Source of the DNA: Lonicera japonica
Taxonomy: Eukaryota > Streptophyta > Magnoliopsida > Dipsacales > Caprifoliaceae
Direction of reading: 5' to 3'
DNA length: 64,000 nucleotides
Assembly: GCA_021464415.1 (NCBI GenBank)
Contig: CM038468.1
Coordinates: 39,482,969 to 39,546,968, forward strand
The first letter of the stretch is position 1. Every line of letters begins with the position of its first letter. Both the position numbers and the translations under genes were made by a program. Below the pieces are notes generated by a model that saw nothing but the letters and a program-made list of their open reading frames with translations, made no database searches and was not told the origin of the DNA. Below, piece by piece: positions 1 through 64,000 of the stretch.

Positions 1-2072
1 GTTGCCTTTGAGATAACTTAATACCTAGGGTAGGATAATTGGTGCCTTAGATAGCCAACACATTACATTTTTGTACTATGCTTAAACTTATTCCTCTATA
101 ATCACGAATGATTGTACGATTGTAAATTGGTTATATATATATGTATGATGGATTGTGTTGGCCTTTCGGTGTATTGTTGATTTACTGTTTTGGACAATCA
201 TTAGTATGAATATTGATTGTAAAGTTGTAACCTCATCATAGAGGGTTGTAACCCTGCCATATGATTGGGTTATAACTGCTATGTTTAAATACTGATACTA
301 GTTGTGGGTTGAAGCCACAATTGATTTAGGGTTGGAGCCCTATACAATTTGGTTGGTTGTGATTCTATTTGTGAGGTTTTGTTGATATATTTGTAGTTTC
401 ATAATAATAAGGCTGGGGGCACCGGGATATAAATGCCAGGCCAAAGGTACCAAGATATAAATGCCATTGTATACGTATATAGGTGCACCATATTAAGGAC
501 GGGGGTACCGGTATATAAATACCAGGCTGAGAGTACCGGTACTAGTTGTAGCTGGAGTGGAGCCACCTAAAGCAGATAAAAGGAAAGGGCTACCCAGTAC
601 AATGTGGTGGTAGCCGCCTGTTATATTATCATATTGATGTATATTGCCTTTCCACGGATGAGTTACGTAGTCCTACATTTCATAGTTTCCCTGGCTTGCG
701 GATTAGTTTGTGTGGCTCTATCAACAGGACTGTGTATTCCGAGAAGTAGTAGCCCTACACTTAGGTGAAACATCTTAAGGTAGTTCTGTCCTTGGAGAAG
801 CTTGCCTGTACGGGTGTCTTCTTGTTAACTATTTGGAGCGTAGTCCCTGGGAAAATGTCTTGCGCGGGTTCAACTCCAAATGAATTACAAGATATGACCA
901 AGTCCCTGGGTAGTTCGCTCACTTGAAGGAGACACGATTAGTTTAGAGCTTGGGGTCCTTCAGGAACCGATGCTCTAAGCCTAATGACCGCGGGGTGTAA
1001 GCTTGAGGCTTTATACAAGAGATATGACAGATTTATCCTTATATGCTTATTATTGTGATGGTTGCTGTATCATATCTCTTGTTATTATTATTCTTACTCC
1101 TCGCATGATTTCGTTGGGATTATTAATGAGTTGATAATGTGACTCGATTGCGTAATGTACTAATACTCATATTGGAATACTTATTGAAAAGTTTTGTAGA
1201 CGTGTACAAGTTGACGGGTTTCATAATGTATTATAATCAAAGTGGAAAGTAATGAATAGCACGGCATAAAGAACCATATGAAGCGAATGATATCAGTTAA
1301 GTTAAACTCATAATTAGATTATCACACTAAGCTATGAGTTCGTGGATGCAATCCATATAAGAAATTAAGAGGTAGGAATAGCGTAGTTGGTTAGGGTAGC
1401 TTCCGGTTCCTAGGATGGGTGTCCTAGTGATTAGGTTCTATGCATGTTGTGGGTGATTTGCATTGCATTACTTCCACTATTATAAGTATAAACAATGTTT
1501 CATTACAATACACGCGCATGTTCCTTCAAATGTGTATTTTTTTAATAAAACTTATATAGTTCCCACTGAGCCCGGTTTTGGCTCATCCCATTTTCTAAAC
1601 AGTTTTGCAGGCTTAGCATCTTGGGGTGGCACGTGGCCTATGTCCATAGCAAGCCTCTGATGACTTTAGATTTTTGTAGTCCTTTAAAAAGGGACTAAAG
1701 TTGTATATTCTTTTGGTCTTGGGTATATTGTAAACGAACTTTCTATCTAAAGTACATGTTATCGATCTTGTTGTATAAATGGATTTCTATGTAAACTCGT
1801 ATGATTGGTTTTTATATGTGGAGTGACTTTGAACATGCTAGTTGTGATTTCATTTGTAAGAAATGGTTTTTACATGACAGGACGGTTTGTTACTGAAACG
1901 AACTCCGCATGCCGAAATTATATAAAAAGGAATTTTACTCGGATTATATTTTATTTAAGAAAAAGTTTTTAAAAGTTGTGATTTTTTTATTTTAAACCCG
2001 CCATCGCGCACGGCATTCGTGATTAACTAGGTCCCGAAGGTGTAAATCTCATAATGGGATTCAGGGCGTCAC
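1..2072 (+). mobile_element. 3' LTR of a Ty3/gypsy element (end of element)
   Basis: No coding sequence is visible. The block ends at about 2072 in GGGCGTCACA, a typical plus-strand LTR end of Tekay/Del-type gypsy elements. It contains the familiar LTR phrase 'cccactgagc..ggctcatccc' near 1562-1590 and internal near-repeats of 'ggtaccggtatataaatacc' type at 415-540. Just right of 2072 the copia RNase H reading frame begins abruptly, and no primer-binding site follows, so this is the 3' LTR of an element whose body lies left of the window. Clade assignment rests on remembered motifs only. Confidence 0.55.
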
Positions 2073-5000
2073 AATCTGCATAGGGCGGAGTAGGAGAAAA
2101 CTGAGAATACCCAGTTCGCCTAACAAACCAACAAGCCACACAATTCTGGAACAAGCTAAGGATATAGCACGATACTCTAATTTAGTAGGGGATTTGAAAA
2201 CCCGATCTTGTTTCTTACTTTTCCAAGAGATAAGAGCGTCACCTAGAAACATACACCAACCTGAAACAGAACGACGTGCATCTGCACAACCGGCCTAATG
2301 CACATCATTATAACCCACCAATCGTAATGAATTGGTCTTAGGAAAAAGTAACCGATGATTAGAGGTGCCCTTAAAATAACTAAAAATTAGTCAAATAGTT
2401 GCCAAATACGAGTGGCGAGAGGCTTGCAAAAACTACTAACCTACTCAACAACAAAAGAGATGTCGGGCCGTGTAATTGTTAGATAATTCAAACTCCTTAC
2501 AATTTGTTGATATAATGATGGATCAGATAATAATTCATCATCGTCCTATTAAAGCTTTAAATTAATTTCTATAGGTGTAAAAACTGAGTTCCTAGACTGG
2601 AGACCAGCTAAGGTGAGGAGTTCTTGAGTATATTTGTGCTGGTGTAGGAGTATACCAGTGAAACAAAAATGCACTTCGAGACTAAGAAAGTAATGAAGTG
2701 GAATGAGATCTTTCATGTGGAAAACAGACTTGAGATGCTATTGTGGCTCTTTAATCGACTGAGAATCATCGACTGAGAATCAGAACCTGTAGTGACAACA
2801 TCATCCACATAGACCAAGAGAATAACAAATCCTGTATTAGTCTTCTTGAGAAAGAGAGATGAATCATACTGACTTTGAGTGAAGAAAAAATCAAAAAGTG
2901 TGGTATAAAACGTCTCAAACTAGGCACGCAGCCCATGTTTTAATTCGTACAAAGACTGCTTTAAGAGACAAACCTTAGTGGACTGATTGATAAATAAACC
3001 AGGAGGATGAGTCATATAAACTTCTTCTTTCAGATCCCCATGTAAGAAAGCATTCTTTACATCCATCTATTGCAAGGACCAACCTCGAGAAGCAACAATA
3101 GCCATAATAGTCCGAATAGTAGTCATATTGGAAACTGGAGCAAAAGTCTCTGCATAATCAAGTCCATACTCTTAACGATTTTCGAGAGCCACTAGACGAG
3201 CTTTATACCTGTCAATAATTCCATCAGACCAAAGCTTGATAGTATATAACCACTTATAACCAATAAGCTTGAACCCATCAGGACGAGGAGCGATGTCCCA
3301 CGTATGATTATCCAGAAGTGCCTGAAGTTTTTCTTCCATAACTTACTGGTAACAAACTTGAGTGGCAACCTGAGAATATTACTTAGGAACAATTGTAGTG
3401 TCCATAATAGCCTGATTAGCAGTATGTGAGAATCCATACCTCTCCAGTGGTCGTGATATATAGGAAGTCCTCCGTAGACTAGGTAGGGGAAAATTAGACA
3501 CCGGTTCAGGATCCGGAAGGGGCAAAGATAATTGATAGGTCGTCTTTGATACATAATTTCCTTATAACATCTAATAAGACTTTCAACAGTATAAGCATCA
3601 TGATCAAAGGTAGGAAGAAAAACAGACTCAGTATCCAGAAGAACAAAGGGCTAGAAGAAATATTAATTTTCAAAGAAAACAACATTTCGAGAGATGCTAA
3701 GTTTATTGGCATATGAATCATAACAGACATATCCCTTATGATCAATACTATACCCAAGGAATGTGCACCGAGCAGCCTGCGCAATAAGTTTGTTTCTTTC
3801 AGTAAAAGGTAAATGAACAAAGCACACACAACCAAATATATGAAGAAAGTCATATTCAGGGACAACACCAAAAAGATGTGAAAAATGAAAGTTAAATTGT
3901 AAAATTTGAGAAGGCAAATGATTAATCAGATAAATAGATGTAGACAAGGCTTTTACCCAAAATTGAGGAGGTACAGATGATTCAATTAATAAAGTACAAA
4001 AAACATCTAAAAGACGACAATTCTTGCGCTCGGCAACCCCATTTTATTGTGAAGAGTATATGGACGGGAACGTTGCATTATAATATCCCTAGATTTGAGA
4101 TAATTTTGAAATTCACTTAACGGGACTGTAGTCATCAATAAATGAAACAAAGTACTTATAACGAGCATGTGAAGGAATCGGAGTTACACCACAGACATTT
4201 GTATGAATACTCTCAAAACACATTGATGCACGACTTCCATGTGAAGGAAATGTAAACATTTACTCTTACCTAGTTTATAAGTGGTACAATCAGAAGATAT
4301 ATCAAAAGAAAATATTTTATTTCCCAAACAACTATTTTAATAAGATGATATAAAACAACTTTATTCGGATGTCCTAATTTCTTATGCCAAACATCACTAT
4401 CACTAATAACAGTAGAACAAGCAACATAATTGACACTAGAACTAGGAATATAAAACTGAAGATGAAATAAATGTCCAACTTTAGGCCCCTTCGCGATTAA
4501 TCTCCCCTATGTTTGAGCCTGCACACAACAACCATTACGATAAAAATGAATTTCAAAATTATTATCCACCAATTGTCCAATATAAATTAAATTTGAAGAT
4601 AATTTTGGAGAGACAAGAACATTGTTCAAAGACGTTCCGAGAGATCCAATAGTAGTAATATGAAGAGTATTACCATTGGCTATTTGAATAAGTTAATCAC
4701 CCGTATAATATGTAAACCACATGTACTCCCTGTTATATGATTTGAGGCCCCAGAATCAACCAACCAAGGAATAGTAAGAGTTTGGTTCTTACATTAAATA
4801 CAAAAAGCCGAAAGAGCTAAGACGATCATCTGTTGAACCATTTCTGGTGTGTCAAAGTAGATGTAGAGCTGGGTGTAGCAGGTTAATATGGTGGAGGCGC
4901 AGGAGAGACAGCAACAAGATTATATTGGATAGTAGAATTATAAACTTTCCATTGTTTATTCTGAGGTCGTATACTACAATCTTTGATTAGAGGCCCCTCA

Positions 5001-5759
5001 TTTTTGCAGTAATTGTGAAATTTTTTCGTGCAGTTCTTTGCGATATGACCAAACTCCTTACAATGATGCATTGTATTTGTTATTAAGATCGTCTCTTACT
5101 TGGGCCGCATATGCAACATTTACAAGCTCAGTAGAAATACAGTCTTGATTAAGACTAATCTGAGCAGCTAGACGTTGTTCTTCATGTACTAATTCACTTA
5201 AATAAGTTTCTAAGGATGGAACAAGGTTCTGATTGATCAACTCAGCCCGTGCAGTCTCAAATTCCAGGCGAAGTTTCATAAGAAATTGATTTTTTTTGCT
5301 GCCAACATGAATTTTTCGTAGAGAAACTAAATCCTCTTTTGGAACTGTAAAAGAAACAATCCCAAAATATTCACTATGAAGATTCCAGAATCCAAAATAT
5401 ATTTGTTAAACGGATAGATTGCCCTGTTTGTAATTCGAGATTTTTAATTCATGTTGATATTTTCGAGCATTGTTATCTGGATAATAGACTCGCCGAATGT
5501 ACTCCCACATCTCTTGGGCAGTAGTAAAGGATCGAAGATCATTCATTATACAAGGTTTAATAAAGCAGAGCAATCAAGCTACAATCTGGACATCTTTGCT
5601 CTCCCATTGAAGAAACTCCTTTAGATCAGTGGGAGCTTGAGTTAAACCATCTAAGTGACCCCATAATTGTTTTCCCTTCACATACATCGAGAACTGAAAT
5701 TCCTAACCGGTGAAATTCTTGCCGTTGAAGCGAACAATAAATATTTTCTCTTCAGACAT
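2073..5759 (-). pseudogene. Copia gag-pol polyprotein remnant
   Basis: Translation of the minus strand starts MSEEKIFIVRFNGKNFTG at 5759, a copia gag start, followed by the LDG segment. A damaged zinc-knuckle pair sits at about 5071-4960 (CKEFGHIAKNC, first Cys lost). Integrase is recognised by QNGVAERKN with a stop inside it (about 4016-4045) and by the FLGYSIDHKGYVCYD block (3663-3947). Reverse transcriptase shows VYVDDVV near 2800-2830 and the KARLVA block near 3195. RNase H is recognised by SWKSKKQ..EYRA at 2061-2252 and is truncated by the gypsy LTR. It would have encoded the copying and integration enzymes of the element and is now non-functional. Confidence 0.85.
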
Positions 5760-6394
5760 AGTAAACGTATTAATCATACTAAAACAAATAAACAACCCAT
5801 GCCACTACAATAAAAGACCTCAATTCTGACCAAGATTTCCAACAGCACATAATTGTCCTCGCAAAAGAACTCCTTTTTCAACCATAAAAAATGGTCGTAA
5901 AAAATGTTCTATCAAAATATATGTTATTTCCAACGGACAATATGCTGTAGGAAAGGAGTTCCAATTTCGTCAGGAAAAACAAAAAAAAATTCGGGAACTT
6001 TTGGCGCTAGTATTATTTTTGACAACATTTTGTATCGTTGGTAATGGTAGAACTATTTTTGAGAGATAGTTGACTTTGTCATAAATGATTTCTTAATTTC
6101 GAGGGCAACAATGTACCCTCGGTAATGAACAAATTATTTCCGACGGTTAGTGACCTTAGAAATATTTCTCTAAATTGTATTATTTTTATAAAAATACTAA
6201 GTCAAAATGGAGAATTGAGCATAAGGTCTCCAACTTTTCAAAATTAATTTTACCATTTTTCTACAGGTTACCTAAGGACTATATCATCAATTTATTAGAT
6301 TTGATGCATTATATGTTAAAGCCAAAATAATTTTTTTATATATTATTTTTTAGGTAAGATTGGATAAATCTCATAATATATATACATAGACATA

Positions 6395-6420
6395 TTATAT
6401 ATATATATATATATATTATA
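6395..6420. repeat. AT microsatellite
   Basis: A run of alternating TA at about 6395-6420. Similar runs occur at 7733-7758 and 7944-7966. They are simple-sequence repeats with no coding meaning. Confidence 0.8.
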
Positions 6421-6469
6421 TAAGTGGGTCTCATAAAAGATCTCTTAAAATAGCCAAAAAAAAAAAAAT

Positions 6470-7680
6470 CCTCTTACACATTAATAATTTTGTTTGTAAT
6501 TTAAATGCCATGACTTTAAATAAAAAATTTGAATTTTAATAAAATTTATATATTTAAAATCTATTAATCAATATCAATTAAACAAGATCTATCGCGACTA
6601 TATAATAACGTACTTTATGTGTTTGTACATTATTCGTCATCTCAATCTGTGTGATCACAGTATATCAGTCCAATTTTTTGGACCATTTACTTTTTAAATC
6701 ATAATGTCGATGCAATTGGATTATTTTCACATCTGGCGTTGAGTTGTTAAAAAAGTATTTTGTTAAGATTGGAATAAGATAAAAAAAATATATATGATTA
6801 GAAGTGCATTTTAAAAATTAAAACAAGGCGGCCCAATTAAATTTATTTTTAGTTTTTCTAGCATGAACATTGAACATGTGTTTCAATTGTTCAATACAGA
6901 CTTATTGAAGTTTGTGGATTTAAATCAGTCACATGCTATTCCTTTTTATCTTATTACCGGATTTTATTTATTTTATCTTGCTAGATGGCATGGGTATACC
7001 CTGTCTATATTATAAAACACCATTTTGACCAATTTTTTTCTTAAAAAGTATAAGAATTCAATGGCTAAAAATACACATGTTATGATATGCCTTACTTGTA
7101 TACGATGGGATTAATTTTATACACATATCAAGATGTTAAATCAAAGATAAAACACTCACAATAATAATATACATACATTAAACTCTTACACACTAATAAT
7201 TTTGTTTGTAATTTAAATGCCATAACTATAAATAAATAATTCAAATTATAATAAAATTTATATATTTAAAATATACTAATCAATATCAATTAAACAAGAT
7301 CCATTGTAACTATATCATTATGTAAAAAAATCAAGAAAAATTATTAATTAACATTTAAGGACGTACTTTATGTATTTGTATATTATTGGTCATCTTAGTA
7401 TGTGTGTTCACGGTACATCAATCAAATATTTTGGAACAGTTAATTTTTAAATCATATTGATCGACGGATTGGATTATTTTCACATCGGGCATTGAGTTTA
7501 ATTTGTTAAAAAATTATTTTGTTAAGATTGGAATAAGATCAAAAAATATGATTAAAAGTGCCTCCAAAAAAATTGAAACAAGGCAGTCTAATCATGTTTA
7601 TTTTTAAATCATTATTTTTTATCATATTACCATATTTTATTTATTTTACTGTGCCGGATAGCACGGATATACCCTAACCT
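6470..7680 (+). repeat. Diverged direct repeat of about 0.5 kb inside the CACTA element
   Basis: Copy 1 (about 6470-7020) and copy 2 (about 7172-7680) share the same series of phrases: 'taataattttgtttgtaatt', 'aatcaatatcaattaaacaag', 'gttaagattggaataagat' and a 'tatacccta' end. Copy 1 carries an extra segment near 6845-6940, and copy 2 one near 7320-7355. No coding potential is seen. The two copies are clearly diverged, so the duplication is old. Confidence 0.75.
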
Positions 7681-8739
7681 TGTAATAAAGATGTTGATCT
7701 ACATAGTTTGACATACCAACACATATGCATTTATATATATATATATATATATATATATGTTCTATGAAAATTGATTACGCAACAAAAAAGAAAAAAAAGA
7801 AAAAAAAAACTTCATGTCTTGGGAGAAAAAAATTTCCCTCCTATGCAGTAGATTTTCCCCCGCTTAAAAAGACCCCTCATCTCACAAAAAAAAGGGAAAT
7901 ACTCCTTATTTCTCCTCATGTTTAGTTCGACTAAATAATTAAAAATATATATATATATATATATTTCCTTTGTTCTAGCTACTGCGCACTTGTTTCTCAA
8001 AACCTAAAAACTCATATTTCTTCCCCTTCTCTCACTGTGACAATGAATGAATTGAAGAGTTGAGAAGCTTCTTGATTAATTGCGTAACGATTACAAGTTT
8101 GTCCATCTCTCATCTCTCTCTCTGTTAGTTTTTTTAGTGAACCATATTAACCAACTGACTATGCCTAAATTATTCCTAAGGGCAGCAGCAAATCTCTCTC
8201 GCTCTAGGTCGATCAAGTGGGGTGAGAGCAGCAATGCATCTCTTGCGTTTCGATTTGATCCTTAAGTTTCACAGCCTTCTTTTTGTTGATTGCTTTTAAG
8301 AAAAATACAAGTTTCGACATCCTTTATCAATTTTTAAAATCCTTTTTCCCTTCAGTTTTAGCAAATTGTTTAAAAAGGCTGGTTACTACTTGACACTACT
8401 AATTTTGAATTTAAGAAAATCGGATTGATTTGATTAATGCGCAACGATTTGTTTTATCGGTCGTGGTTTTCAGTTATCGTTAAAATTAAGTATTTTCTTT
8501 GACTTTGGATTGTGCCAATTGTATATGTTTGTTAGCAATATTCTAGTTGAGTTGAAAATATAAATATAATTTAGAATTTAAAATAATTAGGTTGATTTGA
8601 TTAGTGTCTTTAGGTGCATTTGTGATTGTGTTTATTGGAATTTAGTTGACATTTTCTTTTTCTTTTTCTTGTTCTTGTTATTTAACCTTGTTTGGATTAA
8701 ATTAAATAATGTGATCTATTGGGATATGAGCATGGTTGT

Positions 8740-9290
8740 ATTCAGAATTGAGGTTTAAGTACCGGAGTTCTCATGCTAATATGGTACCCTTGTGGAAGAG
8801 GTGTTTGGTGAAGCTGATGATTAGGAGATATATCATAAAGTGATTCATGGGCCCAGTCACGGTCGTGTACTTGGTTTAGGTGCTGGGGCTAATTTAAATG
8901 ATTACATTTCACCTAACCAAACCTATAATAATCCTACATGTTTGGAACAAAAAGATGATTATGAAAAAGTGAAAGGCCAAGTTGAATCTCTAACAAATAA
9001 ATTAGAGAAATTGACTCAAATTGGTTAAAGTTTGCTGCCTCATACCTCAGACAATTCTAAAGCAAGAAACTCACATTCCGTGGCACTATTTTTATATTTC
9101 AAATATTTTTATATGTTGCTCTTGTTCATGCTAAGTAGTACATGTTTTATCTCTTACTTATTTTGCATTCTAACTTCTTTGTTTTTCTTTTACAATAGGA
9201 CAATATTGCAACAGATTCAAGTGCACACCATGATGAAGATGTTGTTGATGAAGATGATGCAAACTTTAATGAGGACTTTTATTAGTATAT
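8740..9290 (+). pseudogene. En/Spm (Ptta-type) transposase C-terminal fragment
   Basis: The frame around 8800-9020 reads EVFGEAD..HGPSHGRVLGLGAG, the C-terminal signature of plant Ptta/En/Spm transposase-like proteins (xxRGRVxGLGxG). A short coiled stretch follows (KVKGQVESLTNKLEKLTQ). A CAATAG acceptor-like site near 9199 precedes an acidic exon ending in DEDVVDEDDANFNEDFY and a stop at about 9290, also typical of this family. The upstream transposase is not recognisable and a stop interrupts the frame near 8820. It belongs to the surrounding CACTA element and is non-functional. Confidence 0.6.
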
Positions 9291-9977
9291 ATTGTTAGCT
9301 TCCTTGCTTAAGAATGACTATGTTATAAAGACTAAATTTTGAATAGTAATTTTTATCTGAACATGCATGAATGATTAACTATGTTTTTTCTAATGCAATA
9401 TTTTATGAACATTTAATTGTCTCCTTGTATGTTTATTAAAAAAATTATCTTGATTCATCTATCTCTTACAATCAAGTTAATTGAAAATTAAATTGAATGG
9501 GAGGAAAAAAAATGCAAAAAAATTTCAACGAATGAACCTCGTGGGAAAACATTTTCGATGACAATATCATTCTCGAAAACATTAGATTATATTTTTCCTA
9601 CATAAAATATCAATTTTCGAGGAAAATATGACCCTCAAAATTTATTCATTCTCGATGATAAATAGTCGTCGGAATTAGATATTCTTATCGAAAATAGTTT
9701 TTCTTAACCATTACTATTCGTCAGAAATAAATCCTTAGAAAAAAATGGATTGGCTACCAACCAATTTTTTCCGACAAGTAACGAATTATTTTTAATAAAC
9801 ATTTTTTGTCGAAAATAATATTTGTCATCGTTCAGGACTGAGAATTTTTGACCATTGATAAATTATTTACGACCATGACTGGTTGTCGAAAATATATCTT
9901 TTTTTGAGGGTTGGTCGAAAAAAGACTATTTCTGATGACATTTTTTTTCGAGGACCACTGAGGGCACTTAGCTGTCA

Positions 9978-10012
9978 AAAAGCCACTTTTTCCGAGGGAA
10001 AAAGTGGCTTTT
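9978..10012. repeat. Perfect 16-bp inverted repeat (hairpin)
   Basis: AAAAGCCACTTTTTCC at 9978-9993 is exactly complementary to 9997-10012 with a 3-base loop. It lies within 50 bp of the right end of the CACTA element, so a subterminal transposon structure is the simplest reading. Confidence 0.9.
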
Positions 10013-10413
10013 ACGAACAAATTGCACCCTTGGAATTAAATAATTATCATTGTTGTAGGCAACCGAATAATCAAATATGTCAATTAAATGAATACGTAAA
10101 ATAATATTAAATACCTCACACGTACACCAAAATCGTACGGCAAAAAACAAACCCTATAATCTCACGCTCTAGGGTAACGTAGAAAACAGAGCAATTGGAT
10201 AGAGTAAGCTAAACCGTTGAAAAATTGAGCGACGCCGGCAAAAGAACTTGCGTCGGAAGAAACCGAAGAAAAAGTGAGTGTCACCAGCAAAGGAACTCGT
10301 GCTAGAAGAAAACATCAGAAGCGGGAAATCGCAATCAGGATCATGTTTACCCTAAAAACGATCGTAGAAAGCTAGTTAATCAAACGAAAAATAAAAATAA
10401 AATAAAAGGTATA

Positions 10414-10425
10414 GCTCTTATACCA
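10414..10425 (-). other. Primer-binding site of the copia element
   Basis: The minus strand reads TGGTATAAGAGC directly after the LTR end TTATCA. The plant copia consensus complementary to initiator-Met tRNA is TGGTATCAGAGC. This fixes the LTR border at 10426 and the minus orientation. Confidence 0.75.
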
Positions 10426-10436
10426 TGATAATAACC

Positions 10437-12280
10437 GGGTGTTCTTAAATGCACCCACATAATTTGTTTTCCCACCCCACCCCACCAAAAGTCAAAGTTA
10501 CGTTAATCCTAACTTAAAAAATAGAGTAAAACCCTTTCTTCTCACCCCACTTTTTATACTTTGGAAAAATCTCCACTAATTTTGTGTTTTCACTCACTTA
10601 AAATTTTAAAAATTAATTAAAAAGCTTCATTTTTTTCCAACAAACAAGTATTTACTATTTTCATTTAAATACGTATATCTCATAAATGTAAGCTTATAAT
10701 AAATATTCTCATACTTTTATATTAAGTACTAGAATTTTATTTTTATTTCCTCCGGCATGATAACATTTTCAATGATATTTTTCTTAATTTATTTGATCTT
10801 TTTATTTATGCATGCATATAGAGCTCAATAAAATTCACTTTAAGTTATCTAATGTCAAAGTTAGAAAAGGTTTGTCATAACATGTACCTAATATGTCATA
10901 AATAATATATATATATATATATATATGTATTGTATGTTGTGCTTTTATTGTTTCACTATTTAAATTCTTAAAATTACTCATAAAAAAGATTGAAAAATGA
11001 AATAGTTTGGTGAGAAAATCTCTATCCTTTTAATATTTTGCAAGAAAATCGTTTTCTTCAGTCTCCAAAAAATTAAATATCTTAGAAATCGAAAGTAACA
11101 AAATATTTTAATAAATGATTTATTTTTATGAAAACTATTTTATTTTTTCAATTCATTTTTTCCCTTTTCACGAAAGATAACATTTTTTAAAAAGAAAGAA
11201 GAAAATGTTTTTAAGTCATTAAAAAATCATTTAAGAACACCTAGGGTGAGAAGATGGATTTTGTGGATGCATTTAAGAACACTTGAAAAAATTCATCACT
11301 ATTCATTTTTTTTCCCGTGATTTTTTTTTCTCTGTTATCTTTCTTTTAGTATTTTTGATAAAAATAAAATTTATCTTCTAATATCTTTGATGCAGTGAAT
11401 TAAAACATATTTATATAGCATATGACTTAATTATTACTTTTGTTAATTAATTAGTTAACTTCAACGGCTCCGCCGAGCCTTTGCAATCTAACATAACTTA
11501 TTAGTCCATATCGCTCACATGTATGTTTTAAAGAGAGACAGAGAGAGATAGTTTACGTAAGTATGTATAAAAAAAGGATAATAAAGAAAAAATAGCTTAA
11601 GGGCTTTTTTGGGATTTTCTTTAATTATAAGTAACGTTTAAATTTTTATATTATAAAAAAATTTAATTTAATTTTTTTTTATTTATAATTGTGTTGAAAA
11701 TAACTAATAATTTTTTTCAAAATGCTTAAAAATAAAAAATGATCTAAATTTAATTGAAAATTGAGTAAATATTTCAAATTTCTTTTGTATATCAAACATA
11801 CTACTATATATATATGGATCAGCTTCTGATCTTTTAATATTTTTGATATAGTGAATTGAAACTTATATTTACTAATTTGATAAAAATAAAATTTGTAGAC
11901 AAATTTAAAATATGAATAATAACTATTTAAGAGGAATGAATAATTATAAAAGATTATATGAAATATCATATAATTGCTAAAACTATATTTATTATAATTA
12001 ATATTTTTATCTTCAAATGTACTATTTAGATGAAATTTTTAATGAATTTTATGAAGAACAATGTAATTTTTGTTTATTATGTCTTATATTAATGAAAATT
12101 TTAATATTATTTAATATTTTTACTTTTAGCGACAAAACTTTATCGTCTTTACATTGTTTTAGTAAACTCACCCCACTAGAATGAAGTGCAAGATTTTTTA
12201 AATATTTAATAGGGTGAGAAGAAAGTATTCTCACATTTAGATGAAAAGACTGATTCTATAAGTGCATCTAAGAATGTTTT
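10437..12280. mobile_element. Cluster of related TIR elements (MITE-like) inside the copia LTR
   Basis: A left end at 10437 (GGTGTTCTTAAATGCACCCA) is matched by an inverted copy at 11243-11283 and, more weakly, by one at 12211-12275; another partial copy starts near 11232. The shared end carries the phrase 'ctcaccc' inside the terminal repeat. Contents are AT-rich and noncoding. At least two related elements, one nested or adjacent, explain the pattern. The family is not resolved, and no clean target duplication was found. Confidence 0.55.
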
Positions 12281-12454
12281 ACGATTTGGACTGAACGCCA
12301 CTAATTGAGGGCTCCCATCTTATGAAATAGCGAAAATAATCCTAATTACAAAAGAAACTAGTTATAAAAGGAAAGAAACAATTCCCTAAACTCAAGGAAA
12401 CTAATTTTAACTATCAGAATACAACAGCTAAATACAATATTTACTTGACATATA

Positions 12455-12640
12455 TATTAACTGCCGATAGAATCTCATCGAGTGAAAAGCGAAGGCATAA
12501 GTGCACCGGCGGGGGACTGAACATTCTTCAAATATAATATTTAACTCAACGCAGTTCCACTGAATCAGAAAAGAGAGGGAAAAAAAAGACTGCTGAAGAA
12601 GAAGAAGAAAGATTAGAGAAAGAAGCAGGTAATTAATTTT
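12455..12640 (-). pseudogene. 5' end relic of a third FERONIA-like kinase copy
   Basis: The minus strand reads ATG at 12524 and MFSPPPVHLCLRFSLDEIL, matching the N-termini of the two kinase genes in this window (M.S....HLS.RRFSLDEI.LATNNF). The sequence then diverges after about 20 codons. The 5' untranslated part (12525-12640) also matches, including the GAA-rich stretch and the phrase 'gaagcaggtaat' seen upstream of both other genes. The copia 5' LTR begins about 30 bp beyond the break, so transposon activity probably destroyed the rest. It cannot make a kinase. Confidence 0.8.
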
Positions 12641-13257
12641 TTAATACTTTAAAAAAAACTTTTAATTACTGTGTCATTGGTCACGGTGGAAAAATCGAAC
12701 GCCATGACCCTAAGTAGGATAGGGTTAACAAATTCAAACTCCATTAAGGATTGGCACATTCTAATTCAAACCGACTGATTAAATTCAACGTAATTTAATT
12801 TGTTTAGATTTTATGAATGATTGAATTGGATCGGCTTTTGGTTTTGAGTGCTCCATAAATCAATCCAATACGTCTTTTCTTTAATTTGATTATTTTTGTT
12901 ACGAGTTTTTGTTCTATTGTTGGTCATAGCGTAAGAAGAAAAGGGTGTAAGGCGGCCACGGTTTGGTGATCGAACCAACTATCTCAATATGCTTATATCT
13001 ACAACCGATACCGTATCGATGGGTTCGTAAATCGAGCCTCGATTTAACTGAAGATTTCAATTGATTCGGTTATTATTATATATAAACCGATCATAATTAA
13101 AGCAATACAATGCATTTTTTTAGAAGAGGGACAAAAATGCAACAGAAAAACAATAGCAACTAGCTAGCCAACCGGTGAATAAGAAAGATTCAAATAAAAA
13201 AAACCCTCACTTCATAAGGGGGTACGTTTTCAAACAAAAAATATATATATATATATA
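12641..13257. other. Noncoding stretch
   Basis: AT-rich, with no coding segment or repeat I recognise apart from a short AT run near 13243-13256. It separates the third-copy relic from the 3' end of the SERK-type kinase. Confidence 0.5.
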
Positions 13258-13454
13258 GTGGGATTATACATAAAGTGTTTCAACTTTGAGTCTTCGACAG
13301 CGTTCAGCAGCAAGAGAAGTGCAGCAGCCAACAGCAGCAGCAATGCAGCACCAAACAAATCACAATCTCTCAGCAATAGTCAATTTCTCTACATGTATTG
13401 CCAACACCAACCACGAGTGTCGGTCGATTATTTGGGGCCCGGAGCTTCAGTAGG

Positions 13455-16400
13455 CTATCTGGGCCCAGACAATTCATCGGGCTGGAGGTTGTAGACGGAA
13501 TCGCAAATGATCCAATCAACGTTGAGGTGGTGGGTGTTTCCGAACTCTTGTCGAACAATTTCAGCATTTTGCCACTCTTCCCACCTCTTGGACAAACTAT
13601 CACCATCAAGCATTCTTACAACGTCTGACATCTTAGGGCGGTCGGTCGGGGAGCCATGGGTGCAGAGTAGAGCCACCTGGATCAGCTGCTCCACCTCGTC
13701 ATCATTGTAGTTACCGTTCAGATCTGCGTCCACCAGTGTTTCTAACTTCTTTTTCTTCAGAAGTCCTTCCAACTGAAAATGTCAACAAGATGAGTTTTAT
13801 TCTTTTCCCCTTCAACCCCCTTCAAGTGTCCATGTGTGACTTTTATGTTTCTTAATAATGCACTCATCTCATCACAATCAATAGTTTAGAACCAATATGT
13901 TCTTATAGTGAGTTTTGGTACATCGAATATGTGTTGAAAGAACAAGGAAAAGTGAATTCTTAGTTAGGGACATCCCAAAAAGAAACAGTAAATTCTTAAT
14001 TTGAGATGGAAGAAGTAGTATTTATCTTTGTTGCTTATTGGGAAAAAAAAAGGTGGGTGGGACCAGGGGGGGTGGCACATAAAAATGGGTAAATTCCACC
14101 TATTTTCCATCTTTTGTAGCATTTGATAGCTTTCAATGTAAAAAGGTTAAACAAATCAGCCAAAACTCGTTAAAAAAAAAAAAAAGGAAATAGGAAATTG
14201 AACTTCGTGGAAATGTTGCACATCTTTTGAGGACAGGTTGGCTTTTACTCTGCACAATCTTAACCTTTTCATCTTTTGGTTTTTGATTAGTGCCAAAAGA
14301 AATAATATATATTTATTCCATGTTGAAACTAAGGCCAATCAAACACCTTCAAACAACATTTTCCATGAAAAGCAATCACTAGCAAATAGCAATTCAATTA
14401 CTGAGAATTTGTTAAGGGAGGAAGATCGATAAAATACTTACCCAATCAAGCAACATGGCATCATCCTCATTGGCAAGCCGAGCAAGATCGAAAGCCCTCT
14501 GTCCGGTAATGAGCTCAAGTAGCATAACTCCGTACCCAAAAACATCAGTTTTCTCAGAAGTTTTTCCGGTGGAAAGGTACTCGGGAGCTATATGTCCAAT
14601 TGTGCCACGCACAGCTGTGGTAACATGTGTATTTTCGTAGTCCATTAGCTTAGCCAACCCAAAGTCTCCAACAACTGCTTCAAACTCCTCGTCCAAAAAT
14701 ATGTTTGAAGCTTTAATGTCTCTGTGAATGATCTTGGGGTTGCAATGATCATGCAAATACTCGATGCCCCTCGCAGATCCTAGTGCAATTTGCTTCCTTT
14801 TCGGCCAATTGAGTGGGGATTGCAGTTCTGATCGCTCTGTAATATATATCATCATATCAATTACCTACGAGAATTATCATTATACTACAATTTTTCTTTT
14901 TGGTACAAGTGATAAATCAAAGAATAGACTCAAGGTTCAAGTTGATGGGGATGGGGAGTCTCTCCCATTTAGATGAAGGGTACTTATGAAAGTTCACAAT
15001 ATTGGTAAATATGCTCGACTAACAGTATTTTAATTTGGATAGAGGGAGTAATAAGAGATTGCACGTGGTGGGTACAATGATTTTAGACACGCCAGCATTT
15101 GGGAGATGTAAGTTGAAATACAACCATAACATCGTTTCTAGAGAGAATTTTTACAGCACTTGAAGCGCAATATTGCACAAGCAAGCTGACCAGCAACTAT
15201 AATTCATTTTTTTTTACAAATAATAATAGAATATTTCACTTGTAAAAGGATATTCTTAGAGCATCCCCATCGGGTATGTTAAATGGCCAAATTTAGCACA
15301 CCTGGTCCTGCAGCGGAGAAACTTGTAGGCTAAATACTAGCCTTGTATGGTACAGAGCAAGTAAACTTATCATACCACTAAATTTTACTCATACGGCTAT
15401 CCGTCACTCGTATCAGCCATACGGGTTTAGCTCATTCGTATGGAAAAAAAAAAAGTCGTACGGGTGTGGGACACTCGTATGAGTCATACGAGTGTGGCTT
15501 ACTCGTATGATCCATATCGTATGGAACCATATATATATTTTTATTTTTTATAGATCCGTTAAGCTTGGATGGATTTTGGATGGTATTAAGTTAAGTGTTA
15601 ACTATTTAACTTTTGGGGTGAAAATTTCAAACCAATTTTTTTTTTTGTATTATTTAAGTGCCATTATTTTTTCATCTATAAAAGCAATTAGAATTTAGAT
15701 TAATTTTTTTGTGTTGAATACAAACCATATAAATATATTTTGTCTTTTGAAAAATTTCATTTGAGTTACAAAATTGTAGGGTCAAAAACATAATTTGAGA
15801 TAACGATGCTGTACACGATGTAATGAAAGAGTTAACAAAAAAAAGAAGAAAGAAAATGGTCATACGAAGCTCTCTTGTATGAACCATACGAGTGTGGCTT
15901 ACTCGCATGGCTCATACGAGTGACCTTCACTCGCATGAACCATTTTCTTATTTTTTTATTTTTTTTTAAGCACAAAATTCATACGGCTCAAGGACACCTA
16001 TGTCAGTATATTTTTGCCATTTCCGCTGTGGGAGTGCTTTGAAACTTGGTAATAATTAGTAAGTTTGGCTTTAATTCTTATAATACCCGGTGGAGACGCT
16101 CTTACTAGTGTAATAAGTAACCAAATATAATATACACCAGAACATACGGCACACTCAGATGTGTCTACAATATTGTTTCCGGTAATTCTTGATACTTCAT
16201 ATCTTGCTAACACATTTTGAGGCAATTTGATCAAGTGGTTAAGTTGTATATTGTTTAAAGTAGAAGCCCGCGTGGTTCAGTTCCTACTAGAAGTATCGTT
16301 ATTTTATTTTGGAAGGTCATTTCACAATTTCAGTAAGTGCCAAAACAAAACCGCTAAGTAGTCGTCACAAGGAAGGTTTTGGTGTGTCTGTTAAATTACT

Positions 16401-16979
16401 AAAATAATACCCATTCTTTAGAAAATAAAATACAATTTGATTAGGGATTCAAACCTATCCCTTAGATATGCAGAAAACATCTCTTTACCGCTTGACAGAA
16501 CACTATCCTATATCATTGATATATATGTTTTAATAGTCTACACTATTTTGGGAATTACCTTGTATAATATTGTAAATGTGTCGAGTGTGCCAAGAGTTCT
16601 CACACAGTAACAAAAAACACATAAAGAAACCAACAAGAAGTACCTCTTAAACATGATGCAACACTTCCATTAGCCATAAACGGATAAACGAGCACGCGTT
16701 CTGTGGAAGTCATACAAAAGCCAAGCAAGCGAAGTAGATTACAATGCACAGCCATGCTTTTGATATGGGCTTCTGTTTGGAACATACGCTCCCCACCTGG
16801 AGTAAACTCCTCTTTTCTCCTTTTCAAGGCCACCAAAGTGCCGTCAGGCAAGCGTCCTTTGTAAACGTTACCGAATCCACCACTTCCCACAATATTTCTG
16901 TTGCTAAAGTTGTCTGTCGCAACTTGTAGTTCACGCAGTGAAAACCTCTTGAGCAGTCCTAGACAAGGATACTCTGCAG
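13455..16979 (-). CDS. SERK/BAK1-type kinase domain (last three exons), probable C-terminal half of a tandem kinase
   Basis: Three exons with canonical borders: 16979-16644, 14836-14442 and 13772-13455. They match exons 9-11 of plant SERK genes in content and phase. Kinase motifs are intact: glycine loop [15 protein letters not shown] lysine, HRD in [13 protein letters not shown], the activation loop [17 protein letters not shown] and the family-specific end ELSGPR. SERKs are co-receptor kinases for immune and brassinosteroid receptors. The signal peptide, leucine-rich repeats, SPP region and membrane segment (exons 1-8) are absent; instead the FERONIA-like kinase exon lies 347 bp upstream on the same strand. 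The first exon opens [18 protein letters not shown]. Spliced from 17326 to 16979 it joins that kinase in frame, giving 724 residues with no stop. A separate truncated SERK copy is the alternative. Domain identity is firm; the joined transcript is inference. Confidence 0.85.
15256..16102. mobile_element. TIR element in the SERK intron, rich in CATACGAGTG motifs
   Basis: The ends TTAGAGCATCCCCATCGGGTAT (15257-15278, given here as two parts: TTAGAGCATCC and CCATCGGGTAT) and the inverted form near 16081-16102 (ATACCCGG..GCTCTTA) are terminal inverted repeats. Inside, 'catacgagtgtggcttactcg' type units recur at 15355-15530 and 15857-15945 in alternating orientation, able to fold back. It lies within the 1.8-kb intron between the first two SERK exons and has no coding content. 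Confidence 0.65.
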
Positions 16980-17266
16980 CTGCAAAAGAGAAGATAAATG
17001 ACCATGTTTTCATTCCATTTTGTACCCCAACCAAATTTCATCTGTTTTCTGCCTTTTGTTGTGTATTATTTCATAATTTTGTGACTTGCTCGTCCCCCTT
17101 TTACCCGTAAAAATCCCTAAAACGTAATTAATTTCATCTTATTAATTTCATCTTATATAAATTTTCTAATTTAATGTAGAGTATTTGACTAGACCTCGTT
17201 GGTGGTGTTTCTGGAGAACACTTTCATCCATAACGTCACAAAAATCGTCTGCACGACCTATAAGCT

Positions 17267-18451
17267 TTAAGCATCAACAGTATTTTTGTGAACAATTAAA
17301 TGCACAATAAAGAGAATGGGTTTACCCAAGAACCCCGGAGCTCCAACTGGGGAAAACTGTTTGCTTCTTGAATCACCTAGCTGTAGAACCTTACCAATAT
17401 GGTCATCCTCCCGATAAGAAACTGCATTTTCTTGGTTGTTAACAGACAAACAAGTATCAAACGAGTACTCCTCAATCACGAGATTGGTGCGCAATTGCAA
17501 TGCTAAAGAATGCTCAAGTCTGGCCACCACCTCAGACATTGTGGGACGTTGCTTTGGACGACTATGCAAGCATTGATCCACAATTTGCACAAATTCTGTG
17601 AGAGAATTTGGCAAGATTTCCCACTTCAAATTCGGCCCGATAATCTGATGTAATGCTCCTTCTTTGATGCACTGTTGACCCCATCCAGCAAGACCCCATT
17701 GGTCTTCATCGAGACTTCGATCCAGAGCCGGCCTCTCACAGAGTACTTCCAACAATACCACCCCAAATGCATACACATCCGATTTCCTCGTGAATGTGTG
17801 AGTAAATAAATAATCGGGATCTATGTAACCGATTGTGCCTTTGATGTGCGTTGTGCTAACATGGCTGCATTCCTGCTCTGCGGGGCCAATTCTGGACAAT
17901 CCAAAATCTGAGATCTTAGCTGCCCAATTCTCATCCAACAAAATGTTTGAGCTTTTCACATCTAGATGTATGACTCTGCTGAGGATGGCGGTACCAGTAT
18001 GCAGGTAGTCCAATCCACGAGCAGCCCCTATACATATTTTGAGGCGTTGAACCCAAGATAAAGGTGAACTATTACCATTATCGTTCTTTCTGTGCACATG
18101 ATCAGCTAGAGTTCCACGGACCATATACTCGTAGACAAGAATCATTTCATTATAACTATCGCAGTACCCAATCAAAGAAACGAGGTGGCTGTGTCGAAAC
18201 ATAGAAAGCATATTAATCTCAGTCCAAAACTCAGAGGCACCTTGCTTGGACGAGGGATTGAAACGCTTTATAGCAACAGTAGTAGATGATGATAATGCGC
18301 CTTTCCCATTATTATGAATGATATCCCCTTTGTAGACCTTACCGAATCCACCCTTACCTATAACCAGGGAATCATCGAAATTGTTGGTTGCCAATTTAAT
18401 CTCATCGAGTGAAAAGCGACGGCTTAAGTGCTCTGACCGGGTACTGAACAT
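17267..18451 (-). CDS. FERONIA/CrRLK1L-like cytoplasmic kinase, non-RD
   Basis: Starts MFSTRSEHLSRRFSLDEI; as a single exon it gives 394 residues. The kinase domain (about 13-310) has loop [11 protein letters not shown], Lys62 in VAIKR, alpha-C Glu78, HLD at 162-164 (HRD Arg replaced, so non-RD), NILL, DFG at 182-184 and GYIDPDY. The style 'LATNNFDD..IGKGGFG' and 'VLCERPALD' is that of FERONIA/CrRLK1L kinases, but there is no malectin ectodomain, signal peptide or membrane segment. It would therefore be a soluble or peripheral receptor-like cytoplasmic kinase. A canonical donor (TTGG|GTAAAC) at 17326/17325 leaves phase 1, matching the SERK exon at 16979. Read through instead, the frame ends 20 codons later at 17267. 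The region upstream (18452-18560) resembles that of the 39.6-kb paralog. Confidence 0.9.
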   Translation of the reverse strand: MFSTRSEHLSRRFSLDEIKLATNNFDDSLVIGKGGFGKVYKGDIIHNNGKGALSSSTTVAIKRFNPSSKQGASEFWTEINMLSMFRHSHLVSLIGYCDSYNEMILVYEYMVRGTLADHVHRKNDNGNSSPLSWVQRLKICIGAARGLDYLHTGTAILSRVIHLDVKSSNILLDENWAAKISDFGLSRIGPAEQECSHVSTTHIKGTIGYIDPDYLFTHTFTRKSDVYAFGVVLLEVLCERPALDRSLDEDQWGLAGWGQQCIKEGALHQIIGPNLKWEILPNSLTEFVQIVDQCLHSRPKQRPTMSEVVARLEHSLALQLRTNLVIEEYSFDTCLSVNNQENAVSYREDDHIGKVLQLGDSRSKQFSPVGAPGFLGKPILFIVHLIVHKNTVDA

Positions 18452-18560
18452 TCTTCCAATATAATATTGAACTCAACGGAGTTCCACTGAATCAGAAGAA
18501 AAAAAATTCAGGACTACTGAAGAAGATGAAGATTAGAGAAGGAAGCAGGTAATCGTCAAT
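18452..18560 (-). promoter_or_regulatory. 5' untranslated region shared by the kinase copies
   Basis: The segment upstream of the ATG ('tggaactccgttgag', then a TTC/CTT-rich stretch and 'attacctgcttc' on the minus strand) is conserved at the third-copy relic (12525-12640) and at the 38.4-39.7-kb gene (39656-39810). It is a duplicated leader. The core promoter itself is not identified. Confidence 0.5.
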
Positions 18561-19483
18561 GGCTGGGGGGAGGAATTTTCATATTTCTCCGTGGGTCTAC
18601 GAGGTGGACCAGTGCTGTTAGTTTTCTATGCAATTATTATACACCGACTCCGATTGGGACACGAGGAGGCTTTCGTTAAACCTCCCTGCTTCAGACAAAA
18701 GAAAAGGGAGACTTGGGACTTGCTCTTCTCCGTTATCTTTTGGTCTAATTTTATTTACAAAGAATTAGTTTGATAATTAAATAGATAAAAATTTTTAAAA
18801 ATTTGATAGAGATAATTTTTATAATAAATAGATAATTTTTACAAAATTTTATTTAAAAAATCAATCTAGAAGAAATGAGTGAAATGATGATAGAAAATTT
18901 GAATGGTCGAAAATAACAAATGCATCAAATATTTACTACGCTTACTTTCAAATTGAATTTCTTGATAAAATTTTGTGGACATAATCTATTTATTATAAAG
19001 ATCATTTCTATCAAGTTTTATGAAAAAAAGCCATCTGTTTAGCCCTCGAATTAGCTATCCTTCGACGAAATTGGACCAAAGGATAATGAAGAGGAGCCAA
19101 GTCTAGGACTTGATATTAATTTTTGGTATATAGTTAATTTGCATGCTCAATCAAATGCACGTTAATTAACTGTACACAGGAGTCTGAGGAGAAAGCAGGG
19201 CCGGTCCGCGTGTTTCGGGGGTTCAAAAGTACAAATGTATTTTCCAAGAGAGAGAGAGTTTGTTGAAAAAGATATTTGGAAAGTGAATCACTAATGGCAA
19301 GTTAGTTGAAAATGAAATTTTGGCCCATTTTCTTTTTAATTACCCAACTCTTGGTATTTCTTAACAAATATAATAATTAATTAATAACTACCGGGAGGAA
19401 AATATTAATGTCACTTTATTGATGTTTTGAGAATAATTTGAATACTTGAAGTAATAACCAATGTTAATTTTTGCTATTTAAAT

Positions 19484-19520
<37 letters not shown>

Positions 19521-21060
19521 TATAATAAAGGTTAAACTTTTATGTTTCATGTATAACTATTGGAGCTATTATGTATGTGAAAAAATGGGAGAAGAAAAAA
19601 ATAAAAGCAAGTATTTTTGTGTATTCTTAATATAATTAAGTCCCACATAGAAGAACAGTAAAAAAATTCATGGGTTTTTATAAAAAATAATTTGGCTAAG
19701 AGCTAGAACCCTTTGGGCATTAAACTTTTGTGCTATAGGGTGAAAACTTGAATGGAGTAGTTTACCACACGCGCACGCTGACCTACTCGGGTCGGGCTTG
19801 GACTTTCTTTGTGTAAAATATTATCTTCTTGGACAAAATTCATTCGAAAAAATTTATTTATTAAAAATGAAATTGTTTTTTAAATTTCAAAATTGAAATT
19901 ACCCACTGCCACAGTGCTAACTTGTTCTAGCCACACACGCCCACCCTCACCCCTGTACACAAAACCATCAACTTAAATATAATATATAATGTATTTTATA
20001 TCATTAATATAGATATATGTATATATGTAAACATACACACATACACAATTTATATATATACATTAAAGAACTTTAGCCAGTAATGTTCATTAGTGTCACC
20101 TTTTCTAGAATTCTGGCAACTACATTCCCGTGCTCCGGCAACCACTTTTGATACTCTAGCAGTGAAAAGTGGTGGAGAGATTCTTAAACTCATTTTAAAA
20201 TTTTAAATGAATTTTTCAAATTTGTCAAACAAACAAATTTAGAATTCTAAATAAAAGTTACAAAATATTAAAACAATGATAATGTGATTCTACGACAATT
20301 CAATTCTAAGAATTGTAATTCTACAATTCTAATAGAATTCAAAAATCGTGTAACCAAATGCACCTAAAGATAAAGCAAATACTTAAAAAAAAAAAATTGT
20401 GTGCATTCCTTCATATCCAAAAGAGAATATTACAAGCCCATATATAAAGTTTGTGATGACCCTTGGACTCCCCCACAATAATAAAGCATTTTAGTTTTCT
20501 ACCATTTTCAGAACATTTAATGACATGAAATTACTTAAATAGCTAGTTAACAACCCGTGCGATGCATGGGCATTAACAAATTTTATTTTTAACGATGTAT
20601 GCAAAATTTAAAATTATTTGTAAATATACATACACACACACACATATATATATATATTGTGTTATATAATTTAATAAAAATAATTATATATACAAATGCA
20701 TATGAATATCAATTAGAAAAAATGTGAAGGATGCATATTTGAATCTTAAAAAAAAACACATTCCTACATGAATATTAGTATCCTATAATTTTAACATAAC
20801 ACATAAATATGAGCAAACTAATTTAATGAGCAAAACCATAAAAGTGATCAACGAATCAAAAATAGGAATTTTTTTAGGGAATTTTTGAATGGGGCAATTA
20901 AAAAAAAAGGGCTTATTAGAGAAAGATTTTCACACTAAGGCCAAGGAATAATTTTTTTAAAAATAAAGGGCCTATTTTTTATTTTATTGATAATATGACA
21001 TGTGTCTTTTTTTTTCATTATAAAATGTCATCCCAACCCTTAAAATAAACTAAAAAAATA
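18560..21060. other. Noncoding region with duplicated upstream segment, poly-T tract and simple repeats
   Basis: 19080-19515 matches 41110-41640 (phrases 'aggagaaag.aggg', 'ggtccgcgtgtt', 'ccgggaggaaaa.attaatgtcac'), the duplicated upstream flank of the second kinase gene. A run of about 35 T lies at 19485-19519. A CA/TA microsatellite lies at 20632-20657. At 20543-20575 an imperfect hairpin (cccgtgcgatgcatggg) stands next to CTAG, like a Helitron 3' end. No gene is seen. Confidence 0.6.
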
Positions 21061-21078
21061 TCAATATGCATTAAAATA

Positions 21079-21280
21079 TGGACTGCAATATGAACTTTGC
21101 AGTCCATATTTCACTGCAACGTGAACTTTGCAGTCGATATTTTTAGTGCAAAGTTCATATTGCAATCCATATTTTACTGCAATGTGAACTTTGCAGTCCA
21201 TATTTTTAGTGCAAAGTTCATATTGCAGTACATATTTCACTGCAATATGAACTTTGCAGTCCATATTTTTTGTGAAAATT
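21079..21280. repeat. Tandem, self-complementary repeat of about 68 bp
   Basis: Alternating units 'tgaactttgcagtccatatt' and 'tgcaaagttcatattgca' repeat about three times between 21079 and 21280, in both orientations. The array can fold into extended hairpins. It gives spurious open frames on both strands. No flanking gene is related to it. Confidence 0.85.
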
Positions 21281-21509
21281 TCATAAAAAGGGGTAATTTA
21301 GGTAATACATAACATGTTTTTATTAATTAAATGATATTTAAATTTATTCAAATACATTCATTTAAAATATAAAACAAAATAGGCCTCTTACACTAATTAC
21401 CAATTAAAAATAGGCCCTTCATTCAAATTACCAATTAAAAATAGGCCCTTCATTCAAAAAAATATTATTCATTGGCGGATTTTTGGTAAAAATCAATGTA
21501 TAATAAGCC

Positions 21510-22660
21510 CTTCTACCTAATTTTTAGTTTTTGAATTAACCCCTATTATTAATACGAAACTCAAGATACCTTTTTATTTTACTAATCATTTGAGTTACCC
21601 CCTGTCCTTTAACGGATGGCTAACTTCGTCCATTTTTTAACATTTTTGACCATTCTATCCTTACCTCTTTGTTAATAGACATACATTAAAAAAAATTGTT
21701 TACCAATCACCATCTCTTTCTCTCTTTCTCAAACTCAATCACCCATTTTTGAAGGGTTAGGGTTTACTATTCATCTCATTCTTCAAACAAGCCCTTAGTC
21801 TTTTAACACTAATTGACGCTATTTATCTTCTTCTTCTTCTTCAAAGTTGAAATCCAAAAATGGATTTAGTATTCATCTTCTTCTTTAAAGGTGAAATCCA
21901 AAAATGGTTTTATTATTCATCTTCTTATTCAAAGATGAATCTAAAATCGTTTCTAACAATAAACCCATTTTTATACCCAATTTCCAATTTCCAAATTGTT
22001 TCTATTAGTAAACCCATTTTCATACCTAATTTACATATCCAAAATCGTTTATATCTATCCAAAATCGTTTACTATTCAAAGTTGAAATTCAAAAATGGGT
22101 TTACTATTCATCTTCTTCTTCAAAGTTGAAATTCAAAAATGGGTTTACTATTCATCTTCTTCTTCAAATGTGAAATCTAAAAATAGGTTTACTATCCATC
22201 TTCTTCTTCAAAGATGAATTCAAAATCATTTCCAACAATAAACTCATTTTTATACTCAATTTCTAAATCCAAAATTGTTTATATTAGTAACCCATTTTTC
22301 ATACCCAATTTATAAATCCAAATCATTTCTATCAATTAACACACTTTGATACCTTATTTTTGAATCTAAAATAATTTACATCAATAAACACACCCATTTT
22401 GGCACTTAATTTTCAAATCCAAAATCATCTATGTGAAAAAAAAATCCAAATGGAGAAAGTGATTGAGTTTAAGAGTTAGGGTTTTTTTAAGAAGATGAAT
22501 AGTAAGGGGTAAAATGGTTAGAACATTTTTTTTAAATGGTGTTAGAGGTCTGTTAAAAGCGGGAGGTAAGTGAAATGATTAATAAAATAAGAGTATCTTG
22601 AGTTTCGTATTATTAATAGGGGCAAATAAAAAAAAACCTTTCGTTTTTAAATCCTGCTAA
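21510..22660. mobile_element. Long-TIR element containing a minisatellite
   Basis: Left arm about 21537-21665 and right arm about 22500-22635 are inverted copies: both read 'cccctattaataatacgaaactcaagata' in their outer part, differing by small changes, then 'tta.ctaatcattt' and the 'accattttacc/ccattctatcc' inner edge. Arms of over 100 bp suggest a Mutator-like non-autonomous element. The interior has no transposase but has a minisatellite. Confidence 0.6.
21838..22260 (+). repeat. Minisatellite with units of about 44-60 bp
   Basis: Repeats of the type 'ttcaaagttgaaattcaaa' + 'aatgggtttactattcatc' + 'ttcttc' occur at least five times, the copies near 22076-22165 being almost identical. It lies inside the long-TIR element. 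The open frame across it is low-complexity and not considered coding. Confidence 0.8.
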
Positions 22661-22829
22661 AGATTTGGTTAGGGTGGATTAGTGGGTACTATATAAAAGT
22701 GTTATTTTAGCATAAAACTAATTATTATATCATACACAACAAATCGAATACCATTATAAAAATTTATTTCATTTGCTTAGATTCTTAATTCCTATGAATA
22801 TTACTATTAAGTTATGTATCCATATTATT

Positions 22830-23110
22830 AAAACAAACGACCTCAGTAGTGTCTGTCTTATAACTTTGTCTAATAATTGGCTTAAATATGTTAGATATGG
22901 AGAATAAAATATATATTGCTTCTGTTTCAAATTAATTTTGGAACTTTTACTTTGTTATTTTCAAGAAGACAATAATTTCAATCTAAATGGTTGAAAATAC
23001 AACTTATTTATTATGACAAACTGAAAATAAGACTATTAATATATTTACTTCATCCATCATACTATACAGTAAAGTATAAATTCGTAGATAGCTAATTAAC
23101 CACATAAGAT
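22830..23110. repeat. Dispersed repeat shared with 61895-62110
   Basis: Phrases 'gtgtct.tcttataactttgtc', 'gagaataaaatatatattgctt' and 'aaactgaaaataagactattaat' occur in the same order at 61905-62110. Both copies are noncoding. It may be part of the segmental duplication or an unrecognised transposon. Confidence 0.65.
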
Positions 23111-23250
23111 TCTTGACTTCTACACTATGCTTGATTTTAATAAAGTAATTCTTTTAAAGTCCAATAACCTATATTTGTCCCATTTTAATAAAAGTTCAGT
23201 AATTCAAGAATCCAACTTGGCCCATTGCCCCGTATATCCCAATTGTTTTT

Positions 23251-24577
23251 GGGGGTGATAAATGCACCCTTATTTTTTGTTACAAACACCCTCTCCACCT
23301 TACGCCCCTCACTTTTTAAATTTTTTTCACAAACACCCCCCTCCACCACCCTCCAATTAAGAACCATAATTAAAGTAATACTTTCCCGTCATTGGAAGAG
23401 TATCTTCACTGATACTCTCCTGACATTGAGCATCTGAAACTTCAACAATTACTTAGTTACGGCCCATTTTTGTAGATATACTCTCTCGTATTAAATAGAG
23501 TAACTTTGATAATACTCTCCTGTCGTTGGGAGAGTACCTTCATTGGTACTCTCTCGACATTGAGCATCTGAAATTTCAGCAATAAGATTTTTTCAGAAGC
23601 AGCACATACTCGGCCAATGTGAGGTGAGTGATGTACATATCACTTGGCCAATGTGGAGAAAGTAATTGCTGGGTTTAAAACCCATAGCTTTGTTTTTTTT
23701 GAGAAATTTTTTTTATTGTAATTTTGCAATATTCATCAAATATAAGGTAACAATGAAACAATTATACCTTTTTTGAATATATATATATATATATATATTT
23801 ATATGTGTGTATGTATATACGTATGTTTTAAAGAAGGAGGAGGAGGAGGAGGAGGAGAATCCTTATGAAATTTTCGATGAGAGTATTTAGATGGAAGCCG
23901 AATTTTAGCTTAGATGAAGAATCCTCGGTTGCTCGAATTTGGGTTCAAATTTGTTCACTTTTTCAACAAGAAGAGGAGGAGGAGGAGGAGAAGAAGAGGG
24001 TGGTGACGGCCCAATTTTTGAGATATACTCTCCCGTCATTGAGAGAGTAAATGTGGTATACTCTTCCGTCATTGGGAGATTAATCTTCATTGTTACTCGC
24101 TCTACATTGAGCATCTGAAACTTACACAAATCTATGGCCTTTTTTCAGAAGAGATCTGTGTATATATATGCATTTTTTCGTTTGTTTTTTTCTTGCATTT
24201 AAAATATATATATACATACACACACATATATGATATATATATATATATATATATATTTGTGTATCTATATGTATATGTGTATGTTTTGAAGAAGAAGAAG
24301 AAGGAGAAGAAGGAGAAGGCGAAGGCGAAAGCGAAAGCAGAGGAGATGAAGGAGAAGAGGAGAAGGAGAAGAGGAGGAGGAGGAAGAGGAGAAGAAGAGG
24401 GTGGTGATGGGGTGCATGTATGTGATTAATGATTAATTATTAAGTTAATTAATAGTTAATCTTTGTATAATCTTTATGAAATGAGAGGGTGGTAGGAATA
24501 AACTTTAGTTTAATATTAATAAAAATTTTAGAGAGTGTTTGTGACCAAAAATAGGGGTGCATTTATCACCCCCCCCC
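23251..24577. mobile_element. TIR element with 8- to 9-bp target duplication
   Basis: The ends GGGGGTGATAAATGCACCC (from 23251) and GGGTGCATTTATCACCCCC (to 24577) are inverted repeats of about 39 bp, continuing as 'ttacaaacacc/gtgtttgtgacc'. TTGTTTTTG flanks both sides (23243-23251 and 24578-24586), an 8-9 bp duplication pointing to hAT or Mutator-like transposition. Inside are palindromic blocks around 'actctcccgtcattgggagag' (23385-23580 and 24025-24125), GGA/GAA-rich runs and AT microsatellites. No transposase is seen. Confidence 0.75.
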
Positions 24578-24586
24578 TTGTTTTTG

Positions 24587-26480
24587 GGCTTGGTTTAGGC
24601 TTTTTGCGATCTCCAAATAATTTGTTTCCACGTTAACATTAATCAATGGATTCATAATCAGTTCGGTGTTATTATAGGCACCCTAAAAAATTAATTTGAA
24701 GACCTATTATTTAATCACTCATATATAATTTTTAAATCTGCATAAGCACGCATAGCAATTAGATTACCCTAAGAAACATGCCAATTTCTGTTTCTTTCTT
24801 TAGCCCAAAACATTCCAAGGTATGCAATTAAATGGCAACATGAATATGTATATTAACGAACTATCCTTATTTGAGAAGTCATCTAACTCAATATTCATTC
24901 TATATACAATAAGCAAAAGTTATTAAAATTTTTGTGTTGTTCTTTTCTTCCTTAAAAATCAAGTTAAAAAACTACATCGCGTTTTAAAATTTTAACGTGA
25001 GTATTTGATTCTCATGGCATCAGCTCCCATTTTTCTTTCTTTCATTCCTCCTTTTTTTCCGGGGGAAAGAAAAAGGAATTGAATTCCCATGCATTTTGTT
25101 TTGAGAAATCTTTGTGACGTATACAAACTTAATGTTTGAGATCGAGTTTCAAATCAAAATAAAAAAAGAATTTATCAAAATTATAAATAGTTAAAACATC
25201 AAACATTTATGTTCATTTGTTTATTGTGTCATAGCAATTAAAATATATTATTAAAGATTCACTAAATTTAAACTATTTTAGTACATTTGTAAATATTATA
25301 TACATATGGGCGCCTTTAGAATGTGGGTTGTAGAAGAATGAAGGAGAGATAGTTAGCAATACAAACCCTATTTAGAATATGGGCGCCTTTAAGAAAGATA
25401 TATAATATAATAAGTGATTTTTTATCTTTTAATTGGGTGTTAAAACAGATTATTAAGGGTGCTTTTACTAGCTCGCTTACGAGTTTTGATCAGCCCAATC
25501 ATTTAGAAGCTAATCAGAGACACGACCATCGAGGAGTTTTCTTCATTTTTTCCGTTTCTCAATTCATTTGTCAAATTTTATTTTAAGCAACACTTAGTTT
25601 TATTCATTTATCGAGATCAAGCTCAGTTTTGATATTTTTACGAAATTATTCGGTAATTTTCTTTAGGAAAAAAAAAGAAGTTGGATTACTTGAGTTGTTA
25701 GTTTGATAATACTCTTGATTATTTTTATTAGGGCCGACGTAGTTGAAATGGCGCTAAAGTTGAGGGAGATGGAAAATAAATGCACATTGTTTGAGTTTTG
25801 CTATGGTTGATTTGAGACCGGCCTTTATATTGCCTATCTTTATTGGAAAGAATTTGAATAAAGATAGTTTCCTTAAAATAAATCAGTTTACCATTAGACA
25901 GAGAAATAATAACAAGGCAACTCTCTACCTAAGCAGAAATCAAATTTCGACCGACGGAGACATTAATGGTTCTCCGTTTCCTTTATATCCCATTGTCTAA
26001 TATCTAAAAACTCTTTTCACATTTCACACCTTCACATATATTCAAAGTACCATTTAATTTCTCAACTTTTTCTTCGTCATTGCTAACAAGTGATCGTCGT
26101 TATTTTCCGTCGCGCAGACTCTATTTCCCATCTTCCTATTTTTTCCTATTGTACTTCTATTCATCTTTTGGTGATTCAATATTCTAACTTTATTTGTTCT
26201 TTTAGTATTTCTATTTTCCTGATTCGTGTTTTTTTTTATTTAATATTTTTATTTTCAGGTTAATATTTTTCCAATTTGCATTGCGTTAGCTGCCCAACAA
26301 AACTATCTGCAGCAACGAGATGCATTAGACCTGCCCAATAGAATTCCTGTTACAGTTTACGTTGCTCAATAACCAATTTGTTTCCCCGAGAAGGAATAAC
26401 CAATCAATAATTACAAGAGTTATACTGTGTGTCATCGGCACGAATTACCCCTAGTATATATATATATACTAAAACATGTG
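24587..26480. other. Noncoding region
   Basis: AT-rich; I recognise no gene or defined repeat. A short open frame at 25791-26000 has no recognisable family features. A TA run lies at 26456-26469. Confidence 0.5.
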
Positions 26481-26904
26481 TCACAATTAGACGAGTCTAC
26501 ATTTTATGACACATTTTGAGGTAATGTGATCATGTTTGATGAAATGGTTACGTTGCATATTGTTTAAAGCAAAATGATCTCATTCAGTTCCTACTAAAAC
26601 AATCATTAACTTCTCTAAATTAAGGAAGGGTAATTTCACAATTTTCAGCTAGTACCAAAACGTAGTGGTCATCACAAGGAAGGTTTTGGCGTGTTTATTA
26701 AATTACAAAAATAGTCTTCACTTTAGAAAATAAAATACAACTTGATTACATATTTAAACCTATCACCTTAGATATGTAGAAATAATCTAATTACAAATTG
26801 ACCAAACACTATCCGATATCCTTGAAGCGTTTTCAAAGTCAACATTATATGAGGAATTACCAGATATAATATTGCAAACGCATCGACTGTGCCAGGAGTT
26901 CTAG

Positions 26905-27923
26905 TGTCAGAAATCATAATTATTTTTATTATTTTGGTTACTAAGTTATATTTGGTAACTTTTGTATGTCTCATAATATAAGGACTTTTAGATTTAGACT
27001 TAAATTAGGATTTGGTTGTTTCCTTTTATGTTTTTTATTTATGTTTGGTTATTTATTGTATCCCTAATTTATATACATAAATATACGACTCTGGCTCTTA
27101 TATTGAGTATGCCAAAATCTTAATTATGTTTGTCAACTTGGTATATATTAGAGCAACTTGGTCTTAACTTAGGGTTTTTTCTTCTTTTTATGCCACTGTC
27201 TCTAAAGGGTAGCTTTTTGCCGCCATCCGATTAAAGGTTTTTTTCCCAGCTTCTTTTATTCTTCTATGTCATTGGACTCTATCCAACCTTTGGCCTATTC
27301 CGCTGCATCTAAAGCGAAGCTGCAGCCCCTTTTCTTTTTGATGTTAGTCTTCTATTTCTATCTTATTGGTGGCTTGTGGTGCTTTGTCCCTATGCCTATT
27401 TTCTTCTTCTTTTGACCTCTTTGAGGTATTTCCTTAGTTTTCTTATTATAAGCTAAGGTTTCTTTCGTATTGCTGAGTGTTTTATCGACAGCATTTTGTT
27501 GGCCATATTAGCTTTCCAGGTCTTGTTATCAACCTTATTTTGGGTGGATGTTGTTCCGCATTTGTACACGTTGTTGTGGATGTTGTTTCCATTTTTAGCA
27601 CATGTTGCCTTTATTTTATAGAATTGAGGTACTTTTTGGCAATGCATGGTTCAAGCACAGAAGGAGAAATTTATTTGAAAGCTTAAAGGAAGAGTATTTT
27701 TCCAGCAAACGAGCGGCATATTATGATAGGTAAATCGATTTTGATTTAACAACTCCTTCAATTTGAGAGGGAGTGTGGAAATCAAAATTATTTTTATTAT
27801 TTTGGTTACTAAGTTAAATTAGGTAACTTTTGTACATACCATAATATAAGGGATCTTTTAGATTTAGACTTAAAAGGCTCTGACTCTCATATTGATTATG
27901 TTAAACCCTAATTACGTTTTTCA
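26905..27923 (+). mobile_element. Small LTR element (TRIM-like)
   Basis: Direct repeats 26905-27135 and 27774-27923 share 'ttatttttattattttggttactaagtt' type sequence (the first copy has about 90 bp more). A PBS-like 'ttggtatatattagagc' follows the first LTR, and a purine tract (tttgagagggag) precedes the second. The interior of about 640 bp has no pol. The size and layout fit a non-autonomous TRIM, plus strand. It interrupts the duplicated SERK intron. Confidence 0.65.
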
Positions 27924-27930
27924 ACTTATT

Positions 27931-28165
27931 TACCAATTGGGTGTGGGTGGAGTAGGCTCTTGCTCTTGTATATTATTTTGGGAGGATCTCATTTTCTAAT
28001 ATGCAATTTATAGTCTCAACATGCCCCCTTACGTCTGAATAACCTTCCTTCTGATACCATATTAGAGTTTGGAGTGTCCAACCCAAAACTAATTGGTTAT
28101 GGATGGAGTAGCCCCTTACTCTTATATATTGCTTTAAGATGTGAGATTTATAGTCTCAATGCATG
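27931..28165 (-). mobile_element. Second LTR fragment pair
   Basis: Two similar segments of about 80-90 bp (27931-28020 and 28085-28160) contain 'ggagtag.c.cttactcttatata' and 'atttatagtctcaa' and flank a minus-strand TGGTATCAGAAGG (primer-binding-like, near 28048-28060). It is probably a residue of another copia-type element. Confidence 0.4.
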
Positions 28166-28659
28166 GTAATAAATATCGTATAAAGAAACCAAGAAGAGGT
28201 ACGTATCTCGTAAACATGATGCAACACTTCCATTAGCCATATAGGGATAAACAAGCATGTGTTCTGTGGGAGTCATACCAAAGCCTTGAAGCGAAGTAGA
28301 TTACGATGAACAACCATGCTTATAATTTTGACTTATGTTTGGAACTGGAGCTCCCCACCTTGAGTACGCTCCTCTGTTAGCCTTTTTACGGCCACCACGG
28401 TACCGTCTGCCAAAAATCCTTTGTAAACCTTACCGAATCCACTTCTTCTCAGAATATTTCTGTTGCTAAAGTTATATGTTACAACTTGTAGTTCACGCAA
28501 TGAAAACCTCGAGTTGTCCTAGATGAAATTATGGATTCTCTGCAGCTGCAAAAAATAAAATAAATTATAATGTTTTCATTCCATTTTGTACCCCAACCAA
28601 ATTTCATATGTATTATGTCTTTAATTGTGTGTTACTTCATAATTTCATCACTTTTATAT

Positions 28660-29968
28660 GCATGTCAAATCCATTGATTAAAAAAAAAAAGAGGTCGAAA
28701 ATGATTGTAAAAACGATTTTTAAGTTTTATCGTAAGTTGGAAAAATAGATGATTGTTTTGGTGACATATTATCTATCTTTTCCTCTTTTTCATTGAATAT
28801 TTTTCTAAGCCATCATCCAAAGAATTGGATTTCAAGAAAAACTAAAAAGGTAATAAAACTACGAACCAAATCACTCATCTCTGTCCAACTTTTCATTCAA
28901 ATTAATAATAAAAAGTTTACAAACATTTAAGTGGACCAGCAATCTGCCAAAACCATGCAAAAGAATTCAGCACACATGCGCATTCGGACTTACAAGACTA
29001 TCATTCGCCAATATATGTAAGATATGAGAAACTGAATGCCCTTTAAAAACTTCCAAACCAAATGCCCAAAGATATGCCAAATATTTTACTCTTTCCCATA
29101 TCATCTCCATTACTTTCCACCTTTCCTTCGAAAATTCTCTTGTTTCTTTCCATCCACTGGGTCTAAAAATTTGTTATCAAAATACAACTTATTTTCTTAA
29201 TAGGAAACATAATTGAAATATTATTATTAAAAATAGAATATTACAAGGGAAGGAAAGGAACAAGAAGTACCCACCAAAGAGGCAATTAAAAAAACATGAG
29301 AGAGACAGAATCTAAAAATACAAATATGAGAATAAACAACCATATATAGTTGCAACTCATCAATCACAAATCTGAGTGCAGTTATGAATAATGAAAGAAA
29401 CTCCCACAATGCTGCTAAGTATGTGAACCTCTCAAGAATTTGTTCCATCAATATAATAAATCTCAATCACTCCGTTCTCTTTCTACCTTCCCCTTGTAAC
29501 AGAACCTACATTGCAAGTATGGATAATAAAGAGAAGTAAAGCTCAAGCAATCGATGGAAGAACTATGGATGCAATAAGAAATTATATGGGCACAAAAAAC
29601 AAAATGAAATGTCTAATCAAAGAGAGAGCAAAAGGAGATTTATTGAACTGAAAAAATAACATAACGAGTTGAATCAACGCAGAGTGAGGTAAGTTGGTTA
29701 CCAGGAAGAGAACTTGAAATACGAAGAACTACAACCACTGAGATTTTAATACAAGTTAGAAACAGAAAGGTGGGTCCATTTTATGATTGTTTGAAAAGAT
29801 ACACCATACCAAATTGAGAATTTCTTCTTCACATCCTAAACAACATATGACTCCCTAATGCCTCTTCTTAGAAAATAAGCTACCAGGCTGTCTATTTAAT
29901 GCTATAATTTGAAATGGTCTCTTCCCAAACATACTGAATCTTAATACCATTTAGGGGTTAAATCAATG
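28660..29968. other. Noncoding region
   Basis: I see no recognisable gene or element. The open frame at 29227-29466 has no family signature. Confidence 0.5.
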
Positions 29969-30256
29969 TGAAAATTTAGAGAGAATAACTATTTTATTCC
30001 ATTATAATTAAGACCGAATACAAAGCAACTTATATAGGAGGCAGACTAGACTCCTAACTAACTTAAAATACTCCTTAAGGTGGGGCACTTCCCACAAACT
30101 CTCTAACTAGGAAATAATATAAATAAATAAAAATAAATAATACTAAATTATCAATACTCCCCCTCAAGTTGGTGCGAAAATATCTTTCATGCCCAACTTG
30201 CTCACTTGAAATTCGAACGGTTGCCTTAATAGGCCTCTGGTCAAAATATCTACAAC

Positions 30257-33200
30257 TTATTGATTAGACGGAACCAAGGGAGTACAGATTATTCCGCTTT
30301 CTATTTTCTCTTTTATAAAGTGCCTATCAATCTCAACGTGTTTCGTCTTATCATGTAAGACTGGATTGTGGGCAATACTGATAGCAACCTTGTTATAGCA
30401 GTATAGCTTAATTGGGAGACTTATTGGCCTTTTAAGTTCTTCTAAGACCCATTGTAGCCAAAGAACGTCACATACTCCTTGAGCCATTGATCTGAATTCA
30501 CCTTTTGCACTACTTCTAGTGACAACATTTTGCTTTTTTCTCCTCCATGTCACCAAGTTGCCCGAAAGAAATGTACAGTAACCAGACATAGACCATCTAT
30601 CAGTAACTGATCCAACCCAATCAGCATCAGTATACACCTATATCCCTCTTTTATCGTTCTTCTTGAAGAACAAACCTTTCCTTGGGGAGCCTTTGAGGTA
30701 ACGAAGAATACGATACGCAGCCTCTAGATGCTCTTCACACAATGAGTGCATGAACTGACTAACCATGCTCACAGCGAAAGCAATGTCAGGGCGCGTATGA
30801 GACAAGTAGATTAGTTTCCTAACAAATCTTTGGTATCTCCCTATTTCGACTGGAACACCGTCTTTAACATCTCCTAGATTGGTACCCAGTTCTATGGGAG
30901 TATCCGATGGCTTACACCCACTTATCCCAATTTCTGCCCAGCAAATCTAATATATACTTTCGTTGTGAGACCACAATACCATTTTTTGAACGAGGCACCT
31001 CCATTGCAAGAAAGTACCATAGGTCGCCAAGATCCTTAATCTCAAATTCTTTGGCGAGATTTTGCTTCAGTCGACTCATTTATTCAACATCATCCCCGGT
31101 CAAAATCATATCATCCACATAAACTATGAGAATAGACAGCTCGTTTCTTATGGATATCTTTGTGAATAGAGTATGATCAGACTATACTTGATTATATCAT
31201 TGGCCCTTGAGGAACTTCGTTAATCTTTCGAACCACACCCTAGGGGATTGTTTAAAGCCATACAAAGACCTCTTTAGTTTGCAGATTTTGGTCCCAAATT
31301 CCTCAGTAAAACCAGGTGGAGGTTCCATATAGACTTTATCTTCTAGGTCTCCATTCAAGAAGGCATTCTTCACATCTAACTAATTCAGAGGCCAGTCCAG
31401 GTTAGTTGCAACAGATAAGAGAACCCGAACTGTATTTAATTTTTCCACTGGAAAAAAGGTTTCGGAATAGCCCACTCCATACGTTTGAGTGGAGCCTTTA
31501 GCTACCAGGCGAGCCTTGTACCATTCCACTGACCCAACTGAGTTGTACTTCACAGTGAATACCCATTTACAACCAACAATTGTCTTTTCTTCTGGAAGCT
31601 TTACTTTCTCTCAAGTAGCATTCTTCTCCAGAGCTCTCATCTCCTCATACACCGCTTCTCTCCACTCTGGAACATTTAGAACTTCTTGAACATTGTTAGG
31701 AATAACCATATTCCACACTCGAGAAATAAATGCAGAATATGAGGGTGAGATATTTTTATATGACACAAAATTCAAAATGGGATATTTGGGAGATTTCGTA
31801 CACACTCTGACTCCTTTTCTAAGAGTAATAGAAGATCAAGATGATTAGACTGAGTTGACTCTGTATTACCTTGAGAACTACCTTCAGGTCTCTCGGAAAA
31901 ATTATCGTGAGTATCATGATCCACCTCCAGGTTGGATTCTTGGGGTTACTTAGGGATGGTTTCTTTCGAATAAACAAGACCTTTATACCGTTGTGCACAC
32001 ATCTCTAGTCCATCGGTAGTCAAATTTTGGGATGACACTAGCCCTGGTTGTTCAACATTACCAACATAAGTATCTTCAATATTTAATTTATTTGTTTTCC
32101 CAGATTGTGTGTTAAAATAATTAGGTACTTGTTCATACAAAACATCAACCACCAAATTATCAAACCACAACCAACATCTTCACTCGTGCTCTCCCCCTGA
32201 AGATATGAGTCGTTGTAATAGGATTGCCCCTCGAAGAAGGTAACATCCATAGAGATGTACAATTTTTTGAAAATTGGGTCAAAACATTTATACCCTTTCT
32301 GATTTGTAGGATAGCTTACAAAAATACATTTGTGTGCCTTTGGATCAAGTTTATAATATTTTGGGTCATGATTATGAATAAAGGAAACAATTCCAAATAT
32401 TTTTAAGGGAATATCACCTAATAACCGAGTGTTGGAAAATAGGTCGGAAAGCAATTTGATAGGGGTTTTAAATTTCAAAGTTTGTGTTGGAAGCTGGTTA
32501 ATAAGATAAGTAGCTATTAAAATAGCATCTCCCCAAAGGTATTTAGGAACTTTAGTTTGAAAAATTAAATCTCGAGCAACTTCAAGTAGATGTCTATTTT
32601 TTCTTTCGGCAACTCCATTCTGTTGAGGAGTATAATTACAAGAACTTTGATGAATTATCTAATTTTTGACCAAAAAATCCCCTAACATTTTATTAAAACA
32701 TTCCTTCCCATTATCACTCCGAAAAATTTGAATTTTGGTTTAAAACTGTGTGTGTATCATGGTGTAAAAGTTTTGAAACACACTCTTAACTTCTGATTTT
32801 TCTTTTAAAAGAAATACCCAACATACTCTAGTGTGGTCATCAATGAAAGTCACAAACCAACGTTTTTCAGACCAAGTGGGCATTCTAGAGGGACCCTAAA
32901 CATCACTATGAATCAAGGTGAAAGGTTGTGATTTCTTATATGGTTGAGATGGAAAAACTGTGCGTTGATGTTTCCCTAATTCACAAGATTCACACCGAAA
33001 TTTAAGCAAATTTTTATTCATTAATAACTTGGGAAATAAATGCTTTAAATACTAAAAGTGTGGATGTCTTAACCTATAATGCCATAACAAAATCTAACTA
33101 TCACTAGAAACAGAAATATAATTAAAACAAGTTTGTCGGTCCTGCCTTCCAGAGGTAAACCCATTATTGAAAAAGTAGATAGCCCCATCCTATTTAGCAA

Positions 33201-33284
33201 CCCCAATCGTCTTCCCTAAATTTGAATCCTGAAATTCACAATGAGACGACCAAAAGTTAACTTGACAATTTAGACGACAACAAT
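30257..33284 (-). pseudogene. Copia pol remnant (pre-integrase to RNase H)
   Basis: Minus-strand order: GAG-pre-integrase (about 33284-33000; VNFWSSHCEFQD, WHYRLRHP), integrase with QQNGVAERKN (about 32628-32600) and the block KCIFVSYPTNQKGYKCFDP (32083-32478), reverse transcriptase with VYVDDMI (about 31125-31101), and RNase H (30637-30257; YTDADWVGS, TKHVEIDRHFI). Stops and frameshifts separate the blocks. No gag is present between the inner primer-binding site and the pre-integrase domain. Confidence 0.88.
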
Positions 33285-33299
33285 TGCTCTGATACTAAT

Positions 33300-33476
33300 T
33301 GTTGTACCCGCCGGCACTCAGGTCAAGCCCGGGGCACTAACCGGGCCCGCTAGATGTAGGGTTTTAACTTAAAATGTCTCGTTACTATGTGGAGGCTCTC
33401 CCCCACTTATATATCCATGTTGAGCTGTACAATCTTTCCATGTGGGATCAATGGTTTGAGCCAACTATTCTCAACA
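33300..33476 (-). mobile_element. Second, unrelated LTR inside the copia element
   Basis: On the minus strand it runs TGTTGAGAATAG...GGGTACAACA, followed at once by TTAGTATCAGAGC, a primer-binding site, and then directly by pol sequence. It shares no sequence with the outer LTRs, so the element is a recombinant or one copia inserted and partly deleted within another. Confidence 0.7.
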
Positions 33477-33746
33477 ATCTCCACCTTAGATCTTTCCGAC
33501 TCCACAGAGACCGATACTGCTTGCTTCGCAAGTCTGTGGATCTGCCATCGACCTCTGATACCATGAAAATTTAGAGAGAAAAAATATTTTATTCCATTAT
33601 AATTAAGACTAAATACAAAGTAACTTATATAGGAGGCAGACTAGACTCCTAACTAACCTAAAATACTCCTTAAGGTGGGACACTACCCACAAACTCTCTA
33701 ACTAGGAAATAACATAAATAAATAATACTAAATTATCAATACAATG

Positions 33747-34560
33747 AAATAGGGACTTTGAAATGAGTCAAATGACCTTTGTGTTATGTGATGCACGTAT
33801 ATGATATTATAACCATGTATTCAAGTTATATACAATTAATATCCAGCAAAAGTGACAGAAACGAATATTTTGGTAAGGAGCTTTAGAGTCAGATTATGGG
33901 TATTAAGGGTTTTGAAGTGCATCATAACGCTTCCCTTAAATATGGCTAACAATAGCCTTACGGGAGTCAATGTGGATCCTACCATTTATCCGGATAGGCT
34001 TCTTCACCTAGCTGCATTAACTGTAGAGCGCTGGCCCATGACATAATAAAACAAAACCTACAATTAGCCAACATGATACAATTGCATCAATTAATACATG
34101 TTTTAAACATATATAACTGAATTTATATGAGAACCATGGCTTTTCTTCGTTCTTGTTATAATTGTTATCCTTACATTGAATGAGTCCAGTGCTAGTATAT
34201 ATTTTCAATCCACAAACATCAACTGTGTCTTCTTGGGCTAAGACACATAATGCTCATCATAACACAAATTCTCGAACTATCTTCATTTTTAGCTTTTAGA
34301 GGGAGGAGGGGTTGTTCTAGACTTCGAGTCTTTTAAGTCCACAAAACCGTGTCCTCTTCAAACTTTTTGACAAAGAAGTCCATTTTTTTTTGTTGCCATT
34401 TCTTCCTTTTCCCCTCAACAAAAATATAGCAATGCAAAAGTATATATATATAAGATGAAATTTTCATTTTCTAGGAGGCATGATACTTGAAAATGCAGCA
34501 CAAGCTTCAATATTTTAGGTTTATTGATATCATAGCTAATTCTTTAAAGGAAGGATGTCA
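33747..34560. other. Noncoding region downstream of the kinase-HIPP gene
   Basis: No recognisable gene. It probably contains 3' flank of the HIPP part, whose stop codon is at 34922. Confidence 0.45.
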
Positions 34561-34921
34561 AGAAATAAGGGCACTCCTTATGCTTTAAAAATGTTATCCA
34601 TGAGGACCATGACAATCGGCAAATGTTTACAATGTTGATAAAGTGGACCACATTTGTTTATGTAGCTTACTCTTCCTGTTTCCGGTCCGATCCTTCTTTG
34701 TATTCAAGTTGTTTCCATAAAATACACAATAAAAAGGTACAAAAGCGTCCAAAATTCTACAGACCCTACATGTACTTAACTTATAGTAAGAGGGAGAGAG
34801 AGGGCCACATGTAGAGCATAGCAAGAAGATGAGAAAAAGGGACATGGAAATTGAACATTACCCATATGCTACTGCACCCATTTTTTAAAATCCCAATTTT
34901 GCGCCTCACATCCTTCTAAAT

Positions 34922-35765
34922 TTACAAAACTGAACATGGATTTGAATTCTTATCACTGAACAATATCAACTATTGAGGCATCAGGTAGAACGAACATAAT
35001 GCGGAGTAAACCTCTGATGGTCAATTTGGTAATATTCTCCACCACCTTCTTTCTTCTCCTCCGCGTTGCCTCCTTTTTTCCTAGCGGTATCGGGTTCTTC
35101 GGCTTTCTTCTCTTATTTACCCTTGTCTTCTTCTTTCTTATTCTCGGGATCTAGCTTCACAATAGCTGCGTGTTCGCCTATTCGCCTTTTCTTTTCAGCT
35201 GCAGCGTTCTCTTCCTTGCCCTTGTTTTCTTCATTCTTATTCTCATCTGGCTTCACAATAGCAGTGTGTTTGCTTGTTCGCTTTTTCTTTTGAGTTTGAT
35301 CTTCGGCTTTCTTCTCTTCTTTGCCCTTATCTTCTTCTTTCTTATTCTCAGGGTCTGGCTTTACAATAGATGTGTGTTTGCCTGTTTGCTTTTTTTTTTC
35401 AACGGTAGCAGGTTCTTTCTCCTCTTATTTGCCATTGTCTTCTTTCTTATTCTCGGGATCTGGCTTCACAATAGCTCCATGTTTGCCTGTTCGCGTTTTC
35501 TTCTCATTAGTGGCGAGTTCTTCGGCTTTCTTCAATCCCTTGGGGTCTGGCTTCACAATATCTGTGTGTTTGCTTGTTGCCTTTTTATTTTCAGCGGCAG
35601 CGGGTTCTTCGATTTTCTTGTCTTCTTTGCCCTTGTCTTCTTCTTTCTAATTTTCAACGGGGGCAGGTTCTTTGGTTTTCTTCTTTTCTTTGCCCATTTC
35701 TTCTTTCTTATTCTCGGGGTCTGGCTTCACAACTGCAGGTTCTTCGGTTTTTTTTTCTTCTTTGC
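34922..35765 (-). pseudogene. HIPP C-terminal repeat region and CaaX tail, broken
   Basis: Minus-strand translation from 35765 gives degenerate copies of a K/E-rich unit of about 38 residues (TGKHT.IVKPDPENKKEEDKGKEEKKAEEP). At the end comes FSDKNSNPCSVL and a stop at 34922, matching the HIPP family end (FSDENPN.CSVM), a CaaX prenylation box; Leu at the end favours geranylgeranylation. In-frame stops at about 35647-35649, 35425-35427 and 35113-35115 and a frameshift near 34985 break it. It is the distal part of the kinase-HIPP gene, separated from it by a small LTR element at 35766-36971. The antisense open frames here are shadows of the repeats. Confidence 0.85.
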
Positions 35766-36971
35766 GATTATAGAAAAGAGAAAAATATTATTGAATTGAT
35801 TGTATAAATTGAATATTACATAAAGGGAGAACTCTATTTATAGAGCCTTACAGAACAATAGAAAAGGAAAGAACTAATCTAACAAGGAAAAAGAAAGAAC
35901 TACTAGCAATACAATAAGGAAAAGAAATAACATTGTGAATGGAATAACTATAATAAGGAAATAAGATAAAATAAATAAATAAATTAGGAAATTTAACCCC
36001 CCTCAAACTCAAGATAGTAATGGATCAACTTGAGTTTGGAAAGTATAGTAAAAGAATAAGCCAGGTAGACAAACTAGCACGTAAAAATTAGATCTGAATA
36101 AAAACTGGATCTGAGATCTGAGTAAAAATAGGATCTGAATAAGAATAAAAAAAAACTGAGTAGAATTGGAATAGAAAATTTGAGTAAAAACCGGAGAAAC
36201 TGGATCTAATGAAAAATTGGAATATAAAAACTGAAATCTGAATAGAAATAGAAACTGAAATCTTGAAAATTTGAATCTAATAAAAAACTGGAATCTAAGT
36301 AAATCTAAGTAAAAAATTGGAATATATGAAATTTGAGTAAAAAACTGGAATATGAGTAACTGAAAAATTGAAATATGAGTATTATGCTTAAAACCCTCCC
36401 TCACTATAACCCCAACTCGCACGTGGAGAGCAGACGGAAAACAGAAAAATTTTGAATTAACAGATGGGGGTTTGAAGTTGAAGATAAATTAAGAAAATTT
36501 AGTGGGTTTGGTATTGATGAACGGTGATTTTTGATTAATTGTGAATAAGTGAGTCGGCGAGGAAGCGATGAGACAGTGAGAAGATTGTATTACTGGCTAT
36601 GGTTCGGCGGGCGACAAGATGTATCGAAAGCACTAGAGGATCTTACACATATGATACCATATTAAGATTATAGAAAAAAGAAAAATATTATTGAATTAAT
36701 TATATAAATTGTTTATAGATACCATATTAAGATTATAGAAAAGAGAAAAATATTATTGAATTAATTATATAAATTGAATATTACATAAAAAGAGAGCTTT
36801 ATTTATAGAGCCTTACATGACAATAAAAAAAGAAAGAACTAATCAAACAACGAAAAGGAAAAAACTACAACCATTACAATAAAGAAAAAAAATAACATTG
36901 TGAATGGAATAACTAGATTAAGAAAATAAGATAAAATAAATAAATAAATAAGGAATTTAGGAAAATTAACA
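35766..36971 (-). mobile_element. Small LTR element (TRIM-like) inside the HIPP exon
   Basis: Direct repeats at 35766-35995 and 36731-36971 share 'gattatagaaaagagaaaaa', 'tttatagagccttaca' and 'aataacattgtgaatggaat'. On the minus strand TGGTATCATATG (36661-36650) is PBS-like and GAGGGGGG (36003-35996) is a polypurine tract, so the element is minus-oriented, about 1.2 kb, with no pol. A short extra copy of the LTR end lies at 36656-36730. It interrupts the K/E-rich repeat coding region; no exact target duplication is seen, and about 10 codons of host repeat appear lost. Confidence 0.75.
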
Positions 36972-37323
36972 GGCTTCACCGTAACCGTGTGTTTGCCTGT
37001 TTGCGTTTTCTTTTCCACAGAGGCGGGTTCTTCGGTTTTCTTCTCTTCTTTGCCCTTGTCTTCTTCTTTCTTGTAATCAATGTTTGGCTTCACCGTAACT
37101 GTGTGCTTGCCTGTTATCGTTTTCTTTTCCACGGAGGTGGGTTCTTCGGCTTTCTTCTCTTCTTTGCCCTTGTCTTCTTCTTTCTTATTTTCGGGGTCTA
37201 GTTTCACAATCACTGCGCGTTTGCCTGTTCCCTTGTGCACGTGTTTCACTAGTTGCTGCGGATCGAACACACCTTTCACCGTCACTTGTGAACCTTGTAG
37301 ATCTGGGTGTGCACTCTCCACCC
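36839..37323 (-). CDS. HMA domain second half plus K/E repeats (exon 3 of the kinase-HIPP gene)
   Basis: The acceptor TTAG|GG at 37324/37323 continues phase 1 from exon 2. It reads VESAHPDLQGSQVTVKGVF then DPQQLVKHVHK.TGKRAVIVK, the second half of a HIPP HMA fold, followed by two units of KKEEDKGKEEKK.EEP.SVEKK. At 36971 the frame enters the TRIM-like element and continues 40 residues, strongly hydrophobic (FLIYLFILSYF...), to a stop at 36839. Without the insertion it would continue into the repeats at 35765. HIPPs bind metals or, in pathogen resistance, are effector targets. Domain identity is firm; the present C-terminus is an insertion product. Confidence 0.8.
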
Positions 37324-37562
37324 CTAATTTAAATAATTTAATTTTATGTCATTTTACTGTTACTTTTAAAAAAAAATCAGATAAGAAAGCTTAGAGTTGA
37401 AGAAATTAAAAGAGAATAAATTAAAAGAGAATTTAAATATTTTATTCTGTGTAGATTGGGAAGGGATGGGGAATATGGAATTCTAAATTGGGTAATTTAA
37501 ATAAAAGAGGTCTGAAAATAAGAAAATAAAATTAATAATTGCATTGCTAATCGATCAATCTA

Positions 37563-38092
37563 TCTATATTATATAAAAAAATACGAATAATTTAAGCGTT
37601 TTTTTTTTCACTTTTTTTTTGTAAAAACAAATATGTCTATGTTAAAAAATACAAATAACTTAAACATTTGTTTTTTTAGTTTTTTTGTATAGAAACATAA
37701 GCATGTCGAAGATTTTAAGATTTATATTAAAAAAGTAGTATAACTCTATATATTTTTATATTAATATTAGTATTATAAATAAATGTTAAATCTATTATAT
37801 TTGGCCAAACTAATTAAACAATTTAGAATTTGTGTTGAATTAAATGTTTTGTATAATATTTCTATGATTTTAAATACAAGATTTTAAGATTTAAATTAAA
37901 TAAAACAATATAATTCCATATATTTTTATATCAATATTACAAAAACAAAAAAAAAATTAAATTCTACTTTATTTAAGTAAAATAATTAAGCAAGTTAATT
38001 CCATATATTTTTATATCAATATTAGTTATCAAAATTCTTAATACATATTCAATATTAGATTTGTCAAATACTTTGCACCTACGCAAAAATTA
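37563..38092 (+). mobile_element. Possible Helitron remnant in intron 2 of the kinase-HIPP gene
   Basis: The left end TCTATATTATATAAAAAAAT resembles the 5' end of the Helitron-like element at 63388-63988 (inverted there: TCTATACTATATATAAAAAT). The right side has 'gcacctacgcaaaaattag', similar to the other element's 3' end but with TTAG instead of CTAG. The AT-rich interior shares phrases such as 'atatttttatatcaatatta'. It is weakly supported. Confidence 0.35.
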
Positions 38093-38189
38093 GAACAGCT
38101 AAAAAGAGAGAATAAAAAGGGATCAGCTCACCCGCAGGTTTAGTGTTTAGTAGAAACGAAAATAGAGCAAAAAGAAGAAATCATTATAC

Positions 38190-38277
38190 CTTTGATATTC
38201 TTTATACATTCTCTGATTTTTCGAGCACAAGCCTCACAATGCATATATACTTTCAGAACCACCGTTACAACTTGAGG
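38190..38277 (-). CDS. HMA domain first half with MHCEAC metal-binding motif (exon 2 of the kinase-HIPP gene)
   Basis: An 88-nt exon between TTTTGCAG and GGTATAATG (exon ends at the first G). It reads PQVVTVVLKVYMHCEACARK then IRECIKNIKG, the start of HMA domain 2 of two-domain HIPPs, with the CxxC copper/zinc-type motif at 38244-38227. It enters in phase 0 from the kinase exon end (KKEE) and leaves in phase 1, exactly matched by exon 3. It is too short to stand out as an open frame. The surrounding linker (PIPKP..EEP..EEK) is also HIPP-like. Confidence 0.85.
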
Positions 38278-38401
38278 CTGCAAAACAACAAAAGCATGAA
38301 TTCAACAACCCAAATCACAAATCCATACATCAGGAAAATTGTATGATTAGATATATATATATATCTTTTTTTAAATAATAATAATAATAAATTAATCAAA
38401 C

Positions 38402-39655
38402 CTCCTCTTTCTTCTCTGTTTCTTTCTCCTCTGCTTTGGGCTCCTCGGCAGAAGGTTTGGGGATGGGAGAGAGAAGCTCCACTTCGCGGTGCCCTTTCCT
38501 CTGTTTCCTTTGTAAATTCATCGAATCTGCATTCTCTCCGGCTGGGGAAATCTGTTTGCTGCTTGAATCACCTAGCTGTAGAACCTTATCAATATGGTCG
38601 TCCTCCTGATAAGACACCGGATTTTCTTGGTTGTTAACAGGCAAAAAATTATCAAAGACATACTCCTCGGTCAGCGGATCTCTGCTCAGTTGCGATGCCA
38701 ATGCAAGTTCAAGTTTCGCTACCACCTCAGACATTGTAGGACGTTGCTCTGGACGAATATGCAAGCATTGATCCGCAATTTGCACAAATTCCCTCAAAGA
38801 ATTTGAAAAGATTTCCCAATTCAAATTCGGCCCAATAAGCTTATGTGACGCTCCTTCTTTGATGCACCGTTGGCCCCATCCAGCAAGACCCCATTGGTCC
38901 TGATCGAGGCTGCGATCCAAAGCCAGCCTCTCGCAGAGTACTTCCAACAATACCACCCCAAACGCGTACACATCCGATTTCCTCGTGAATCTGTGAGTAA
39001 GCACAAAATCGGGATCTATGTAACCCTTTGTGCCTCTGATGTGCGTAGTGCTAACGTGGGTGCACTCCTGTTCCGCGGGACCAATTCTGGACAATCCAAA
39101 ATCTGAAATCTTAGCTGCCCAATTCTCATCCAACAGAATGTTTGAGCTTTTCACATCTAGATGTATGACTCTGTTGAGGATGGCCGTACCAGTATGCAGA
39201 TAGTCCAATCCACGAGCAGCCCCTATACATATTTTGAGGCGTTGAACCCAAGATAAAGGTAAAGTTTTACCATTATGGTTCTTTCTCTGCACATGATCAG
39301 CTAGAGATCCACGGACCATATACTCATACACAAGGATCATTTCGTTACAATCATCACAGTACCCAATCAAAGAAACGAGGTGGCTGTGTCGAAACTTAGA
39401 AAGCATTTTAATCTCAGTCCAAAACTGAGTGGCACCTTGCTTGGACAAGGGATCCAAACGCTTAATAGCAACAGTAGTAGTTGATGATGATGATGATGAG
39501 CTATTAGCATTATTAGAAATGATATTGCCTTTGTAAACCTTGCCAAACCCACCCTTACCTATAACCATGGAATCGTCAAAATTATTGGTTGCCAATAGAA
39601 TCTCATCTAGTGAAAAGCGACGGCAAGGGCTTAAGTGCTTCGACGTACTGGACAT
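38402..39655 (-). CDS. FERONIA/CrRLK1L-like kinase fused to HIPP linker (exon 1 of the kinase-HIPP gene)
   Basis: Starts MSSTSKHLSPCRRFSLDEIL; 418 codons to the donor GAGGAG|GTTTGA (read through, the frame ends at 38396). Kinase domain at about 14-313: [15 protein letters not shown] Lys65, HLD at 165-167 in place of HRD (non-RD), DFG at 185-187, GYIDPDF. It is a close paralog of the gene at 17267-18451 and has no ectodomain or membrane segment. After the shared tail (VLQLGDSSSKQISPAG) the sequence switches to the end of a HIPP HMA domain 1 and its linker: QRKGHREVELLSPIPKP.AEEP. Spliced to exons 2 and 3 it encodes a kinase-HMA protein of about 608 residues in the present sequence. A Ser run (52-58) extends the loop before VAIK. 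Kinase call firm; fusion supported by phase and homology, transcript unproven. Confidence 0.9.
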
Positions 39656-39845
39656 ACTTCTGATATAATATTGACCTCAACGGAGTTCCACTGAATCAGA
39701 AAACAAAAAAAAAAAAAATTCAGGACAACTGAAGAAGAAGAAGAAGAAGAAGAAGAAGAAGAAGAAGAAGAAGAAGAAGAAGAAATAGATTAAAGAATGA
39801 AGCAGGTAATCGTCAATGGCTTGGGAGGAGGAGATTTTATATTTA
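39656..39845 (-). promoter_or_regulatory. 5' untranslated region with expanded GAA/TTC microsatellite
   Basis: A run of about 17 GAA units (plus strand, 39730-39782) lies within 75-130 bp upstream of the ATG. The same position in the 18.4-kb paralog and in the 12.5-kb relic has only a few GAA/GAT units. Flanking leader sequence is conserved among the three copies. Confidence 0.75.
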
Positions 39846-41990
39846 CACCGGCTTGACTTGTGAGTCTTCGGTCGTCGAGTGCCAATATAGAGCCAATGTA
39901 GGCTCTGGGGGCTTAACCTCCACTCAAATTTTTAATTTTATATATATTTAAAAATATATATCAATATATATACATATTTATAGAAAAAATTTATTTGGGG
40001 TATTTTTTTTAAAATACAAATGTCACACTCTCTTTTTAATAAAGGATGTTCTTTTTAAGAAATTAGTTTGAAGAACAAATTTTTAATTAAGGACAAAATA
40101 CAAAATATTTAATTATTTCAATTAACTGCGTTGAATTCCAAAACTACCCTTTTTAATAGATAAATACCCAAAACTAATTATAAAATTAATTATGTAATTA
40201 ATTTGATGATAATAAATTCAAAACATATAACAAAAAATTCAAATGAAGATGATAAATGAAACAATAATTCAAAAAAGTCAAATGAAAAAATTATCCTAAA
40301 TTATTATAAGTGTTTGACTTTTAGTACTTTAAAAATTATCCTAAATATATCAATGGTGTCAAAAAACAAAAATAAAAAATAAAAAAAAAAACTGTTTCTA
40401 TACTGTTTCTAATTTGATTTATATACTGTTTCTAAACTGTTTCTATACTATATTTACTTTTAAATATAGTTCTTTAAAAGTGTTTCTAATTTGATTTATA
40501 TATGGTACACTATTTTTTAAATTTTAAAAAAATATAATCTTTGTTTTTTATTCATTTCTAAAAGTTTTTTTTAATATACAAAAGAAAAAATAAACAAAAA
40601 AGATTCTTTTTACTTGAATAGAAGATTAATAGATGAATGATAACATAGTTGTGTACGGAGAATATGAATTAGTAGACAACAAAAATAATCTAATTATTAA
40701 AATATAGTTTTAAAGTATTAAAATAGTCGGGGACGATTGTAAATTTTTAATCATACTCATGACTAAGCCATGAATCAAATATCCAAGCACATATTTTTGT
40801 AATTTTTTTCCCTCTATTGTTATATCGCCCCCACTCAAAATTTTCTGTGGCTACGGCCCTAACCAATTATGCTAGCTTTGTTCAGGCTCCCCTACTTAAG
40901 GAAAAAAAAAAAAGGACAGCACTAATTAAACACAACACTTTACTTAGTGACATTTTATCTCCTTACCTCTGTGCAATAAGGCTGAGCTATTGTTGAGAAC
41001 AAAAAAATATGATTGCTCGGTCCTATTGCTTCAAGTATGAGCACATTATCTCGGTGTAATAGGACCAAGCAAATGTTAGAGTGTTGAAAGTATTTTAGTG
41101 CGTGTAATTAACACCACCCAAATAAAGGGGCTTGATATTACTTTTTGGTATAAAATTAATTTGCATCAAAATGTGAAAAAATGTGAAAAAGTGAGCAAAA
41201 ATAAATCAACCTTTTCATTTACATTGCTAACCAAATGCACGTGAATTCACTCTACATGACTTTGCTCATATTTTTGCAAGATTCTTAGGAGAAAGGAGGG
41301 CTCTGGTCCGCGTGTTCCAGGGTCCAAGGAAAAATTTGAAAACGTGAACTCATTAATAATACAATTTTTTTTAAGAGATGGCTGGTTCATTGAAAAGGAG
41401 ATTTGAAAAGTAAATCGGAGATATCTGGCCAGTTGAAAAAGAAATTTGGCTCTATTTTTTTTTTTAATACGTGGCTCTTGGTATTTTTTAACAAATATAA
41501 CCATTAATTAATAGCCACCGGGAGGAAAACATTAATGTCACCACATTATTGATGTTTTGAGATAATAATTTTAGTCGTTTAAGTAATAATCAATGTTAAA
41601 TTTTTTTTATTTTTTTATTTTTGTATAACAGTTGAATTTTTAGGCTCGGTCTGATAACAATATGAAAAATTATAAGATAAACTCTTGATTTATGTAAGAA
41701 GTTGAAAAATAAGTTGAGGCATGTAATGAGACACTATTCATCTCATGTTCATTTTATGAGTAATTCTCCTCCATTTTTTATTAATAGTCTCAACTTAATT
41801 TTCAATTTATCACAAAAATTAACTATTTTTTATTTTTCTTTTCCACATTGTTACTAAACAGACCCTTATATTTCATATATAAGGGTATAACACTATGTAT
41901 ATATGTACAAGGACATATATAAAAATTTGGAGATCCAAGGCAGTCGCCTTTTTCGCCATACCTCTAGACTGGCTCTGGAAAAAAGAAAAC
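39846..41990. other. Upstream flank of the kinase-HIPP gene, partly duplicated from 19080-19515
   Basis: 41110-41640 matches 19080-19515 upstream of the first kinase gene. 39900-41100 is AT-rich with simple repeats and shows no gene. Which part holds the promoter is not evident. Confidence 0.55.
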
Positions 41991-42790
41991 CGCGTATTAG
42001 AACCGGTGGCAGAAAGTGAAGATGCTTGATTTACTGCCTCCTTCTCCTCTTATTGTACATGGAAGTGCATTTTGTTTTTCTTCTACTATTTGTGTGTGAA
42101 TTGAAGTTCATAGCGTGTTATGTGAAATTTCGTAAATGTTGCAATTACAACGCAAGAAAGGATCAATCTATTCTGAAAGAACTTTTAGATATATATGCGT
42201 ATTTTTTATCATCTAAAATGCAAGTTTTGCGAAAGGACAAAAGAATGCACATTCATAAATTTTCAGGAAAAAAAATTCATATTTTTCAGTTGAAAAATTA
42301 TAAACGATCATACATGAATAATCTTTCTTTAACCAATATCCAAATTATACTAATCTAAATTATTTGTATTATACTTTTACAATCTGAATACATGAAATTA
42401 CAGTAGTACAGTTGCTCTTTCACAACCATTGCTATATTTTCACTAATACGACAAAATCTTAACAGCACCTACCAAAACTCTCTTGCATGTGATAAATGTT
42501 TGTACCTTCATTTTTCTAGAGAGAGAGACATCATATGCACATGATAAAAGCTGTATCTTAAATTTCTTAGGGAGAGAGAAACATCATATGGATAAAGATG
42601 ATCAAATTCAATTTTAATATATACGTACAAAGTGGAAACCCAAGAAATTTCTCTACATTTATTGCCAACACCAACCACCTGAGCGTCAGTCGACCATTTG
42701 GGGTCCGGAAATTCACCGGTTGTCTGAGCTCCCGTGGATTATTTGGGGCCAAAAAATTCAGTGGGCCTTAGGTAGTAGGTGGAGTGGGTA
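41990..42790 (-). pseudogene. SERK 3' end and 3' flank relic (copy 1)
   Basis: 42640-42780 matches the 3' end of the SERK-type kinase at 13385-13480 ('tttctctac.t.tattgccaacaccaacca', then 'tcggtcgattatttgggg.ccgga' type sequence and the codons of ELSGPR at the end). 41990-42660 matches 58370-58900, the 3' flank of another SERK relic. Only the last few codons and the 3' untranslated part remain. Confidence 0.75.
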
Positions 42791-42991
42791 GATCAGTAAT
42801 ATTTTATGGGTGCTACTAAAAGCAATTTAAAAAGTTAATTTAAACACTATTTTTTTAATACTTGTATTTAAATTTTAATTTTGTAAAAACAATCGCATAG
42901 TTAAGACACTCAAATTGAAAAAAGAAAAAGAAAAAAAAAAGAATATGAGCATATTTCATATCTTCTTTCATATTAATTATGGGTCTAAAGC

Positions 42992-43612
42992 GTGAATCTT
43001 CATGTTTTAGGTATAATGGATCTTCTTTCAATGAAAGAATTCTTAATTAGTTGGACATATGAAGAAGAATTAGAGATCGGTGCGATCAAAAGTGTTTTGG
43101 ATGTGTTTTTAGCTTTATTTGGGGAAAAAAAATTCTTTAATAAACCATTAAATAAGAGAGCTTTTCCTCCCAGTGAGCTTTCTTTTCTACCATCCCTTTT
43201 CCGCCCGTTTTCCTCCTCTTCCCCTCCCTTTATTTCTTTCACTGCTACCTTGTCCGTCATTCCTTCCATCATTTTAGGCCTACAAGAAATTTCCTTTGAT
43301 GATAATCTTGAGGTAGTAAATCAACTCCGGAGGTTCCACCTTGTTGGTAAAATTCTTGCTGACAAAACTCTCAATAAGATAGGTATCATCAACATTGCAC
43401 AAAACTCTTGGAAAACCAAAGGTACTTTCTTAATCTATGCGTGGCGCAACAACATCTATGTTGTTAAGTTTGAGTTTGAGGAAGACCGTTCAAAAATTCT
43501 ACGAACAACAATGATAAATAGGGTAAGTTCAAGTATTAGGGTAGGGTGCCTTCAAAATACAATTTCTAACCCTTTGGGATACCTTTATTTTAAAAGAGGG
43601 TGTTTAAATTAA
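42992..43612 (+). CDS. DUF4283-like fragment of a LINE/retroelement ORF
   Basis: An open frame of 206 codons. Its C-terminal half reads RRFHLVGKILADKTLNKIGI..I.Q.SW, then TFLIYAWRNNIYVVKFEFE and EDRSKIL, the pattern of DUF4283, a domain found in LINE ORF1-like and zinc-knuckle retroelement proteins of plants. The N-terminal 80 residues are low-complexity, and the ORF stops without the zinc knuckle. It is probably a dead retroelement fragment rather than a host gene; the start is arbitrary. Confidence 0.6.
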   Translation: MNLHVLGIMDLLSMKEFLISWTYEEELEIGAIKSVLDVFLALFGEKKFFNKPLNKRAFPPSELSFLPSLFRPFSSSSPPFISFTATLSVIPSIILGLQEISFDDNLEVVNQLRRFHLVGKILADKTLNKIGIINIAQNSWKTKGTFLIYAWRNNIYVVKFEFEEDRSKILRTTMINRVSSSIRVGCLQNTISNPLGYLYFKRGCLN

Positions 43613-43639
43613 TTTTTTAGGATGCTTTTACTAGCACCC

Positions 43640-44447
43640 ATATTTTATTAATATAAGATAGGTTCGGTACAAAATATCATACTACTTAGACCTTTGGGAA
43701 CATAATTGGCCGATGGTGGTAAATTTTGTATTACAATCAATCAAATTCTTAATTGTGCTTAAATCTTGGATTTGAATTTATTGTACATAAATCAAAGGAT
43801 TTAATTTGTATTTTGAATTTGAATTGTATTATGTCCATGTATATGTATCCAAGGTTGTACCATTAGCTATTATAAATATCGTTCTATGTATAAATGATGT
43901 ATATCAATAAGATATTATCTTTTGGTTGAATCCCGGCAATTGCAAAAACATCTGGTGGCCAATTAATCGAGGTGTGCGAAAGGTGGTCCAAACACCCTTT
44001 AGTACTAGAAAGTATCTAGATAAAAAAAAGTGTTTTATCTTCTTCTTCCTCCTCTAAATATGTTCTCTTATTTTACCATATTGGAGATTGATTTTTTGTA
44101 ACCTTGTGGGCTTTCACTGTCAAACACATAGTATGTTGAAAACAGAATCAAGCACAATTTTATTTTTTAAGCAAACATGGAGAAGTTTTTGGTTATTAAA
44201 ATTATAGCGTGATTATGTCTTTTTTTTTTCATATAGAATTACATAATGTGTAAAATTTTGTTGTTTGGTGCAAAATTCTTTTCTTTTTGGTCTTTCATAG
44301 CAACCTATAAAATGGTTTATAAGACAAGTATAGAATTACCCTTGGCTCGATTTCTTTTGCACATAACAACCTTATAAAATTGTTAAAAAATGACCCTGAG
44401 ACTTAGTCAAGTCTATTAGTTAGGTTTTTTTTATTGATATAACATAG
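43640..44447. other. Noncoding region left of the gypsy element
   Basis: No gene is recognised. The phrase 'ataggttcggtacaaaata' at 43661-43679 recurs as 'ataggttcagtacaaaata' just right of the gypsy element (57461-57479). Confidence 0.45.
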
Positions 44448-45083
44448 TGTCACGGGGTGCCTCCTAACAGCACACGTGACCGACTACACTCCATTAACAC
44501 CATGCATGCACCCGAGCGCAGCACCAGCACTAATGCACCATCAAGTCGTCAAGCATCATCTAGTTCTAGAATTGTGCTTAGGCTTCTCATATGTAAATAT
44601 TGTTTTCATGTAATTAGATTTAGGAATTTCCTTTGTAATTGCATTTCATTACCTTTGTAATCGTTTTCTTGTAACTTGTAAGAGCCAGCCTGCACTGCTA
44701 CAACTTTGGTATTTTCATTAAGTGGTTATATGTGAGGATAAGACTATCTGCCTCACGTCCGAGTTACCTACCAGTAAACATTGTTTAGCACTTTGTTTCA
44801 AGCTCTTATTTTCTTTCATATTGTAATAACTTTCCATGTAATCATTTTTTTGCAATAAAGTAATTTCAATTTATGCTCAAGCTCTCTTTTAAATTACTAT
44901 TGTTGCATGTTGGTTGTTGAATACAAAAAAGTTTCTAGCGAATGCGACTAGGCTAACGGGTAGCCCCGTCGATCGCGTGGCCTCTTTTGGGTCATCAAAG
45001 GACGCCCCGTGATAGTTGCTATCAAAGTGATTATTTCGATTGCTGTCTTGTGAAACCTAGTTTGTGTATCTTGCTATATTACG

Positions 45084-46593
45084 ATGAGAACTAATATCCC
45101 GCGAATTGAAGCCCTCGAAAGGAATGTTGGATCACTAATGGAGAAGATGGGTGGAATGCCTTCCCTTCTCAATTGTGTGCAAAGTTAATTTGGAGTTACT
45201 CACCCAAACTGTCCCCCCTAAGGACGTGATGGGCAACTCGTCCTCGTTCATAGACCGCATACAAGATTTGGAGGAAGGCTTCTAAAGCCTTCAGGGAATC
45301 CCACCAGGAGGAAACTTTAGGGAGATGATTGATAAGATGAGAAACAAAATTAATTGACTCAACCATAAATTGACTATCGTGTTTATGGTGGTCATTAACT
45401 CACCAGTTGGGGGTGGGGAACGTACTAAGATGAAAGTGCCCAAACCCAAAGCATTCACAATGTTCGTGATACTAGAGAATTGGATAACCTTGTTTTTGAC
45501 ATGGAACAGTATTTTCGTGCCATAAAGGTCGACGTAGAGGATGTTAAGGTATCCATTGCATCTATGTACTTTTTCGTGGATGCCAAGTTATGGTGGCGAA
45601 ATAAGTATAATGACATTTTAGCTGGTGAGTGCGAGATCAACACCTGGGAGAACCTAAAAAAATAATTGCGTGCTCGATTCCTTCCCAAAAACACTTCCCA
45701 TAATGCGCGACAATAACTCCTTCAAACGAAACACTCAAGAAGCATTAAAGAGTATGTCAACGCAATCACCACCATCATGTTGGATATTCACGATATGAAT
45801 GATGATAATAGGCTATTCTTCTTCATGATTGAGTTGCAACCGTAGGCTGAAAATAAACTGAATCGAAGACAAGTTAAGACGTTACCTCATGCCATATTAG
45901 GTTCTAAATATTTACAAGATTATACTGCGGGTCCTAAAACTAATGCCTCAAGAAATGGGCAAGTGAAGAATGCAGTGGAGAGAAAGTAGAATTATCAGGC
46001 CGAACTAGACGGGGGAGGCAACGCACCCACTAGGTCGTTTAACCAGCAAAATAATTTTAAGAATTGGAGCAAGTTCACAGAGAACTCCCAAATCGGCAGT
46101 AATGGGAAAAAGCTCTTCACCCATCGACCTTGTCATTTATGTTATAGTCCTCATTTCATGGCCAATTACCCCAATAAGCAACTCTTAAGTGCTCTTGTCG
46201 CTAGGGGTTGCGTCATGCTCCCCAAAGCACCATCTGCCTCTGTACATTCTTATCGTATCCAGCAAAATGACCCCGCAGAGTTTAAAGAGGAAACTGAGGA
46301 TTGTGAGATAGCCTCACAGGGTGCTTTTATCAAGGGCAGTTCATGCATTCTTGTACTGCGATGATAGTAGAAGAAGATCCCCGACACAAAGGAAAAGTAT
46401 AACCAACCTCAAAAAGGGGAGCAAGTGTTGGGAAGAGTCCTCAGGGAAATAGTATAATGTATGTTGATATCAAGATCAACGGGAAGCTAATTCAAGCCAT
46501 GGTGGACATAGGCACAACACACAACTATGTGGCAAGTACTGAAGTTGAACGGTTAGGCCGAGAAATGAGTGGGTCGTGTGAAAGTCATCAACT
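45084..46593 (+). pseudogene. Gypsy gag-protease remnant (5' part)
   Basis: Starts near 45084 (MRTNIPRIEALERNV) and passes several stops. The gag core is recognised by DAKLWWRNKYNDI and WENLKK at 45480-45665, a damaged zinc knuckle CHLCYSPHFMANYP at about 46132-46175, and a protease start at 46457 in which the active-site DTG has become DIG (AMVDIGTTHNYV). The frame is cut at 46593 by the copia insertion and resumes at 53737. Confidence 0.8.
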
Positions 46594-47457
46594 TGTAAAG
46601 TCTATATTTTGGTTGGTTTTATTCCTTCGACAAAAATACGATTGCTTGTAATTTATTTGAGTCGTTCGAGATTGCATCAGAAGAAATACAAGCAAGCCAA
46701 GCTACCAAATCAATGCATTGAAGAATTTCATCGAGAAAGATACGGTGAGCATTGGCTTTGAATTTAATTTCCTAGGTGGTATTTTTAGAAAAACCTCTTG
46801 GGTCGAATTAATTCTTTTTATTATTTTTGTTGGTGTTTTTCCTGCGTTCGTAATACTTCGGCGAATCAAATTTATGAGAAAACTCTTGGATTATATTTAT
46901 AATATGTTTTTAGAGTTACTTTAAAAATTTGAGTCGAATTGGAATTCAAACGAATTTAATACGCAGAAAAAGAAAAATAAAAATAAAAGAAAAAAGTTAA
47001 TTAAAAAGAATTTTTTTTATAAATAAATAATTAAATAAAAAGTAAAGAAATTTAATATGCTTCTTTTCTTAAATTAAAACCCACGTGAAGATGTTTTTTA
47101 AACATGAGGTTGGAATTAGTGGATGTCTTTTTTAAAATCAACAATGCCATGTGTCAAGTAATAATTGGATAGCCTTTTAAAATTGGCAGGCATTTGTTGT
47201 GGTTGACCGGTACAAGTTTTGTTAACTTTGACCGGTCCGGCGCAAATCTAGGGCACAGAATTAAAATTCTAATTTCGGACCGGGACACTTTTTTGGCTTG
47301 GATCGGTCGGCACTGATTTTTTATGGCAAAAATTTCGTTTTTAATTATTTTTAATCTTTTTTTAAAGTAAGTTGGTCTCCATATTTTTATATAAATAGAC
47401 CCATAAGGCAAGGGACTTGGACACACACTTTTGAGCACACTTTTATATATGTTTTGA

Positions 47458-47940
47458 TAGGGCTGGGATAATAAACCGAAAAACCGAAAACCGAACCGAA
47501 AAAACCGAAAAAAAACCGGTTCGGTTCGGTTCTTATTATTAAAGTGGACTTTTTTACCGGTTCGGTTCCTAATGGTTATTAACGGTTCGGTTCTCGGTTC
47601 CTTGGTCAATTTAATTAAAGGAACCGTTAGGAACCGTTCTAAGGGTTTTAAACCGGTTTTTTAGCAATTTTAAGGGTTTTAACGGTTCTAACGGTTCTAA
47701 CGGTTCCCCGAAGAACCGTTAGAACCGTTTTTGGCCGGTTCCTATGATTATTAACGGTTCTAACGGTTCTAACGGTTCCAACGGTTCCAACGGTTCCCCG
47801 AAGAACCGAACCGTTAGAACCGGTTCGGTTCCACTTTCGGTTCTTGAAAAAAAAAGCTCAAAACCGAACCGTTTTGAATTTTCGGTTCTCGGTTCCGGTT
47901 CTTATCATTTAGGACAAGAACCGAACCGGTCCCAGCCCTA
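47458..47940. mobile_element. hAT-type MITE in the copia LTR
   Basis: The 483-bp segment is flanked by the 8-bp duplication TGTTTTGA (47450-47457 and 47941-47948). The terminal inverted repeats are TAGGGCTGGGA and TCCCAGCCCTA. The other LTR of the same copia element (near 53159-53170) shows the empty site. The interior is made of 'aaccgtt', 'cggttc' and 'aaccgaac' repeats in both orientations. Open frames across it are artefacts of the repeats. Confidence 0.92.
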
Positions 47941-48624
47941 TGTTTTGAGAGAGTTTTCTACACCTTAGAGAGAGATTAAAAACCTCAAAATATAAAATTA
48001 TCTTAGGGCTTTTTATTCAGGCCAAAGCAATCGTTCTTTTTGTAAAGAACAATTCAGATCCTAAAGTTCGTGTGATTTGCAAACGGAGTTAAAGAACGGT
48101 GTGATACCGTGGCGAGTGATTCGTTGTGAACCTATTTGTATGATTCGAATATGAGGTCTATATGTGCAGAATGTGAAGACTTTTGCAAGCGGCTTGTGCG
48201 ACTCAAGTTTTGTAAGTTTGTACGATTTGAGATTAATCGAGTCTATAAACTTTTGTGCATATAGTGGATTGTTGAGTATTAGTCCTGTACTACAGTGATA
48301 CCTCGTTATATCTTGTCTTGATCATTTGTGATTGATTGTTTGCCATTCTTATGCATGCTAGACAAGATTTAACAAGTTTTCTGAATTAAAATCCATAAAC
48401 TTTTAGGGTTTACTTTTGATTTTATTAAAAATTAATTTTTGAGAATCCAACCGCCGACCACCAAACCTAGGATTAATTTGTTTTTAAATCACTTCCGCAC
48501 GCGCCTTAGCTTTTTCAATTGGTATCAGAGGAGGTTACCTTAAGTTGCTAGGGTTAGATCTTAACCTAGGTTTTCGTTGTGTTTGCGTTGTTTTTCTTGC
48601 TTGTTTTTAATTTGTTTGTTTACT

Positions 48625-50469
48625 ATGGGTAAAGATCAAACATCTATCGCTCCTATTTTGGATGGTTCCAATTACTCGTACTGGAAAGCTAGAATGCGAA
48701 TTTTATTAAAATTCAAAGATGAACGCGTATGGCTTGCAGTAGTGAATGGTTGGAAAGCACCCATGCACTACAAGTACCAAAGTTGAGAATGTTACAAAAG
48801 TTGATCTCAAACTTTCTGAGTTGTGGACTGCTGGTGAATTAGAATCGACTAAATGGAATTCTAAAGGATTAAATTTAATCCAAAGTCATGTGACGGAGGA
48901 TGAATTTAAAAATATTGTCACATGTGAGACTTCAAAAGAGGCGTGAAAAATCTTAGAGGTAGTTTATGAAGGTACAAACACTGTAAAAAACTCTAAAATT
49001 CAACGTTTACCGTCAGAATTTGAAATAATTAGTATGAAAGACAGTGAAACCATCACAGAGTTCCATAGTAGGCTTAAAGATATAGTCAGTTCTCTTTACA
49101 ATTTGAATGACATAATTCCTGAACATAGAATTGTAAAGAAAATTCTACAATCTTTGCCAGACCGGTTCATTCCCAAAATTACTGCTATAGAAGAGAGTAA
49201 AGATTTAAATAATTTGAAGGAGAATGAACTCTTAGGATTTCTTCAAACTTTTGAAGCTAATACTCTCTCCAAATCCTCATTGCAAAAGAAAGACAATATT
49301 GCTCTCAAAGCTGAAAATTTTTAAAATTCTGATGATGATGAGGATCTTGATTTTGATGAAAAAGAGATGATCAAATTTGCTAAAAATTTCAAAAAACTCC
49401 TTCGGTTGAGTAAAACTTTCAAAAATTCTTCTAAACCGAATGAAAACAAAAATATCGATTGGTCATCAAATCAGAGAAATCAAGGATTTCAAAAGCAGTC
49501 TAGGAATAATGGTGTTAAGAGCGATGAATGTTTTGAATGTCATGGGAAAGGTCATCAAGCTTGGGAATGCGCGACTAAATTTAACAAGCTTAGAAAAGCG
49601 AATCAGTATAATCGTGCCATGCATGCTACACTTAGTGGCGATGAGGATGATTTGCAATCCTATGACAAGAAAGAATATGTGGCTTTTGTTGCTAGTTGTG
49701 TGCCACATGAGTCTTCAAATTCTAAGGAAGAAGAGACCATCGATTCTAACGTGTGTCACAAGTCAGACGATACTTTCGATGAAGAAGTTGAAGAAGAGCT
49801 TGATCTTCAAACAGTCTATGACCAGCTGTGTGATGAATTGATTAAGGCCAAGAAGAAATAATTCCATCTCAATAAAAAGTTCAAAATTTTTGATGAAAAG
49901 ATGGAACAAATTCAAAAATGCGAGAGTTTAATAGGTCAATTGAATGATGAAAAAAGCACACTCTTGTTCAAAGTGTCTGAATTTGAACTCACAAGGCAGT
50001 CTCTCCTTGATGAGAATGAGAAGTTAAAAGATAACCTTATCTCTTTGGGTAAAGACAATGATAGCCTTAAAATTGAAATTACGCAACTCGTAAAAGAACT
50101 TGATAAGGCTAAATTTGTTAAGGTTGTCTTAAGAATAGGTCTGAAAAACTCAGTCACATGCTTGCAGGTCCTGTTCGCTTCTCGAATGACAAAAGTGGGT
50201 TAGGTTTTGATAAGTTTGTTATTAGTTCAAATTCCAAGGAAAAGGTTTCCAAGAAAAACCCGACTTTTGTCAAGGCAGACACAGAAAAGAACTTCGTGAA
50301 GAGAAAACCCATTAGAAAAATCCAGGCCATTAGAATTCTTAAGTCAGTTTCTCATACACAAGAGGATGTTCAAGAAGTGATCCCATTTGAATCTTATAAG
50401 CACACACTACCACAACCTTTTTTGTGTGATTTTTGCAATCACAAGGGTCACTTAAGAGATTTTTATTAG
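48625..50469 (+). pseudogene. Copia gag (SIRE-like), with several stops
   Basis: Starts MGKDQTSIAPILDGSNYSYW, the usual start of copia UBN2-type gag. It continues through SLPDRFIPKITAIEESKDL, the zinc knuckle CFECHGKGHQAWEC (about 49532-49573) and an acidic region. After a stop at 49861 come a coiled-coil-like stretch (49901-50100) and a second knuckle-like CDFCNHKGHLRDFY. Stops at about 48784, 48944, 49322, 49859 and 50467 and a frameshift show decay. Gag would form virus-like particles for the element. Confidence 0.85.
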
Positions 50470-52332
50470 CGAGCGAGGAATTTGTTTCTAACGAATTCGC
50501 CAAAGTTTATCCCCACTAGATCTAAACCCAAACCAATTACTAAATCTTTCAGCTTTGAAGATAAGGTTAGAGTTCTAGTTTCGGAGTCTACTAGGATTAT
50601 CAATGAGCTTAAAGCTTTATGTTTTGGTTGTGGTCCTAGAGGTAGGCAATTTAGGGGATATGGGAATGTTAGAACTCCTATGGTTTCATAAGTTTGGGTT
50701 TCAAAGGGGACCGCTTCATCCACTTAGGTGATTAGGAGTTCGCATAGCATACGGGGGATTGGTTGGTTGGCTATGCTAGGTATTTGCGTATAGGATCGGT
50801 CTTGTTTTAGCTCTTCTTAGATCTTGATTTATATACATGTTTGGATTTTTGTTGTAAAATTTGCTAAATTATTTAAAATCCAAAATTTTCTTTAATACTT
50901 GCATGCAATGTGATTGTTACTTTTCAATTCTGGATATCTCATGATTTTTAGATATAAATGCTTAATTTGAGATATATGTGCTATATTGTCTAGCTTGATT
51001 AAGACCGATGGTATGTTATTTCAATCACATAAGAGTATGCTAGTATATCCTGCACACTACACTTCACGATCTACATTGGAATATTTGAATAATCACATGG
51101 GTTAGACGTGGTTCTTTAAATTGAAAATTTATAAGCTCCCATATATGGACTATTTGGAAAGAAGTAGTCTAAGCGTTGTGATTATATGCAATGAGTTTTG
51201 GTGATGTAGAATTGAGTGAAAATTTAAAAGACAAGCAAAGTGAGGAAAAAATGTAAAAGGGATGGAAAAGGGCTACCATAGTGGAAAGAGAACCTAAAGC
51301 TCCCAAAATAGTGTATAACTGGCCTCCACTAGGGGTGAAAGCCTCCATCAAAATTGAATGATTGCTTGCATAAAAACGTCATCAATTAAATGCAAAAACT
51401 TGTGTGCTTGAGAGAAAAAGATTGCTTCCGAGGGAGGAAAAGTTAAAAATCTAATGTCTTAGAGGCTTTCTAAATTTTCACGCATATGGGTGCACGAATC
51501 TTTCAAAACCTATGTTTATTCGAATTGCACTTTTAGTGATCCAATTTGCATGCACAACGGGAAATATTTGAATACTCTTTGTTGCTTGCTGTATATATGC
51601 TTACTAGATGATTATCATACTTTGGCCATAGTACATGTATCAATTTAATGAAAATCACAAGTTTTTGGTCTTTATTGATAATTTTCAGATTTGATATATG
51701 TACATAGTAATGCATGTTAAGTTGTGCTAAAATTGTTTTTGTTTGGCAAAGTTTTGCTTCGAATCTCCAAACCAGTTTTTTTTGGGAGTTAGAGATTGTT
51801 GGTTTTCCTATTTTGCTACTTTCAGTGTATTCTTTCCATGATTTTCCTGTCTTTTTTTGACATTGGGGGAAAGTTTCCATAAGTTTCAGGGATAGAGTTC
51901 ACAGAAAGGGGGAGTAGTTAATGGGAGAGATTTGAATTCCTTGCATATTCTATTGTTTTAGCTTTGTCTATTCCTCACAAAAAGGGGGAGAAGTATTGGT
52001 AAATGGGGATAAGAAGTTATATAAAGAATTGTTGGGTTAAGGGAAATTTTGATTTCATTGATTTTTTTGTTAATTTATCTCCTGTATAACCCAAATGCTT
52101 CTCAAAGTTTTGTTCGAGCTTTGGTGTTTCAGGTTGAAGCACAGGATGAGTTTGAAGCAGCTGGCTAAGAGATTCGAGGTGTTGGCATGTCTTGCATCCT
52201 TAGTTATTTTGTAACAGGCAATAATTGATTTTGTTATTGTAATTGCGTACGGGATAGCTTAGTTATAATGATCGAGTCATCAAGTCTGTCAGGCTGTATG
52301 TGTTTTGTCTCGGAATAGCCAAAGGGAGAGTT
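50470..52332 (+). other. Noncoding interior of the gag-only copia element
   Basis: A short gag-like continuation runs to about 50690 (TKSFSFEDKVRVLVSES). Beyond it I find no pol, envelope or other domain up to the polypurine tract at 52320. Autonomous SIRE elements have several kb of pol here. Confidence 0.65.
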
Positions 52333-53741
52333 TGTAAAGTTTATATTTTAGTTGGCTTCATTCCTTCGACAAAAACACGGTTGCTTGTAATTTATTTGAG
52401 TCGTTCGAGATTGCATCAGAAGAAATACAATCAAGCCAAGCTACCGAATCAATGCACTGAAGAATTTCATCAAGAAAGATACAGTGAGCATTGGCTTTGA
52501 ATTTAATTTCCTAGATGGTATTTTTAGAAAAACCTCTTAGGTTGAATTAATTCTTTTTATTATTTTTGTTGGTATTTTTTTTTTGTTAATAATATTTCGA
52601 CGAATCAAATTTATGAAAAAAACTCTCAGATTATATATATAATATATTAAGTCGAATTAGAACTCAAAAGAATTTAATACGCAGAAAAAAAAAGTTAATT
52701 AAAAAGAAAAGATTTTATAAATAATTAATTAAATAAAAAGGAAAGAAAAGTCAAAGATGTCCTATACTGCCTTTCTTAAATTAAAACCCACGTGATGATG
52801 TTTTTTAAACGTGTAGTTGGTATTAATGGATAAAATCAACAATGTCATGTGTCAAGAAATAATTGGATAGCCTTTTAAAATTGGCAGGCATTTGTTGCGG
52901 TGGACCAGTACAAGTTTCGTTAGCTTAGACCGGTCCGGCGCAAATCTGGGGGCTGAATTGAAATCCTAATTTCGGATCGGTACACTTTCTTGGTTTGGAC
53001 CGGTCTAGTTATATTTTTTGGACAGTGATTTTTTATCGCAAAAATTTAGTTTTTAATTATTTTTAACCTTTTCTTAAGGTAAGTTTGTCTTCATATTTTT
53101 ATATAAATAGATCCATAAGGTAAGAGACTTGAACACACTTTTAAGCATACTTTTACACATGTTTTGAGAGAGTTTTGTACACCTTAGAGAGAGATTAAAA
53201 ATCTCAAAACATAAAATCACCTTAAGGCTTTTTATTCATGCTAAAGAAATCCTTCTTTTTGTAAAGAACAATTCAGATCCCAAAGTGCGTGTGGTTCGCA
53301 AACGGAGTTAAAGAACAGTGTGATACCGTGGCGAGTGATTTGTTGCGAACATATTCGTATGATTTAGATAGGAGGTCTATACGCGCAGAAGGTGAAAACT
53401 TTTGCAGGCGGCTTGTGAGACTCAAGTTTTGTATGTCTGTACGGTTTGAGATAAATCGAGTCTGTAAACCTTTGTGCATATAGTGGATTGTTGAGGATTA
53501 GTCATGTACTGCAGGGATACTTCGTTATATCTTGTCTTGATCATTTGTGATTGATTGATTGTTATTCTTATGCATGCTAGACAAGATTTAACAAGTTTTC
53601 TGAATTAAAATCCATAGACTTTTAAGGTTTACTTTTGATTCGATTAAAAATTAATTTTTGAGAATCCAATCGCCAAACAACAAACCTACGATTAATTTGT
53701 TTTTAAATCGCTTCGGCACGCGCCTTAGCTTTTTCACAACT

Positions 53742-56700
53742 TAGCCTCTCAACCTGTCGTCGGAATGGCGTAATCTGTGTTAGTGAAGGTGGGTCCTTAT
53801 AAAGGGAGAACCAACTTCTCGGTCGTAGTGATGAATAACTCGAAGGTTATCCTGGGGTTAAAGTTCTTAAAATAAACTAAGGTAAGCATTATGCCTAGCA
53901 CAAATAGCCTCATGATCCTTGGAAAGAACCCATGCATCATCCCAATGAAAACCCCATCAAGTAGTTGAAAATTTTTATAGGCAATCTAATTAAAGAAGGG
54001 CCTCAAGCACGACAATCCCATTTTTGTGGATGCACTAAAATGGGATGAAATTCATGAGACATCAAGACTTTTGCCAAAATCCATTCGACATGTGTTAATT
54101 GAGTTCGAAGATGTGATGCCCGACAGTCTTCCAAAGAAGTTACCTCTTAGTAAGGAAGTAAATCATCAAATTGAACTTGTGCAGGGTGCCAAGCCTCCAG
54201 TTTGCGCAGCCTATCGAATGTCATAGCATGAACTAGCCAAACTATAAAAACAGTTAAAGGAACTATTGGATGCAGGTTTGATGCAACCCAGCCAAATCGC
54301 CATACGGAGCTCTCGTTCTTTTTTAAAATAAACAAGACGATTTCTTAAGAATGTGTGTTAATTATCGAGCTCTTGACAAGGTAACCATAAGGAATAACTA
54401 ACCCATCCCTCTAGTGGCCGATTGTTTCGATCAACTCAACCGGTAAAAGTGTTCACAAAGCTGGACTTCAGATTCGGGTATTGGCAAGTTTGTATTCTGC
54501 AGTAGGTGATGAAGGAAAAACCACTTGCATCACAAGTTATGGAGCTTTGAAATTACTTGTTATGCCATTTGGGCTTGCTAATGCTCCAGCCACCTTCAGC
54601 ACTCTGATGAATCAGGTTCTTAGGGACTACTTGGATAATTTTGTTGTGGTTTATCTCGATGATATTGTGGTTTACAGCGAAAGCATGGAAGAGCACGAAG
54701 AGCACTTGAGGAAGGTTTTCGAAAGACTCCGAAAGCATGAGTTATATCTCAAGTTATTAAAGTGCTTATTTGAGTAAAAACGTATCAAGTTTTTATGCCA
54801 CATCATTAAATAAGGAAGAGTGCAGATGGATTCGATTAATGTCAAGGTCATCCAGGAGTGGCAGGCACCCACGAATGTGTCAGAACTCCTTTATTTTTTC
54901 TAGGACTAGCTAATTATTATAAGAAATTTATGAAAGACTATTCCGGTATCACAATACCCTTAATGGAACTCTTGAAGAAGTTGAAAGTTTGGAACTGGTC
55001 GGCGAGGTGCCAAGCTGCCTTCGATGCTTTGAAGAAGGCGAAGATCCCATTCTTGCTCTGCTGGATGTGATGAAGCCATTTAAAGTGCACACAGATGCGT
55101 CGGATATACCCCTACGAGGGGTCTTAATGCAGGAAAGTCACGCGGTAACATACAAGAGTCGAAAGCTCAGCGACATGGAGATGAGGTACTCTGACCACGA
55201 GAAAAAATTACTCACAGTAGTCCATTGTTTAATGTTATAGATGCATTACATCCTCGGTTCTCGGTTTCTCATTAAGATGGATAACACTACAGTTATCCAC
55301 TTTCTCAGTCAACCAAAATTGAGTTCTAAACAACCAAGGTGGTAGGAGTTACTAGCTAAATTCAACTTTTTGATAGAGTATAAAGTGGGTTCGACCAACA
55401 GAGTAGCGGATGCTTTGAGCCACAGAGTTGAGTTCAACGAACAGGCTAACGCATTTTTCAATGCCATTCTTCGAATTGACAATCAAGTGTCCACTAAAAT
55501 CTATAATAAAATCAAGAATGCACTACTGCAAGACCCTGTTTTCGCTCAACTATTGAATATAATAGAGAATGGAAAGACGCGGTAGTTTCGGTTGGTTGAC
55601 GAATTTATTTTGACAAAGGAAAATAAAGTTTTTGTTCCTCGAGTAAGAGAGTTGAAACGTACCCACATTTGAGAATGTCACGATACATTATGGGCGAGAC
55701 TCCCTGATTAAGAAAGGACGTTGGCCCTCCTCATGTAAGGTTAGTATTGGCCCCAAATGGAAGATGATGTGGAAAGCTATGTTAGAACTTGCCTGATTTG
55801 CCAACAAGACAAGATTGAGCGAAGACAACCAGTTGGGTTATTAAAACCTCTACCCATCCGGAACGACATTGGGAGAGCATTTAGCTCGATTTCAAATCAG
55901 GCCTAACTAAAGTGGGGGACCTGACAACTATCCTTGTGGTAATTGATCAATTCTCGAAGTATACCACATTTACCCCGGTTTTAAAGAAAATGTCGGGCGA
56001 GGAGACTGCACAATTGTTCTTTAAGTATATGTTCAAGTATTGGGGGATTGCTCAGAGCATTGTTAGTGATAAAAATTCACAATTCACGAAAAACTTTTAG
56101 AAGGGAACTATTTAAGGTTTTTTGTTCTAAGTTGTGTATGTGCTCCAGTTATTACCCTTAGTCGGATGGACAGACTGAGAGATACAATGTAATGCTCTAG
56201 GAATATCTGCGCCATTTCACTACTGCAACATAACGAATTTGTGTCAAGTTATTGGATGTGGCTCAACTGTGCTTTAACGTCCAGAAAAACTCCGGGACAA
56301 GAAATAGTGCTTTTGAAATTGTTACCGAACAACCCATCCTTCCTCACACCGCCAACTCAGTACCAATTTTGAAGTCCTTTATAGCCCATAATTTCTCTCA
56401 AAAGTGAAAGAGAAATATTGAGTTGGTTCAGATGAAGAAACATGCAGATCAGAAGATATGGCCATTGGAGTTCCAAGTAAGAGATTTTATAATTGTGAAG
56501 CTCCTCCCACAAGATAGGAAGTTCTTGCGGGGTCGAGATCCACGCCTTCTACAGAAGTACGAGGGGCCGCCCAAGATTGTGAAGAAGATTGGGAAAGTGG
56601 CTTATCGAATTGAACCCCCTATTTAGTTGAAGGTTCACCCAGCATTTCATGTCAGTATGCTAATATCGTACTTTGCCGATACTACTAATCCATCTCGAGG

Positions 56701-56881
56701 AGAGCCTAGTCGTCCAGGATTGAAGCAGAAAATAGAAGGGAAGAAGCTAGCGGAAGCCATCCTGGCCGATCGAGTTGTGTCAGCTTCCTGCAAACAACAC
56801 CAAGACTTTCTAGTCAAATGGGCAGGAAGAGACCCAGAAGAAAACACTTGGGAAAGAACATCAGACTTATCTGCCTTCTAG
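53742..56881 (+). pseudogene. Gypsy pol remnant with chromodomain (3' part)
   Basis: Order: end of protease (about 53780-53870), RT start (IELVQGAKPPVCAAYRMS at 54170-54225), RT core with VVYLDDIVVYSES (about 54646-54690), RNase H (HTDASD..YKSRKLSDMEMRYSDHE, 55060-55240), integrase zinc-finger end CLICQQDKIERRQPVG (about 55793-55840), integrase core (VVIDQFSKYTTF..SDKNSQFTKNF, 55912-56100) and a C-terminal chromodomain (DFLVKWAGRDPEENTWE, to 56881). The chromodomain marks a chromovirus, which targets heterochromatin. Many stops and frameshifts make it inactive. Confidence 0.9.
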
Positions 56882-57464
56882 GACCAGATTACCGCATACC
56901 TCGACAAGTTATCTAGAGCGTCAACAGCACTTGTCAGGGAGGATGTCACAGGGTGCCTCCCAAAAGCACATGTGAACGACTACACTCCATCAAGACCGTG
57001 CACGTGCCCGAGCACAGCACGGCCCAACAGGCGATCCATCACTAGCACTATCAAGTCGTCAAGCATTATCTTGTTCTAGAATTATGCTTAGGCTTCTCAT
57101 ATGTAAATATTGTTTCCATGTAATTAGATATAGGAATTTTCTTTGTAATCGTATTCCATTTCATTTGTAATCGTTTTCTTGTAACTTGTAAGAGCCAACG
57201 TGCACTGCTACAACTTTAGTATTTTTATTAAGTTGTTATATGTAGGGATAAGACAATCTTCCTTACATCCGAGTTGTCTACCAGTGCACGTTGTCTAGCA
57301 CTTTGCTTCAAGCTCTTACTTTCTTTCATATTGTAATAGCTTTCTATGTAATCATGTTTCTTGCAATGAAGTAATTTTAATTTATGCTCAAACTCTCTTT
57401 TAATAGCTTTCCTGTCGATCACGCATCCTACTTTGGGTTATCAAAGGACGCTCCGTACACATAG

Positions 57465-58369
57465 GTTCAGTACAAAATAATATTATATTTTTTCCCTTTT
57501 GTGGATAGCTTGTTTCAATGTCTCCCTTTATCCATGTTTTGATTGTTTCAATTCAAACCGAGAAGTACCTCACATAACTCCAAGATAATCTTGGCCCTAA
57601 CTCCATTAGGAAATACTAACCCAATGTTGATGTAGGTTGCCTAAATTGCATATATAAATCATAGATTAGCTATTCAAAGTACACCAAAAATTTGTGTTTT
57701 AAAGTGTTTGGTTTCAATATATGTGAATACTTTGCTTATATTTTCGTGCCTTAATGTTAAAACAAAAGAAAAGTATATATTATTCCTTTTGTAGCAAATT
57801 GAGAGCCGCCATTGACCTTCACATATTTGAACTACGACTCTAGCTAATTTCAATATAATCAATTATTAAGAATAAAATTTATTTACCATCATCACTCATT
57901 AGATTTTCTTATTGATCATCTCTTAAAAAAAAGAAGCGTGACTCTTAATTTGGAACGTCCTAAAGTGGAAAATATAACTCTCAAATTTGTCTGTAAGGAA
58001 TATTATGTTTCGTCTAAGCCCCGTCATTTCTCTCTTTGAGTTGACGCTTGTGCTTACGTCTTTGTTTGGACTGTAATAGAGTTCAAAAGGTGCAAGTATA
58101 GTAGCCGTGTACTTTCTTGTACCACTTATTGTAAAAAAAAAGCTCTCCATAATATACTACTATTTGTTTCACATCAAATTGAGAAATTTTCGTTTGCTTG
58201 TTTTTTTTTTCAGGGCATGTAAAGGTGTAGTCAACCGATATCCTGTATTACTTTTAATAGTAACTGATTAATCTTTATTCGGTACGTCTTGGGCATTGTA
58301 TTTAAGTTATTTGTTCAGAAGTTTCTCTGAGACCACCAAAATCCAAACAAAAAGAAAAGGAATTTTTTT
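57465..58369. other. Noncoding region
   Basis: No recognisable gene or element. The open frame at 57923-58150 on the minus strand has no family features. Confidence 0.45.
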
Positions 58370-59152
58370 GCTTCAACCATATTGAAGTTTATAGCTTGTT
58401 ATGCATGCTACATGAACATTCATAAACGTTGCATTTACAACGTGAATCTATTCTAAGAGCACTCTTTAGATGTATATGCGTATTTTGTTATCGTCTAAAA
58501 TGCGAAGTTTGAGATAAGACAAAAGAATGCATATTTATATTTTTTTTGAAAGAAAAATTCATATTTTGCATTTAAACAAGTATAGACGCCCATACAAGAA
58601 TCATCTTCCAAATTTTAACTAATATCCAAATTATACTAATCTAAATTATTTGTATCATATTTTTACAATCTGAATACATGAAATTACAGTAGTAAAGTTG
58701 CACTTCCACAACCATTGCTATATTTTCACATATACGACAAAATCTTAACACCACCTACCAACCTATAGACACATTAAAGAATCATCAAAACTCTCTTACC
58801 TATGATAAAAGCTATATCTTAAATTTCTTAGAGAGGGAAAAGGACATCATATGCACAAAAGAGAAGAAATTTAATTTTGATACAAAGTGAAACCCAAGAA
58901 ATTTCTCTACGTGTACCACACCACCACCAGATGAGCAAATATTCATATAACGGTTACAACGACACATGTTATCAAATCTCCTATCAGATTATAAGAAATC
59001 AATGACTCATCTAATAGAAGAGAGAGAAATGCAGACTTTTTTGGAATCTAATTAAATTGTGATAATATATATATATATATATATTGTTGTAACAGTTGTA
59101 CTGAATATTTTCTCCCACTTGAACGTTGGTCGATCATTTAGGGTTCGAAAAT
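58370..59152 (-). pseudogene. SERK 3' flank and 3' end relic (copy 2, distal part)
   Basis: 58370-58900 matches 41990-42660, and 59120-59152 ('gttggtcgatcatttagggttcgaaaat') matches 13424-13450 and 42690-42715, the 3' end of SERK copies. An unrelated stretch with an AT run lies between (58930-59115). The coding part continues beyond a solo LTR, from about 60902. Confidence 0.7.
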
Positions 59153-60900
59153 TGTTAGAATATTAGTGGTAAAGTAATAAAAGAAAAGTCAAAAGCAAGA
59201 TTTGACCAAATTATGGAGGTGGAATTTTTTTTTGGATTATTTCTAACGGTTTCATTTATACATGCAAAATTTATAAATAAAAATGGAGCAAGAGAGTTCA
59301 AGGGTGCCAAGAAAATGACAAGAAAGATAGAATAAAATATAGAGAGAAAAAATGGGTTTTTCTTGTGTTAAGAGTTTATTTGGTGAGAGAGTTTATATTA
59401 TAAACTTTGATTTCCTAGAGTGAAATTAGGTGTATATGAGCTAAGAGTATATATCTTGTATTCCTTATATTGTACCATTATTATCCCAATAGTCAAATCG
59501 AGCTCTCTGTGGATTAGTTCTGATTTGTTGATACCTCGTAATTCTGAAAAATATAGCGGAAAGTAAAAATACCTAGTTTAATTAAATTTTGGTTTCTTTA
59601 TCAAAAATTGATTTGGAGAAGAATGTAATAACTTACAAGTTTATACTAATTTTGATTATGAAAAGTTGATATTCTTGTCTAGCATGCAAAAATAAACAAA
59701 CACAACAAATAATGAGGCAACACCAGAATTAAAGAGGTATCCCTACTTACGTAGGACTAATCCTCAAAAAGAAACTTTACACTATAACATAAGAGTTTAC
59801 AAACACAATAATCACAATTACAAACTTACAATACTTGACTCACCCAAGGGCTGTTACTGTTTCCACCTCTGATGTAGATAATGCCATTCGAATCACTCGA
59901 TCACAATTACAACGCCTCATGTGCCTCAGACTCATTCCGATTATCTTGATTATGAGAGATTTAATCAAGAATTTGTGATTTTGTAATTCTCTTAATGAAG
60001 AACTACACTTTTGATATGAAAAAAATCAAAACCGTAGGTGGTGTTAAAATTTTCTGAACTAAAAGTGTGATCAATATTTTTCTTCAATTGAAAAGCTTAG
60101 AAAACCATATGGCAAAGCTTTGTTTATATAAATGATTTTTAAATTCAAAAGGTAATGCAACTTGTTTGAAAAATGTCTTGTTATAAGCTGTGCTTCAAAT
60201 AATGTTTTTTGAACATAGAAAAATGTGAAGCAAGTTGCAAAGAAAGCATGTGCAAAGGAAAAAGTTACCGCAACAAGAGATACATTCCGGACCAGTATTG
60301 GCAATTTAGCATACCTGTCGAAAAATGAAAATAGCAAGAAAACTTTAGTGCCGAACCGGTATTGAATTTCAGCATACTGGTCCGCAGATACAAATTTGAG
60401 GAAAAATTTACTGCCGGACCGGTATTTGCTTTTAAGCATACCGGTCCGCAGTTTCAAAACTGCTATTTTTGACTTGTTGGGTTTTGCATTTATTTTCAAA
60501 GCACTTGACATTTTGAAACAATGTTACAATTATTTCAAAGATTTTTTTAGACAAATGATCATACAAGAAATTTAAAATCTACTTTTGGACATTTTCAAAC
60601 AAAACCTTTTTTGAAAAACTTTAATTGTTTTAAATAAACAATTAATTTTCACCACTTAAATTTTACAATTTTACCAAAGTAATGTGAACGAGCGATTTTT
60701 TTTCTGAGAAGGAACACGAATAACCCAAACAAATTACAAATGAAAATATTGTGTTTTTGTCGAAGGAATTAAGCCAATAAAAAAAATCGACTTTACAAAT
60801 TCTTGGTGTTTCTTTCATAATTATTATTTTAATTTTTCCGTCATATTTATTCTAATTAGTAAAATTGTGGTGTCGAATATATATTGGTGTAGATCTTAAC
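59153..60900 (+). mobile_element. Solo LTR of a copia element, split by another solo LTR
   Basis: Starts TGTTAGAATATTAGTGG at 59153. When the inner insertion (59545-60797) is removed, the flanks 'cctcgtaattc' and 'ttggtgtttctttcata' join into a typical copia LTR 3' part, about 490 bp in all. It interrupts the SERK relic: the SERK 3' sequence resumes at 60902. AAAAT lies on the left and AAAAT/AAATT on the right, so the exact end is uncertain by one base. No internal region remains. Confidence 0.65.
59545..60797 (-). mobile_element. Solo LTR of the SIRE-like copia family, with target duplication AATTC
   Basis: On the minus strand it starts TGTAAAGTCGATT and ends TATTTTTCA, like the LTRs at 46594 and 52333. 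AATTC flanks both ends (59540-59544 and 60798-60802). It contains a block matching the LTR 3' part ('gggatac.tc', 'gcatgc') and three tandem copies of a 63-bp unit with 'ccggaccggtatt' and 'agcataccggtccgcag' at 60288-60452. No coding content. Confidence 0.85.
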
Positions 60901-60901
60901 A

Positions 60902-61240
60902 AAATTCACAAGACCGAAGCTCTGGTGGGTTATCTGAGGCCAAACAATTCATCAGACCGGGGCAGTAGAGGGAGTCAACAATGATCCGATTAGTGTTAAG
61001 GTTGAGGGTGTCGTTGATCTCTTGTTGGAAAACTACATCCTTTTGCCACTTTTCCCACCTCTTGGAGCATTTTGACAACCTCTGACATCTTGGGGTGGTC
61101 GATCGGGGAGCACTGGGTGGAGAGCAAAACCACCTGGATCAGCTGCTTCACTTCGTCGTGAATGTAATTACCGTTCAGATCCGCGTCCACCAGTGTTTCT
61201 AACTTTTTTTTTTCCTTCAAAGGTCCTTTCATCTGAGCTA
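60902..61240 (-). pseudogene. SERK exon 11 relic (copy 2, coding part)
   Basis: The minus strand reads [20 protein letters not shown] then [20 protein letters not shown] and [13 protein letters not shown], then after a frameshift [12 protein letters not shown], as in the last exon of the gene at 13455-13772. The C-terminal end no longer reads ELSGPR. 61241-61700 continues into the matching intron (13800-14290). The preceding exons are absent and the copy is dead. Confidence 0.85.
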
Positions 61241-61699
61241 AATTTTATTAAAGGTCCAAAACATGGGGTAATTGTTACAAGTTAAAGAATCCATGTGTAA
61301 CTTTTCCATTTCCTAAGAATGCACTTATCTCATCACAATCAATAGTTTAGCACAAATATGTTCTTATAGTGAGCTTTAGTAAATTCTTAATTCAGGACAT
61401 CCCGAAAAGGAATAGTAAATTCTTACTTTCTGAGGGAGGAAGTCGTATTTGTCTTTGTTGTTTATTGGAGAAAAAATGGGTAAATTCCACATATTTTCCA
61501 TCTTTCGTAGCATTTAATAGTTTCGGTGCAAAAAAGTTCGAGGAAATGGCAGACAAATTAGCCCAAACTCGTAAAAAATAATGAAAAAATAAGAAAAGGT
61601 ATTTGAGCTTCATGGAAAATGTCGCACATCTTTCAAGGACAAGTTGGCTTTTACTTTAAACAATCTTTACCATTCCATCTTAATTGGGAAAATTAGTAA

Positions 61700-63387
61700 C
61701 TAAATTTATTCCGCCAACCACGAGTTGACACGTGGCCATCCACGTTAGCAATCAAACCTATCTCGGCGGAAGGAGCTCGGATGAGCTCTGTTTGACCATT
61801 AAGAGGAAAGTGGAGGCTCTTATAAGTTGGACATCTGCTCGAGAGTTAATTGCGCACAACGAAATACAAAGCTTGGGTTCCAGAGCTCTTTTAATGAGCT
61901 CGACCAGTAGTGTCTATCTTATAACTTTGTCAAATAAATGTTTTAAATATGTTACGTACGGAGAATAAAATATATATTGCTTCCGTTTCAAATTAATTGT
62001 GCAACTTTTACTTTGTTATTTTCTGGAAAACATTAATTTTAATCTAATTAATGTTTTCAGAATACAATTTATTTGTTAAGGTAAACTGAAAATAAGACTA
62101 TTAATTTTAAGATATTTTTAAAAAATAGTATAATAAATGATGCTACTTCCTCCAGAATACCAAATAGTGAATTAAAAAAATATTATAACTTGTTTTTATA
62201 CATTAAGAATATAAGAAAAATAATTTATGACTAATTAATGTATTCACCTCCTCTATTATTCTATAGTACTAGCCATCAACAAGGGCGACGCACAAGCGGT
62301 TTAAATCTTTTTGTATTGCAAAAAAATTAAATATAACTATCTATTTTATTCTATAATTATTAAAATGTAAAGGTATTTAAAATTTATAGGCAAGAAACAA
62401 AACAATAATTATATTTTTCTGTTTCATTTCATATTTTTGGTATATATCTTTGTTCTATTTAATTTTAACACTGACTATAAATATCTTAATCATTATACAT
62501 ATACAGCATAAACAGAGCAGAATTAAATTAAATAGTGCACATAAAGAAATATAAATTACATTTAATGAAAGTTAAATTAAGTAAGAATAAATAAATGAAA
62601 AAAAAATGAGCTCATTTTAAGATATTGCTGCTTGTTATTGGTCCTTTAGGTTTCAAATTTTTTAAGGCATAGCCTTATTAACGATGGTCAAGTTATCCGG
62701 GCTTGATTTTGTTGCATTTGAAAGTGATTTTGTTTTAAATTTTGAATTGCTTAATAGTTTAGCTCTTTAATCAATCGATTAACTTGCAATTTAACTTCTA
62801 GAAAATATAGTTGATACCAGAAAGTTGAAATGACAAAACACAATCAATAAAATTAACACATAACATACATTATTAAATATTTAGGGTAAAGAAGATAAGA
62901 ATAAATATAATACAATAAGAAAAGTTTGTCAATTATATATGTTCTGAGAATATAAGAATGGTTTTTCCACTATCGTTTTATAAACAACTTAAATGCATTT
63001 GGGATTTTAATAAATAAATTATAAGTAAAACTAAGTTGATGTTAGAAACCTTTTAAACAATGTAATTTTTTCCCCAAATTGAATGTATTGTCATGCACAA
63101 GGCAAAAGAAAGAAGCAACCAAGGCAAATAGATTAATATTAACCTTAAAGAATGTAGATTTTAAATACATAGAAGAGAAGATGAACACGAGGGGGGGGGG
63201 AGCTGTTGAATTCACATATATGATAATAAATTAAAACAACTGGGGGAAAGTAACGTAAAAATAAATTAAATTTATAATATTAACGAGAATGTAACATAAA
63301 AAAATAATAAAAAAGAGGAATAGACATTTTATGCAAAACAAAGCGCATATAATTAAAGTTAAAGTTCCCTAGGACTTTTATGAATAA
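61700..63387. other. Noncoding AT-rich region
   Basis: Contains the repeat shared with 22830-23110 (61895-62110), and a CTAG-adjacent GC-richer motif at 62273-62300 resembling a decayed Helitron end. A run of G lies at 63191-63200. No gene is seen. Confidence 0.5.
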
Positions 63388-63988
63388 CTAGTTTTTGTGC
63401 ACGTAACGTGATTTTATTGCTTGATAAATGTCATTAAATTTATTATTAAAGATATATAACTTAGAATTTAATAATTTGTATGAAATAAAAATAATAAAAA
63501 AACAAAAAAAAACATAGTATCAAGTGTCAAATTTATTTTATTTTTTTACCGACCTAAAAGCCTTGTAATTTTAATATGATCGATTAAATAGTTTCTTTCT
63601 TGGGTAATTTGTTATGAAATTATATAGAAATCTTATGCATAACACATAATTTAACACAAATTCTAACTTGTTTCATTATTTTAGCCAAATAAAGTATAGT
63701 TTAAATTTATTTGAAATACTAATACTAATATAATATAGTATTATACTATTTTTTATTTTTGTTTAATGTAAATCTAGCATAAATTTTTTGTTTAATTATT
63801 TAAGCAAGATAGAGTAGAGTTTGAATTTATTTGGAATATTAATACTAATATAAAAATATATGGAGTTATACTATTTTATTTAATGTAAATCTTAATTTAT
63901 TTTTTTGTATAAAATCAAGGTTCATATATGTCTACACAAGAAAAGGAAAAAATACTTAAATTATTCGTATTTTTATATATAGTATAGA
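63388..63988 (-). mobile_element. Helitron-like non-autonomous element
   Basis: On the minus strand it starts TCTATACTATATATAAAAAT (63988) and ends with a short hairpin (CACGTTACGTG), a spacer and CTAG at 63388. It is flanked by A on the 5' side and T on the 3' side, as expected for Helitron insertion between A and T. There is no target duplication and no coding content. The AT-rich interior shares phrases with 37563-38092. Confidence 0.5.
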
Positions 63989-64000
63989 TTAATTTGGTGG

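Follow-up and report, generated by a model that had tools for sequence, protein, structure and literature searches.

A candidate deletion-born tandem kinase joining FERONIA-like and SERK kinases in Lonicera japonica

Ectodomain-less kinases of the CrRLK1L-1 (FERONIA-like) type have been described in sunflower and lettuce, where both single and dual kinases occur (PMC8866362). Tandem kinase-pseudokinases were defined in 2018 by one of the domains being a pseudokinase that lacks key catalytic residues (PMC6170490). RPG1 has been classed as an HMA-pseudokinase-kinase protein; furthermore, NLRs with an integrated HMA domain exist and the HMA domain is a repeated effector target (PMC12835825). We analyzed a 64-kb stretch of Lonicera japonica DNA (the window), for which a reading made from the sequence only had proposed an immune-type tandem kinase, termed FER1-SERK1 here.

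The gene model and its two kinases

The FER1-SERK1 model lies on the minus strand (13455..18451), as do all features given below, and consists of four exons of 1126, 336, 395 and 318 nt (2175 nt). The exon coordinates and lengths, the GT..AG sites at all three introns and the translation into 724 aa with a single stop at the end and none internally could all be reproduced. Two kinase domains are present in one spliced ORF of this genomic model, and Pfam finds PF07714 in two stretches of the translation. Exon 1 (17326..18451) is FER1, an ectodomain-less FERONIA-like kinase as judged by structure match and Pfam; read without splicing, its ORF continues through 17267..17325 to a stop at 17267 (394 aa). 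Intron 1 as originally proposed (16980..17325) measures 346 nt. The SERK1 exons comprise the kinase N-lobe (exon 2, 16644..16979), the catalytic core (exon 3, 14442..14836, identical to BAK1 at 114/132) and the C-lobe with a tail ending in LSGPR (exon 4, 13455..13772). Their borders are presumably those of SERK genes generally, and within 1049 nt they contain neither an internal stop nor a frameshift.

The proposed FERONIA-like and SERK identities held up, the best structure matches being FERONIA (PDB 7xdy, E 2.4e-96) for the first half and BAK1 (PDB 3tl8, E 4.5e-174) for the second, a SERK-type kinase domain that matches BAK1 at 255 of 321 residues. In the alignments with 7xdy and 3tl8 both kinases retain the Lys, the αC Glu, the catalytic Asp and the DFG motif, and for the second kinase this bears out the earlier claim of intact catalytic motifs. 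The earlier reading had missed that the first kinase is non-RD, with HLD and DPD motifs; these motifs suggest that the FER1 kinase is at most impaired in catalysis. Neither half would qualify as an obvious pseudokinase, and a domain without key catalytic residues, as in tandem kinase-pseudokinases, is not found in FER1-SERK1.

SERK receptor kinases have an LRR ectodomain and a transmembrane segment. The claim that the SERK part lacks ectodomain exons was confirmed, as a BAK1 ectodomain query gave nothing better than E 0.8 in the window away from the kinase-proximal end, and the same query does detect the ectodomain in the SERK at L047 of this genome. By this search of the window SERK1 has neither the LRR ectodomain nor the transmembrane segment of the receptors. 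The FER1 ORF begins just ahead of the kinase domain, Pfam finds only the kinase in it with a tail that has no match, and upstream from 18473 to 24000 there is no minus-strand ORF of at least 80 aa. The malectin-like ectodomain and transmembrane segment of CrRLK1L proteins are not found in FER1 by Pfam and the upstream ORF listing to 24000. Like a tandem kinase, FER1-SERK1 is free of transmembrane segments and receptor ectodomains according to the ORF listing and the SERK ectodomain search of the window.

Repeated FER-SERK pairs and the deletion

Genes for ectodomain-less FER-like and SERK kinases take turns along the cluster and form a recurring pair. Six FER-SERK pairs, with the genes always in one order, were found, and the undeleted pair is present several times within ~0.5 Mb. 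At FER1-SERK1 there is a deletion junction at 17087..17095, where the FER 3′ flank matching unit U4 ends at 17095 and the intron matching SERK2 and SERK3 starts at 17087, the two meeting within ~10 nt. Elsewhere these points are spaced by ~2.27 kb (units A and B) or ~3.1 kb (U4). The region 17340-17088 has no match elsewhere in the window, and comparison with fetched flanking sequence identified 17297-17095 as FER 3′ flank. This flank is common to U4 and FER5 over ~690 nt and to FER2 and FER5 over 294 nt (34426..34719 at FER2, a piece absent from FER1), most of it beyond the 17095 point. On the other side, the SERK intron piece including the SERK acceptor (16980..17087) is identical to SERK2 at 91 of 108 positions. 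SERK2 and SERK3 have at least 930 nt of upstream DNA in common, none of which SERK1 has beyond 17087, and the upstream region common to SERK2, SERK3 and units A and B is deleted at SERK1. A deletion between neighbouring genes has thus really brought the two kinases together. With the FER 3′ flank and the SERK upstream DNA deleted, a FER donor is left opposite a SERK acceptor, and a joined transcript is therefore plausible. The shared base at which FER1 and FER2 diverge (17341/38536) was considered as independent evidence and rejected, because the alignment must end where either copy has been rearranged.

Several other cluster members lie in the window. FER2 (38402..39655) is a paralogous kinase with 80% amino acid identity, and from 38536 it continues in frame into sequence (VELLSPIPKP) that we take to be HIPP-like. 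It is followed by an HMA exon (38190..38277; HCEACA) and a further HMA/HIPP exon (36840..37323) that runs into inserted repeat sequence; two sister FER kinases, FER2 and FER4, have an HMA domain instead of SERK. Of FER3 the 5′ end is present (12462..12633), its broken remainder being in L009. SERK2 (26509..29600) comprises the upstream region, an exon 2 broken by two frameshifts and one stop, and a portion of intron 2. SERK3 is represented by intron 3 and an exon 4 with two frameshifts (60914..61687), the 5′ part being located outside the window, on L010 and L011; a SERK 3′UTR piece at 42646..42715, separated by inserted elements, is probably SERK3's. The C9 SERK (L017) has no stops opposite SERK1 codons, and its listed stops were taken as intronic, in an intron spanned by the match. 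SERK-like exons are intact without the deletion in units A, B and L022 (in L022 the SERK side only). The intactness of SERK1 consequently does not need a fusion, and we rejected the surviving frame as support for one.

Splice sites, selection and competing explanations

The donor at 17325 and the acceptor at 16980 restore the frame exactly, as had been claimed, but the weight of this argument is weak. Between 17497 and the FER stop there are 17 GTs, four of them in phase 1 (17451, 17394, 17376 and 17325), and all four yield an open fusion (682, 701, 707 and 724 aa, respectively); in-frame splicing was therefore rejected as proof of a fusion. With an approximate donor matrix, 17325 scores 0.32 and is outscored by 17376 (1.21) and 17394 (2.43); by the same matrix it is equalled or beaten by 16 of the 71 GTs of the ORF and is in the top 15% on the strand. 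The higher-scoring in-phase donor TTG/GTAAGG (17394..17395) is absent from FER2, which by reading has GATAAGG. The SERK acceptor at 16980 has 12 of 14 pyrimidines and FER's own acceptor at 17258 has 8 of 14. The latter would define a possible native last exon of FER1 of ~30 codons (17165..17257) after a 68-nt intron (17325-17258), and the donor at 17325 may serve only this exon. Contrary to the claim that the SERK part has no other evident start, an ATG at 17013 reads in frame into SERK exon 2 (16980..17013).

FER1 is constrained, its branch having accumulated 18 replacement changes against 23 silent ones (omega ~0.22). A 346-codon comparison of SERK1 with unit A and with unit B gave omega values of 0.48 and 0.46, respectively, from which three-point subtraction yields ~0.7 for SERK1 and ~0.4 for unit A. 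The changes private to SERK1 in its three exons (10 silent, 31 replacement) are near neutral (P 0.43 for so few replacements). In exon 2 they amount to 15 replacement changes and 1 silent, an excess that is not significant (P 0.088). A Fisher test on one stretch chosen after inspection gave 9/29 versus 7/75 (P 0.012). SERK1 is an open frame that is weakly constrained on its own branch. A post hoc lesion test counted five lesions in SERK2 and SERK3 together and none in SERK1 (P 0.008).

As the best explanation, which we hold tentatively at somewhat less than an even chance, FER1-SERK1 would be a chimeric tandem-kinase gene born by deletion. Ectodomain-less FERONIA-like and SERK-like kinase genes have been duplicated jointly in this genome, and the loss of ~2.3 kb between FER1 and SERK1 has brought the FER1 3′ flank to within ~10 nt of the SERK intron. 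As the SERK upstream DNA is gone, SERK1 would most easily be expressed from the FER1 promoter. We infer read-through, with splicing from the FER donor at 17325 (or 17376 or 17394) to the phase-1 SERK acceptor and skipping of FER's possible last exon; the joined protein, a soluble tandem kinase, would measure ~700-724 aa and combine a non-RD kinase with an RD SERK kinase. The deletion, which the sequence-only reading could not have seen, raises our estimate. The open two-kinase model, the constraint on FER1, the omega values of SERK1 against units A and B, the pyrimidine-richer SERK acceptor and the shortness of the alternative FER intron (68 nt) also speak for this explanation. The estimate is lowered by the FER-family last intron with FER1's possible own last exon (17257), the weak constraint of SERK1 and the intact unjoined SERK-like copies, and the matching frames carry little weight. 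An immune-type tandem kinase in which the SERK half acts as bait or output, as well as a role in disease resistance like that of WTK1/Yr15 and RPG1, is suggested by analogy only.

In the main rival explanation, which we regard as somewhat unlikely, SERK1 is an orphan that lost its upstream DNA and is unexpressed but undecayed, FER1 ending in its own way with the 17257-17165 exon or at the stop at 17267. The near-neutral private changes and the decay of SERK2 and SERK3 agree with this, as does the FER-family donor, which FER1 shares with its sister genes FER5 and FER3, neither of them followed by a SERK in the flanking sequence fetched (for FER5, the next 14 kb). The last-exon acceptor is present in FER1, FER5 and unit B, but it is altered in FER3 and U4 and absent from units A and C. 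Modelled survival of the open frame is 0.13-0.54 over 0.01-0.02 substitutions per site (at 0.03-0.09 indels per substitution), in keeping with an orphan that is still open; a long-dead copy, however, should be broken, since survival is no higher than 0.05 at 0.05 substitutions per site and no higher than 0.003 at 0.1, and SERK1 retains splice sites, motifs and the LSGPR tail.

Two separate products appear decidedly unlikely; SERK1 would then be translated from ATG 17013 as a short SERK kinase of the cytoplasm, either with a start of its own or through re-initiation. Units A and B and L022 have similar ATG-led frames, as does SERK3 by reading, and intact SERK-like genes exist in unjoined pairs; yet by reading SERK2 has this frame closed and in unit C the ATG is out of frame, just 287 nt separate the FER1 stop from the SERK exon, and the shared upstream region is the one deleted at SERK1. 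It is very improbable that all units are one tandem-kinase gene whose intron is long (1-3 kb) in the undeleted copies, the window copy being the short-intron version. The constant order of the six pairs would fit, as would the retention of the SERK acceptor and of the donor GGTAAAC in units A, B and C, even where the FER last exon is gone (A and C). But the fates within pairs differ: in unit A the FER is frameshifted but the SERK-like exons are intact, and in U4 and unit C an intact FER goes with a broken or incomplete SERK. In addition, FER5 has the donor without a SERK.

Comparison with known systems

SERK/BAK1 is a central immune co-receptor family. If a joined transcript of the deletion-born gene exists, a tandem kinase would have been caught being born, with undeleted pairs nearby and one copy minus the spacer, and a SERK/BAK1-family kinase would be carried beside sister genes whose same kinase bears an HMA domain. 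With a SERK fusion adjoining HMA-bearing sisters, the bait idea for kinase fusions would be testable in one cluster. An unlikely but wider possibility is that the cluster is a working kinase platform, in which an intracellular non-RD FERONIA-like kinase has varied C-terminal partners (SERK in FER1, HIPP/HMA in FER2 and FER4). These partners would correspond to the integrated decoys of NLRs, and the N-lobe of the SERK partner would be evolving rapidly. In the parts considered here of the tandem-kinase literature naming SERK or FERONIA we found no FERONIA-SERK kinase fusion described; the plant-wide atlas (Reveguk 2025), outside this search, may list one.

Compared with the full-length, ectodomain-bearing SERK that this genome also has (L047 with L020), SERK1 lacks ectodomain and transmembrane exons and evolves faster. 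As far as the reports cover them, the CrRLK1L-1 kinases of sunflower and lettuce resemble FER1 in being FER-like kinases of dicots that are clustered and without transmembrane segment or ectodomain, and some of these proteins have two kinase domains in 662 aa, as in the FER1-SERK1 model; both halves of these duals, however, are CrRLK1L-1 with an active site only in the left one, whereas the second kinase of FER1-SERK1 is a SERK with intact motifs (PMC8866362). WTK1/Yr15 and RPG1 likewise combine two kinases in one soluble protein, and WTK1 is a fusion of two kinase families with a non-RD first kinase, as in FER1-SERK1; the latter differs in its kinase families and in lacking an obvious pseudokinase half (PMC6170490). 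FER2 and FER4 share with RPG1 a kinase joined to an HMA domain, which in them is C-terminal to a single kinase, while FER1-SERK1 has no HMA domain (PMC12835825).

Gene model and splice junction

The sequence-only reading had proposed a FERONIA-like kinase spliced in frame to a SERK kinase, and its frame could be reproduced. On the minus strand exon 1 (18451–17326, 1126 nt), which is the FERONIA-like gene FER1, and exons 2 (16979–16644, 336 nt), 3 (14836–14442, 395 nt) and 4 (13772–13455, 318 nt), which constitute the ectodomain-less SERK-like gene SERK1, are joined by GT–AG introns into 2175 nt encoding 724 residues, the sole stop being terminal. PF07714 matches this model twice. Among solved structures the first half matches FERONIA best (7xdy, E 2.4e-96) and the second half BAK1 (3tl8, E 4.5e-174), with which SERK1 shares 255 of 321 residues (exon 2 84/106, exon 3 114/132, exon 4 57/83). 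The alignments with both structures show the lysine, the alphaC glutamate, the catalytic aspartate and DFG in both kinases; in FER1, HLD replaces HRD and DPD replaces DPE. HLD is also present in FER2, FER4 and three further FER–SERK units of the genome (A, B and C), whereas FER5 (L012 5554–4272) has HRD. The RD arginine therefore seems to have been lost within the cluster or a close ancestor of it. SERK1 intron 2 contains a MITE-like inverted-repeat element rich in CGTATG/CATACG (15965–15444), and upstream of FER1 there is a palindrome (18717–19103; 68% match to its own reverse complement) with partial matches near 12039–11842 and 40215–39933.

The SERK acceptor is, judged by comparison of the copies, native to SERK, since it is common to SERK2 (91 of the 108 nt upstream of the exon identical), other SERK-like copies and the SERK L023. 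The exact restoration of the frame gives an in-phase open fusion but proves little, because the FER tail has 17 GTs, of which 4 have the right phase, and each of these leads to an open fusion. With an approximate scoring matrix the donor at 17325 scores low, and 17394 and 17376 score higher. The 17325 donor sequence GGTAAAC recurs in FER5 and in units A, B and C, with GGTAAAT in FER3, and is thus a feature of the FER family. In FER1, FER5 and unit B an AG follows about 60–68 nt past the donor and would open a short last exon, of about 30 codons in FER1 and, by our own reading, of four residues before the stop in FER5. This acceptor is AG/CT in FER3 and GG in the FER4–SERK3 unit, and is lacking in units A and C. 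The donor may therefore be real without any connection to SERK.

A cluster of alternating FER and SERK-like genes

Searches of the window and its fetched flanks gave the minus-strand order (5′ to 3′) SERK pieces (L014), FER4 with HIPP/HMA, SERK3 (L011, L010, window 61687–60914 and 42715–42646), FER2 with HIPP/HMA, SERK2, FER1, SERK1, the broken FER3 (window 12633–12462, L009) and FER5. About 18 kb with retroelement-like ORFs (60914 to 42715) separate SERK exon 4 from its putative 3′UTR. A search of the genome with SERK1 yielded at least 120 matches (116 of 3325 candidates scored). Among those listed are additional SERK-like copies at 39.08–39.42 Mb of the window's contig, in the same orientation (L018, L019, L021, L024, L029), and a small contig carries two more (L022, L025). 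Other contigs also have SERKs, including one with an LRR ectodomain (L020/L047). Most copies are known only from 1.5 kb around one exon. Three of the four with fetched upstream sequence, A (L048/L019), B (L049/L021) and C (L050/L029), have directly upstream a FER-like kinase with 84–89% identity to FER1; the stretch fetched for the fourth (L046/L018) contains no FER and stops inside the SERK upstream region. Six pairs thus have the same order (FER1–SERK1, FER2–SERK2, FER4–SERK3, A, B and C), and the contig carries at 39.08–39.57 Mb (L009–L012, L018, L019, L021, L024, L029, L046, L048–L050) an expanded one-strand cluster, part intact and part broken. As the parts of the pairs diverge alike (FER1/FER2 dS 0.29, SERK1/SERK2 intron 2 0.22), they were probably duplicated together; FER upstream divergence is 0.24, and FER2/FER4 dS is 0.11, with UTR pieces lower (0.10–0.14).

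FER2 (39655–36840, minus), a non-RD kinase, runs in frame into what we take to be HIPP-like sequence and then, in a predicted model with GT–AG introns, into an HMA domain (PF00403, E 7e-12), its 3′ end entering inserted repeat sequence. FER4 (L011 8919–5486) has the same layout. In the FER4–SERK3 unit the HIPP part is followed downstream by a piece of the FER last exon, so HIPP was probably inserted into the FER tail. With 2.5 silent and 6.5 replacement changes in the exon A part, and 2 and 9 in exon B, the HMA parts offer too small a count for a verdict on selection. At 35760–34980 (minus) lysine/glutamate-rich repeats resemble a broken-up HIPP C-terminal part, preceded by stops and inserted repeat.

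Deletion, selection and the competing readings

In the FER4–SERK3 unit the match to the FER1 3′ flank reaches down to 17095. The 3′ flank common to this unit and FER5 is about 690 nt and that common to FER2 and FER5 294 nt, most of it beyond the point equivalent to 17095. SERK2 and SERK3 continue to match each other for at least 930 nt upstream of 17087, where the SERK1 match starts; this region is also present in units A and B. By arithmetic, FER-flank end and SERK-match start are about 10 nt apart in FER1–SERK1, about 2.27 kb in A and B and about 3.1 kb in the FER4–SERK3 unit. The plain reading of these alignments is a deletion between neighbouring genes that removed FER 3′ flank and SERK upstream DNA, and with them, presumably, the polyadenylation site of FER and the promoter of SERK.

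Over 356 codons the FER1 branch has 23 silent and 18 replacement changes (omega about 0.22), which argues that FER1 is a maintained gene. The FER4 kinase part is likewise constrained (9 and 8, 0.25), FER5 has 38 and 54 (0.40), and FER2 is less constrained (7 and 18, 0.72). SERK1 compared with A and with B over 346 codons gives omega values of 0.48 and 0.46; the value is 0.34 between A and B and 0.06 between L017 and L023. The private changes of SERK1 (silent, replacement: exon 2 1, 15; exon 3 3, 8; exon 4 6, 8; total 10, 31) include no stop and are near neutral (P 0.43), with P 0.088 for the exon 2 replacement excess. On its branch we count 12 silent and 25 replacement changes in exon 2 (among SERK1, SERK2 and SERK3 only) and 4 and 13 in exon 4 (with SERK3 and SERK5); 38 replacements in 54 do not fall significantly short of the neutral expectation (P 0.14). 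Measured against BAK1, the changed copy is SERK1 at 16 and SERK2 at 10 of the 29 differing exon 2 sites, with 3 assigned to neither, and at 26 exon 4 sites the BAK1 residue is in SERK1 at 12, in SERK3 at 6 and in neither at 8. Nine of the 16 exon 2 changes fall in codons 51–79 (P 0.012, the stretch having been picked after looking). By these counts SERK1 is open and constrained in its family, with little constraint on its own branch.

We tentatively favour, at somewhat less than an even chance, that the deletion gave rise to a FER1–SERK1 transcript, which would encode a tandem kinase with a non-RD and an RD half. At 0.1 substitutions per site a neutral frame would survive with probability 0.03 under substitutions alone and at most 0.003 with indels, and with 0.13–0.54 at 0.01–0.02. 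SERK-like copies A, B and L022 are intact without the deletion, so the openness of SERK1 may be inherited; that the deletion simply orphaned SERK1, as near-neutral change on its branch would allow, is rather unlikely but the closest competitor. The earlier statement that the SERK part has no other evident start is not borne out: an ATG at 17013 is in frame with the SERK exon, with like frames in units A and B, L022 and SERK3. Even so, we consider a separate SERK1 product doubtful. Least probable is a single long-intron gene in every unit.

Known relatives

Ectodomain-less FERONIA-like kinases, single and dual, are described from sunflower and lettuce (PMC8866362, PMC10884359). RPG1 is given as HMA–pseudokinase–kinase (PMC12835825). 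WTK1 is a two-family kinase fusion whose first kinase is non-RD, and the same source counts 40 of 92 tandem kinases as fusions, the fusion events lying mostly in monocots (PMC6170490).
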